A stretch of 64,000 nucleotides of DNA from Marchantia polymorpha subsp. ruderalis (Eukaryota; Streptophyta; Marchantiopsida; Marchantiales; Marchantiaceae): positions 690,001 through 754,000 of the forward strand of contig AP031358.1 in the NCBI GenBank assembly GCA_037833965.1, read 5' to 3'. A model generated the notes under the pieces. It worked only from the letters and a program-made list of their open reading frames with translations, ran no database searches and was not told where the DNA came from. Shown piece by piece: positions 1 through 64,000 of this stretch (positions are counted from its first letter, which is position 1; each line of letters starts with the position of its first letter). The position numbers and the translations under genes were made by a program.

Positions 1-399
1 AGATGGCAGAAATGCTTGCTAAACGCTATCCGACTCTGGACGTGCCCAAGTGAGTAGAATTAGTCTTCTTCGTTTCGTTCCCTATTATTGTTTGAGAAAT
101 TGGATCACCAAGGAGCAACGCACAGTTGCACATGCTTCGACTGGTTCGACGTGCTAATTTGATTGTTACTATCCTTCAAGACATATGCTTTAGTATATTT
201 CTTATTTCAGTTTTACTCTTAAGTTAATCATAAGCTGATTCTGATCTGAAACGTTCTCAGGATCGAGAAGGGTGCTGGCATGCCATACTACAACATCAAT
301 GTGTCCAAGCTGGCGAAACTGGGTTTGGAGAAGTACAAGCCCATCGAGGAGGCATTCGATGATGTCGTTGAATCGTATAAGCAGAAGGGCATGTTGTAG
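1..399 (+). CDS. 3' end of a DFR/CCR-like NAD(P)-dependent reductase (extended SDR)
   Basis: Two exons are visible: 1-49 (entering from outside the window) and 261-399, joined across a GT-AG intron (donor GTGAGT at 50, acceptor CTCAG at 256-260). The join is in frame (CCC AA|G ATC) and ends at TAG 397-399. The encoded tail of about 60 residues contains YPTLDVPKIEKG, PYYNINVSKL, LGLEKYKPIEEAFDD and VVESYKQKGML. This matches the C-terminal pattern of dihydroflavonol 4-reductase, cinnamoyl-CoA reductase and tetraketide pyrone reductase-like proteins, in which S-x-K-L-x-x-L-G precedes a helix ending E-S-x-K-x-K-G. These are cytosolic NADPH enzymes that reduce carbonyls in phenylpropanoid and related pathways. 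The Rossmann fold and the catalytic Tyr-Lys lie outside the window, so the substrate cannot be assigned. Family assignment is fairly sure; the specific enzyme is unknown. Confidence 0.72.
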
Positions 400-3001
400 A
401 AAATGGAATGAGCTGAGCTATCGACACAATGTAGATTTGGAGAAAGGAAAGACCTGCCTCGAAGCCCTGGGCCATGTAGCAGTCTCCCTCAATTTTGCTG
501 CAACACTGGCGATGATGTTACTGCATATACTAGTTCAGAATCGGTCTCCAAAGGACCCTCCTCATTCATAAGGACACTGATATATAATAATGTCATCAGT
601 CTGGAATTGTCATGAAAGGAAGCCTGCCATGATTTTAGTCAACCTTAGTACTAGAGGTCAATCATGTAAAGCTGTAAAGGAAGCCAGCGCGTTGTGGACT
701 ACCCAACGTGCGGGTATTGTACAGAAAGGGATATGTATCCTGTATAAACTCGATGCAATTCCAATATTCCTGCTTGGAATGTCTCACATTCTCCTGCATC
801 GCCCTTTCTGAAACCCTTGTGGATGCTCTTAAGATTTCTTAGCAGACCAGACGCCTCGTACATTTGAAAAGTATACCTATGACCTACTGATCTGACGATT
901 ATCATCACTGTTACCATGGGAATCGGCAATTTGAATACCTCGAGTTGAGTGCCTAAAACTACTGTATCATGCTGACAAATCCTGAAGATTGTGAGAACTC
1001 AATGATTGTTAGCTGCTCCCGAACCGTCCACCTTTTATATTTTTGGTCATTGCTTTCCACAAAATGCAGAGCCTAATCTCTTCAGGTCTGACGGAAATTT
1101 AGGGATGTCAGCTTACCATTATGTGACATTCGAATTTCATTCGAGGGAAGCAAATGTAGAGGAGAACTAATAGTGTCAAATTTTAAATGATGTAAATGCA
1201 CGTAATTTTGAAAGTTGAAGTTAAGGCAATTTGAATGTAGATAAACTCTCAAGTCTGACTCTCTTGTTAGGAGCGCACATTAGCGAAAACGCTTCGACCA
1301 ATTCCGATACGAGTGAGCACATTCGACCACACATGTCAAATTCATATACAAGCATGTACGTATGTATACACACACCGTAAATGACAATAGCGGACAATGA
1401 AATGTCCAGATGTAGGTTCGTGTTGGCGTTTGCTGGGCTTCGCATTTACAGCTCTACTGCAATGATGGGATGTTTGGACAGTTTTCCACAGTTCTATGTA
1501 AAATTGGTACTAAGAAAGTTTCACTTTTGCACATGATTGTTAAGTTTGTTATTCTTCGCGTAGTCTAGAATTCAACGTGGAAAATTACTTGGCTTGTAAT
1601 GGATGGTCATTACGCGTCAAACTTGTCCGATCTTGAAACATATTGAACCACTAGTGCTTCCGGCAACTTCAAATGGTGCAACCAGAAAAGTTGACAGCTG
1701 TAAACATTAGTGATTTTCTCTAGATTTCTCTAGGAGGCCTAAACTTCCAAAATTCTTTCCGCTGTCAACTAAAACTTACACATCCTCCAGGCAAAACAAG
1801 TATGGGACGTGCTTGAGGAGATCACGCTTCAAAGAGACAAATCTGCCATCGGAAGATTCTCGACCCAGGCAGAAGACAAAACCTCCAGAGCTACTGTATG
1901 TGCTTAAACCTGAATCGGACCTACAACAACCTGAGACGCTGAAAAAATGATTTTCCTTGTATAAATATCAGACAGAAAGCATCAAGTGAGAAAAGAGTTG
2001 AATTGCGCGTCCAGCATCGCACTCTCTAGATGCGCTCACGTCCAAGTCTGTATCCTTCTACCTATCTATTCTAGCACCTGTAGGTTCTATATACTACTGT
2101 TCATATAAGTTAGTTTAGAAGGCCTTGCAGAAAGTGGCCTGATCTGCCCCTTGAATGCCAATGTCCGAATGACATGGTTTCCCACTTTCTAGTACATGGC
2201 AGTAAGCCATACGTAAGGAAATCTACAAGATTATGAAGTCCTCCTCCTGTGTAACCCGTGCTTCTCGCAGTTATTGAAGACCTTTATCCGCACTAGCCAC
2301 TTCAAAGTGGTAACCCTTTACATACAAATTGTGTAATTTTCAGGTCACTCTATATTACAGGAAGAGAACCAAGCCTCTCCAAACTTCTTTGCTGAACCCT
2401 ATGGGTTTAGTAGCCGCTTCCGGTCACGGCACTTGTTCCAACGTGTGGATCCAAAAATCAACCTCATGTCATAGTAGCCCACCTGAGAAAAAAGCTAGGG
2501 GATGTTCTCCTCTGGAACTTTCCTCGCCAATTTCTTCCTCTCAAGTCAGCGCATGCACCTTGGAGTCAACTAAAGCTTTCCCCGTATAATCGAGGTAATA
2601 CCGCGGGTTTCCTGGTCACATGACTCCATGTCATGTCAATCTGTGTGTGATTCACAAGCTCGGTCAATGTAATAAGACGTATGCATCGATTTATCTTCGG
2701 TTTCCGTTTAGTCCTGGACACCACCATCAAGCGCACAGAGAATTGACGAACAGTGAGTCTCTCATTTTTTTCCCGCTGAGATGTATAAAAACTCCTTATA
2801 CGTGCCTCTCGCATCCTCGTATCCAACAAAAATGTAACAATTAACAATTCAACTAGCACGCCACAACTGCATTATATCTTCGTTAATCGAGACCTTTGAT
2901 GGCGACTCCCTTACTGAAATACAAGACCGAGTGCACTGAATCTAAGGAAAAGTATAACTTTGCAGCTTGGACACTGAATAATATCAGGATGTGTTCTTAC
3001 C
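400..3001. other. Intergenic region, no gene recognised
   Basis: This stretch contains only short, unconvincing open frames. It should include the 3' UTR of the reductase on the left and the 3' UTR of the minus-strand coiled-coil gene on the right. I see no RNA gene or clear repeat in it. Confidence 0.5.
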
Positions 3002-6000
3002 TCATTCTCCTCCAAGAGAAGAGTCAACGTCCACCGAGACGTCACCTGATTTCTGCGGCTGGAGTGACGAAGTATCCTTGACAAGATTCGTCTTCTCCAG
3101 CAATTCAGAGTTCAACTTCAGTGGATCAGGGATGCTTTCAAATGTAGTTGCGAGTTCGCTCTCTCCGAGTGGAACTACATCATCCACTTTCTTGTTTTCG
3201 CACTCCTCCTTTTCTTCTATCGTACATACGTCTTCAACAGAATCGTCATTCCCAGCTACATCCACATCTGCCTCTCCAGAATCGCAAACACGCTTCTCAT
3301 CAGGCTCAGGAAGTTCTCCGGCCAAATAATCACTGTCTGCGCGTTCGAACACCGGGATCTCCGCATCTAAATCGCCTTTCTCTTCAGTTGTCGCACCATC
3401 TTGATCATGTTCGGGCAAATCTGTTTGAGTGCCAGAGGGTTCCAAGTTTTCGAAATCCTCAAGGGGTGCATCTTGTCGCTCGGGCAGAGCGGTGCCACTG
3501 TCCACTTCAACCATTTCCAAAACTTGCTCAGGTTCAGGTGAGTCTCGAGCATCTACCGCCTTGACATCCTCTGCGAGGGGCTTGTCCTCATCCAAAGGAC
3601 TCAAACTTACCTCACTTGCGGCCTCACCGCAATCATCTTGGGCAACTACTGGCTCTAAAGAATCGCCGGCTATATTCTCCTGTGAAGAGATGCTGGATAC
3701 ATCTTCCATGCTGCTTGCGTCTGCGGGTGTGCTCTGGTCGATTTGCAACGGAGTCTCTATGGTTGCGACATCGAGTATATCCACAGGCTCACTCAGTTCA
3801 CCATCAACTACAGGTTCAACAATACTTACTGTATCTGTAGATGCTTCTTCTGTCTCCTCGGAGTTCCCAAACTCCTCGGAGTTCCCAAACTCCTCGGAGT
3901 TCCCAAACTCGCCGACAATCTCTTGCTGTTCCACCACGGCATCTCCGAGTACCTCTCCATCACCATCAGTTAAACTGGTTCTTTCATGTGATTCACTGAC
4001 AGCATCATCGGCTGTCAAAACCAAATCCTGGTCCTCATCTCCAAGTGCGTCTGTGTCCTCTTCGATGAAACCCATTCCAGGGGCCAAGTCAGACTCCAAC
4101 ACCTCCGGCACTTCAGCATTTGTGCTCATTGAAGCCTCCTCGGAGCCAATATCACGAGGCGAAATAGCAACGGCTTCTGCTTCCCCACTCACGAGATCCT
4201 TCGTCGTATTGACTTCGTAAGAAAAGTCTTCAAGCCTCTCCTCAACTACCACATCAGAGCTCAAATGGCTCTCGAATTCGGCAATCTCACTATCTTCATC
4301 GAATAAGATTCCTGCTTCTGTGGTGGTGTCCGCAGCACAAGCGTCGGCAAGGCTCTGCTCATCGTGCCGCTTCGCGCCTCCAGGAGAAGCATCAGTGACA
4401 TTATCACAAGATACCGTACTTCCAAGGTCTTCTTCTCGAAACTCAAAAGCCTTCTCTAGCTCCAACAGATCAGGATCTTCTTCGACAGATAGAAGAGCTT
4501 CCTGCTCTAATGATAGAAGGCCAGTGGTTAAATCATCTCCTAGCTCAAAATTCTGGCCACTAACGTCAGAAAGAAGACTGCTTGGCGCTCGCTCTACCTC
4601 TACTGTTTCCTCTTTCAATAGTTCAGAAACTACTTTCTCACTAAAAAACTTAACATCTTCGGCTTCTTCCGGAGTGATACTTCTACTCTCCGCAGATGCA
4701 GTCGGCACAGAAGATGCAGCAACATTCTTAATCTCCCGGGTTGCGTTTAGCTGCTCAGAAGATGTAGCACCACCAGAGTGAGATCTTTGCTTCAACTGAC
4801 CGACTCTCTTTAGGATGTTGGCTAACTCACTCTCCACATCCTGTTGCTGCTTGGCGATGAGCTCTTTGTTCATAGACTGACCTGCACCACCCGCACTTCC
4901 ACCTGATGGATTGACGGAACTACTTGTTCCGGTCCATTCGACGTGCTTCTCCACCTTAGTTTGGACCTGAAGATGTCCTGCCTGTTCGCTCCGCTTCTTC
5001 TTTTGTTCCATGGATTTTATCAAAAATCTCTCCTCTGCACATGCCCAATAATCAGACTGAGTGATGATCTCTGAGAAAAACGCTCCGATAATTGGTCGAA
5101 CTCTATACTAGTAGCAGACCATCACCCCACAATGTATAGCTCGCTTATGTGGGTTGCGACAACAAAGAAAGCGGTAATGACAACCCATGCTCATTGGCAA
5201 CTAAATTAAACAGTACCCTGATCGAAAAACACCAGTCCGTCAGTTTTAATTCTTGCGAAATCAGAGCCACGAATACGCGTTAAGGAGGGTCACTCGTATC
5301 CACTTGCACCGACTGAAGTGCAATATGAAACTCACAGCCTCATACTTCAAAACGTTTGTCCTTGTGACTTGCGTTGAGGCAGGATGGACGCTAGGAAGAT
5401 GCAGTTCGCAGATTAATCACTGAGCTAGGCTTTTTAAACTACTGATAGCCTGTCATGAACCTATGGTCCTGGAGGGTAAGAGGCTAGAACAGCTGATATC
5501 CCGTACTTCCATCTGATGGCAAGCCTACACCCTCGGGTGCATCCACTTGTAAGTCCACAACCGGGACCTCGAAATGCCTGCTCAGAAGATAGGATTGATT
5601 CACTAGTGAGGAGCTGGCATGAAGGAACTACTCCAGGGAAGAACAATCACTTCGGATGACATAATGCTCAAAACTCGAACAGGCTGTTTCGTGAAGCCCC
5701 GCTACTGAAAGCTTGGAACTTACGTATTGTAAAATCGCCTGAATTTCCATCATACTCGTGGATAACAGTTCTTTTTCAAGGACTCCGACAATGACGGAAA
5801 CTAGTGTAACAACTGAAGAAGGCCTAGAATGCACGGCTGATTACCTTCAACTTCCTCGACCTCCGCAATTTGCTCCACCTTTGCGGCCTCGCGTCTAGAA
5901 GAAACATGAGCAGAGCTTTCTCTATAATTAAGTTCTCGAAGAGAGACTCTCCCACGAACGTTTCTAACAACTCTCTCTATGCCTTTGCAGTGTTCACAAG

Positions 6001-6733
6001 TTGGACTCCTACATCTCCTAGATTGAAACTTCACCTCTCTGCAAACAGTGTTCAAATTTTCTTTCAATCTATCAATCTCCTTCTGGAGACTCCTCTTCTC
6101 CTTCAACCAATCCTGCTCCTTCGCAGCAACGATTGACATCACCCTCTCATTGGCCCGTCCCTCGGCTTTCCTCAATCCTCTCAGCTCTTGCACTGCCTTT
6201 TCGGCATCCTCAACTCTGCTGAGCAGAACAATCTTCTCTTTGTCCATCTCCACCTCAGCGTCAACCAAATCCCTCACTCTCTCTTCCGTCTGATATGCAG
6301 TCTGTGCCAGCCCTCTCAGTCGCTCCATCGCCTCTCTGAGCATGGACTCCAATGCCATCCTTTGAAATCTGGAGCATGCTCGCAGATCAAGGCGCTCTTC
6401 GTCGGATATACTCTTCCTCCTCTTCTTGGAGGAATTCGATGCTCTGACCAACGCTCCCAGAGCCATGAAGGACAGAGCGACTCCGAAATACTCACCCAAA
6501 AGAGGCAGAGCCTCATCATCCTGAACCTGAAGGTACGTGTTGATCAAATGTTTGCGTACAGGGCTCAGCTGGTTGTTAACATCATTCCAATACTCTCCAT
6601 TGTTATTGGTGCTGTTGTTGTTGATGATGTTGCTTCTGCCGAAGTTGTTGTCTGTTTGCATCGACTCTGTAACTGCCATCGCCACTCCTCCTACTCCAGC
6701 TCCTCCTCCTCCTCGTCGAAGTATGTCAGTCAT
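3002..6733 (-). CDS. Membrane-anchored coiled-coil protein with long acidic C-terminal region (3 exons)
   Basis: Exons by splice signals and phase are 6733-5845, 5782-5724 and 5032-3002, giving about 992 residues. The donors GTAATC and GTAAGT fit the reading frames, as does the acceptor AG before GAGAGATTTTTG. I chose the ATG at 6733; the same frame reads upstream only to a TTG. The N-terminus is Gly- and Asn-rich. Residues about 78-98 are hydrophobic (LLGEYFGVALSFMALG) and followed by basic SSKKRRK, so this is a likely membrane anchor. Residues about 110-235 are heptad-like coiled coil, then comes a Cys-rich patch (CRSPTCEHCKG). Exon 3 begins ERFLIKSMEQKKKR and continues as a very acidic, Ser/Glu/Asp-rich, probably disordered region with three EFGNSE repeats. 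I recognise a plant-type protein of unknown function; no enzymatic motif is visible. A strong donor-like GGTAAG directly follows the stop, so a 3' UTR intron is possible. Confidence 0.7.
3854..3907 (-). repeat. Three tandem 18-nt repeats inside the acidic coding exon
   Basis: Three identical 18-nt units (CTCCTCGGAGTTCCCAAA on the plus strand) encode EFGNSE three times in frame. Multiples of three keep the frame open, so length variation between strains would be tolerated. Confidence 0.9.
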
Positions 6734-9400
6734 AATGGGCAAGCTCTGTCGCCACTAAAAGATTCAAAATACGAGATCCCCTCACGCAATTTAAGCACGC
6801 AATCTCCACGCTTCTCCTCTGCTATGAATTCTGCTTCATCTTCCGGGCCTCGGCATATCAGTAAACGAGTGGCGCAGCCGAGAAAAGAAGCCTGGCATCG
6901 AGAACCATGGAAATTTCGCTCCATGTCCTACACGGCAACCAGTTGGTTGTTCTCATTTCATTAGGTGCCACCCACACAGCCACCGGGACGTTAGCGCCCT
7001 CAAACCACTACTCCTCCGCAATCCAGCGAGCACCGCAATGTCCCGCCACAGGCGAGCAGGTCGGGGCAGCAATAATTCTTCCCAATCAGCAACTACGCTC
7101 CGCAGCGCTCCTCCGCGCTCTATTCCCACTCTCAACCCTGACAGTAAGAAGAATGCGGGAGGAGAGGCACCCGCCTACGACCACCGCCTCCGGCACGTCT
7201 AGCACCCCGACCCTGAATCAGTGCGTTGCAACAACAGAGTCGCCATCGATACTCGGCAGCAGAAGGTAGAAGCTAATGCCGCCGAGGAACAGTACCAGAG
7301 CCAACAAGATCACAACCACGTACGCTAACCAATCTTCATCTCTGCTTGGACCTCCATCCTGCACCATCCGGGCGCCAGCACGTTCTTTCACCGGGGGCGT
7401 CGTCTTCGTTTACTTTACCGATCGATATCAAAGCTGGTGATAACCTCTCTCCCTCTCTATATCTCTCTCTCTTTCTCACACTCAATCCTTCACCTCAACG
7501 ACTGCAACTCCTGGACTCCCCTCAGTTCCCTCCCTTCCATTCGGCATCAGGTGAAAATGGACCATTACCGCCCCACCCACATAAAGCTCTAGCTCTGTCC
7601 TGGGCTATCCTTGTCTGGACTTGTGGCAATGCGGCAGGCAGCAGCAGCAGCACCAGGTCCACCCCTCCTCCCTCCCTACCCAGCCAGAGGCTCGGGCTTT
7701 CTCCAGCAAGCTTCAGCCCGCAAGATGCGGAGCTATAATGGGCAGGCAGGCTGCAGATCTCAGCCCTTTGGTTCAATCGGCCACCGGCTCCCAGTTATCA
7801 GGACCACCAGCGCCGCCGCACTCGGTCTCGCCACACCGCTTCTCTTTACTTCTCTTTTCTTCTCGGATACCCTCGCGCTCCGTCGGAGGCCTCCCTCCGT
7901 CGTGCTGCTGCTTTCGGAGCCACAGAAGTGCGGGAAGAGATCAGAATCCCAGGCACGAGAGAAAGCCGACGTAGAGGACAGATCGTCGAAAAGGCCTGGG
8001 CGATTATTTTAAGGTCATGATAGTAATCTCTGCGCTGTTCCTGCGGAGATCTGAAATGGACCCTGACGCTGCAGAAGTAGGGCGCGGAGGGCCAGCGGGA
8101 GGTATCCCCCGACTCACGAACGGCGCATACCGACAAGGAACTCGATCACTCGCGGGGCAGAGGTCGCGGCATGGAAAGCGGAACGAAGCGGCAGAGCGTC
8201 CAAGAAAACACTTGCTCGGGTTCTTCCGGTTCCAACAAGCGAGAGCGAGGAGGGTGGCATCGAATTCTGCGCTTCTCTCCGATCCACAAACTGGACAAGC
8301 GCACGGGGTGCGGTAAAAGAGACGAGGAGGATTTCCCAATCCGTTTCTACCGGCTCGGCATTAATGTTGCGCAATTATCTGCTCCCGGGCCTCTTCCACC
8401 ACATCGATCCTCCTTTTCTCCTTTTCTTCGCTCGTCAGATTCCCAGCATCGCGTGGACTCCTGCATGCTCGTCTGCCGCCCCAGTTGCCAGGCGACTCGA
8501 GTGACCCACCGAATTCGAGATGTCGGGCCTCCGCTGATGCGTCAGGCCACATGAAGCGAATCAGTGCGGTGAAGGGAATGCGGCCCAGACTCGAGATTTC
8601 TTCAGCCGGTCAGCATCTGCGGCACGCACTCACGAGGAAGAAACAATACGCGGCAGCAGTCTGGCCTCGGCACGCAGCCAAAGAAAGAGATATCGAAACG
8701 GATAATTTCACCGACGCTGTAAAAGGGCAGCCAGAGCCTCCATCACCGGCTGGGGGAGTCCTCAAGCGATTTCCCGAGCGTCGATGCAAGATCGCACGGC
8801 TTCTAAAAGAGGAGAGTCGCGTCGGGAGTCCCAGTAAAATACAAGAAACCGGAGCTGAAGATCGGAGTCTTCAGACCTAGACCTCATACACGGTAGCAAA
8901 TTCTGCTATGCGGGAGGCTGTGCCGTAAAAGGACTTTCTCAGTCGCAAGTTGTGCTTTTTCTACCCCGTTGTCCCGCTCCGGAGCCACGAGATTTGCCTC
9001 CATTAAAGGACAGTACGGTGCTCTATCCATCACCGTTAACTGTTGTGGATCGAGTCGGAAAATGGGACGCGACTTTTATCCGAGGGGTTTTACCTCGACC
9101 CCCGTTCCTTTTATCCGATGGTTTTGTCTAGACTCTGCTGTCAAGCATGAGCGCCTGACAGGTGGGGTCGGAAGAATGCTCTCATCATTCCCGAAGTCCG
9201 ACCCTTCTCTTCAACGATCTTTCTCGTAATCCCCGTTTGAGCAAACTTACGATCTGCCAAAATTATCAGACCTGGCCTCGAGTTTCTCATCATGCAAAAT
9301 CCGAAGTGAATCGGGGGATCGTAATAACAGCGTCTTTGAGCGATATTGCGTCGACTTGCATCATCAATAACAAGACCCTATTTTAGAAGACGAACATTTG
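6734..9400. other. Long GC-richer upstream region, probably promoter and 5' UTR of the coiled-coil gene
   Basis: About 2.7 kb upstream of the minus-strand start is richer in GC than the flanks and open in several frames on both strands, none with a recognisable protein. It includes a pyrimidine-rich CT tract near 7440-7490. A long leader with non-coding exons is plausible, but I cannot place a promoter. Confidence 0.35.
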
Positions 9401-12400
9401 CCGAAACCTCTAGCACATTCACAACCAACGCAGGACTGTCGAATGTGTGCCGTGACTAGTCTCGACGTCTCATTTATTCCCAGATTCTAGGAGGGCTCAA
9501 TCGTATGATAACAACTTCGAACGAGGATATGATCTCTCGAGGGAATAGACCTAATATGGGCGTCCTTAACAACTGTGGTCTAAATTTACGTCCATCCCAT
9601 ACATTGGCCGAAGCAAAGTTCCAATTTTTAGAATTGTTGCCCGAATCTCTGAACCTCGTAGCCGGATTCTCCCAGCTAGATTTTGTTGCTCTCCACTTGG
9701 CCCGCCTTTCACGTTTTCACAGCTAGATTATCAGCAGATTCAGTTTCGAGACACGTATGATACATAACTCTATCCTTAATCGTCTTTGTTGATTTAAGTT
9801 GGGAGCGATAGCAAACTATGGGATAATATTTTGACGCACTTCTCAAAGAGTGTTCCATATCATACCATGTAAGAAAAACGAAATATATCATTCATTCCAC
9901 CATGCTATTCAGATTAGTTCAGTCAAAATTCATCCAAATTATTAATCTCAATCAATTATAATTTCTGCTTTGTGTATGAAAAAGTGTAAAAACATATTCA
10001 CCATGTAAATCTTTTGGATGTATTTGTGAATCATTTCAATATACCTTGGGTATTCTAGATTTTAGACTATATATTTCAATATAGTCCCTGTGATTTCATC
10101 TCTCTTGGTTTTGTTAGCTTCTACACATGCGATTACATTTAACCATCTTCGAAACATATGTAATGGACATGAATTGTTTCATTCTTTCATTTAAGTTTAT
10201 CATAGAAAGTCTACAGGCATGATCTACAAATGTCAGACAACAGGCATCAATCTATTGATTATACTGTACAATCTAAAGAATAACATTCTTGAAAAAATCT
10301 ATTGTTATGTGTGTATTGTTTGAATATACTATTTATTCAATCTTTTGATATCTTAAATGGAAAATGACATATTTTCTATTATCATGCTACTGGTGCCTAG
10401 CAAGTTTCATCTCAACCCTTTCGTTTGGTTTTATCCACGCTTGATTCCACGGTATCTTCTTCTTCTTTTTTGCTGCACTGCTGAGTATATCAAATCTCAA
10501 AATTACTTTTTCGACTCCAAATACTATAATTCTTAGAAATATGAATGGCGGAAGTCATGGAATGTGTATTATATTGAAGTGGATGTATGTGTACGGCCCA
10601 GAGCAGTTGTATATTGACGTAGAGACCAAAGACCTCGCCACCCTGGCATTTTCACAAACCGCGCACTGGCCTTTTCGACCAGGATGGTAGCAAAGGGGCG
10701 ATGGGACGCGTCGGCGGACGTGCTTATGGACTGTCGAGAACGGGGAATTTCGTTAATAAACTGTGGATGGTGGGACGTGAACTAATAATGGACGGCAAGG
10801 TGGAACCTCTGAATGAGACAAGACGATGGACGAGAGAAGCGAGCGCAATCGGAGACAGAAACGCGACACTCTCTATCGGCAAGGAAGCACAGTACCGGCC
10901 CTACCGGTGATCCTGCGCACATGTACCACAAGAGCAACTGTGGTCGAAATCGGTACCGGTGTTCTATACAGTGAAAAGTAAATGAACCTTGTCCTGTTCC
11001 AGTGTTGTCTTTGCTCATCAATCCGTCTGTCCGTCCGTCCATCCATCGATTGCTGCCACTGACTTCTGCCTTCCAGGGAGCCACACACGTACACACTCAA
11101 ATACATTTATGGCCTACAGGCGTTTGACAAGGCCAGGCAAGACGGTCTGTGGGCCCCACCTGATCAGCTGAGGTGGACCTGGCATTATATGTACCAGTTT
11201 TCACTACTGCCCTCAGAAATGTACAGTGGAATCGGTACTGGAGATCGTACTGATCACTCCACTGGACCACAGTCCAGAGTCCAGACTCATGTAAGTCGGG
11301 TTGCAGTTCACATGCTTTTAACCCCCACTGTTAGTACGTGCGAGGAGGTGTGATGCGCTCGGTCGCTCACGCTGTCGAGAGACAGAGACAGAGGGATCCG
11401 ATGCCCACATGAGTGGCTGAATCGAACAATCAAGAGTTGGGCATCGTCGGTTCCGATAAGAGTGCCAGAGACACGAAGGAAATGAAATGTGGGAATTTTT
11501 TCCTGCACAAGTCCTACCCTTCCTTCTTTTCCCAAATTGGAATGATTGGCCTTCCGAGGAAGGACGGATCTTCGAGAGGCTCTCGTTAGATAAGGGTAGG
11601 AGTGCCGATACGCCGACCCCATTTGGATTCTGGAGGAAGGAAAGATCGCGGCACACTGGAGAAGTACAAGTACATGCTGAGCTCTGCAAACGTTGTTGTT
11701 GAATCTGTTGTTTTGATTGGCACCGTATACGCTCCGACCGTAGTTTCCGAAGGGATAAAAGGTAATTCGAATTCGAATTCCAACTGCGAATCTGGAAATT
11801 GAGAACGTCCACTGAGTTTCCCATCCGTTGTCAACGTCGTGCTTTAGTTTCTGCTTGAAAATATATCACCCAATGACTGTTTTCTAACGATGGAAGACGT
11901 AGATGTCCTTCGGAAATAAACAATTCCTAGTGTACCTTCCATTCTGAAAGCGAATCAAGTTTTGGTCATTTCTAGCAGGAGTTTTTCAACGGAAAATTCG
12001 ATTCAAGTCTTGTGCATATTTGTATTCCGAAAACAAGAAATAGCGTTTACCGTCTTCACTTGACGGTAAACGCTAGAATTCTACCGGTAGACAAGCACAA
12101 ACTCCATCCTGTCTCAACCACAGATCCGCCAAACAGACCGCCGTGATCATCAACTAATCCTGGTATGGTTCCGGCATCACTGGATAGATATATGATGTGA
12201 TGTTCGAACTGAAGAGTTATTCGCCTCAGCAATTTGCATCTCAACCTTTCCAGAGCCTGTGCAATTCCGGCGAACACAATGCATTCTCTTCCCCACCTTG
12301 TGTTGTCTTAAACAAAGGATGATACTGGTCTGGTATACACCTTGATAAGATTAGTAGCGAGATTAGGATTATTTGACTGACATTGATCATAAACAAAACG

Positions 12401-12416
12401 AGGTTGATATATCTTA
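9401..12416. other. AT-rich intergenic DNA with small simple repeats
   Basis: No gene is recognised. Small features are a run of CCGT/CCAT units near 11026-11050, an ATTCGA run near 11764-11785 and the hairpin at 12041-12075. Confidence 0.5.
12041..12075. repeat. Perfect 14-bp inverted repeat (hairpin)
   Basis: The arms TAGCGTTTACCGTC and GACGGTAAACGCTA are exact reverse complements separated by 7 nt (TTCACTT). No T-run follows and there is no adjacent gene, so it is not obviously a terminator. Confidence 0.85.
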
Positions 12417-12638
12417 TAGTCATAAACTACTTTGCTGTAACACATAATTACATAAATTCAACCTTCACGCTTCGAACCGTTTTTCATCCTTTTCTGAAGA
12501 TGAGTCAAAAGCTTGATTGTAGCATGCTAGTCATAAACTGCTTTGCTGTAACACATAATTACATAAATTCAACCTTCACGCTTCAAACGATTTTTCATAC
12601 TTTTCTGAAGATGAGTCAAAAGCTTGATTGTAGCATGA
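12417..12638. repeat. Direct tandem duplication, 2 x about 111 bp
   Basis: The unit beginning TAGTCATAAACT recurs at 12528 with only a few substitutions, one of them a change from CTAC to CTGC. The words GACATTGATC flank the pair on both sides. It is non-coding and looks like a recent slippage or unequal-crossing duplication. Confidence 0.9.
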
Positions 12639-13179
12639 CATTGATCGATAAGTGAACATTTGCCAAAATCGAGCACTTGATCACCATGTACATGCGTAAA
12701 TCATGATAAAAGATTTCATTAAAAAAAAAGCAAACACGTGAACATGCAAATAGATTCAATTTTATCAATAACGAAGTTGAGCTTGCATCTGGGCAAGCTT
12801 GACACAAGACAATACAATCAAGAGATGGAGAAAAATGAATACGAAGCCCACATATACAGTAGCCATTGTTGATGTATCATTATTGATAATGCCGATGCAC
12901 TTGCAAAAAGGATCAAACAGGTGGATTGTAGAGTTCACGTCACGCCAAAAGCTACTCTTTTTGATAATGTTTACTATGTTGTTATGAAGTTCATAGCTGG
13001 AATCAATATTCCGCTCCTTACGCTACTCTTCAATAATATTTGACATAGAAGTGATGAGACGTTTGACTGTCTTGAAACGAACGAACATATAATAAATAGT
13101 TGATCAACATGAAGCTCAATACGAAACCATTAAGTATGATTTACCAAGCATCTCCTTGCAAACCAAAGAAAATATGTTA

Positions 13180-13785
13180 TTACGAGTCTCTGATTCTTGA
13201 TGCACTTCGAGACGATGAGTGCCATCTTGAATAATGATTTGAAGTTCGGCAATTAATCAAATCTTTGCTTAAGTTGTTCAATGAATGAGCTACATATTCA
13301 TATGCATAATCGACGTCACGATTGTCCATCAGTTGATTACGAAGAGCTAACATTGCATTACACGTATTTGAAATAAAAGCATCCGCGATATTACTTCCAA
13401 AAAATGAAGCAATTTGATCAAGCACCGATCTCACTTTTATACGAAGCTCACTCGCGGACTTACTCTTGGAGTCTACTCTCAGATATTCCACAAATCATGA
13501 ATGGAGACCATGGGCAATGATGTTAGACATGCTCCGAGACAACACAATTGAAGCATCGTCCATACCAACCGCGGTTGATTGCGATTCCTTGCCCATATGC
13601 ATATGTTGTTGTGAATAACAGTTTGAAAGCAATTGATTGCTTAACACATCGGGTGATAGAATGATACAAATTGGAAGAAGACTTCTTGAAAAAATTCTAC
13701 CAGGCTGAATTATCGAACATATGAAAGTTTGTACCGGTTTGATGCATGGCTGAAACAAACAAAGAATAGAGCATCTGCTTCTCAT
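13180..13785 (-). pseudogene. Possible decayed coding fragment, family unknown
   Basis: On the minus strand one frame stays open for about 200 codons except for a TGA at 13492-13494. The predicted text includes DDASIVLSRSMSNIIAHGL before the stop, and LRIKVRSVLDQIASFFGSN and NAMLALRNQLMDNRDVDYA after it. The composition is protein-like, with helix-forming patterns, yet I recognise no domain. It could be a remnant of a transposase or host gene, or chance in AT-rich DNA. It lies about 800 bp from the inverted-repeat transposon at 14595, but nothing ties the two together. Confidence 0.25.
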
Positions 13786-14594
13786 CTAAGTTGAATCCAA
13801 TTAATATCTTTGCATTCATCCAATCAACAATAGACGAACTCTTTCTCGTAATGAATCCCGACCGTGCCATGTTCTAAGCAACTAGTTTTCCAATCACCTA
13901 CTCAGATTTTTCATGAGATTGAAAATCCGTCTATAACAAAGCTGTAAGATTGTTGGTGTTTGTAATTAACATATGCAATGAAGCAAGTGGAGGAAGTCGT
14001 CCAAGATTAGTATTAACGGAGCGCGCATAGTGGTCACAATTGGCGAGATTAGTTTTCATATTCGATGAAGTTGTAAATCAAGGATTTGCAATGCTTGCAT
14101 TACGACCTAGCAATCTTAAACTTGATATTAGTTGGAAGATGTTCAAAGGGTAACCACTGAATTCCTTTACTTCGACTTAAGCCACCCATCACTTGACAAT
14201 GAAGCTTAATCACCTGCAACAATTTTAATCCAACCTCGCCACATAGTTTGCAAATTATGATAGTGGAAATTGAGTTGTGTAGCGCAATGAAATGAAATCA
14301 AACTATTCTGACTTCGTGACGCACATGCAGTGTTGTTGCTATGCACCATCATTTGCTCGCATTTCAGACGTGGATGGCGAAGAGAATGCTCCTAAATTCA
14401 ATTGTGCCATGTCGATCCAACTAAGACACGCACTTTTCGAAGCGCATCATTTGCTCGCATTCCAGATATGGACTGTCGAGTACCTAGATTCAGTTGACGT
14501 GATGTAATTTTTGAACAAGAAATTGTCTTACTCTGCTTTAACAACGCCCATGAAGGTGTCTTGGTGCACATCATCATTTTCTTGAAGTCCATAT

Positions 14595-15455
14595 AGAGTT
14601 AAACCTCCCAATAGTGACATATATTGGTACTTGGGTTTTATGTCACGATTGTGAGGTGTCACTCACAAGAGTAAAATGCTTATAACGTCCTAATAGTAAC
14701 ATACATACGTGTTAGAATTGGATGTCATTGTTGGGAGGTGCATAATTTTAATATTACCTCCTAATAGTAACATACATTGGTGTTGGTGTTAGATGTCATT
14801 AATGGGAGGTGTCAATTATTTTTAAAAAAGCTCATAGATTTATTATCCTTCATTATATCAATAATAGGATAGTCTTTAAATGTGTTGTTTGGTTTCAAAA
14901 TGGTCTTCATTTGCACATTTGTATTGTTCACGACGATTAACATAGACATTGTAATTATGTTTGAATTCATACTAATACACAAAAATCTGAGTGAAAAAAT
15001 TGATGATAGTATATGTAATGAATTATTTTACTAAAGCCCAAAAAGAGTGAATTGTTGAGTTATAACTTAAAATAAACTTATGCCACATTTTTTTTAAACC
15101 TCCTAGCTATGTATTGTGATAATGATAGGAAATTTTACTCCCAAATTACATTTGAAATTTTCACGGTTGAAAAATATCACATCACTATTGGGAATAGTGA
15201 TGTACAGTTCTTATTGCGCAAATTTACAAGTTAGAAACTAATGGTTCTGGAATATTAAGTCACTATTGGGAATAGTGACGTACAGTTCTTATTGCGCAAA
15301 TTTACAAGTTAGAAACTAATGGTTCTGGAATATTAAGTCACTATTGGGAATAGTGACGTAAAATTCTTATTGCGCAAATTTACAAGTTAGAAACTAATGG
15401 TTCTGGAATATTAAGTCACTAATGAGAGGATTACACTATTGGGAGGTTTAACTCT
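14595..15455. mobile_element. Non-autonomous DNA transposon with perfect 22-bp terminal inverted repeats
   Basis: The left terminus 14595-14616 starts AGAGTTAAACCTCCCAAT and is the exact reverse complement of the right terminus 15434-15455. Variants of the terminal word recur inside, such as CCTAATAGTAACATACAT near 14690 and 14765 and CACTATTGGGAATAGTGA from 15183 on, which gives subterminal repeats typical of MITE-like elements. No transposase frame is present in the 861 bp. A target-site duplication is not clear: flanks are ...CCATAT and GTGTC.... The superfamily therefore cannot be named from the sequence alone. Confidence 0.8.
15183..15420. repeat. Three tandem 78-bp units inside the MITE-like element
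   Basis: Units start at 15183, 15261 and 15339 with CACTATTGGGAATAGTGA, itself a dyad (CACTATT-GGG-AATAGTG). Each continues through TTATTGCGCAAATTTACAAG to GGTTCTGGAATATTAAGT. The units are nearly identical to each other and share their first word with the element terminus. Confidence 0.9.
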
Positions 15456-17120
15456 GTGTCAAATGTTCCCAAGTTTCAGGATTTTACTCGGCTGGTTAGT
15501 ACTAAACCTCTTAAATACTGAACTTAAGACATCTTAAGTTCAAACCTTTGAAGCTATGGAAGTTGATTTAGGAAGCATCCATAACAATGGCACGAGTAAC
15601 ATGATTATCATAATGTATGTTCAACCGTAAACCCTTTAAAAAATCTTTCATTCAAGAGACAAGAGTATGAGCACACACTATGACCAGGCTCATAATTAAG
15701 ACAATGAGCAAAGTCCAAGCCTTCTATCATTGCCAACCTCCTTCCATTATGCTTGTATTTGAAGCTTGGTGAACTTTTACCTATTTGATGCACCTGCTTC
15801 TACTTTTTTAACTAGAGTCGTCTCGACATCACCAACATATGTCTTCTCTAGAACGAATTCTGGAATCGGTGATGCTCACACACACCCACTTGGCAATCCA
15901 TCTTTGAGTCAATGTCAAAGTAAAAGTCGTCAGTTGTGCATGACTTCATTATCAAAGATTTTCTTCCGTAGTCTTCCCTAATAAAATAACTGACTCCACA
16001 TTTGGTGACGAAACTAGTCAACTGATCAGACCAGGGAAAGGATCTCTATCTACAGTCAAAGGTACGGAAAAACACGCAATGGAGATAATGGTTTCTATAT
16101 TTGGCCGGTGTTGGATCCTCGTGTGCTCAAATGGCGAAATGATTTAGATTTTGCGGCTCTAACAATTTCTATTAAGCAACCGACATGAATTACAGATGTC
16201 AAATTGGTTTTCCCTTGGGTTTGAAAGTTTGAATGTGCACGGTGCGGTTTCGAAAATATTTGGGTAGGTTTCAAGGCTGTCATGTGACTAAGGCTTCCAA
16301 TATCACAAATTTAGTCGCACCAGCTGCTCTAAAAAGGTCTGGCGTGCATGGATAATGTAAGTCATGAAAAATTATATGTCACAAATCAACTAATATTGGA
16401 AGTCTTACTAAACACGGCCACGAGCGGTCTGAACATCAGACGAGAACCAGTTTCTATCTCGTAGCTCACATGCTCGATTGGAGTCGACATTCCTGACTAT
16501 CAAACAATGCTAAAACTAGCGTCATAAATCATATATCCATTCAAAGGATCATGTTACTTCTCTCTGTATATGGTATGGCATGTACACATTCCTCGGTGAA
16601 GTGGTGTATCACGACCCTCCTTGCATCAAGTGTGCTGATTGGCTGAACTTGAAAACAAAGCAAATCTCAAATTTCACATCTCGAAGCAATTTCCTGTTAC
16701 GCACATTATTATATCCTCAGTCCTATGTTGCAGTAATTTGTAATGTTTGCCGTGTGTTCATTATTTTCAAATAAAAATATTTTGGAAAAGAGCGATTTCA
16801 ATTTTCATATTCTTCCTCAGCGGATGACTAGGTCAAACTTCACCTCAAATTCACCAGAACATTGTTGTTGGAGAAAATTTGTATATATTTTTTTGTGATC
16901 TAGAAACCTAGAAAACTCAGTGAGATATGAAATATAGTTTTAACTTGATACCTCCTATTTATTTATTTCATATTATTTTTATATGATTAAGTATTGACTT
17001 TAAGATCTAGGTAAATTATCAAATTCTCTCAACGATATTCTTTATCTAAAATCTTTTCACATTCATCATCACCTTGTGTGTTTTATACGAAATCTTGTTA
17101 TTATGAAATTAATAGGATTT

Positions 17121-17142
17121 CATATATATATATATATATATC
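17121..17142. repeat. (TA)n microsatellite
   Basis: About eleven consecutive AT/TA dinucleotides lie in very AT-rich DNA. Confidence 0.9.
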
Positions 17143-20100
17143 TTATTCTTTCAATACAATATTTTTTACACTTATTGATCATGGCATGATTCTTGTGTTT
17201 TCTATGACTACGTAAAATACAATTTCATTCGAAAATTTAATTTTTTTCTATGAGACAAAGTCTACAAGAAGCTTAAAATATTTTTTATATTTTTTGCACT
17301 TTTGGTTTTCAAAAGATAAATACATATCCAAATTTATGATCATGATTAATTATCTAGCAGCATCAATTGGGTTAAAGAGAAATTTTAGAAAACCAAAATA
17401 AAAATATGTAGAGAATGAAGATGTTTATTAAGAATTCATGTTCAGGTAGAATATATTAAAATAACTTGAATCTCTTCATGTAAAGCATTACATGTTCATC
17501 CATGCTAATTTTTGATACCTCAACATGTATGCATTTCCAAATCAAAAAATACGCAGTGAATCACTTCGAAATTACAGTTGTCACCTTTCAAAGTCTTCGT
17601 ATTGTATGTAACAGCCCTACTTTGATAGGAATTGCACATGCAGAAACATTTACATCACCAGTTTATGTGTAAAGGCTAGCTTGAATTGTAATCTTAGCAC
17701 ATATTAAAAACTTGTTTGAGCAATGATCGGTGACCTCTTTGTACCGAAATAAAGAAACTGAAATCGCTTTAATCCATCCAAGATATTAAATTTCTTCCAT
17801 TATGAGAACTAGAAGAGTCCGTGGTTCATATTATTGATCTTCTGATACATGCTCGAAGAGATTTGAGTCTTCGTCTAATCGTTTGTTTGTTTGGGTTCCA
17901 TTCTTCGCTTTACAGTCTTAACTACATGTAGGTTTTCTAAGTTATGGGGTTTGTTGCAGGTTCCCAAACAGAGTGCCCTAAGACATCAATTCGAAAATCA
18001 AGTTCAAGTTCACGTGTATTTCTATCTTAAGTCTTTTATGTGACTGAAAGCTAAGGCCGAGGGGACTTTAAATTTTAATATATCAACACATGAAACCAAC
18101 AGAATGCAGCAGCTGCTGAGTAGGTGAATAATCATCCTAAATAGAAAGAAGAAGAAATTACTTCGTTGGGTTCTTTATATCATTCTGATGTGGTTCAGTG
18201 TAAGTGTCAAGGCCTTCATCTTCAATTGAGTCGAAATATATACACGAGTGTGGATCTTTTTGTTTAATATTAAGGCTTCCCACATATATTAATGAGTAAA
18301 AAATCAGGCATCGTAACCTTTCTTCTTTATTCTTGGGTTTCCAAAACTGACACTTTTGCTCACCTTCACTATCCAATCCTTGGAATATCCAAGCATGCAG
18401 CTCTCAGGTCATATCTTGTGGCCACAGAAAGAGGCCAACCTGCTACCAAATAACGACGTAGTGGGGTGGGGAAACAGCAATTCTATACCAAATCTTCCTT
18501 TTTTTTTTTTTTTTTTAATATCCTCTGTCGTGAAGCGGACTTCTAAAACGACAACCATGCAGAATAATTGTAGGAATAATTGTCTTCTTCTTGGGGGCTA
18601 TTGTGTTCGAGACAAATGGCATTGGGTTAATTCGTAGGGAAAGGAAAGCTGAAATATTGTCATGTCCCGAGGTGGACATAACATAATGAGATATAAATAA
18701 ATGCAGTGAGTGGATGAGTGATATACAGCGGGTGGTGGTTTTGTTCTGGTCGGAAAAGGATGAATAACATTTGAGAAGTTGCTCCTCAGCACTTATTACT
18801 ACGGTATTATAGCCCAGATTTCGGTGACTGCAGTACACTTTGTGCCACAGTAGGTACACCATCCATGTACATTGAGTGCACTTCGTAGTATAAAACAAAC
18901 CACTGTACCCTCGTGTCGTTAATATAAATCCATCGTCGATGGCGAACAGGTGAAAGTTATCATAGTTACTTCTCTAACGTGTATTCTGCAGCAGTATCAT
19001 CAATACATACGTACTCGAGAGTCTATACCCGTAGCAGAACCACGTGATTGACAACTACAGAATGTATCAAACATGCACATGGCCTGGAGGTTGGCTACTC
19101 TACGGAATGCCGTAGATGAACTCTAAGGATTGGTAGTACTGTAGATACGATTAAAACATGAGCAAAACATGAAGGAATTTCAGGTGAGAAAATTATAAAG
19201 TAGAAAAGTAATGCAAGACAATAGAGTGTTGGAATTCATTGGTTGTAGGGAGTTGCTTGCAAAGATCAATCATATTATGAGCGTGGACGTAGTTGTGGAT
19301 CAAGTACAAAGTCAAGGGACCAATGAAGCAAGGAGATCTGCTCACCACAAGAACCCAAGTCTTAGGCTTCACTTAAATGGCATCACTGGATCATTGATCC
19401 CGTAGTGGGGAACAGGTGTGCACCATATCGCTGCATACAGTAGCAGGACCGAGCAGGTTGCAGTAGTAGCTTGCTAAGTTGGGGACTGGGAATTTCTGGG
19501 GGTAGGGAATCCTGCTCCCGAAGCTATCAAGTGGTTACAACATCCACAAAGGAGCCAATAGACATGGAGTCACACACTTCTGCCTCGTCCATTGTGGACC
19601 AACTTGGAGAACCGAAACAAAACAGGCGAAGGCAGCGCTCTTCTGGCAGACTACACTGAATGGGCCATGGGCAAAGGAGGCCAGATATGTTGGATGGTGG
19701 TTGATGCATTCGGTAGTCAAAATCTTCCCCCATTGGACTGAGCCGAGCTAACCACTACAGCACAGGAACATAGGTGGGGATTCCGAAGGTTGAAACATGC
19801 GTACAACATTTTCGGGAGGTAAGAGAAACATGGGAATTTTTACGACCCACTGTGTTTGAAACGGAAGAATAACTTGGACTACAACAACAGCTATATTTTA
19901 CTCGGAGAGACAACGACGTGTACCCTTTACTAGGGATCGCTGTAGGCAGATATAGTCGGTACGAGCAGTCTGTCATGTAGGGAGCCGTATCCGGTCTTTG
20001 AAGAGTGCCATGTTGTTGATGGACAAGACAAATGGTGGTGGATGTAATCAACCTTCTAGGCAGAATCAATGTACAACGATAGATTGTAGTTCGCTCGCCC

Positions 20101-22064
20101 CTCGTGATCTCTCAGGACAAGTTTATTGCATGGAAGGTCCGAGAGCCAATGAGATCGTTCATTATTTGGTATTGGTCGAATCGTAAGATCGTCCGCAGAC
20201 TGGCTGATAATGAGTCCCGACTAGTGCACTGGATTACCCTTTAGGGTGTAATATACTTTCACACATTGCTTCCTCTAGGGTTTTGTTTGGAATCTGGAGG
20301 TCCAACTCTGCAAACCATCCACGATAGGTGTCTTCTTTCTCCACTTATGATTGACTGAAGGAGCACACTGGTTTCAATTGCTTTTAAATTTGAGTAAATA
20401 CTCCAAGGAATGACTGATGAGCTTGTTGAACTGCTAGAGACATTGTACGTTGTTCATGAACTTCACATAATGAAAGATCAAACTTCAGTATCGAAACATT
20501 CTCTAGCAATATCCGTTTTGAAGTTCATATCGTATGGTTTTCATCTTCTAGTATTATTTATGGTAGCAGATAGAGGCAGCGAACCTGCAGGAATGATCAT
20601 CTCTTGCAACATGCAAGACAAATGAAGTTGGTTATATACCGGAACAAGGCTTCAACTTGTTGCGATTAGCTTCTAAGCGAAATTTGTAAATCATCTACTA
20701 GAGGAAGACAACAAGTCGTGATCAGGAGTGCTGATTAGTTTTGTCCCTAATATTCGTACACTTGACTCAGTTTGACCAAGGCTGGATCCTCCATGATCTA
20801 CAGCACAAGACTAACATATCTTGTTTCACACTGACCAAAAATTTATGCGAGAAGCTCAAGCATATCCTAGAAAGTCATGTAGCCATTGGAAGTTGGGAAC
20901 TTTGTTCCACGGTTGAGTTTGAGTCAGTGACACTGCTGCTGCTGCATGTATAGCTGCAGTGCTCTTCCAGTAAAGATTGGAGAATGAGGAGAAGAATGAA
21001 TCCACATAGAAAAACTCCCAAGTATTGTGGAGGATCATGTTGTGTCTGGCAATGTACAGTGTTGGTCTAGATACACATCTTTCTTTTTGAGGATTTGAAT
21101 ATTTTGCAGATGTAAAGTGGGGAAGTGCAAAGCGAGTTGGAGATTCTCCCCGTGCCCGTGCAGCTCATGTCATTCCAAGTGCACAGTGAATAAATAGTTC
21201 AGGCAATTTTATTTATCCTGAGAGCAGAAGCGAGGTAAGATTCCTCACTTCGTGTCTCATAGAATTCATCCGCTATGGTACCATCTGATGCTGGCATCAG
21301 ATGAGACTGTGACATAAAGTCTGATGTCATGAATATCAGTTATCTATCTACCGTTCCACAATTCGAAAAAGCGACTGTTGATTCAAGTTTCATCATCCTC
21401 ATCCTTTCATACAAAGCTCCGCACCTTTCATAGGAACTTGAGGTGGTACCATGAACGTGAGAATGAATGAACGTGGAGCAAGTCAAGGACAAGAAGATAG
21501 TTTAAGAGATATGTCCACGTCGTAACAATGAGTTTTATGTGATGAGCGTCTCATGCATGCTTGGATGTTGGAAACTCGCGCTGAGTGATTCCCACTGACT
21601 TCAGACATGTAATAAATTTCTGTGCAAGGTTTAAGCAAGATAGAGGTGAGATGAGGGTCGAGTAAAAGCCGCATCCCAAGTGGAGCGAACGTGGGCGAGA
21701 GCTGATGTGTCTCCTGGTCACACTTCTGCAGGTCATCGGGAGTATCCACTATAACTTCTAATGAACAAAATCTTTTCTATATCCATTGTACGGGCAGTGA
21801 CTGCGCTTGCAGCTGTACATTCTTGGCGCTAACTATTACTGCACGATGTGATGGAGTTATGTCTGTGGTAACTTCGAGGGTGGAATTTCCGTGTTCCTAC
21901 TTCTCACATCCGACTGCATTCTCGCGTTGAAAGATAAGGCAGCCACGCTCATGCAATCACTACGTTCTCCCTTTTCTTTAACACCAATGTCCTTGAAAGC
22001 TCCTCTTTGACCGAGCAACACTCACAAAAGTGATAATTGCAGGTCTGTATGATGAACATAGGAA

Positions 22065-22092
22065 CCGATGGAGTTTAGAAAAACTCCATCGG
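22065..22092. repeat. Perfect 12-bp hairpin with 4-nt loop
   Basis: CCGATGGAGTTT and AAACTCCATCGG are exact reverse complements around AGAA. There is no gene nearby. It could be a structured transcript element or the relic of a transposon end. Confidence 0.85.
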
Positions 22093-24818
22093 CACATTTT
22101 TATGCTCGCCGGCAGACAAGGTCTCCTCCAGCTTCTCTTGCATGGTTACTCTATCTTCATCGTCCCGTGGGTATATTTCATGGAATATTTACAGTTCACA
22201 TAATTGCATTCTCAATGATGAATATTCGATGACAAGTTCTGGCTCTGCGCATGGTCCGACTCCTATGAAACGTCACCAAATGTCCTGCTCGCGACAACTG
22301 CGAATATGATACGGAGTCATATGAATGTTGGATTTCAGATTATGTGAAAAGCCTCCTAATTACTCTCGTCGTTGAGAAAACTGGATAATCGTTTAGCTGT
22401 CGAATTCCCAACAACTTAAAAGAATCTTTTGCAAGATCTTCTCAGACAGTGGGTCTGTTTAGCTGACAAACTTTACAAGGTTCTCTGTATGATCGTAACT
22501 GTATCACAGTTACTTCTGGTTCAGTGTCTTAGACCACTGCAGTCCTAGCACTGGCCATAATAAACATCTTCTCGTTAGAAAAGAACAACCAGGTACAGCG
22601 TCGCATTTTACCGCTAGAGAGGGTATGCCCCAACTATGAAATATATCCGCAAAAGCTATTATCCTAGAGGTGAAGTGCCAATATTCTTCGTATTACAGGC
22701 CTCCTAATCTAACCCTTACTTTCCACGACAATGTCGTCCCCCTCAGCTTTTGTTTTTCACAAAAGCGCGAGTTGTTAGGAAGATACCATCACTTTAGACT
22801 CGCGTTGTGTAAGAATTTTCTGGGCATGGCTTGGAAGAACGATCACGCGACCTATGAAAGTTAGGCGAGCGTGCATGCCTGTCACCATAGCTATGGATCA
22901 AGCCGTCGCAGTGGAGCAAAAGTGGAAGGTATGAAAAGATAGGGAGAAATGATACTTACGGGTATTCTCTATATATTCCTGGAAGACAAATACAAGACGA
23001 CGTGACAATCACACCAGCCCTTCTCTGATGGCTCCATGCAAGACATTTACAATGTCGGACAAGGATCACCTTCACTCCCAGTGGAGTGAACTATTGAATG
23101 CTGACTATCGGTCACAGTATTGCAAATCTCTGTGTATGATTCTAAGGGAACCTTCCCGCTTCTCACATGTCTAAAGTTTGAGTTTGATAGCTCGTCAAAA
23201 TCCGTCAGGTACTCACAGCCTCTTACATCTTGTCAAATAGTGATTACTGTGGCTATGATCTGAACTTAAAGGAGGACTGCACCCTCGATTGAAGCTTTTG
23301 CATGAAAGCAATCGGCCGTACAAGTTGTTAAGGTTGGTCCATATGAATTGGGTTACCCACCTCTCGGATGTGTAAATCAGACGAAAGTTGACATGTAGTA
23401 GTAGGAAGAGTACTTTTCAGAAGGGGATTGGTTCTTGCCATCCTTTTTGCAGTCAGAGTGGTACTGTGGGAGAGTATGATATGCTTTTACAGACGATGAT
23501 ACCACGTGTGGGTCGTCTTCCAAGAAGAACGAATTTGGGCGGACAAATACGTCCAGGAATCTTGAAATATGAATTCGAAGTACAGACTTACTCTTAGTTG
23601 TAGGGTATGATCCTTACATAATTCCAGCTGTAGCCGATCGTCTCGAGAGCACTACGAGGGAGAATATTGGTTCTATTTCATGCGTTCCGACCAGCAACTA
23701 CTGTCCATAAGTAATTTCATCTGAGAGTTAAATGCCCAACTTTCTAACCAGCAATCATCGTATTTTCTTAAAGGAAGGCGAATCTCCAGGTTCGTCCAGT
23801 ATCTCATCGCAGAGTCGTGAGCAGCTACTCTCAATACGAGCCACATGAGATTTCGCTCCTCGAACCGGTCGGAACTCTGTTTCGACTCCTCTTTAGACCC
23901 TCCGCAGAGAACTGAGCGGAAAGGTCTGTTGAATGTCGAGGACGATATCATCCTCATCAAGCTAGACTTCTGCAAGCTAGAATAAATACTGAGGTGCTGC
24001 TTGGGCAAGGAATCTCAGCTTGTCAGAATCCACTTCCGTTTCAGGATAGAAGTGGAGCCTGCATGCATGCAGGGTGGGTTCACTGTGTACTGGATCGACT
24101 GTCAAAAATCAACACCTTTTCAGGTTACGTCGTATTAAGCTTTTCTATGACATGAGTTTACCTCGAGCTCGGCTCGGACTTCGAATGATTTCAGAGCATC
24201 AGCGTGCACGGATGCACGAGGGGAGTTCTGATTTTTGGAGTCCGGAATCCCAAATAGTGAGTTTTCGCCCAGCGACTGATCTGTTCTAAAGCTGCGCTGT
24301 CTTGTCGGTCTTGCGACTTCTCTAATGCCTGTAGGTGTAGCAAACGAGACAATTTACCCGAGGAATGACTCTGAAGCTCTGTTCCCCCATTTTAGACATT
24401 GCTGCGAGCTCTGTCCAAGCGTGAAGTGTGTCCATACATGTACACAGGCAAGGGGTGATACTGTCAAAACAGGTGGCGTAACCTCTCGAATTCTAGTGAT
24501 GGCTACAGCCTATGCGAACTCAACAAGCTTCCAATATTTTCAGTCGGAGGAGATGTTTTTTTGCATAAACCTCCCAAACAAAATTTGTCCTATCTCTCAC
24601 ACCAGTGATGGCACCCGTATGGATTTGACTTTGTAGTGTCTGAAATTTGGCCTGCAATGCCTGTCAGATATATCATGTCTGTCAGTGTGTGACTTAGACG
24701 TGCATTTCGAGACCTGCAGCTTGGATTCTCGAAGCTCGTCGAGCGCATGCATCATCCAGACTCCAAGTAGGGCGATCGGGGGTTTAAGAGCCATGAGTTC
24801 ATGCGGTCGTGCATGGCT

Positions 24819-26048
24819 TCATGGATTCGATCTGTCGAAGAGCAAATCATCGAGAGCCAGAAGAGGTTCCAGAGCGTCCCGTTTGAACTTCCTGGCGAAA
24901 AGGAATCGACCATTCTGAGAAGCTTGCAAGGCTTGGATGAGGTTCGGGGTGATGTCCTCTCTGCCGAAGCTCTGAGGATGGCCTCCCTTGCTTCCATTCC
25001 AGCTCACAAAGGTGGGAGTCCCCTGGCACGCAGGCTCGTCCAGATTTCCAATCACAGTCTGGATGTAGTGCTCGTCAGGATAGCACGCCGGCCGAACACA
25101 AGGCTGATTGAATTTGGGCCAATACTTTCTATCCCGAATCACCATGACGGCGTGCCTTCTCCTAATGGCAAAGAACTGCAGGCCCAGCCTGAACTCCGAG
25201 AAGGGAACCTCCGGAAGCATGGCTTGATCTCCTCGAGCCCTGTACCTTGACATCATCATAGGCCCGGGAGCTCCCTTCCCGCAGTCTATGAAGCTGCTGG
25301 AGGTTGCATTCAGACGAAGGTACATGGAGCCGAAGCTGAGCAGGGGAATGCAGGTGTCGGAAACCAGGACGAACCACTCGTTGCTGCGATCGTCTTGAAG
25401 TGCATTGGCGATGAGCCTGCGCTCTGCTGCCACCACGTCTGGGTCCGAGCGATGGGTCACGGCGCTGGGCACAGTCCGCCCCCAGAACATGCCCAGGTTC
25501 CGGTGGGAGCCGTGATATCGCAGCCATGAAGGGTCGCTGTGAACGTAGAGGTTGTAAAGCCCCTCGTGCCCCTGGAAAAATCTTCTCCAGAGTGGCTCCA
25601 GTGCAAGTCCGGTGGTTGTCAGAAAGAGGAAGGCAATTTTGGAAGGCATTCCTCGTGCTCCTCCGTTTAGCTTGTCCGTGGCTGAGTCATGATCCGAAAT
25701 GCTGGATGGTGCTCCTTCCCCCTGCAGCTGCAGCTGGAGCTCCATCTCCTCAGCACGCTGCAGAAGCTCGTCATCTGACCAGTTGTGCAGAAATAGATAG
25801 TCTCTTTCGAGCTGGACGTTCTCACTGCCGAAGCTGTGCTGGGCACGAGAGTGGACACCTGCATCTGTTGTAGCAGATTCCGTCTCTCCGATCCATGACT
25901 GGAACTGAAGGGACGGACCTCTCCAGTCCACAAGAAGGAAAACTGCGAAGAGTGCGATACACGAAAGTAGTTGGACGGCGCGCCATGTCACCGTTTTACA
26001 TACAGTGGAGATCGGAGTCATGGGACTCACTTCCTGTATGAGCTTCAT
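24819..26048 (-). CDS. GT14 family glycosyltransferase (Branch / core-2/I-branching, DUF266 type)
   Basis: This is one uninterrupted exon of 409 residues. The start is the ATG at 26048, followed by a short cytoplasmic tail and a hydrophobic anchor at residues about 24-41 (type II Golgi membrane topology). The stem region is followed by the GT14 domain from about residue 136: SKIAFLFLTT at its start, LYNLYVHSDP, FWGRTVPSAVTHRSD, a block of WFVLVSDTCIPLL, then YPDEHYIQTVI and FVSWNGSKGGHPQSF near the end. Two N-glycosylation sequons are visible (NATS, NGSK). Plant members of this family act in the Golgi lumen on cell-wall glycans and arabinogalactan proteins; some are glucuronosyltransferases. 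The short DUF266-type length and motif set fit the plant branch. The acceptor cannot be told from sequence. Nothing appears truncated. Confidence 0.9.
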   Translation of the reverse strand: MKLIQEVSPMTPISTVCKTVTWRAVQLLSCIALFAVFLLVDWRGPSLQFQSWIGETESATTDAGVHSRAQHSFGSENVQLERDYLFLHNWSDDELLQRAEEMELQLQLQGEGAPSSISDHDSATDKLNGGARGMPSKIAFLFLTTTGLALEPLWRRFFQGHEGLYNLYVHSDPSWLRYHGSHRNLGMFWGRTVPSAVTHRSDPDVVAAERRLIANALQDDRSNEWFVLVSDTCIPLLSFGSMYLRLNATSSSFIDCGKGAPGPMMMSRYRARGDQAMLPEVPFSEFRLGLQFFAIRRRHAVMVIRDRKYWPKFNQPCVRPACYPDEHYIQTVIGNLDEPACQGTPTFVSWNGSKGGHPQSFGREDITPNLIQALQASQNGRFLFARKFKRDALEPLLALDDLLFDRSNP

Positions 26049-27281
26049 CCTCTCTCCGCTGCGGTCTCAGAACGCACTGCACGTGAACTTCACGATGGGG
26101 GCCAAACTGTTCAGCATTCTGCGAACTCAGCATTCATTCATTAAATTTCATATATGAAAACTCTGGCTTCGATATTCATAAAGTCATCAATGTTTCTAAT
26201 TAGAAATACTCCTAAAGAAATAGCAGAGTGCTGGCAAGAAGGGAATTGATCAGCTGTGTTTTGCTGTGGAGTGCACCTGGCAATAGACAAAGATCCATTG
26301 CAAATCTCTTCAAAGCTAACATATCACCACGTCCGTTCTCTCATCGTATTCACTTCGATAGTGTTGACCCAACCAGACTGATTGAGTCCATCATGTTTAG
26401 ATTTTCTCATATTGAGTCAATATAGACTTGTTGGGTTCTTCGTAATATCAGCATGGGGTTGATTTGTTTATGGACTTGGATACAGCGTTCTTCTGGCATT
26501 CTTCGAAGAAGCTTATAGAAAATGCTATTTCTTTATGAGGCCCAGCTCCCTAAAAAAGTTAGCAGATTCAACTTCCCATTTGGACGCTTACGAATTAGGA
26601 TTATCTTCAAAAAGTTTCTGTGGCTAATCAAATGAAAACTGATCTGATTCACACCACTTACTCCTTGATCTACTGTACTAGACAACAAAACCAACACAAA
26701 TTATGAATCATAAACCAGCTAGGCTTGGGTCCTTGGAAGTCTGGTTGGAGCTGTCGATTGCAGTATGTTGTTAAGAATGACAAGCATCAGATGCTACCTC
26801 AAATTGTCTGAAGTGGTCCTGCAAATGACTAGTATCTTCTTGTACAATCAGATTAAGAATACCGTGTACCAAACAGTTCATTTGGACTCGCTTCGACTGG
26901 CAAACACACGACCTTCACGCTATATGTAATCCGAAAAAGATAGCACTATGATATTAGCACGTACTAATCGATGTTGGCGATACAAATTTTATGACGTGAC
27001 TTCCACTCCTTTCACTGACTTCTTAGTACATAAATTGTCTTTATTTGCGATGCCAAATCATATTTTCTACTTACAGCACCGTTAGGCACACCAACGAGCC
27101 TTAACGTGATGACTCATGGATCAACAGGAGATTTTTTTCACCACTCTGTTGTCAGCCAAAGCACACAAGTACTGTTTCCTCTATTCTCACAATTTCAACA
27201 CCTATTGACTTCTACTCAAGAAATTTTGATGCTTGCAGAAGTAGGGAGTGAACTGAGTGTTCAGTCTTCGACACGAGCTCA

Positions 27282-27336
27282 GAGTTTTTGGCTGCGATAT
27301 ACAGCGAAAAGCTTTTCGCTGTATATCGAAAAACTC
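27282..27336. repeat. 34-bp perfect palindrome extended to a bulged hairpin
   Basis: 27295-27328 is an exact palindrome: the arm CGATATACAGCGAAAAG is followed at once by its reverse complement. Beyond it, GAGTTTTT on the left pairs with AAAAACTC on the right across a 5-nt left-hand bulge (GGCTG). The stem totals about 25 bp with no loop. Confidence 0.92.
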
Positions 27337-28312
27337 AATCGAGTTTCAACCATAATCGAATAGAACTCTGAGAAGAGTTTACTTCCAGGAAGAAACTGGA
27401 CTTTGTAGAGGGAGAAAACCGAAAAATCTGTACAGCTACAATCCCCATATCCCAGTACTCTTCTCGTACTATATGTGTTCTAATATGCAATTATGTATAT
27501 GGTAGCAAGATATAGAAAGGAAGTGTTGAGCTCAAAAGAATGAACAGAAACTTGTCCAAGAGGAGCTTGTTACGGCGTTGGAGGTGTGATCATGAGAAGG
27601 CTAGCTGGTTCGTGAATTCTTGACTTGAGACACGACTCGGGGTGAATCTTCATATCTACACGAGTTGCATGGTGATAATGCTCACTTCAACTTGCTGTGA
27701 GTTCAACCAGTGTCTACGACCACTTTGAACACTGGCTCGCATAAGAGATAATTTCTCTGCCTGAACAAGACTTTTCTCTCGGATGTCCTCTTATATGTCT
27801 ACCGCTTCATCAATTATCGATTCCAAACAATTATCTCGGCCATGTCCATAAATCTGAGAGCTGTAGCAAACAGTGGAGAAAGTACAAAGCTCCTGCAAGA
27901 AGGACGATCAACTTAGGCATGCATGTGCAGAAACTCAACAGGGCTTGCTCACCTGAGCACTGGAGTATGAGGTTGATGGTAAATTCCATGGGCTTTCTTT
28001 TACCGCCGCTCACCCATTCCAGTCAACAGCCACAAGAGAGAAGAAGCACGTGAGTGCAGATAATGGCCGAAATCAACATTGCTCCATCCTGCCGGTGGAA
28101 TGCACCTCCTTCGAAACGACCTGCTGGCCCTGATGAATGAGTTAGAGCTACACACCCTCATACTATGATCGATGCTTACCCTGAAGGGTTTAACTTGGTT
28201 GAGGAGCTTGCTGAGGTCGGTCTACTGTTGCTTCATACCTGTAGCTGCTACTCTTGTATTCATCCATAAGCAAAGTAATATTCATCCAAACCAGTGCCCT
28301 AGCGTGAGATTC

Positions 28313-28344
28313 GTCCATATGTATGGACGTCCATATGTATGGAC
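28313..28344. repeat. Tandem pair of 16-bp near-palindromes
   Basis: GTCCATATGTATGGAC occurs twice back to back. Each unit is close to self-complementary (GTCCATA...TATGGAC), so the pair can form either one long or two short hairpins. Confidence 0.9.
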
Positions 28345-31300
28345 AAACTTGAACCAGAGTTGCAAATAAAAAGGTTCTTAATTCCCTCCAAGCATCCACA
28401 TGTTTCTCGCCTGCTGCACACTAAAGTTGTGATCTTCAACTCTGAAGGCGAGTGTCATTGTTTATCATTCTCAATATTCTTCTCAGCACTGACTTGGGGT
28501 CGTCGTGACCCCGTCCGAGGAGAGTTGGCTGAATTTAAGCGAGAGAATCATCCTCTGGAGTTGACCTCGGAGCTCACACACACAAACCTAACAGTCTGGT
28601 CAGCTAGAAAAGTCGTATTTGAGAAATGGGTATGCTGAGTCCATACACAAGTGGTTCTACGTCCATAGGTCCTTGTCGAGACGAGCAGCAATTGTTGACT
28701 TTTACCGGAAAGCATCTTCATCTGCAATTGTTTAGGAGTAAACCTTCGTTCGGAGTGCAACGAGTCAGTTGGAGGAGCATCGAGGAGGCGGGGCCACGGT
28801 CCACTGTTGGCTGCAGCGAGCTCGGATGCCTTCAATCATCAGAGTCCGAGTAAACGTCCTGCACAAGCTTCACGATGAGCGTGGATGTGATTCAGCGGCT
28901 TGAGCCAGCCGTCTGCAGTCACAGTGATGGGAGTTTGTGAATATGGCGGATCAGATCAGAGCACGACAGGAATGTCAAGACAAGCCCGGAATATAAAAGG
29001 GTGTCGGCCTTGCTGGCTTCGGCCGGCAGGGCTCCCGAAGGTGGACCCGGATCGATGACGGGCGACGTTCAAGGTCCAGAATGTCGGATCTGGTACAGAA
29101 TCTCGGATCGTTGTGGATATAAGGCCTGTACAATGAACAGGAGGGTTGGATGCAGCATGAGGTTCCGGGAACCAGCTGCAGGAGATGATGGAAAAATCAG
29201 GGGACAAGTCCCTGACCAGGAGCGTGATCAGCAGTTGCAATCACGCCCACCATGCAGCACATCGTAAACGAGTTGAAAATGCTGGCGACCAGCAAAAACA
29301 TTCGGGAAATATCGCCACCTGATCAAGCTGCATAATTCCTGGCGACGATATGCTATGAGTTCCGATTGATCAGATCTCCCCGGATCGCTCGTCCGGATCC
29401 GCCTGTACATCGTCTGTGCCCGCCCGCCGGCCTGCCTGCCTACCGCGAGGAAGTCTTATAAGCTGCAGAGCCCAGCAGCAGACGGGATCATGGTGGAGCT
29501 TTGGTTTGTTGAACTCGACAGCCCTCGGGCTAGCCTTCAGAAGCCACAAGGTGGTCGTCGGTGCCAATGATGTTCCTGGAACCGCTCATGGCATTGATCA
29601 TGGCCGTGAACTTTGCTGCTGAAGGAGCCAACAAATTCCCTGTCTCGTATATGATTTACAACAAAATGCGAGCGCTACGCAATTTTACATGGAGACAAAC
29701 CAAGCGAGCCGGTGATCCAGAGCTCCAGGAAAAGGACAAGGCCGCGAGCTAGTCCCTCGAATCGAAGATACCGTCTGCAACGTGAGCGAGAAAGATCTAG
29801 AGCTGCAGCTGGCTGTTGGTGAAGCCTTCACGACGACGAAGAAGAAAGTGAATTTGAGCAAACGGATGATATAGGATTCGCTAGATCTATGCACATGTAG
29901 AGCTCACAGAAAAGGTGGCAACAACTTGCAGCAGCAGCAGATCGATGTCCTTTTGGAAATTTTGTTTAATCTTCCATACAATCCAATTGACAATTCGTAC
30001 CCATTTCTACGGAATGTGCATAGAATCAACTGTGTTATGGTGAGCTCTAGATCTGCTTTTGGAATTTGTATATATTTTGATCTCCTCAGAAGATCCTCTT
30101 GGCTGATCTCTCTGTGTATCAACCGTTGCATATTGAATAACATCTGACCAATGGATACTACTACAATCTGTTTTCCTCTACACAATGTACAATTCCAGGC
30201 AGAAAATCATCTTCTGACAAGCAGTCGCATCTTGTCCGTGTATTTGTGTACGTCCTGTCACATGATCTGGTGTGGGCATTCAGTGGGCAACCCTCTTGAC
30301 TGGAGAACTGGATCCATGTCACTGGACTTCTCCCCACCTAAGAAAGCTCCACCGATCACCAAGACCAATTGCAAGCAGAATGTAAATGCAACCCACAGTC
30401 TCTCCAAGTGGGAGGATGGCCAAACTGTTGTTGGATCAAAAATGTTCGTCACGCACAATGAAGATTGCTTTTACTCACTTTCTCCAGCTGCTGCATTTCC
30501 TTCTCGTACCCAATCATAGAGAGATCATTCCTTTCACAGTTCTGCTCGTTCCAGATATTTTGAACTCTGGAGAAAAATTGAATGTTCAAACATGTGTTCA
30601 ACATTTACTACTTGAATGGCTCTCGGGGAAGGCTGGTTCATCTACAACCCGCAACAGCATAATATAGCTTCGCAGAGAGTGACTCAGAGCTTCTATGGGG
30701 CATGGATCATTGATCTATTGCTTTAAATTTCATATGGTTATGTTCGACCGTCAGCCTTAGGGGTCCGTGCCTGTTTACAAGTTTGGTTTCTTCCCGGCTT
30801 TGTACTCACGAGAGTGCCCTTATCCTTCGTCTTTCCCTTCAATTTTCGTGAATGCATATAGCGAAGTGATTGTTATTCTCTCGGTCAGCCATCTCAGAGT
30901 AAGCGAGCAACACTCGACTAGAGCACATTTTAGTCCAAGATGGAGGTCGATTGACATTACTAAACCCCTGAGAAAGTGGAAGCTAAGGAATTATATATGT
31001 TTCAATGCTGATTGTTCTTGAACCAGCTTGTTGTTGAAAAAGCTGTACTGCCTAAATACAAAGATCCTGCCACGGATCATGCACATCCATTCGATATCGA
31101 TAACCATTCATCGATGGTGACAGGATGAGTGATGGAAACTTGTAACGACCGACACGCGACGACAATGTACAGATCACAGGGGACAGCGAACAGTGTACCT
31201 CAGTACAGTAGTAACAGGATTGCTGCTCTTGTTCACTGCACTCTCACGATTCTCAACTTCGATTCGTCCTACCGATGGCCATCCCTCGCACGTGAGAACA

Positions 31301-32901
31301 GTTTTACAGGTAACGGGTGCCACTTTAATTGTCCACAGCCTGAGACCTCTTCACTGCACTTTGAGACACTCTTGTCTCTGTTCAACAGCAGAACACCTTA
31401 AAGATAAACAGCAATCACAAAGTCTCTGTTTCCTACGGCTTTCGACTGAAACCTCGGAAAAGGATAACAGAAGTTCGAGAGCCATCTTCAGGGAGACCTT
31501 GTGGATTGCGAACTGCAGATCTATGCTCAAAAACATTCAAACAACCTTCAGTGTAACCTGAGAGACCTTGGGGTCAATATTGAAGCAGCATCACAGAGCG
31601 AAAATTCCTGTAGATTCTGACGGTCTAGTATGTAGCATCAGTGTCCTTGGTAGTACGCAAACCCGCCCAGAGAAAATTCTGTGCAGTTCGAGGTGACGAC
31701 TCAAGGATGAGCTGTGGTGCGTGCATAGTATAATTTGATATATCAGACCGACAAGCTCGTTCAAAAAGCGTAATAAGTCAACCCCCTCTCCGTATTCAGT
31801 TTCGTAAAGATTTTCTTTCCTTACGACTTTCGTCAGCTACAGTATTTATCGTTCGACTTTTGGAGGTCGAAGATTCCAAGAAGCCTCTGAGAGTTGGACA
31901 CAGTCTTGAATCGCTGGAATCTGAAAATTTCGTCTCTGGTGAAGCCAGAAGTACCCACTTAGCTTGTGAGGGTGAATGCTCACATCACTTCGTCTTTTTT
32001 ATGATGAATCTAGACTAGCAGTTTGAATTTTCCTCACCCTCGATGACCTCATCTTTGCTCCCATCCCCATGCAGTTTGATTCTTTCTCTTCGGAGTAAAG
32101 TGGAACACGTATCATTTGCAGCTGTTGGTCCCTAGGATTGTGACTGGTCTTCAGCTGCTAACAGCGACTTTGTGATGTATTCGCGTGCTTTCGTGACCAC
32201 GATTCCCTCTCAGTTTCTGTTGGCCTTTCTTTTATGTATTTGTAAATGTCGGTGAGTCAGAGTACCAACCGCTTCTTGCCAAGTTTCTTGCTTGCTCTGG
32301 TGAAGGCAGGTTGAACAATTTGTTCTCCAGAAAGATTCAATCATAATGCAGACCTCCTCATGTATATAGTGATTACTTGATAAATCACACGCCAAGCAAA
32401 TCTCTCATGATTCCGTGTCCCGATTGATCATAAGAAATTGATGCTTTACCATTGTTGGTAGAGAAATAAACAAAACATTGAAATTTTTTGGAGAAGTATA
32501 GCGAGCACGTTATGCTGTTGATGAAAGAGCAGGATAGAGGGTCCTCGTTTAGAGGCAGGTACTAGTTGTTTGCTTTCTGTATGCCCTTTACTTCATGATT
32601 TCAGCATTTGTTCTACTCTCTGTCTAACTGTCGTGTAAGGATGTTCGTGTGCACGCTGGGGTCTATTTATCGTAAAGCTTTAATACGCGTACTTCAGCGT
32701 CACATGATGGCACAAAAGAATCAACCTCAGAATCTGGTGACTCCCTTGGAATGATAATCATGGAGATGTAGGGTATCCAGACAACGTCCACGAACAAGTA
32801 CGTGTTATATTTTTGGGCTTCAAAATTGAATTGAAATACTTAGTTAATCTTTGTCTACTGTGGATAAGGGAATCTCAGCTTAAGAAATTTCATTAATTTT
32901 G

Positions 32902-33060
32902 GAGAAAGATGATATCAAGTTATCATGTCCGATTCTTTCGGGAGAATTTTTTGAATCTACCTCAAGAACAAAAAAAACTGATTTAAGTGATCCCGTATTA
33001 CGAGCTAAACTAGCAAAAGGCATCGGACATAATTATCATGGCAAGCCTGCTTGGCCAGCC
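32902..33060 (+). pseudogene. petD: Nuclear plastid DNA fragment (NUPT): petD intron domain V and start of exon 2
   Basis: 32967-33060 translates to [18 protein letters not shown] then [12 protein letters not shown]. This is the N-terminal part of cytochrome b6-f subunit IV, where plastid petD exon 2 typically reads [18 protein letters not shown] then MGHNYYGEPAWP. Just upstream, 32902-32935 resembles domain V of the group II intron in plastid petD: a hairpin with GATGATA pairing TATCATG, followed by a TCCGATTC-like 3' strand. The order intron 3' end then exon 2 is the plastid order. Similarity stops after the Pro codon near 33060, well before the membrane helices, so this is a non-functional fragment. 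Substitutions (GEP to GKP, YY to YH) indicate age. Confidence 0.8.
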
Positions 33061-34507
33061 CAATCTCGTATACCTTGTTCTTTGCCACGAGAAAATCAAT
33101 AAACTGCTTTGAACGGCTCAAGATGACAGTCGATACTAGGGTTTCAAATGAAATTTTAGGATGAAGCATTCTCATTCAGTGAATGCGATGACACTAGTAA
33201 ACTTAACATCTGCTGATCTGAATGTGTCTACACAGTTGCAAGACAAGAATTCCTTACAAGATAGTGAAGTCTTTTGAATGGAGTACCATACATTATTCTA
33301 TGCAGTGATATTCGCAATGTTTTGCTTTATCTGTCGATTTGAAGAAACATTGACTGTCTTTAAATCATAAGGCGGAAATGACTGTCATCTTGGGGGATTG
33401 CATTTTGTGTGAAGATACATTCCCGAAAGCCTTACTTCCCTTAACTCGCGGATAAGATGATTTGATAAACATAGTACCTTTGTTGAATGAACAAGAGAGC
33501 AAGACAGTCTCTTTTGTTCAAGACAACGTATCTCAAAGCAACAACGTTACACTTTTAATCATTTTAAAAATTTAAATTTTTTTACGAGTTATGTGTAAAA
33601 ATATTTCATGTTTTGCAAGTGCTTTTCCATCGGTCGTTTACCTCCTAACTTCAGATAAAATACGAAGCTATGTTGTGAGAGAGATTCTATGAGACACAGT
33701 GGCATCCGATACTAACTATACGAAAGAAGACCTTGTAATTGTTTATTACTACTAATTTGCCGTGCTATAGTTACTGTCGTGTTTTCATTTACAGCCATAT
33801 CACAGTAGCAATCTGTCATAACATCCGGGATGTGTGTGTATGTGAGTAAGTGGCTAAATATCTAGTGACACACAAAGCTTAGTCCGTGTTTTGAATCGAT
33901 CTCTTCAACAATCACAAATGTTATAGATTCCGCCAGTAGGTTTCTATGCATGATCAGATGAGAACAGAATTTGAAAGAATATCTTGAACACTGCAAACAA
34001 TGGTCAGACACAACTCAAGATTCGACAAACATACTGCGTACTTCGTTTAGTATTTACTATGGTTTTCGTTTAGTAATTATGTCGGAAGGTAGTCCCATTG
34101 AAATTGCAAATGCAGCAGGTACGTTTGTAAGAAGGTGCTTGCAGAGGACATCCACACGATATGCATAAGTTACAAATTTTACAGCATCAACTGGCGATGT
34201 ATTATACATCAACAGTTGGATAGAGACACATCGAGACCGTAGTCAAAGTCCAGTTGCAGATACGCCAGAAGAGTCTGATCAAAGGTGGGTGCCTAGGAAA
34301 TTATTTACCGTAGGTCTAAAAGATAAAACATTGCAGTAAATGAAATGGTACCGTCATATTCACAACTCTTGAACTACTTCCAGGGCTTCTAATAGTTTTC
34401 AGGACTTCAAAGGAAACAGATGGAGACCGAAGATAGTCGATAACAGATCTGGTTCTAACAACCTGATCATGAGTATGGATCGACAAATTGCTCGTTCGGC
34501 ACATGAA

Positions 34508-37500
34508 TCACTCAGGAAAGAGATGGTCTATATGGTCATTGCTGAGTATTTGATTAGGATCCAGCTCCTTGCGCATTCTATTTAACATTTCTACAGGGAA
34601 TCTCTTCTTCAACCGTTCCTGCAACCACGCCAAGTGTTCCTTGTCCTCGGGTATCTGAAGCAGTTATGGAAAGTTATATTAAGTCAGCATTTCTTGAATT
34701 AGTCATGTGTTTGCCTATGATATTTAACACAAACTATGAAAGGAAGGCATCGTCAGAATTTTACCTCTATCTTTGCCCAATGCTCATGCGCATTGTATGC
34801 ATCCCAGAAACGGCTCTGAGTAAGCTTCCGGTACTTCTCAAACCCATCAGTAATAGCTTTCCTTTGTGCTTCTTCGGCAGTAGGTAGGTACATGATTATT
34901 CCAACCTAGAACCAGCAGACAATCAAATCTTAGTAACAAAGAGTGAAATGGACGCATATTATCATGTGCAGCATATTGGCGCTATAAGGTGGATAGGTTT
35001 ATGATATACGAACAGATTGCTAATATAAGGTTACTTAGGAACTCCAAAAAGTCAAAACAAAAAAAAAAAAAAGTGAAAATCGGGTTTGCTTAAAATTATG
35101 AATGATATTAATCATTTGCTTTATCGTCATTTTGGGCTGATGACTAACGAGTCGCTCTGAATGAAGTTTCAGATTTGCGTGTCCAGGTTCAAAATCAAAC
35201 CTGAAAGCTTGACTTTTACATTAAATGAATGAACCAATCAAGTCAGAGAAAACATGTTGCCAATGCTCATTCTCTCCATTCCTACTTAATGCATTTGTGA
35301 ATTGTTGGGTCCTTGAGATGTAGAAATGATGATAAAATCTAACTGAATTCAAGTTGGAACCTGATTCAAGGTGGAAAGCACAACATTCCAAGTTCTGGCC
35401 TTCTCAGCTTTGTTCCAAATCTACCGAATGATAGGCTTTAACATTGGCAAAACATGGCTAGTGACGAAGAGTCCAACGAGACTTGAAACAAGAGACATCA
35501 AGTGAAGTGCACCACATCTATAAACACAATTTCAAAAGGGTATGGGCCCATCCTCGGATAAAGTTATTGATAGCGTTCAAACAGTAAACACACTGCCTTA
35601 CAAAAAATTGTCCAAGAAAATGGAGGAAATACAAATAGATATTGCAACCTGTAACAATGTACATATCATCAGGGGAACGTTCAACAGGATGAAAATGTAT
35701 ACTAACACAATCAACATGTAATCTTTCGACCCTTAAAGTGCACTCTCAACAATGTCAACCTTTAGATCAATCAATTATTTCAATGCACTGCACTGAATTT
35801 GTGAGCAAGAATACTTAAGGATAGGGATTCAGGTGGAAAGAAATGTCCAAACATTCAAGCTTCATGATGAGTATTATGATGTGATCATTCACATGGCTAA
35901 CTTTCGTTCTTGTTTCAGACAAATAGGTCAATAAGGGTAGATTTCTCTTCACATTCGCGTTACACATTTGTTTGCTAGTATGTCTCCAAAACAAAACAAA
36001 TTGATCTGTCACTTGATTCTTTTCTTCACGAACGATTTTCAAGGAATCATGCATATAAGAAGACAGTCAATTTTACTATTACATTTGGTAAAATCAGTAA
36101 GTTGCTCGTTTTTGCTATTGACAAGAGGAAATTGTGGAAATAGAAGTATAGTACAGAGGAAGACCAAAGTGGTCGATCCTTTAGTTAGGGATACCACCAC
36201 TTGCTCATACTTTTTCTCATTTTGGCCCAGCTTTTTCTCATTTTGGGCAAGCTCTTCATCTTTTTGAGCTTCCAATACAAATCAGACGCTATAAATAAGA
36301 GAGATCACAAACAAGACTTACAGTTTTTCTGTTAAATTGAGCCTAAATGAAAATATTATTTTGATAATAATTTCAAGAACATTGTTTCACACATGAAAAT
36401 TTTGAAAAACAACCAAGAAAACTCTTAAAGACTTATAACTGTTATATCAAAGTGTACTATGATGAGAGTAATCAAGTTAAAGATTACATTTTGCAATTAT
36501 CTTTCCTTCGTGTAGTAATCACATTTGTGAACTATGAACTATTTAATTACTAAGATGTGAGGATCACGATATCGAGTTGAATTCGGGTTGATTTTTGATA
36601 AAAACCTGCAAAATGTTACATTCAGGTTTTTGACTTCTGAGCTTCGCTGAAAATCTAGCTCAAGGTTGGATGGAGTGTGGGCAAAGTTCAGCAAGTGCAA
36701 GAAAGACCAGCTGTAGAAGGAGAGACATTATAGCGAAGTGGATCACAACTGTAAGATAGATTTCAAAATAGAAAGACGACCATGAAGAAGCCCCATCTAA
36801 GCCCTTCGTCTGCATGTGAAAAGCTTGTGAACATGGAACGAAGCACCTCCCTACAAATACTACTGCCACCAAAATATCCACAATGAGCATAATGAAATCG
36901 ACAACTGATGCCAGATGATGAAATGCAATACTTACCCAAGAATAAAGAGTATCAGGGGACGTTGACGATGCTGGACTCATTGGACTTCTACTACTTGCTG
37001 TCCACCTTTGCTCAATGGGTGACGGGGCGGGTATCCCCTCCGTCTTGATTAATCTCATTACTTCCTCCATGTACGTGATGTCTTTCATGTTGGGTTTCTT
37101 CAATGTACCCACCGGAAATGATACTTCGGACACCCATTGTTGACCACCACAATCAAATCCTAAGATTTCGTCACTATATCCCGTTCTATATCCTTCGTTC
37201 AGTTTCCAATACTGAGCTTCAACCTTGTTTATATTCAGTATGTGCTCTCTGTTGAGTGGATCCACCGAAATCAAGACATCGCGCAATTCAGTGAAAGAGA
37301 GTTCTGACAACTCCTGCTCCGATAGGATAGGCGAGTGCTCCGTGGCTGCACCCGAGCTTGACCACATGCCTGCTTTCTCATCAACAGGATGGGATTCTGT
37401 ATCCTTGGGGGAAGGAGAATCGGCTACTTTGGGTAGCCTTGGGACCCCAGAAAAGACCACCATGAAACTGTCAGCATAAGGAGCACTGCTAATTTGAAAC

Positions 37501-39813
37501 TACTAAGAAGTTAAGATTGCCATCAATTCTCACTTTGTAAAGACATTTTAGATATAAAAACGCACTCGACTTCAAAACTATGCATACAAGATGAAGGCGG
37601 GAAGATTTGTCTACAAGTTTGTTTATATAACAAACAAGACTTTTAAGCCTGTTGCAGTAAATGGAAGGTACATGGTGTTGATGATAAGTAATTTACCGGT
37701 ATTTTTCTGCAGTCTGCTTGTAGAATTCACGGACGTGCTTGAGTTTCTCGTCAGGTGCCAGTGATTTGAATTTCGGGCTTTCCTTGCCCTCTGGCAACGG
37801 ATTGCATTGCACAACCACCACAGTGTCGGTGTCAGGTATCCACATATATCGGAGATGTTTGTTTTGGCTCAGCCATTTCCTGCACGTTACACTCAACATT
37901 TAAGACCGCCTTCTTGTGGCTTCGCTGTTGTTGTCGTGGTTCACTTGCTCAGGCTTTCTCTCCTCCTACGAGACGTCCAATCTCATGTGTAGTCTAGTGG
38001 AAGCAAATGAAATATACATTTAAACAGAGCCCACGCCATCATCCACTTAAGAGATCCCAGAACAGTACTTGTGATTTCGCTGGACGTTTTTCATATTTGT
38101 AACAAATGTATACTCAAGGAGACGATGTCTGGGTACACATTGAAGAGTCACCTCTGCAACTATTCCCAGAGCCCCAAGAGCACAGCGCGACAAGTAGAAC
38201 AAATCTGCATCGGATTCCGGAGACAGGTCTAGGGTTCCCTTTGAAGGGGTCACCAATTTTAGGCTCACTACTTGCTCATCCACAGGAGGTAGCGTTGCTC
38301 CAGTCCCATGCGCACCGACCTACACCACATCTGAAGTTTCACGTTAGTGACAGATGACAGCGATGGAAAACCTGCCATAAACCCAAGATAGAAGATGCAC
38401 TCAACAGAAATCCCCAAACAAGAATCTCAGGTTACAATGATGACAAATAGTATAACGGTATTTATAATAAACACGAGTCCGGTATTTTGAAGATTTTTTG
38501 GTACTCGACTAAAATGACACGACTCTCTTGCTTCTGATGCCTAGTTATATATATTTCATTGGTAAAGCGATGGAGGTCTCCTGGAAAAATTCTCTGATTC
38601 TCTGATTACTTCTGTTTACGAAGGTACTGAGTTGACCTTATTGTATTAATCATGTCATTATTCGCAATTAGTTCATGATCACACGAAGATGTAAAGGTCA
38701 CGATACTGGTAAAACTACTTGAACAGATGGCCTTTGAAAACAGTGAGCTGAAATCAGAACAACGGCAGTATACTTGGATAATTAACTCTCATTAAAAGAA
38801 AATGGAAGGCATTGTGATTGTGCTAGCAACAAGTGCGCCTATAATCTTATCTTTTCAGAGTGGAGGACCCAACTCTTCTCCGTAAGAATTAACTTTCAGA
38901 GAAAAAAAATCAGTCAAATGGCTCTATTCAGAGGGACCAAAATCCCCATGTGGAACTGTTACTCGTTTGGATTCAAATGTCGATTAACACGAAATCTAGT
39001 ATTTTTTACCCAACTCAAAAACAGTAGAACGGGACTCACCTGTATAAATCCACCAATTTGTTGCTCCTTAATAGATGCATAATTTTGAAGAGTCAGACCG
39101 TAGGGCTTCAATGCTTCCACAACCTGCTCCACTCTTGCGCCTGCTTGGACAGTCACTTGCATTTTCTCTTGGTCCACGTTCAAAATTTTGTCCATCAGAG
39201 CTAAATTCACCATTCCATCACTGGACAGCCCGCATCCATTCGGAGACAGCCCAGATCCAACCGGCCTAATCTTTTGCTTGTGCGCATCAGCAATCTTAAC
39301 TACATTTTCTAGCTCCTCTAATGACTCCGGTTGCACGTAGACACTTGTTTTGGCCTCATGAGTGTTGCTCCAGTTACTGATGGTGTGAACCTCTTCTGCT
39401 GGCTCCACTACAGGTGTCTTCGATGGCCTGGGATAAAAGTAATAAGTAGCAGCAGCGGAAGCACCGAGCAATCCCACAAACGTTAACGCACGGGCAGCAG
39501 ACGATTCTTTGGCTTCCGGGGGCGCTTCTGCTGCTGCAGCTGCAGAATAAAATCTCGGACCAGCCGAAGACAGAAAACGAAAACTGCCACCGCGAGCACA
39601 GGAAGAGCCAGAAACTCCCAGAGGTGGGAATCTTCCACATTCCCTGCCTCCAACTGCGCCGGAGAGAGAATTTCCAGATCCCACAATGTTATTTTCTGAA
39701 TTTAAAATCTCCCCTGTACTTTTCAACCTCCTGCCGGACCCTCCATGAGCCGATCTCCAGATCTCTCGGCAATTCTTGGACCTCGAAACCAAAACCCTGA
39801 AAAAGCTCGACAT
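34508..39813 (-). CDS. GLDH: L-galactono-1,4-lactone dehydrogenase, mitochondrial (6 exons)
   Basis: Exons are 39813-39040, 38319-38069, 37879-37697, 37467-36936, 34905-34765 and 34654-34508. All junctions are GT-AG and in phase, giving about 675 residues (about 610 in seed plants; the extra length is mostly the N-terminus). The enzyme oxidises L-galactono-1,4-lactone to ascorbate in the mitochondrial inner-membrane space, passing electrons to cytochrome c, and is needed for complex I assembly. Visible features: a Ser/Arg-rich targeting peptide, a hydrophobic anchor at about 109-125 (LTFVGLLGASAAATYYF), a VAO-type FAD domain with RPVGSGLSPNGCGLS (Leu where covalent flavoproteins have His), and IKEQQIGGFIQVGAHGTG. 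Exon 4 carries the catalytic EQR signature (PIEQRWTASS) and ILGFDCGGQQWVSE. Exons 5-6 give VGIIMYLPTA, HEHWAKIE and ELDPNQILSN. The exon 4 acceptor (TGACAG at 37468) is the least certain junction. Intron 4 is about 2 kb. Confidence 0.95.
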
Positions 39814-42120
39814 TTTGGCAAACTCGAATCAACAACTTCTCTCTCCTGAAGTGCAATGTCAGCTCAAATCTGGTCAATCGGCCCTCGACCCAAAGAACTC
39901 AAATTCGGACTAGCATCTCGCTGCAAGACAGAGCATTCAATCGCCGTCACTCCCTGGTCACTCACTCTCGGCTCCCAAGCGAGAGGCCCCTCTGAGCGAT
40001 CCTGTAAAGCCGACAAAAACCCAGCTTCCATTCTCTCGCCGTTCTGAGTCTGTGCCCACCGTCGCTGCGTACATGCCTGTGTCCCCCTTCCACCCTGTCT
40101 TGCTAAATGGATACTGGACACTGCCACAGGCAGCGAAATGGAATTTAATCTCCCGACTTTTCACACATTTATGCGGCAATATGGTGTAGGCAGGTGTAAT
40201 TTGCGATGCCACAGAAATGTATGTATTTAAGACCAAATTTTTTTCTATAGATGTGAACTTGTATAGTTTACAAAATATATACTCTTGTATATATGTTGTG
40301 AGCTATAGTTGATGCTCCCGTTATTCCAGCCGATAAGAATCTTGATCTAGTATAAGGAACACCACTCTACTCGCTTATGGTCACTGTCACAAAGGTTCTT
40401 CCGCAAAATTATGTAAACTTCTATAATTTCTTTCTCTTAAGCCAAGAGTAGTTTCATGCCCTTTTTTCCTGTTTGCGCGGAGTTAAATTCACATTGAAAT
40501 TCAATCTCTAAACAACCTTCGCTAAATCCAGCGATTGTTCAATATGTAATAGCGATTATTTTAGTTGTAGTACGATTGTTCTTTACAATTTTGTGGTAGA
40601 ATACACATACTTTACTTCGAAAAGGTATTGGTATGATCCATTGGTTCAGTTTTATTTTTCTTCACGAGCAGCGAATAAAATCTCTTATTTTCTTTCCTAA
40701 ACGCATTGCTTAGAACACAAAGGATATTTATTTATTAATGTTCCTTTCACTGCTCCATCGCGCTTCTTTCGCGAACTGTCCTCCTCTTCAAGTATCGTTA
40801 GAATATTCCGATCCGCCGACCTTTGGCCCCCAGCTCCTTTCGCGAATTGGAGTCCACTTCGAGTATCGTTGTTATGAACGTTAGAATATTCGGATCCGCT
40901 GCCATTTCGCCCCACCTCCTTTCGCGAAGTGCCGTCCACTTCGGGTACTATGAACGTTAGAATATTCGAATCCGTTGCCCTTTCGCCCTTAGCTCGCTTC
41001 GTCCCTTTAAACTTGTTGGACATCGGATCACAATCCTAAGATCCGGTATACATTAACTTAAACATTACAGTTTCGAAGTAACTGAGTTATAATAAAAAGT
41101 GAAAATAGATTGAGAAAAAAATAAAATGGAAATTTATTATTGAGCAAAATATATTATGTTAAATTGTATAATATGTTAAATAATTGTTAAATAATATGTT
41201 ATATTATGTATATTACTAAATGTTATTATGAACTAAATCAATTATAACTAGAGTTTTAGAGTCAATTGTTGCCATCAATCATTGTGAATATTTACGTTTT
41301 GAATATATTACTTAAATTTTTTCATTATTTATATATTATTTTCATGTTTATTTCCATGTTGAATAATTAAAAAATATTTTAGTTAAATTAATAAAATTAT
41401 TTGGATTGAATATATATAAAAAATCTCTTGATGATACAATTAAGAATTTTTTCTTAATTTAGATTTTGTAAATTTGTGGATATAGCATGTAATGACAAAT
41501 AAAAAATGTTTGATGAAAATCAGATTGCAAGTGTGATCAAATTATGACTCTTTGTGTTTGATACGTTTGGATTTTATATTACAATTGATTGAAAGCAATA
41601 ATAATTTTTGTCATGAAATTATGTTAGCGCGCAATAAATTGAAATTCATCAAAAAAATATTTGAGGTTTAAGAATAGATTGGTCTAACGTTTTAAATTTT
41701 AAAATAGTTTGAAGTTTTCCAACAACACACTTCAAGTAATAAATTCAATTCTAACTGGAATTTTATTTTTTTTATGATATTGTTCATAATCTTTTTCAAA
41801 TTTTATTTTTTTTAATGTATCCATATCAAATCTAAATCAAAGAATAGTTATTATGCATCACGGCCTCAAATCAAGTAACAACGTTAGTAATCCATTCGGG
41901 GATTGTCGAAACACGAGGCAGGGGAAGAGAGGATGGAAGAAAAGCTTGTCTCTCTCGGACGTTCTCGGCGTATATATGCACAATTTGAATTTGACTCTCC
42001 TTATGAGGGGAAAGATTACGGAAATGGGAACATCTGCCGTAATTGATGGTTTTTTGAATGGAATTTTTGTGTCTCGCTTTTCTAATTTGATCTTTAATAT
42101 CAAATATTGTGAAGGTCGAC
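39814..42120. other. GLDH upstream region and very AT-rich DNA up to a sharp composition boundary
   Basis: The GLDH promoter and 5' UTR should lie just right of 39813. 40768-41000 is a palindrome-rich minisatellite. About 41090-41850 is extremely AT-rich with no gene. From about 41850 the composition rises toward the GC-rich block that starts with the 18S-like head at 42121. Confidence 0.5.
40768..41000. repeat. Imperfect minisatellite of about 76-83 bp units built from palindromes
   Basis: Each unit carries GAATATTC (40801, 40884, 40960) followed by GATCCGC/GAATCCG, then TTCGCGAA (or close variants), and a C(A/T)CTTCG(A/G)GTA(T/C) word. Both 8-mers are perfect palindromes. The minus strand stays open through the array because unit changes keep frame, but no protein is recognised. 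Confidence 0.8.
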
Positions 42121-42168
42121 TACGTAGTTGATTCTACCAGTAGTCATATGCTTGTCTCAAAGATTAAG
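42121..42168 (+). pseudogene. Degenerate 18S rRNA 5' head (about nt 1-48)
   Basis: TACGTAGTTGATTCTACC followed by AGTAGTCATATGCTTGTCTC aligns to the universal 18S start TACCTGGTTGATCCTGCC, and the remaining bases run to AAAGATTAAG. About five mismatches occur, all in the first 20 nt. After AAG it reads TCGTCA instead of CCATGC, and no further 18S follows. It is an rDNA-derived relic, not a functional rRNA gene. Confidence 0.88.
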
Positions 42169-42174
42169 TCGTCA

Positions 42175-44888
42175 CCACCATATCGGATGATCCCGCAGCA
42201 ACAAGAAGCAATCCGCTGGGGGGCCCGGTACGTCTGGATTGCAGATAGGACAGCAGGTCGGAAACTTCACGGAAAGAACGTAGCTGCACATAGCTACGGG
42301 AACTCGTAGAAACCCGACACACTGGAAGATGCTCCTGCCATTCAGCATCTGACGTGAATATCTGCGGATAGGAATGGCTACCCAGAACCATCGTACTGAT
42401 TGGCATGACGAAATCTCTTGGGGGGACCGGACTGTAGTCAGGGTCCGCAGCAACAAAGCACGAATCGTATGGAGAAGTCATTACTGGTGAAGAAGCCGAA
42501 CGGAGGACAACTCGGTGTAGGCACTAAGAGAACACAAGAGAACCTGGTGGAGTGGATGGAAACCTCCCCCCTAATAGGAGGGTAAACCGGGACCCGCGAA
42601 CAAGGATCGCCCTCCTCCTGGAGCCCACGCAGCCGGAGGCAACCCTCAAGGAAATATGGACGACTGTCGGAGGCACTCCTCAAGAAGTCGTGGAGGAACG
42701 AGGAGCACACGCAGACACACAACTGCAGCAATATAGGGAAAACCTCCGCACGTCGCAACTCTGAAGCAAGCTCCTCCTCCCCCCGCTTGCCCGGGGACTA
42801 GAATGTGACTCGGGGGTGTAGGGAAGAGGCCTGTGACAAGGGAGCACCGGCGAGGATCCGGATACTCAAAAAAATCAAACGTTGCCCGTCGATGCGAGGA
42901 GTGAGGACAGAAAACAGAAAGGAGAAAACTTGAGCGAGCGGCCAGTGCAGGAACAATGAAGAGGTGAAGACAAACGAAACCCCCGCAGCCCTTTATAGTA
43001 ACTGGAGGTAGCTTGGACGGAACGCAGGCATGGAGGAGAACCTGGCAGACACTCCGCTCTTCGACCTCTGATTTTGAATCTCAGTAGGGGGGCACCACGC
43101 GTCAGGAGGGTGGCTGCACCGGAATGGCCAAACCCACATGTGTGCCGGCATCCCCTCCTTGGAAATCCCACTACCTCCAGACGCATCCCGACGTGGATCC
43201 GCACAGAATGGTAGATTGACCCCTGAAAATACCCGCTGACGGTCAACATGAGGGGGTGATCCCGAGGAGCAAACCACACGTACGAGACCAGGGCCAGCAC
43301 GCGCCCTCATAACCATCACCCGTGCAGAGCCTTCTGGACGGAAGATCGAGGCGGACCGTCCTTGTTACGGCGCAGGTACTGGACCAGTACAGAGGTGGAG
43401 TATCCTTCGGGTAGAACGGTCGCACGAATGGACAGGGATAAGCGGCAGAAGACACGTGAGCGGCTGGGACAATCCGATCACCTGACCCCCCGCATTATCG
43501 GCGGTGCGTGATTGGAGGACCCAGGAAAGATGCGGGATGGCCCGGAGGATATCCAGGCGTGCCGGCGGCATGATGAGGTAGGAGCAACAACCTGCGAACG
43601 GATTCAAAGATGATACGGAAGGATCTACCTAGGGAATGGTAACCCGGGAAGGAAGACAGGGAGCCCACGGAAGTACGAACTGACGAAATGAAAACGTCAA
43701 AGTACGGAGACTAATTGACGGGAGCACGTCACAGACGGGAGAACGTCACCTGACGGGTGGGCAACACTCATCGACGGGCATAAAGGAACATATGATGGAG
43801 TGGCTTGGAAACGAACCCCAAAGTACCTTCACATAGCTTTAGAACGTAGCTCTGAAGGTGGTAATCGTTAATCGGGAACATAGAAGTGCGCACACGTGAA
43901 CACGTTGCATCATTCCTCAGCCAATAAGTGGTCTGAAGTACTCATATGCTGAAAGCCACTCTGACGGGAGGAAGGCCTCACGAGTTGACATGACAGAAGA
44001 ATGTCGCTTGACGGGGGAATGGAAACCCCCGGCATGCAGACAGTGACGCTTATGGGTCTGGACGAATGAAGTTCTGTAAGACATTCTCCCTGCCTCAGGA
44101 TGACACAATGAAGGGTGCCACTTGGATTACAAAGGAAACTCGCACGTGGAAAAGGCGTCCTAAGTTCAGTTATATGACAAGCCGAAGTGCTAAGGAAGCA
44201 CAGTGGAATGCATCCGGACGGGTGAAAGGGGCTAGCCATCGACCGGACAAGAAAGAGTAATCAGAAGGGGAAAGCCGACCCTCACACGTGACTCGGAAGT
44301 ACACCAGACTGTTCCGGTTGTGGATCTCAGGAATCTGAACAGCGTAGTGGAAAACTTGGTATCCTAAAGCCGACGAGCCAGGAAAAAAAAATAAAAAATA
44401 AAAAAAATAAAAATTATTATTATTACTGTACTATGTTTTTTAGAACTAATAGCGAAAGTAGAACCTATAGAATCACATCTACTAACCACATTAATAACCT
44501 GTTCGCCTTTCCCCACTTCTCCTCTCCTGGCATCTCGGTAGTAAGCTGTTGTATTCTCTCGGTGTGGGGTACGTGAGCCCCACATCCGGGACATTGTTAT
44601 TTTTCACCTGTGGATGCTCTGTGCAGATGTTGTGGACCAGGTACCCAGGTTAGTCACAGGTAGTTGGGGCTAGTTTTTTATACGCCCATGCCGCTCTGCG
44701 GTGCACTCTGGGTTCCCTTGGTTGGCTCGCACAGGGCCGCTGCTGTGTTTCAGTTGCCGATGCCCTTGCCTTTCCCTGCGTTTGTGGGGGGGGTGGGGGG
44801 TCTGGTGGCTGCTTTGTACTTTCTGCGCGTGTCCTTTGTCCGCGCCCCAGAAAATTTGATTATCCTGCAGAGTCCTGCAGTTTTCACC
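42175..44888 (+). mobile_element. Plus-strand LINE-family copy, 5'-truncated or rearranged, inserted in the 18S head
   Basis: The right end carries the family tail: GGGGTACGTGAGCCCC at 44566-44581, a CTGCAG-AGTC-CTGCAG hairpin at 44865-44880, then TTTTCACC. AAGATTAAGTCGTCA is directly repeated at 42160-42174 and 44889-44903, so it looks like a 15-bp target-site duplication, carrying the local variant of the 18S sequence. The interior has no long frame in the sense direction. Near 43716-43780 GACGGG words recur, and an A-rich stretch (44381-44430) may be the poly(A) end of another insertion. The body may therefore be composite. Confidence 0.65.
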
Positions 44889-44903
44889 AAGATTAAGTCG
44901 TCA

Positions 44904-46346
44904 TCTCCATCCCTCACGGGCCTTCTCCTCCCCTACACGGAAGGCAGCTCGCTCAGTGGAGAGCCCCCTGATGTCCGGGGTTTCCGCGGGTCTACGGGTT
45001 ATCCTCAAAGTATTCCTGGTTCATCCGGCGGTGGGGGCATCCTGGACCCGCCTGCACAGACCTGCAGACAGAGGGAGAAATACGCGCTTTTCTCGCTCCG
45101 TGTGCACGGACAGAACTTCCCACAGAGTTCCTCGATGTCAAATGTCGATCACCTTCCTCATCCCAGGAACACCGTTAAGATCAAGTCTCCCTTCCCGACA
45201 TCCTGCCAGATGAGACTCCAAAAAAGGAACATTTCTGGGTCCGAGTCCACTAGGTATTCCAGGGCTTCCTCCTCTCTCCGCCAGGGGCCCATAGTGGTAG
45301 ATTGTCGTCTCGATTCGTCACCTGCAGTCCTGCCTGTCCACCAATGTAACCTCCGGTGTTGTGAACGGGCGGGGTGTTGCATAGGCAAAGCAATCAGATC
45401 AGAGCCACGGAACAAGGAGCATCCGGGCGCTCAGGCAGCTGAGAGAGGAGAGGTAAGGGGGGTGGGAGGAAATCGAATGAGGGCTGTTAATCTCGCACCT
45501 GCTTAAATAGCGTTTCCAGCTTCGAGTCTCATCGCCCAGCCGTCGTCCCAAGCGTCATCCAGACGAGGCGCGGAGGTTCGAGGAAGGAGAAGGGGGAGGG
45601 GGGGGGAAGGTGCGAGGGGAGAGGGGAGGTGGCGGCGTGTCCTCGAACTCCGTCCGCCGGCAATAGGTTCCGGCCTCATCGGGGGAACACTCCGGGTGTG
45701 GAGGATTTAATGTTTTTAGAGGCACGGGGGCTCAGGAATGCTCCTGCAGCGGCGTGCTTGCAAGAGCTGGAGGGAGTAAGCGGGAGGCTTGTCTTGCGTG
45801 TGTGTGGGGAAGGAAGAAGAAGGAGGAAGGAGGGGGGAGTTTCTCGAGCGCAGGATGGCGGAGTTGTAAGAGGTTTTGCGGGATCTGGGTTGTTTCGGGA
45901 CGTGGCGAGGGGTGATTGATGTACAGAAGAGGAGCGGGAGGGGGGGGGGTGTGAGAGGATAGAGGGGGAGGGGAGAGGGATGTTTTGTTTAGGGTCCTTC
46001 CCGGTTGCCTCCGAGGGGAAGTAGTTCACCTGTAGGCCGCCGGCTCTGAAGCCGGCGCCGGGGAGGCCGAGGTAGCCAGTGTGACTAAGGGGCACGAGGT
46101 CGGATTGGCTCGTGCGAGGGAATTGCCAGAGGAGTCTCCGCAGCCAACCCAGCTGCATTGCACCGGCACGAGGGGTAGATAACCCGCCGATCGTGCGTGG
46201 TCATCTCGCGCATGCGGGTCGCAGTGGCCGTATCCGGATCACCCTCGTGCGAAGAGATGGCATGCGGATAATGGTACGTCAGAGCATGTCTTTCAGTCGC
46301 AAAAGTACCGCTGCTAAAATTCTTCCCGGGATCTACGCACCACCTG
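44904..46346. other. GC-rich zone between oppositely oriented LINE blocks
   Basis: This sits between the 3' flank of the plus-strand copy and the 3' flank of the minus-strand array. It has strongly purine-rich plus-strand tracts of G and GA (45575-45640, 45790-45840, 45920-45985). No frame is recognised and no 18S continuation is seen at either edge. It may be a join of two truncated, converging copies. Confidence 0.45.
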
Positions 46347-46362
46347 ATGCATGGCTTAATCT

Positions 46363-47660
46363 TGGTGAAAGCCGCTGAAAGCAGGCGAGTCAATTTTCTG
46401 CGTCCAAAAACGTTGTAAAAAAACCGAGAATACAAAGTAACACTCACTACCCGGACCACTAGGCAGACCAGCGAAGTGAGGAGTTGCGGTGCACAGACAC
46501 AGCCCTGTGCAAGCTGATGACACTACAAGCAAGCTGTGGCACTACCAACCTGATAGCAGCCGCCACCACCTAGTAGCCCTAGCGCTCCTGCATCATCCAT
46601 TGGAGCCTGCGGAGAAAACCAACAAAAGAACCTCATGTCTGCCCCTAATTGTGGGTCCACGTCCCCACAGCAAAGCACACCACCAGGTAACACATAGTTA
46701 GACACTCAATACAAAGGAAAAGGGAAGTGAGGAAATCGGAGCGTGGCCCATCCTGAATAGTGTCCCCGTGCTGAATTGTCCAAGTTAGTTCCTGATTTAT
46801 CTGCATCATGTCTTGGCACAATGCCCTTTGTTCCACCCGCTGAAAGTGTCTCGGGTGGCCGTCGTCCACTGTGTTGCTGCGTTGAATCCCTGTATGCCTC
46901 GTCAGGAGGAGGTCCGCATTCGGTGTCGCGAAAAACGTGGCGCGTTTGTTGCGCCTCGCTACTCAACTCCAAGACCTAACCCTAATCCGAATTTCACGTG
47001 GTTGGTGCCAATAACCCTAACCCGCGGTTCGACAGGACATCGACAGTGGCCTGTCGTGGACAGGTCGTAGTTCCGACCACTGTTCACCCCGGAAATCACG
47101 GCGCGCGTTAATTGCGCCTCGCCCCTTGATTTCAAAAGCTAACCCTAATCGGTGACTCCCGTGTTTGGTGCTAATAGCCCTAAAACACGATCCGTGTTTT
47201 AGGTTTGTCTTGTCGCATTTGTCGCTTCTTGCTGTCCGGACAGGGCGCAGCTCCGACCACTGTACCCCCCGAGAAACACGGCGCGTATGTTGCGCCTCGC
47301 CACTTGTCACCAAACCGTAGCCCTAATCTGTGTTCCCCGTTTTTGGCGCTAATAGCCCTAAAACTCGCGCCGAGTTTTCCGCCCTATTTTTGCGCTCCCT
47401 GGTGCGCGAAGATTTGTCGTGTTTGTTGACCGGACAGACCGCAGTGCCGACCATTGTACCCCCGTATCTCGGCGCATGTTTCTCTCTCCCGAATCTGGCG
47501 CTAATAGCCCTAGGTGTCAGTCAGGCGTGTTTTGCGCTCCCCCTGAGCAGCTCCTCAGCTGTCGGATGGTTCGATTTGTCCTGAGGTACCGCTGTCATGT
47601 CCGGAGTTGCTTAGGTGGAGATCTAGGAGCGCAGCCCCCTGTCCGCTCCTTGCCACCTGG
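46363..47660 (-). mobile_element. 5'-truncated LINE-family copy (about 1.3 kb)
   Basis: In the minus sense it starts right after the 3' target repeat of the large LINE (47661-47678) and ends at 46363 with ...CAGCGGCTTTCACC. The 16-bp AAGATTAAGCCATGCA flanks it on both sides (46347-46362 and within 47661-47678). It holds GGCGC...TTGCGCC dyads (46939, 47280), ATTAGGGTTAGG-like words (near 46975) and the palindrome GTGGG-GACGTGGA-CCCAC (46651-46668), the same order as in the 3' part of the large copy. Confidence 0.75.
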
Positions 47661-48517
47661 TTGCATGGCTTAATCTTTTGGTGAAAGCCGTTGAGAGCGG
47701 GCGGATCAATTTTCTGCGTAAAAGAACGCCAAGAGAAAACAAAGATACAAGAAGACACCACCAGCCCCAAACAGGTGCTAACCACCACGGAGTCGGTGGC
47801 ACAAGACACACAGGCACAGCCCTGTGCAAGCTAACAGCATCACGCGTAGTGCATTTGCAACAAGGGGAGGGGAAAAAAAACGCCACACCCACCTGTCCCT
47901 CCGCGCCCACACCAGCCATCTAATGGGTCCTCCACAGAGACGAACGAACAGTAGGGTGCCTTGACCACCTCTGAGTATGGGTTCACGTCCCCAGCTCAAA
48001 GAACATCATAAGAAGCCTTTAGCATTTAAGCGAGTGAGAAGTAAAAGGAGAGTGAGAGAATTGGGCGAGCTTCAAGATCCATCAGGTTGCTGTTTCCCTG
48101 TCACTGGTTAGTTGCCGTAGTTCCGCTGTGTGCTGAAGGGCTACGCAAGTACCTATAGTGGTCCCTTCTTCTGCCCCGTTTAGCACCGCCCGGGAGTCCC
48201 GTTCCTTGCCCAATTATGAGTGCCTGGCGTCTTGCCCTAAGTTTGCGCCGTGATTAGCGCTAGGAACCCTAATCCGGCTTGAATTAATCACTCCATGCGC
48301 TGCTAACAGCGCGGCCCGGGGGGGCGAGTAACCGGGTAAATAACTACTTCCCGAACCTGGTACCCGGCCGGATTTGCCTAACCCTGTTACCTGGCTTTTC
48401 GTCTTTTTGTGCAGTGCCAGGTGGCAGGAGCCGAACCCTAACCCTAACCCTAATCTCGTGTGTTTGTTCTGGAGGTCCACGCTTGGTCCGCATCCACATG
48501 TCTGTCGTGACTCCGTC

Positions 48518-49349
48518 CTGGGCCTGACGCTCCCCATCTCTGGGAGCGCGGATCTAGCCGCGCAAAACCCGGCGCATGTTGCGCCAGATTTTGTGGCGCC
48601 TAGAACCCTAAAAACCCGTGGGTGCCCCTGAGCGTGTTTTGCGCCCCGATCTTTCGGCGCTTTATGTTGTCGCGTCTTTGGGCGACGTGGCAGCCGGCGC
48701 CTTTTGCGCTCCAGGATCGGCGCCCCAAAACCCTAGTATTCAGGCAGCTTGTCCGGTTCTAGGTGCGAGCTCCTAGATCCCGGGTGCTGATCCTAGTGCT
48801 GCGACGTAACCGGGCCTGATCCAGCTTTTGTTTGTTTGTTGCGTGAGCTCAGTCCCGTGCCTGACTGCCCTGCCCGTCTTTTGATCGCGGTAGTGGGGAG
48901 ACCCTTACCCTAACCCTAATCTCATTCGTTTGTTCTGGCGGTCAGCGGCTAGGTCCACGCACACGTGGCTGCCGTTACCCCTGCCATCCCTTAGTCCTGG
49001 GCCCGGGGTTCCCTACATCTGGGAGCGCAGATCTCGCAGCGCTAAACCCGGCGCATATTGCGCCAGGTTTTGTGGCGCCTAGAGCCCTAAAATCCCGGCA
49101 AGTGCCCCTGCGCGAGTCTTCGCTCCCCAATCTTCCGGGCGCTTTATGTTATCGCGTCGTTACCCCTGCCACCCCCTTATCCTGGGCCTGAGGTTCCCCA
49201 TGTCTGGGAGCGCGGATCTCGCAGCTCTAGACCCGGCGCATGTTGCGCCAGGTTTTGAGGCGCCAAAAACCCTAAAATCCCGGAAGGTGCCCCGGAGCGT
49301 GTTTTGCGCCCCGGTCCTCCGGGCGCTTTACATTGTCGCGTTCCCCACC
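48518..49349 (-). repeat. 3' UTR tandem repeats with GGCGCATGTTGCGCC dyads and TTAGGG-like tracts
   Basis: Related units start at about 48518, 48995 and 49181 with CTGGGCC(T/C)G. Each runs through CTGGGAGCGC(G/A)GATCT, the dyad GGCGCAT(G/A)TTGCGCC (48571, 49050, 49235), CCCTAAAA and a GCGCTTTA...TCGCG end. ACCCTAACCCTAACCCTAAT lies at 48435-48454 and a similar tract at 48901-48920. The same dyad and tract recur in the neighbouring copies (46939, 47280, 58974; 58829-58848), so they are family features rather than local accidents. Confidence 0.8.
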
Positions 49350-50610
49350 GTGGGCCTGTCCTTTCCTGACCTGTGGGGGCAGCTCGCTGATCCGTCCTCC
49401 ACGTGCCCCCCTGGGATTCCCTCGTTTCTGTGGCTGTGTACGTGTCGTTGTGGAGCCCCCTCTGGCTGGCACTTGGGCTTCAGATCCGCTCTTCCTGTCC
49501 CTCCGATCTGAACGGATACACCTTAAGTTGTTGTCGACGTGTCCACCTGAGCTATCAGCATTCCGCCACATCGCAAGGGTGGACCCTCTTTATCCTCCCA
49601 GATGGGGTTATCAGCGAATCCCAGGGGAGGATCGTGATTCGCCCCCTTGGATGGCAGAGATGGCGGATCCAGGACCACGGCACACGACATTCCCTCTTGC
49701 TGTATCTGCCCTCATTTCTCCGTGCAGCTGCGTTCTGTGTAGCGAGGCCTCAGTAGTGCTCCCGTCGCAGTATGTGATCGATGTTCGGTGTTCGACTTGT
49801 GCCGGTGCAGCTGGTGTGGGGGAGTCTCGTGTACGAAGTAGTGCCCGTGTCGCTGTAGCTGTTTGCAGGTTCGCTCGCGATGGTTCCTTGGTTCCTCACT
49901 GCCGGCGTGAGGAAAGCGCACCGACGCCGCTTTCTCTTCCTTGGTTCGTGCTGGCCCCTCGGCCGTTTGCAACATTGTGTCCAAGTTTGATGACGCCGCT
50001 GTTGGGAGTCAGCTCGCTCGACATTGTGCTCTCCTCCGACTGTTCCTTGGCCGTTCTTGGCTGGATTGCCCTGTTTCTCTGTGGACATGCCTCAGACGTG
50101 ATACCCGCACCTCATCTTCTGATTCGCCAAGTGCACTATCCTGTACGTCCCTCTCGTTTCCCTATCCTGTTGATCGCTGTAGAATGCATGTGCCCTTGCG
50201 TCGTTTCCAAACATTTTCCCGCAACCATTTACGCCTTGGCGCCCTGCAGCACTCTGGTCTTACAGCCCAGCCCAATTCCCGCACTTTCCAGTTCCTGCAG
50301 ACTAGATTAGCTTATGATGATCCTGGTGGTTCAAGGGCTCCTCCTGTCGTTTCTCTGCATTACCAAAGTTCCTAAATTCCTAGCTTCTGTCGACAGTTCC
50401 ACCCAGTGTGGGTACTGCCTCGCCCAGTCCGACCGCTGCTCCCTCCGTGCAGGGTGCTTCCGGTCCTCCTTCTAAGCGTCCTAACTGTTCAAGCATGGCC
50501 TTCAGCCACTTTTCTATCCTAGTGACGATCGACGTGGCAATGGCACTTTGAAGTATACAGGCAACTTCAAGCCATTGTTTCTGTGGGGGAACCACATTCG
50601 ACTCCTTCCA

Positions 50611-53600
50611 CTAGGCTATAGACTTGTCTATCGTGTTACGGATCCTGCCATGCATACTTATTGAAACATTGCCATCCGAAAAAACTTTTTGATTCCTACT
50701 GAGCCACAGATGTCTACAGACCTCCGTGGCTAGCATCCACTGAGCTACTATTAAACTGTTTTTTTTCCGACTGAGCCCAAGTTCTATCAGGTGTAAGAAG
50801 GTAGTAGCCTCACCAAAAATTGAAGAGGTTGCTCCAATGCTCCTCCATCTGAGACCGGCAGCCGCTTTCCATACCTGCTGTGCAAATGGGCAGTCGAAGA
50901 AGATGTGGGCAACTGACTCTGTAGCTCTGCAACCCCGAGGACACCTTCCATCTCCATGCCCAATTTTGGACGCCCTCTCATTTGTGTATAGGGCCTGCTG
51001 CAGGACTCTCCACATAAAGAGTTTATCTCTATTCACATTCCTGCACTGCCACAGATTCGTGAATAGCTCCTCCCACTCGGTCTCTGTCTTCTGAACTAGC
51101 CACTTCCTGTTAAGGTGCTCGCTTAACATCGTGGCCTGCCGCCTCTCTCTATACCACCTGCGAGCTGTCTCAGTGAAACTACCCTGTATCGGGCTTCCCC
51201 TGATTCTCCATCCCGCACTTAGTCTGAGAGGGGCATCAGTCAGACCTGTAGCAGAGGTGATGCGAAACAGAAAGTTATGGATTTCTGATCCTTCCTCTCT
51301 GGAGCGTTCGTTCCTAGGTCCCCTGACGAAGGTCCTTTTTAGTTCTTCTTTCTTTCTCCACAGGGTGACTATCTGGGTAATTTTAAGTTGGCGCAACTGT
51401 GCCATTACGCGTTTCGTTGCAGTGTCCCCATCCGCCCTGCTGGTAAGGGTGAGGCTCACCATGTCCCTCAACGTGACGTATCTAGGGATAGCCACGCCTG
51501 CCGGTTCCCAGGTCACGTCTGCTTGTATGGTCTGCCAGCATAACATAAGCGCCCTCCCTACCTCTGTCCCAGCCAGGTGCAAGGGCTGTCTAGTTAAAAT
51601 CAGATCGGAGAGACTATAGTGCTTCCTCACTATGTCCCGGTGATATCTTGACCTGCCCTGCTTAACTAAGTCGGCAAGCGCCAAGTCCCAAGTGCCTGCA
51701 GTTTCGTCAATGATCGCCCCAATCCATTTACCCATAAGAGATGAATTTGTGTCGGCTAAACTTCAGATGCCTAGCCCTCCTGCCTCCTTGGGCCTGCACA
51801 CTATATCCCACCTGACAAGTGAGCGCTTCGCCTTCCCTTCTTTGTTATACCCCCACAAGAACTGTCGGTACAACTGCTCCACTTTCTTGCACGTTGTTGC
51901 CGACAGCCTGATGATTGAGGAGTAGAAGGTATGTTGCGCCTGTTGCACGAACTGCAGTAGTACAGCCCTAGCTTCAAATGAGAGAAGTCGTAGTTCCCAC
52001 CCTCCAAGTGTGTTTGAAATTTTCTGCGTGCAGAATTCGTCTTGTTGTTGTTTACTCAGATCAAGCCCTGTTGGAGCGCCAAGGTATTTGTGCACTTCCC
52101 CTCGCTGCATCAAGGAGCATCCTGTCAGTGCAAACCAATCCGGGGGTCTGTCCATCCCGAGGAGCAAAATCGATGATTTCGAGAGGTTCAGCCTGGCTCC
52201 ACTGCTGACCTCATATTTCGCAAGCACTAGCCTGAGTTCATGAAAGGAGTGTGAATTGTCAATGAAGACACCCATGTCGTCGGCGAAGAGGGAGTAATCT
52301 AGGAGCACAGTGTCCCCCACCTGGTAGCCTCTCAACCTGCCAGCTTGGAAACTCAGTTTCATTTCTGTCATGAGGGGTTGAGTGGCCAGCACAAAAAGCA
52401 GTGGGGCCAGCGGGCAACCTTGGCGCACTCCCCTTCCAACCGGGAACCTGTAAGTCTTGGCTCCATTAACATGCACCGCCGTGGATGCACCCAGGGTAAG
52501 GCCTTTCACTAACGTGATAAACCCTCTCCCCAGGCCGCACTTCAGCATGGCGTCCCAGAGGTAATTATGTTCGACTCTGTCATATGCCTTCTCGAAGTCA
52601 AGTTTTACAAACATGCCCTGGCGCTTATAAGTTCTGGCCGCATCCTGTGCCATCCACAAGGTGAGCACATTGTCTAGCATGTGCCTACCTTTTATGAACC
52701 CTGTTTGCTGAGGTGATACCACTTTCTGCAGCAGCATCTGAAGGCGCCCTGCTAAAATCCTAGCAATGATCTTGTAGTCAGTTGTGAGCATTGTGAGGAG
52801 GCGCCAATCTTTTAATGACGTTTTGTTGACTGACTTAGGAATGAGGCGAATCATTCCTTCAGTCACTGTTTCTGCAAGCACTCCCTCTGCCCAGAACTTG
52901 GCAACCATTTTGACGTAAAAACTTTTCATGAATGGCCAGGTTTTCTTTAGCGCTTCAGCAGAAATACCATCAACCCCAGGCGCTTTGTTGTGAGGGAGGC
53001 TGAAAAGCACGTCCTCAATCTCCTTCTCCGAGGGTGGCGCTGCCAGCATACTCCGTTCCGCATCCGTCAAGTTGTCTTCTACACTATGCATGAGTTCGTC
53101 TCGCGTCGATGCATCTTCTATGGAGAAATATATGCGGTCCAGCCGCGCCCATCTCGGATCCCCTCCGTATGCAGACCATCTAGTGTGTAGTGGCCCACGT
53201 ACCTCAGCCGCGATTTCCCGTACATCCTGAAGGTTATGCTTCGTTCTAACTTCTGTGAACGCCTTCTCCTCAGCTCCCCCCAGTACCTGGCGTTCCCCAG
53301 ACGAGTCCGAAGCATTATCCACCATATTCCAGTCTCCACAGAGGATGACATTGGTGTGCGGAAATAAATTCCGCAGTTGAGTCCAATGCGCCGCTCTACC
53401 ACCTGGAGAATGTGGGCCATAGAATGAGGCTATGTATACCTCGTGTCCTCCTTTCTCGACCTGCGCCCAGGTAACATACCCATCTTCCGACGTTCCTGAC
53501 GCACGTATTTTCAGGCTCTTATGGATGAGTAGCGCTGTCCCCCCAGTGCCTTCTCCTCGAACTTCCTTCTGGCCAGGGGCACACACCGTTTGCAGGTCTC

Positions 53601-53796
53601 TGCTCAGCAAGTGTCCTATCGCCGTCATGGCGAAGCTGTCCAACTTGTGCTCCTGTATAGCTAGTATATCCGGCTTGTCATGTGTATGTGCATAAAAGTC
53701 CTTCAGCTTGTATATCCTGGTCGCCCCATTCAACCTGCCCACGTTCCAGGAAAGTAAATTTAACGTGAGCGGGGTAGACTGTGGGGTGTGTATCAT
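50611..53796 (-). pseudogene. LINE ORF2: APE endonuclease - reverse transcriptase - zf-RVT, broken by one in-frame TGA and an internal deletion
   Basis: One frame runs from ATG 53796 to the stop at 50611 (about 1,061 codons), interrupted only by TGA at 51763-51765 in GGLGI*SLADTNSSL, where other LINEs usually continue; CGA to TGA is the likely change. The endonuclease shows LLSWNVGRLNG, AIQEHKLD, LCGDWNMVD and RLDRIYFS. It then jumps straight to DELMHSVEDN, lacking the usual SDH motif and much of the linker before the RT. The RT has WRLLTMLTTDYKIIARILA, QTGFIKGRHMLDNV, FVKLDFEKAYDRV, GVRQGCPLAPLLFVLATQP and LFADD. The C-terminus carries the zf-RVT pattern WRVLQQALYTNERASKIG...CPRGCRATESVAHIFFDCPFA. 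This copy should not be able to cut DNA by itself. Confidence 0.9.
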
Positions 53797-56016
53797 TGAG
53801 CACTGAAGGCCGCACGGCCGTGCTCAATGGGTGACTTCTCAGCCCCAACCTCGGTTGCAGCCGGAGAGACAGTGCTAACTTCACCACTTCTGCCCCTGTT
53901 TGATCTGTGTAGACCACTGGCCAACCTTGCTGCCGCCTTTGCTGCTCGCTGCTCTCTTTTGCGTATGGCTGAAGACTTCATGCTCAGCGATTTACCTCCC
54001 AGCGCCGTCAAGGGTCCCTGACTTGCCACCTGCTTTCGCGGGAACTTTGCCCGGATGCCCTCCGTCAGCGGCTGGGGGTCAGGTTGCGCCTCAGGTATCG
54101 TCTCTTCATAGCCCTCCTTCTGTTTTACTGTTTCTTCCACCCCTTCCTGAACTTGCGCGGAGGTGGGGTCTACAGCTTCTCAATTGCCCCTTTGCGCCAA
54201 GGTTTCCAGAAGGTGTTTCGGTACCAGCGGCGAAACTGGAGGTGTCTCTTCCACCTGTGCAGTCCCAGGCGCAAGCTGATCCACTAAGCCCTTGGGTACA
54301 CTCTTTGCCATTTTAGCACGTCCTCCGCTTTGGTCACCATCTGCTGAGGGCTTGCGCTTGTTGCCCGTGTCGACTGCCTGGACCTTCCCCGGCGCTTCTC
54401 CTTTTGGTCGTGGAGTAGCCCTGTTTCTGCGCACAAGGGGAGCCGGGGAGGTGGCTGTGTTCTGTTCATCCGCTGCATTCCTCCTCGTTTTACTCTGAAG
54501 TGATGCCGACACAATTGCAGTCATAGCCTGTTGCGCTGCAGTTGCTTCCCTTTTCTTTCCGTAAAACTGCTCAATAGTGCCTGGTCGACGTGTGGATAGG
54601 GCCTCCTGCACTGTTGCTTCAGTTCCGACCTGCAGGGGTGCTGGCGCTTGCTCCAGAGGGTCCTCCCCCCGGTGGTTCTTCGTTACTGTTCCTACTGGAG
54701 CTGTCTCCTGTTGTTCGTCTCCCCTTTGCTTCTTAAACACGTTGTCTGCGCTCGCAGGTTTGACGCCTAAAGGTTCCTCCTCATCGCCTGGAAGGTCACC
54801 CTGGTTGTCGATAAGAGCTGCTTGCTGTGGGGTAAGCTTCCTCCAGTACCCGTCACTTCTTCCTTTGGTACGGAGTTGTTGAAAGAACTTGGATGTAGGA
54901 GCAGGGGTCTTGAAGGTCGAGTCGTCTGCACGCCATTTCCCCTTGTCCTTATCACGATGTTCCTGTTGCACCTCATACTGAGTCGTGCCCTCTGCTCTTG
55001 GTCTTTCACGTTGTGGTCTGCGGCTGGGCCCTGCACCCTCCCGAGGCGGAAACAAGGGATCTCCCGGACAGTCTGCAGCAATGTGCCCCTGTCTTCTACA
55101 TTTGAAGCACGAGTTGGACAAGTGCGTGACATCAAATGGTATGCGCTCCAAATTCCCTTCAAGAGTTACTTCTACAAATGGTGGGGGGAGTAGCCCTCGT
55201 GGCCACTCCAGACATAGACGAATAATTGGTCGGCTACATTTCTCTATGCTCGCAGGCCCTATCAGTACAGGTCCAAGAGTTCCGGCTATTTCTCTAATCC
55301 AAAACAGCTGCAGCCTGGTTAGATTAGTGAACCGCACCCATACTGGGTACATCGCTGGTGTGTAGCTCAGGTCTTCCGCCTCTAGTGTCCATTTGACTAT
55401 TATGAAGTCATGTCTCAGGTAGGTGATCCGTGTCCTAGTCAGAGCTAGGTCCCTGTCCCTCTGAGAGTGGAACCGAATGTGGTAGTTTCGGCTCCCGATT
55501 GCTGTGATCGACAAAATTTTCAGCTTCTTGCCCCTGCTGAGCACTGCCTCCGCCCACTCCTGTACTTGTGGGGTACTCAGCCCGCGGTCTAGGAAGCACA
55601 GAACCGCTGTAAGATTCTCACTCTCCTCCTGCTTCTTCTGCGTGTCGTCTTTCGTGATTACCAAGGAAACCTGCCTGAGCATATTCAGGGTTTCCTCCAA
55701 CTCCAAATCCTCCTCTGTTTCAGGATCTGCTTGTGTGTCTTCCAGGGCCTCATCATCCGAGAAGTCCTCCTCGGGGTCAACGTTGCTGGTTTCATCCTTC
55801 CGAAGAATCGAGAGAGTCCTCCATGGTGGCCTGACTTCTGTTCATGCTTTTGGGTCCCTCGCTGGCTAGCGCCCGCTGCATGTGGCTTTCGAGCACTGAT
55901 TCCCGTGGGGGGGCCATCTGTTCAATTTCGTCTCCTGGGGCACCACCTGTTGGAGCCAGTGGCACGTTCGTCACCAGCTCTGGACCTAGAAGGGGGTGGT
56001 TCCGCTCTGCCTCCAT
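53793..56016 (-). pseudogene. LINE ORF1: DUF4283 and CCHC zinc-knuckle RNA-binding protein, broken by a frameshift and one TGA
   Basis: The reading starts at ATG 56016 (MEAERNHPLLG...MEDSLDSSEG) and runs to a stop at 55792. The continuation DETSNVDPEEDFSDDEALE is in the frame shifted by one, so a single-base indel lies near 55800. That frame runs through DUF4283-like sequence (LTAVLCFLDRGLS... WTLEAEDLSYTPAMYPVWVRF) and a zinc knuckle CFKCRRQGHIAADC to TGA at 54180-54182. Beyond it the same frame stays open to 53793. The final stop overlaps the ORF2 start in ATGA, a 4-nt overlap suggesting coupled translation in the ancestor. Without the two lesions the protein would be about 740 residues. 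Confidence 0.85.
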
Positions 56017-56287
56017 TTTCTGAGTGCAGAGAGTGCTCCCTTCTGCGAGAGTTCTAGGGGCAGCCTATTTTGCAGGTTGCGCCCCTGCCCTTTGTGTACT
56101 GAGTGGAATGATGTGCTGCCTTGATGCTTGGATGTTGAGTGTGCTATTGCGTCGTGGTCGGTGGGAACTGCTCGCGTCGTTGCTCCCGGTGCAGTGTTGT
56201 ATGTTGCAGGTGCAGGTCGTCCGCAGAGCTCAGCTCCCAGAGTGGCTACGAACGCTGTTCCCGCTCCTGACCTAATTAGCCAGTTTG

Positions 56288-57420
56288 CCTAGACCTAATG
56301 CCCTGAAGAGAAAGCGCTCACCAAGGGCGAATTTCACCGTCTTGACGAGAGCATTGGTATAGGTCGGAGCTCAGTCACAGGGTGAGTTCCTGGCAGCGGT
56401 CCCGGTTCTAAATCTCCCAGTTTCAATCTTGACCTAACAGACCCCCTATGCCTAGACCTAATGCGCCTGGGCGCTACACCACCCTAGAGGGCGAACTTCA
56501 GCTCTGAGACTGCACCGACAGGTCTCAGCAGAGCTACACCCAGTGGTGAGTGCCTCACTGCTAGCTCCGTCGTCAATTCCACGATTTCAAATTTGACCTA
56601 ATTAACCACAAACGCCTAGACCTTTTTTGCGCTAGACCTTTCTAGGAGCGTCGCTGTCGTGGTGTGTGCTAATCTTCCCTTGCTACAGGTGCCCTGCATG
56701 TCTCTACTTGTGAAATCTGGAATCTGCGTGTTGTTTGTTGGTGTTGTGTCGAAGCGGCCGAACAACGCCTGGACCTTTGTGCGCTAGGGTTCGGTTGAAC
56801 CCTAGTTGCGCCTTTCATCATCCTGAGCGGTCTGTTCGTCTAGCGTGACCTTCGACATGTTGACCGTGTGGTCGCTGCTGCACCCCTGCAGACTTGCCGT
56901 CTCTGCCCTATGTCACTGCTCGTTTCGTCGATGTAGCCAAAAAACGCCTAGACCTTTTGCGCTTATTAGGGTTAACCCTAATGCGATTCGGAGTGCTGCG
57001 TTCGCCCTGTCTTCGTCGACTGTCTAGCCACGCCTGCAGTCTCGAGCCGACTTCCTTCCGTGTTGCCTCCAATGTCGATGTAAACTTCAGTGTCGTTGAA
57101 TGTCGAGTGCAGACCTCGAATCTTCAAGCGCATGGACCTTGCAGCGCAGGAATTAGGGTAAACCCTAATTCCATCTGCATCAACTCAGACTCTGCTCAAT
57201 GTCGCTCGTTTCGCCCCTGGGCCGTTCACGCGCTGCAGCTGCCGTGCATGCTTGCCAGGGACCCCTTGAGTCGAAGTGCGTCTTCAGTGTCGTCGAATGT
57301 TGAGGTCGAGGTCGCCGCCGCCTGCCCGCCGCCGCTGTCTGTATTGCCGTTTATTGCCGTTTGTTGTCGCTGAGATTCTCATGTCGTAATTGTCAATGAA
57401 ATGTCGCCTGGACCCCCCGC
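56288..57420 (-). repeat. 5' leader monomers of the long LINE
   Basis: A CGCCTAGACCTTTTGCGC-like core recurs at about 56288, 56451, 56615, 56768, 56947, 57131 and 57407, so spacing is mostly 153-184 bp. Several units also carry TTTGACCTAATTA before the core or GGGTTAACCCTAAT after it. They lie between the 18S head and ORF1 in the minus sense. By analogy with tandem 5' monomers of mouse L1 they may carry the promoter, which is inference. Confidence 0.7.
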
Positions 57421-57900
57421 CGATAGAGAAATCAATGCATGTATCGTAGTCATGAGTCTTGAGAGTCGGCGTCGATTGCCTGCATAGAGCCTAATGTCGT
57501 GTGTTGATGGTGATGCACAACTCTTTACGCTCGAAACCCGCAGCCGCTTCTGTTCTCCTGAATGCATCGTGCTACTACTCCCAATGTGCTGCCAAGTTCG
57601 CTGTTTCCCACCGATTTTACTCCGCGCGTCTCGTTCCCGGCATGGATCCGCGAAACCCTTAAAAGAGTTTTCATCGTCGCCTCAGGTTCCTGCTTCCCGC
57701 CGCACCTAAATGTGTGCTCATTGGACTCGTCTGCTCAAGTCCGATTGTTCTCGCTACTCCCTAGCTTTCCCAAACCTCGTGCGCTGCCCTCTAAATCGAA
57801 ATCCCTGAGCTGTTTCTCTGGTTTCCCGTGGTACTCGAGGTTTCCTGCCAGGCTCCCAGTCACCGCGTTTCGCGGAGCTGTTTCTAGGGTTGAGCCTTTT

Positions 57901-57954
57901 GCATGGCTTAATCTTTGAGACAAGCATATGACTACTGACAGGATCAACCAGGTA
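57901..57954 (-). pseudogene. 18S rRNA 5' head, nt 1-54, nearly intact
   Basis: On the minus strand it reads TACCTGGTTGATCCTGTCAG, then TAGTCATATGCTTGTCTC, then AAAGATTAAGCCATGC. This differs from the usual plant 18S start by about one base. It is preceded by AAGATTGCTTGTTCTTGGC and followed by LINE sequence rather than more 18S. It is rDNA cut by insertions on both sides, not a functional gene. Confidence 0.93.
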
Positions 57955-57973
57955 GCCAAGAACAAGCAATCTT

Positions 57974-59358
57974 GGTGAAAACCGCAGATGACTGGAGGAG
58001 ATTCGAATTTTTTACCACGCAAAGCGTAGAAGAAGAACCAGAACAACAAAAGGAAGAAAAACACAGCCCCCCCCAGGAGCCCAGACGCGCAGGAACAGAC
58101 CAAGGGCGGGGACAGTGAGACGTGCCACGACGGCCTGGCACACGCCAACCGACCAAGAAGCAAAAGGAGAGCAGAAACATGGCAGGTCGAGACCAGAATC
58201 AGAAATAACTACCTCGTAAGCTTCTAAGACGGTCCACCATCCTGCACAAAGAAAAAACACAACGAGATAGCACGGAGAAAACTGCGTAACTTAGAGGGGT
58301 GGGGATCCACGTGTCCCTACCCCGTTCGTATGCAAAGTAACTTAAAATGTTAGTTAGCAGGATGGGAGGAGTGGGGGGAGAGCACTGAGTATTTCTGATA
58401 CGAGCAGTAGGTCATGCATTCCGCATTCTGCAGTCAAAGTGGCCCTGGATTTGTAGTAGCATGGATCGTCCGTTTTTTTCCCTTTTTCCCTCTCTTTTTT
58501 GTTTTTTCCCGGTTGCACTACTGTAAGGAGCTGGTGTCCGGGTCAAAGCCCCTTATGTTGCCTCCATGTGTCCCGTTCTGGTCTTCCCGGGCTCCGCGTA
58601 TCCGCATTCCCTGCCCAGAATCGCAACCCTAACTTTGCGCCTGAAATGGCGCTTAGAACCCTAACCAGCCTTGGTTAGTTTGTTGCCTAACTAGCCGAGG
58701 TAGCGAGTCAGATACCTACAAGGCCCTGTCGGTACCACTTCCGTCTCCTAGATACCCGTCTTGGTGTGGTCACCCTCGGCGGCCGCCGTTCCCAGCGCTT
58801 AATGCGGTGCCCAAAGGGTGGGCGCCTCAACCTAACCCTAACCCTAATCCAGAGGAAATTCCCATTTTCCGATAGCACAGGTCGCCTGGTGGCCGCGTGT
58901 GTCACTGAGATTGCCCGGTTACGCGGCCGTGGGGTGTTCCTTCGCCTTCCGTAAAACACGCACCGTAGCTCCCGGCGCATGTTGCGCCAGAAAGTTGGGC
59001 GCCTGAAACCGTAAATCCCGGAATATTATCCTTAGCGTGTTTTGGGCCCTAGGTTCCGGGCTCTGCACCCTGTCGCGGTTCCTTCGCGGTCTTGTCTGCT
59101 CCCACACCGTTGGGGGAAGCTCTATTTGTCCGCTTTGGGAGCTCTAGTCCGAAGTCGCCATAACCTGCCACATAATGCTCCAGGTTCCTTGGCGCCTGAC
59201 ACCCTAAAATCTCGGCGAGTATCTCTGCGCGTGTTTTGCGCCCCGAATCCCGGACCTGAACTATGTCGTCGTTTGTATCGTAGCTGTGGCCGCTCCCGTC
59301 AGTATGTGTCGCTTCCGTGGCCCTGTACACCACGTGTCACGTGTCACCTATGCACGCA
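57974..59358 (-). mobile_element. 5'-truncated LINE-family copy (about 1.4 kb)
   Basis: It is flanked by identical 16-bp AAGATTGCTTGTTCTT repeats (59359-59374 and 57958-57973, minus sense). It contains the GGCGCATGTTGCGCC dyad (58974), a TTAGGG-like tract (58829-58848), an A-rich purine tract (minus strand of 58467-58510), the ACGTG palindrome near 58296-58322 and a CAG-TCAT-CTG tail hairpin followed by GGTTTTCACC. The order matches the 3' third of the large copy. Confidence 0.75.
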
Positions 59359-59374
59359 AAGAACAAGCAATCTT

Positions 59375-62300
59375 GGTGAAAACTGCAGGACACTGCAATA
59401 GATTCCATTTTTAGACGCCACAAACGGGGCGCAAAGCGAGAACAACACGACTGCCACGCAGGAATCTCGGGCTGCCACGCACGGGTGGGAGCCCGGGGGG
59501 CAGGCGGCAGCAGGGACGGCAGAGGGCGCAGCAAACGGCCCGGCGCGAGCCAGCTAGAACAGCGAGACGAGGCCCCCAGCGAAAAGGAAGGGGGGGCTCC
59601 AAGGCGAAGAGCGTAGCTTGGGGTGGCGGTCGGGCACATGGTCCGCGGCCCGCCACCACAGCTGTCTAGGCCCACATGCGAGCAGATGATCCAGAGGGGG
59701 CACCGCCCGAGTGGTAGTAGAGAAAAAGCAGGCCGGGGGGCAATATAGGGCTCACGTACCCATACCCCAAATGCATGACAGAATAAGTGGACATTCACGA
59801 GACAACGATGGCATGCTGGGCGTCAAGAGAGAGAGGAGGGGGGGATTCATCCCCTTGTGAATGAGCATTGCGAAGTGTGGGGGGCGGAGCTCGGGCAACG
59901 GAACGTCTGCTGCTATCGGATTTGCTGTCGCTGTTTCCGTGGTCGCTTGTCTCTGGAGGGGGTCTTCATGGTCTCCAGCAATTTCCAAAATTTCCTGGTT
60001 TACGCTATTTCAACCTTCCTAAACCCGGGGAAAATAACTCCTCTATACTAGAAAAAAACAAGCAGTGGACCTGGAGTCCAGAGACTCGTCTTAGCGGGGT
60101 AACGGTCCCTGTTTTAAGGATTCGTGGGGGGGTTAGTCCTGATTTATTTCAGTTGATTTTTGTGTTTTTCAGGAGTGCTCCTAATCGGGGTTGGATGTAC
60201 TCCAGCGTTCCTGGCTTAGATTTTCCGGTAGTTCGCATGTATAGGGTGCGGTCCTGTATGCTGCCCTTAGCTACGCTGATGTCTTCCAGCGGTAATCCGC
60301 TTTTCGGATTTTCCGAATATTCCGGGAATATTCGTGATTATTCGGGAATATTCTAGGAATCTTCCGAGGGGAAGTGAAGGACGGGGGCAGTTTTCGTCAA
60401 GTATTTTGTGAGCTTCTCCATCCCTATCCAAGGTACCCCGATCGTCCCCCTGTGTCTTCTCCTGCCCCGAGGATAGTGATATCCATGTTCCGATAATCCT
60501 TGTTTTCCGAAATTTTGAAAAATCCCGAAATTTTTGGGAATATTCCTAATTTCAATTCGTGACCTCTTGTGGTTAGAAGCCACCGCCCTCCTCCGTCGTC
60601 GCTAACCGTGGGGTTCTCGTACGAGAGGGGTCTACTCCTACCCGGATTTGCCTGCTCCAGATTTTGTCTCTCCCCGGTGGGTCGGCAGCGGCGGGGCGTA
60701 TCACAATGTCGTCCGGAACTTTTCCTAACCGTCAGTGGGTAGGTATATTCCGTCGTAATCCAGTATCTTGGGTGTCTCCACTCGCTCCTGCCCCGGTGCG
60801 GTTCAGGCGCCGTAACGACGTACTGGACGCAAACCTTATGCCGCGGCGGTACCCTCCCCCGCGCATCGCAAAGTATAGGATGCGAGGATCCGTCGATGGG
60901 AGAAAAAGAAGGGGGGGGGGGAGGAAATTTCCCAAAGCGGCGGGGGTCCGGCGGGGAGAGAGAGAGAGAGAGGGGGGGGGGTTTCCCACAGTCCAGCCGT
61001 CATTCCGGCCGTCCGCACGCTTCTGCGATCCGCGGTTCGGATTGGGTGCAGTACAATTCGTTCGTGTCTCGGGGCTCCCCCCGGGGGCGCAGTATCATTG
61101 TCTCGCGGTGTCACCTCCCGTGAGTCTCCCTTCGCAGATCCATCGTTCGGGTATCGACATTCCACACGTCAGTGCCCTGCGATCGCATGTTTACATGGGG
61201 GCCAATCCAGGCGAGCGAAATTCCACGGTCCACACCGGTATTTCCTGTTCAGTCAACGTACTGCTATGTTCCTGACGGCCTCCATTCGCTTGTGGGGGCC
61301 GCCTCCTCGCGAGCTCCCACCTGTCCTTCCTCACACGCAATTTCCCTTTTCCTCCGTTCTCCACTTTTACGTGCTATGAGATCTTTCTTTCGGCTGGCTC
61401 CTTGCCACGTGGAGCGTTCCCGCATGGGAGCTCCTTTCAGGCGAGCGGGGGGGTTCAGTGCCCCACGCACAGCATAGTTGCCCTTCCATCTGATTCGTTT
61501 CCAGGTTTCCCGCGTGTGTCCTTCGATTTTGGTGGACATCGGTATCTATGGTCCTTTCCACATAAGCGCTCTCCGATTCGCTCCTTTCTAATTTCAGAGG
61601 CGGCTCACCATTCAGCGAAGCCGCACGCGCGAGGAACGGAAATCTCATCTGTCGCGACGAGATCTGCGCTGGCGGGGGGGGGGGGGGATGGGGGGGAGAG
61701 GGGCCGACCCTCTCCCCCCCACCCCCCCCCCCCGCCAGCGCAGGATCCCTCCATTCTCCCGAACAGGAGTTCTTTCTTCCCTCGAGGCATGTGTTTGAAT
61801 CCGAGATGCCTCCTGCGCGGGGCGTCTCCAGTTCAGACCTCTTCAGGCGTTCACTTTCTTGCGTCCGAGAGTTCCTGTTATCAGCTCGGGACTTCGATCC
61901 GTTTCCTTTCCACTGGCGAGTGGAGTAACGAATATCTTCTTTACCGGACAGCGAAAGTCCACTTCCTTCGTGTCGGTGGGCGTCTGGTCATTTGTTTCGG
62001 TGGGCAGTGCACTCGGGCTGGTCCTCCGTCACTTCAACGATATCGGATCTCGTCTTCCTCGCACGACGTTCCGGCGAGTGCAAACAGTATCTTCAGCCGT
62101 GGAGCGAGAGGCCCAATCCGGGCGGAGGGTGGTGCAGGTTCGACGGTGCCCCCGCTGTAGCCTCCCACTCGCTTGTCGGGCGCGTCCTGGCTGTGCCTGC
62201 AGCGACGTCTACAGCGAGTATCCTCCCTCCGAGTCGACATCCCAGACCTCTCGCTGGCGTTGGCGGGACCTGCTAAGCCGAACAAGGACCAGAACCGTAA

Positions 62301-62377
62301 CCCCTCCGAGGAGCCAGATCCCAACGTGGTGCAGGACACAGCCTGCTCCCACCCCCGTCGGAGCCCGCGGTCCCACT
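59375..62377 (-). mobile_element. LINE-family copy, about 3.0 kb, without recognisable ORFs
   Basis: It is bounded by identical AAGATTGCTTGTTCTT repeats (62378-62393 and 59359-59374, minus sense). The tail has GGGTACGTGAGCCC (near 59747-59760) and a perfect TGCAG-TGTC-CTGCA hairpin, then TTTTCACC. The body carries GAATATTC clusters (60311-60363, 60505-60556) and an exceptional G/C-tract hairpin (61665-61742). No DUF4283 or RT sequence is seen, so it is a truncated or divergent family member. Confidence 0.65.
61665..61742. repeat. Long G-tract/C-tract hairpin, arms of 35-39 bp
   Basis: The left arm reads TGCGCTGGC, then 14 G, AT, 7 G, AGA and 4 G. The right arm is its near-exact complement: CCC, TCT, 7 C, A, 12 C, GCCAGCGCA. 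The loop is about 4 nt (CCGA). Arms differ only by a few tract-length steps. Confidence 0.92.
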
Positions 62378-62393
62378 AAGAACAAGCAATCTT

Positions 62394-62942
62394 TGTGAAA
62401 ACCACTGGAAGCAGTGGGAGATTCCATTTTTGGGCGAACCAAGAGGCCGCCAGAGATACAAAGCCCTCCAAGAGAGAGGCAACAGAAACAGAACAAGCAA
62501 AAGCACCAGAACCTGCCTAGCCCGGCAGGGTGACACGACACCCAACTGGGGGAGGGGGACGGGGGAGCAAGGCGCAGGCACGGCCCTTCGCGGGCCAGAC
62601 TATGTGGCGAGGAGACAAGGGCCTGAGGAGAGACGCTACCTCTCCAGGTCCATTCCGGCGCACAGTGGTCCAACAGGGATGTAGCAGATCAGCGTCGGGC
62701 GGGGCTGGGGCAGCACTCCTTCAACCTGGGACTCACGTATCCATGGTCGGGGTACGCCCAAGGGGCCCTGCACAGGTGGTAAACGATAGTCGTAATTCAT
62801 GTCCGGCCTAGGTGGCCTCAACGTTGGGTTCCGGTTCAGAGGCAGGGGTTGCAGTGGCAGCTGAGGTTCTATCCGCAAGTCCCACCCCAATGGGAAGGGG
62901 TGGGTCGTGGTCATGGTCATGGTTGTGGTCGTGGTCGTGGTT
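62394..62942 (-). mobile_element. Short LINE-family copy (about 0.55 kb, tail only)
   Basis: It ends with the perfect hairpin CCACTG-CTTC-CAGTGG and GGTTTTCAC at 62394. The 3' flank is AAGATTGCTTGTTCTT (62378-62393); the 5' flank shares 11 nt of it (AAGATTGCTTG, 62943-62953). It contains TACGTGAGTCCC near 62728-62740. In the minus sense it opens with a (GACCAC)n-type simple repeat. Confidence 0.7.
62905..62940. repeat. (GGTCGT/GGTCAT)n simple repeat
   Basis: Six imperfect hexamers lie exactly at the junction between two tail copies, directly beside the AAGATTGCTTG junction word. Confidence 0.85.
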
Positions 62943-62953
62943 CAAGCAATCTT

Positions 62954-64000
62954 GGTGAAATCTGCGTGTGACGCGCAGGGAAATCATATTTCGGCTCTTA
63001 CAAAGAGAGAGAGAGAAAGAGGAAGAGCACTGGGGCGAGATACAGGCCACCCAGCCGCACCTGGAGCCGCACAAGCGCAGCAGCCAGGCACGGGAGGGGA
63101 CAGAGGGGCGCATACACGGCCAAGCGCGGGCCAATCCTAACTAGCAGGCAGCGTCGCAGCCGGGGGAGAGGCCCCGCAGCCCGACGAGCAGTCGGAGAAG
63201 GATCCACGCCACCTGCACGGTTCAAAGTCACAGAAAGTCGGGGCTGCAAGCATACAAAGGAGGGGGCCCACGTACCCCGTCCCCAGGGTTAGGTGCAGCA
63301 ATCGCGGTTATGCACAAGAGGGCGAAGGGAGGGAGAGAGAATGGAGAGTAGAGTAATCCGGGCGGGAGGGACCGCACAAGCGCAGCAGCCAGGCACGGGA
63401 GGGGACAGAGGGGCGCATACACGGCCAAGCGCGGGCCAATCCTAACTAGCAGGCAGCGTCGCAGCCGGGGGAGAGGCCCCGCAGCCCGACGAGCAGTCGG
63501 AGAAGGATCCACGCCACCTGCACGGTTCAAAGCCACAGAAAGTCGGGGCTGCAAGCATACAAAGGAGGGGGCCCACGTACCCCGTCCCCAGGGTTAGGTG
63601 CAGCAATCGCGGTTATGCACAAGAGGGCGAAGGGAGGGAGAGAGAATGGAGAGTAGAGTAATCCGGGCGGGAGGGACCGCGTCGAGGTGTCTGTCACAAA
63701 GGCCCGGTAGCAGCAGCAAGCAGAAGCGGGGAGGGTCGGAGGGTGTGCACTGGGGTGGGAAGCGCGGAGGCGGGCAGCGTCGGAGGAGCGTAAGTCGTAG
63801 TGGTCATCGGGAGTGTGGGAGTCCATGAGACCTGGAGTTACGTGGTCGAGGTGGTGAAGGTGGTCAGGCGGAGTACGCGGTCGAAGTACGTGGTCGGGCG
63901 AGGCAACCTGGTTCGTGAAAAACGTGGTCAGGGTGGGTTACATGGTTTTGGAGTATTACGTGATCTGCGAGAGGCGTGGTGTGCGACTGGAGCGGCTGGG
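62954..64000 (-). mobile_element. LINE-family copy running off the window
   Basis: The tail at 62954 onward reads ...CTGCG-CGTCACA-CGCAG then ATTTCACC in the minus sense. GGGGTACGTGGGCCCCC lies at 63262-63278 and again at 63567-63583 because of an internal 305-bp duplication. The outer part (63790-64000) is rich in ACGTGGTC words. The 5' end lies outside the window. Confidence 0.65.
63069..63678. repeat. Tandem duplication, 2 x 305 bp
   Basis: 63069-63373 and 63374-63678 begin GCACAAGCGCAGCAGCC and are nearly identical (for example GTTCAAAGTCACAG versus GTTCAAAGCCACAG). The unit spans the ACGTG palindrome of the LINE tail, so the copy carries two of them. Confidence 0.93.

Follow-up and report, generated by a model that had tools for sequence, protein, structure and literature searches.

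An L1-type LINE family of Marchantia polymorpha at nucleotide 39/40 of the 18S rRNA gene, with serial stacking of copies

Introduction

LINEs that insert site-specifically into rDNA have so far been found mainly in animals, where R7 of mosquito is a LINE in 18S rRNA genes and R2 is probably co-transcribed with the rRNA. Within the green lineage, the LINE Zepp of Chlorella/Coccomyxa forms stacks of head-to-tail copies by inserting into its own tails, and is not known to have an rDNA anchor. The Tx1 group is known from hosts and targets other than those of the Marchantia LINE described here. As set out in the passages of PMC4640811 and PMC3747384 that deal with them, Tx1-group elements are related to L1, have an AP endonuclease and insert target-specifically. 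R8 belongs to the R2 superclade. The sections of PMC5035012 on R8 place this element in the 18S gene of Hydra and state that the authors never found R2 outside animals. Finally, Ohshima's ME1, as covered in part of PMC3747384, comprises plant L1 lineages with a stringent-looking 3' stem-loop, and no target specificity of plant L1 is described in that part. In a limited literature search, no publication on a plant LINE specific for rDNA came to light.

The Marchantia LINE shares features with each of these systems. Like R8 and R7 it sits at a constant position within the 18S gene, but it differs from R8 in its plant host, its AP-type endonuclease and an enzyme that appears closest to L1. With R1 and R2 of the animal 28S gene it shares rDNA-specific target-primed insertion and, with R2, probable co-transcription with the rRNA, whereas gene and site are others and the endonuclease of R2 is restriction-like. 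It is an L1-type element with a stringent-looking 3' stem-loop, as is ME1 in the text cited above, although its tail ends in TTTCACC, without poly(A); with the Tx1 group, as portrayed in the cited passages, it has in common target specificity, kinship with L1 and the AP endonuclease. Its arrays resemble those of Zepp in their head-to-tail stacking but, by description, are set apart by their rDNA anchor.

Insertion at nucleotide 39/40 of the 18S rRNA gene

The genome searched was a 241-Mb Marchantia assembly that includes the window, i.e. the whole stretch of 64,000 nucleotides analysed here. On the intact 18S start of this genome, with nucleotide 1 set by Rfam RF01960, AAGATT begins at nucleotide 40, so that the numbering of AAGATTAAGCCATGCA as 18S nt 40–55 in a preliminary description of the window holds; this stretch is the native sequence of the insertion target. 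Using two tail patterns that both exclude the target sequence itself, we found genome-wide that the LINE 3' tail was followed by AAGATT in 21 of 22 copies and by GAGATT in one. The first pattern gave 15 matches, 13 of which were taken as family tails (AAGATT next in 12, two of these with an AA spacer before it, and GAGATT in 1); the two remaining matches, with three mismatches each, were taken as chance, the reversed control also yielding 2. The second pattern was followed by AAGATT in 9/9 cases (control 0). The LINE 3' end alone as DNA query returned 12 matches, query included, all followed by AAGATT and largely representing the same copies, and further tail subfamilies were gathered only by searches already containing AAGATT.

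A survey of rDNA with a query of ETS plus 18S taken from the end of C9 produced 45 matches, nine of which hold the full 400-nt ETS stretch together with the 18S head. One of the nine, the C9 end from which the query itself was taken, is empty of LINE. The other eight (C4, C5, four on C6 and two on C7) stop exactly at nt 55 and then continue as LINE, with LINE 5' ends at six and a 5'-truncated LINE at two. These eight filled heads, which show seven different junction sequences, are not eight independent events, since two of the four C6 units have one junction in common; nor is 8/9 a frequency, as the few units found suggest that most rDNA lies outside the nine contigs. Moreover, a 285-nt insert at C7:1261741–1262025 lies in a decayed relic that has kept 18S on both flanks. 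A LINE with both 18S sides was seen in no genuine rDNA unit; part of the C6 unit reads N, and the other units viewed meet a second LINE, another element or the contig end. The eight heads, the empty ninth and the two-flanked relic give this family what characterizes an R element, namely a fixed rRNA-gene site with a target duplication, and the LINE is very probably specific for 18S nt 39/40. The preliminary description had proposed target-primed insertion of a plant L1-type LINE at AAGATT in rDNA, with the duplication remaking the target; for 18S rDNA, the filled pieces on C4, C5, C6 and C7, next to the empty site on C9, bear this out. Genuine rDNA does carry insertions, the absence of which would have spoken against that proposal.

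An L1-type element with a 3' stem-loop

ORF2 of the window's 10.2-kb copy (50611..53823, minus strand) encodes an endonuclease, a reverse transcriptase and a zf-RVT domain, and PF03372, PF00078 and PF13966 scored over cut-off on the two ORF2 pieces of this copy. It carries one in-frame stop and, compared with a C6 copy whose ORF2 is open across 1367 codons, lacks about 220 residues between endonuclease and reverse transcriptase. In ORF1 (54180..55841, minus strand), the CCHC zinc knuckle passes its cut-off (zf-CCHC, 22.0 bits against 20.8), and a DUF4283 match (25.9 bits) stays under the cut-off of 27.2. An AP-type endonuclease, a reverse transcriptase and a C-terminal zf-RVT in ORF2 are the hallmarks of the L1 clade; the R2-group architecture, with a restriction-like endonuclease C-terminal to the reverse transcriptase, was not found, the Exo_endo_phos endonuclease lying N-terminal to it. 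The best PDB match was human L1 ORF2p (184.6 bits over residues 18–811; best R2, 76 bits), and the reverse transcriptase appears closest to L1 when judged by these match scores.

The family comprises several 3'-tail subfamilies, with tails that terminate in a stem-loop plus TTTCACC; the 3' poly(A) or simple-repeat tail of most plant L1s was not found. Comparison of the tails argues for a genuine 3' stem-loop: in an alignment of 24 tails, which leaves out the poorly pairing tail C2:8341449, 93.5% of cells were paired with 14 double changes, and the covariation score was reached by none of 500 shuffles. The number of pairs with a double change (3; reached in 53/500 shuffles) and of pair types (6; reached in 390/500) was not clearly above the shuffles, and with nine representatives 93/5000 arm-swap controls attained the value observed. 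Within the two places searched at LINE 5' ends, no self-cleaving ribozyme matched in Rfam up to E = 10. In contrast to R1/R2, no HDV-like ribozyme was recognised there, and leaders seem to be kept.

Structure of the array in the window

Most of the array lies on the minus strand. In order of position it comprises AAGATTAAGCCATGCA (46348..46363), a 5'-truncated LINE copy of about 1.3 kb (46364..47661) and again AAGATTAAGCCATGCA (47662..47677), followed by the 10.2-kb copy (47678..57899), which has a complete 5' end and, at its 3' end, a 2-nt AA spacer before the duplication. A third AAGATTAAGCCATGCA (57900..57915) continues the 18S head, GGC plus 18S nt 1–39 (57916..57957), which is all that separates the two series, as the preliminary description had it. 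The second series consists of AAGATTGCTTGTTCTT (57958..57973), the 5'-truncated copy A (57974..59358), AAGATTGCTTGTTCTT (59359..59374), the 5'-truncated copy B (59375..62377), AAGATTGCTTGTTCTT (62378..62393) and the 5'-truncated copy C (62394..62942), which starts with AACCACGACC. Next come the 11-nt duplication AAGATTGCTTG (62943..62953) and the 3' part of copy D (62954..64000), which extends to C9:756512, the array continuing beyond the right edge of the window. Each 16-mer occurs exactly three times in the window, at the positions given; three matches of either were reached in none of 100 shuffles, even with two mismatches.

Each copy ends in TTTCACC or TTTCACA before AAGATT, with the AA spacer in one. 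Across the window and the adjoining 6 kb, successive junctions share 16, 16, 11, 16, 16, 6, 17 and 16 nt, the 6-nt junction marking the change of series; target duplications are thus mostly 16 nt long, and AAGATT alone is their constant part. The arrays are real and were built by serial insertion, as had been proposed. The sequence also shows a local order of insertion. AAGATTGCTTG and the AACCA contributed by the 5' end of copy C together make up the 16-nt duplication of copy D; the next copy repeats that duplication, which thus extends as far as the 18S head at C9:758341. Because duplications absorb the neighbour's 5' end in this manner, the newer copy is seen to lie nearer the 18S head wherever the order can be read, clearly on C9 and more weakly at C4:802159, where the order is read from a GCTTT repeat in which slippage is possible.

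On the plus strand, relic rDNA (41899..42159; 69% identity over the whole match, about 92% over 48 nt in the 18S part) runs from about -221 in the ETS to nt 39 of the 18S head. It is followed by the 15-nt target duplication AAGATTAAGTCGTCA (42160..42174), a 5'-truncated LINE copy E with the stem-loop and TTTCACC in its 3' tail (42175..44888) and the 15-nt 3' copy of AAGATTAAGTCGTCA (44889..44903). Copy E and its duplication were absent from the preliminary description.

Origin of the second series and of the 18S stretch

The preliminary description took AAGATTGCTTGTTCTT for ETS sequence and placed two neighbouring insertion sites at one ETS/18S junction, neither of which is supported. Directly before 18S, the ETS of this genome reads CCCGACGCGAAGGTCGGC, and AAGATTGCTTGTTCTT has five exact copies in the searchable genome, every one of them on C9 within the interval 747–783 kb. 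The series takes its start from the relic of an 18S head, located at C9:758341 (4.3 kb past the window), which reads ...ATATGCTTGTCTCA and then AAGATTGCTTGAACC; AAGATTGCTTGTTCTT is therefore the same 18S nt-40 site with its downstream bases changed. A derivation of the ten altered bases from inside known LINE sequence was considered and dropped, their motifs occurring only at junctions or being absent in the LINE stretches compared.

The 18S head in the window, previously read as the starting locus, is best read as a leader that, together with nt 40–55, was probably carried in by LINE RNA. It begins at -3, immediately adjoining a LINE tail with its duplication; the same succession of tail, duplication and rDNA piece, the last ending at nt 55 or close to it, recurs at C5:27799, C2:8296380, C2:8339535, C2:8341222 and C4:813347. 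It might instead be what is left of an old rDNA unit on the spot that later lost its ETS and 18S body, as the longer decayed ETS in the relic rDNA at 41899–42159 and at C7:1262026 could indicate. We regard this as possible but distinctly less probable, given the start at -3 right behind the tail and the recurrence on C5, C2 and C4; the 18S identity (98% over 58 nt, against about 92% over 48 nt in the neighbouring relic) differs only mildly.

Three further explanations concern the arrays and junctions as a whole. Copies could also multiply if one LINE and its flank were duplicated segmentally or by unequal crossing-over, and DNA duplication does happen here, as seen from the C6 tandem units of 26.7 kb (100% identical across the 8.3 kb that were compared), the three C1 loci alike in the flanks shown and the upstream context common to three C9 heads. 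That it built the arrays in place of serial insertion is nevertheless improbable, since adjacent copies, although flanked by the same 16 nt, belong to different 3'-tail subfamilies, are truncated at different points and vary in length from 0.55 to 10.2 kb, and since duplications take up the neighbour's 5' end. Even less credit is due to the idea that AAGATT is part of the element's own 3' end and that the LINE inserts beside its own kind, as self-nesting LINEs do: within arrays AAGATT follows TTTCACC and the two are inseparable, but empty 18S has a native AAGATT at nt 40, 18S heads run into AAGATT and then LINE, and the ten bases after AAGATT differ, which contradicts 16-mers belonging to the element. 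Least of all do we believe that rDNA and LINE reads were wrongly joined in the assembly; both rDNA and young LINEs are hard to assemble, but junctions that arose independently on several chromosomes coincide to the nucleotide, and a diverged relic has the same structure.

Proposed mechanism and significance

We therefore consider it very probable that Marchantia harbors an L1-type LINE family with several 3'-tail subfamilies that is specific for 18S nt 39/40 and stacks serially, some copies bearing an rDNA leader. The endonuclease would nick the bottom strand immediately in front of AAGATT; its top-strand nick would lie about 16 nt further on. The RNA would be recognised through its 3' stem-loop plus TTTCACC, reverse transcription would probably be primed from the AATCTT-3' end, and joining of the new copy upstream of the target would leave a duplication, in most cases 16 nt long. 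Nothing but AAGATT and its upstream sequence, the 18S head or possibly an earlier tail, would need to be kept, and therefore each insertion would recreate the target and copies would stack; AAGATT alone is common, and a need for upstream 18S is suggested only by the distribution of insertions. It appears that LINEs seated in rDNA share a transcript with the ETS and 18S head. Some of the new copies may carry an ETS/18S piece as 5' leader, creating a fresh 18S nt-40 target elsewhere; the 18S stretch of the window would be accounted for in this way.

The chances are about even, in our judgement, that this family is a land-plant L1 lineage with an R-element life of its own, comprising the 18S nt 39/40 target, read-through from the rRNA promoter, an ETS–18S leader that moves the target to new places, 18S heads as anchors refilled on the 18S side, and arrays both in the chromosome interior and near the ends. 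An rDNA habit in a plant L1 would point to an independent origin of rDNA targeting in a further LINE lineage and kingdom, and the host is a tractable model plant. Since the arrays record insertion order, the landing place of the next copy can be read from the sequence. If true, a target-carrying leader would allow a site-specific element to establish new sites outside rDNA.

Further 18S-like sequences

Sequence matching no array follows the 18S heads at C9:784069, C9:763860, C4:14877882 and C2:8340003, and at the C1 locus tested the sequence after the 18S piece has no similarity to the LINE. An apparent LINE/18S-body junction at C5:768546 (34/40 nt matching, AT-rich, without a clear tail) was dropped together with C5:768397, and the 18S 16-mers at C4:14168417 and C9:7368881, with neither rDNA nor LINE seen nearby, were taken as chance. 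Position -162 of the ETS was rejected as the rRNA transcription start given promoter-like AGTATATATRAGG motifs about 2 kb upstream of 18S, which sit in an 82-bp repeat (C6:8478–8559 and 9156–9237). The 18S stretch upstream of AAGATT includes CTTGTCTCA. TTTCACCAAGATT occurs at 48 places genome-wide (reversed control, 4), many of which are single and unlike the LINE family.

LINE arrays and their target in the 18S rRNA gene

Both LINE series lie on the minus strand of the window (C9:690001-754000; C1-C9 are the assembly contigs), which is the LINE sense strand. AAGATT comes after the 3' tail of each copy, which ends in ...TTTCACC or TTTCACA; in one copy a two-nt AA spacer separates tail and AAGATT. 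The first series consists of a 10.2-kb LINE with a complete 5' end (the big copy, 47678-57899) and the copy at 46364-47661. The second includes copies A (57974-59358), B (59375-62377), C (62394-62942) and D (62954 to C9:756512); this right-hand array extends past the window edge, with five LINE copies from an 18S head (18S nt 1-39, before AAGATT at nt 40) at C9:758341 down to 57974, whose junctions share 16, 16, 11, 16 and 16 nt. The preliminary description had placed two 16-mers at these junctions, and the minus strand does carry each of them there in three exact copies, which shuffles of the window do not reproduce. It had also assigned them to two AAGATT sites at one ETS/18S junction, with AAGATTGCTTGTTCTT as ETS and the other as 18S nt 40-55. 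The ETS assignment does not hold: AAGATTGCTTGTTCTT is absent from the true ETS, and its series has its 18S head at C9:758341. In the long-ETS copies aligned or read (C6 and stretches L016, L021, L032 and L055), the genuine ETS leading up to 18S has the sequence ...CCCGACGCGAAGGTCGGC; one G/T difference occurs further upstream.

An intact 18S start is present at the end of contig C9 (nt 1 at L055:462; RF01960), where AAGATTAAGCCATGCA forms nt 40-55 and continues into 18S, i.e. an empty site. Searching the 241-Mb, nine-contig assembly with a query that joins ETS, 18S head and 18S body from this end gave 45 matches; counts over the genome are lower bounds throughout. Nine matches contain the 18S head together with all 400 nt of the ETS stretch, namely the empty C9 source and eight others (C4:30114398, C5:29958, four on C6, C7:27202809 and C7:28227433), and all eight end exactly at nt 55; two further matches include the ETS start without 18S (C5:26110440 and the end of C6). 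Nt 55 is followed by a LINE 5' end in 6/8 and by a 5'-truncated LINE in 2/8, the genuine rDNA units being viewed from one side only; the number of filled units is no frequency. The eight rDNA/LINE junctions represent seven different sequences, one being common to two C6 units. Filled C6 units follow one another at a spacing of 26.7 kb, and at one C6 place two successive LINE 5' junctions are 11 kb apart. The LINE 3' end and the 18S body, which are not readable in the C6 units, have a counterpart in a decayed relic on C7. Here ETS and an 18S head reaching about nt 52 precede a 285-nt insert terminating in a stem-loop and TTTTCAAC, followed by 18S nt 40 to nt 126.

At C2:30277742 (stretch L013), a decayed 18S head is followed by two very short serial inserts of some 50-77 nt, comprising little beyond the tail, and then by AAGGTTAAGCCATGCA and AAGATTAAGCCATGCA. 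A promoter-like 82-bp block with AGTATATATRAGG is duplicated on C6 (stretch L048; C6:8478-8559 and 9156-9237), some 2 kb ahead of 18S; the two blocks may be the rDNA gene promoter and spacer promoter.

Specificity for AAGATT

The whole genome was searched with two tail-only patterns, allowing up to three mismatches and leaving the positions after the tail free, with the reversed patterns as control; the unbiased test for AAGATT covers the tail subfamilies matched by these two patterns. The first gave 15 matches (reversed control, 2), two of which were taken as chance, having three mismatches each and equalling the control in number; the remaining 13 continue with AAGATT in 12 cases (two via the AA spacer) and with GAGATT in one. 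For the second, AAGATT came next in 9/9 (reversed control, 0). With the 3' 523 bases as DNA query, AAGATT again came next in 12/12 matches, which include the query and its window neighbour and are largely the same copies.

The ten bases past AAGATT differ between places: apart from AAGCCATGCA, we found GCTTGTTCTT and variants as well as GTTCACTTGG on C9, GCTTTGCTTT on C4, and ACTTGACT or ACCTGACT on C8. GCTTG, GCTTTGCTTT, ACTTGACT and GTTCACTTGG were each seen immediately after a nearby 18S head ending ...GTCTCAAAGATT, and the sequence following other 18S heads fits none of the arrays seen. A relative of the big copy at C9:844791, 98% identical at the 5' end, is preceded by AAGATTGCTTGTTCCC without an 18S leader. 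Both kinds of site are thus used by a single type of LINE.

Relative age of neighbouring copies

Copy C, starting with AACCACGACC, has a duplication of 11 nt, AAGATTGCTTG. Copy D, upstream of it, carries AAGATTGCTTGAACCA on both flanks, containing the first five bases of copy C. As the duplication of D takes in 5' bases of C, D is the later insertion, placed on the 18S side of C. The same 16 nt, AAGATTGCTTGAACCA, occur again at the head-proximal copy of this C9 series. On C4, the stretch adjoining the head has a 16-nt duplication, AAGATTGCTTTGCTTT, and the two junctions after it have only 12 nt in common; the order there, read from junctions only and with a GCTTT repeat that could slip, points the same way. 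Newer copies closer to the 18S head fit a putative requirement for 18S upstream of AAGATT.

Coding capacity and 3' stem-loop

In the big copy, ORF1 contains a zinc knuckle, and ORF2 comprises AP endonuclease, RT and zf-RVT domains but is disrupted by an in-frame stop and lacks a stretch between endonuclease and RT. In a C6 copy ORF2 is open over 1367 codons; its first 1070 residues score 184.6 bits against human L1 ORF2p versus 76 bits against R2 proteins. This ORF2 matches a Marchantia polymorpha subsp. ruderalis protein with 100% identity across 54% of the query; another six M. polymorpha proteins match at 55-74%. By these matches the genome is that of a Marchantia, most likely M. polymorpha.

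In the excerpts consulted, R8 of Hydra is described as sitting in 18S by authors who never found R2 outside animals (PMC5035012), most target-specific families are placed in the early-branching, Tx1 and R1 groups (PMC4640811), and one of the plant L1 lineages has a conserved 3' stem-loop (PMC3747384). Those of PMC6739443 and PMC9516144 touch on Marchantia rDNA without mentioning an 18S-site LINE, and a limited open-access search of titles and abstract beginnings found no rDNA-specific plant LINE.

The LINE 3' end consists of a stem-loop and then NTTTCACC, with no poly(A) tail. To assemble tails, 29 AAGATT junctions were collected, two in AT-rich sequence dropped and identical tails merged, leaving 24; removal of the poorly pairing C2:8341449 and addition of C9:819378 gave the final 24. 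In these, 93.5% of the cells in the stem are paired, 14 cells are changed on both sides, and the covariation score was reached by 0/500 shuffles; neither the three pairs with a double change (53/500 shuffles) nor the six further pair types (390/500) stand out. Sliding the stem partner by 1-3 columns lowered pairing to 18-42%. A second test on 25 tails, including C2:8341449, gave a mean of 4.6/5 pairs, reached by 0/2000 arm swaps; with nine representatives, one per distinct arm, the result was reached by 93/5000 swaps and 10/1000 shuffles.

18S pieces ahead of LINE 5' ends

In the window, the 18S piece starts at -3 (negative positions being ETS), adjoining a LINE tail and its duplication, and stops at nt 55, where a complete LINE 5' end follows; its identity to true 18S is 98%. 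The same order of tail, duplication, rDNA piece and LINE 5' end was found at C5:27799, C2:8296380 and C4:813347, with pieces starting at -162, nt 22 and about nt 31, respectively. Tail, duplication and rDNA piece are also joined at C2:8339535 and C2:8341222. At C1 loci the rDNA piece runs from -162, and the sequence after it shows no likeness to LINE at the one C1 locus tested. A second, exact 18S nt 1-55 lies ahead of the LINE in 2/4 C6 units. Such pieces are probably leaders derived from rRNA-LINE read-through transcripts. Target repeats of 14, 17, 28 and 56 nt at the junctions, and runs such as GCAAAAGCCATGCA preceding the LINE 5' end, suggest templated joining at the LINE 5' side. No ribozyme was recognised at the two LINE 5' ends searched.

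In a repeat family near chromosome ends (C9:24200148, C6:31422713, C6:105515, C5:33147860 and C2:31530327), an 18S fragment spans -3 to nt 44, sharing its start at -3 with the window piece; GCTCGCTCACAGC follows the fragment in the four read.

Other features of the window

Within the LINE copies, D has a 305-bp stretch twice in tandem (63067-63680; 99% identity), B an inverted repeat with long G and C runs (61664-61743), and the 3' region at 48427-49341 internal repeats of 148-185 bp with CCCTAACCC(TAA) motifs, resembling plant telomere repeats. The 1.4 kb between the opposed LINE arrays (44904-46347) has relatives, besides itself, only at C9:828749-829904 and C9:845602-846878. The window further contains a core-2/I-branching type glycosyltransferase gene (24819-26066; PF02485), an aldonolactone oxidase-like gene with exons in 36660-39828 (FAD_binding_4, and an ALO match below its cut-off), and, in AT-rich sequence, tandem repeats of 78 bp in three copies (15182-15421) and 111 bp in two (12417-12637).
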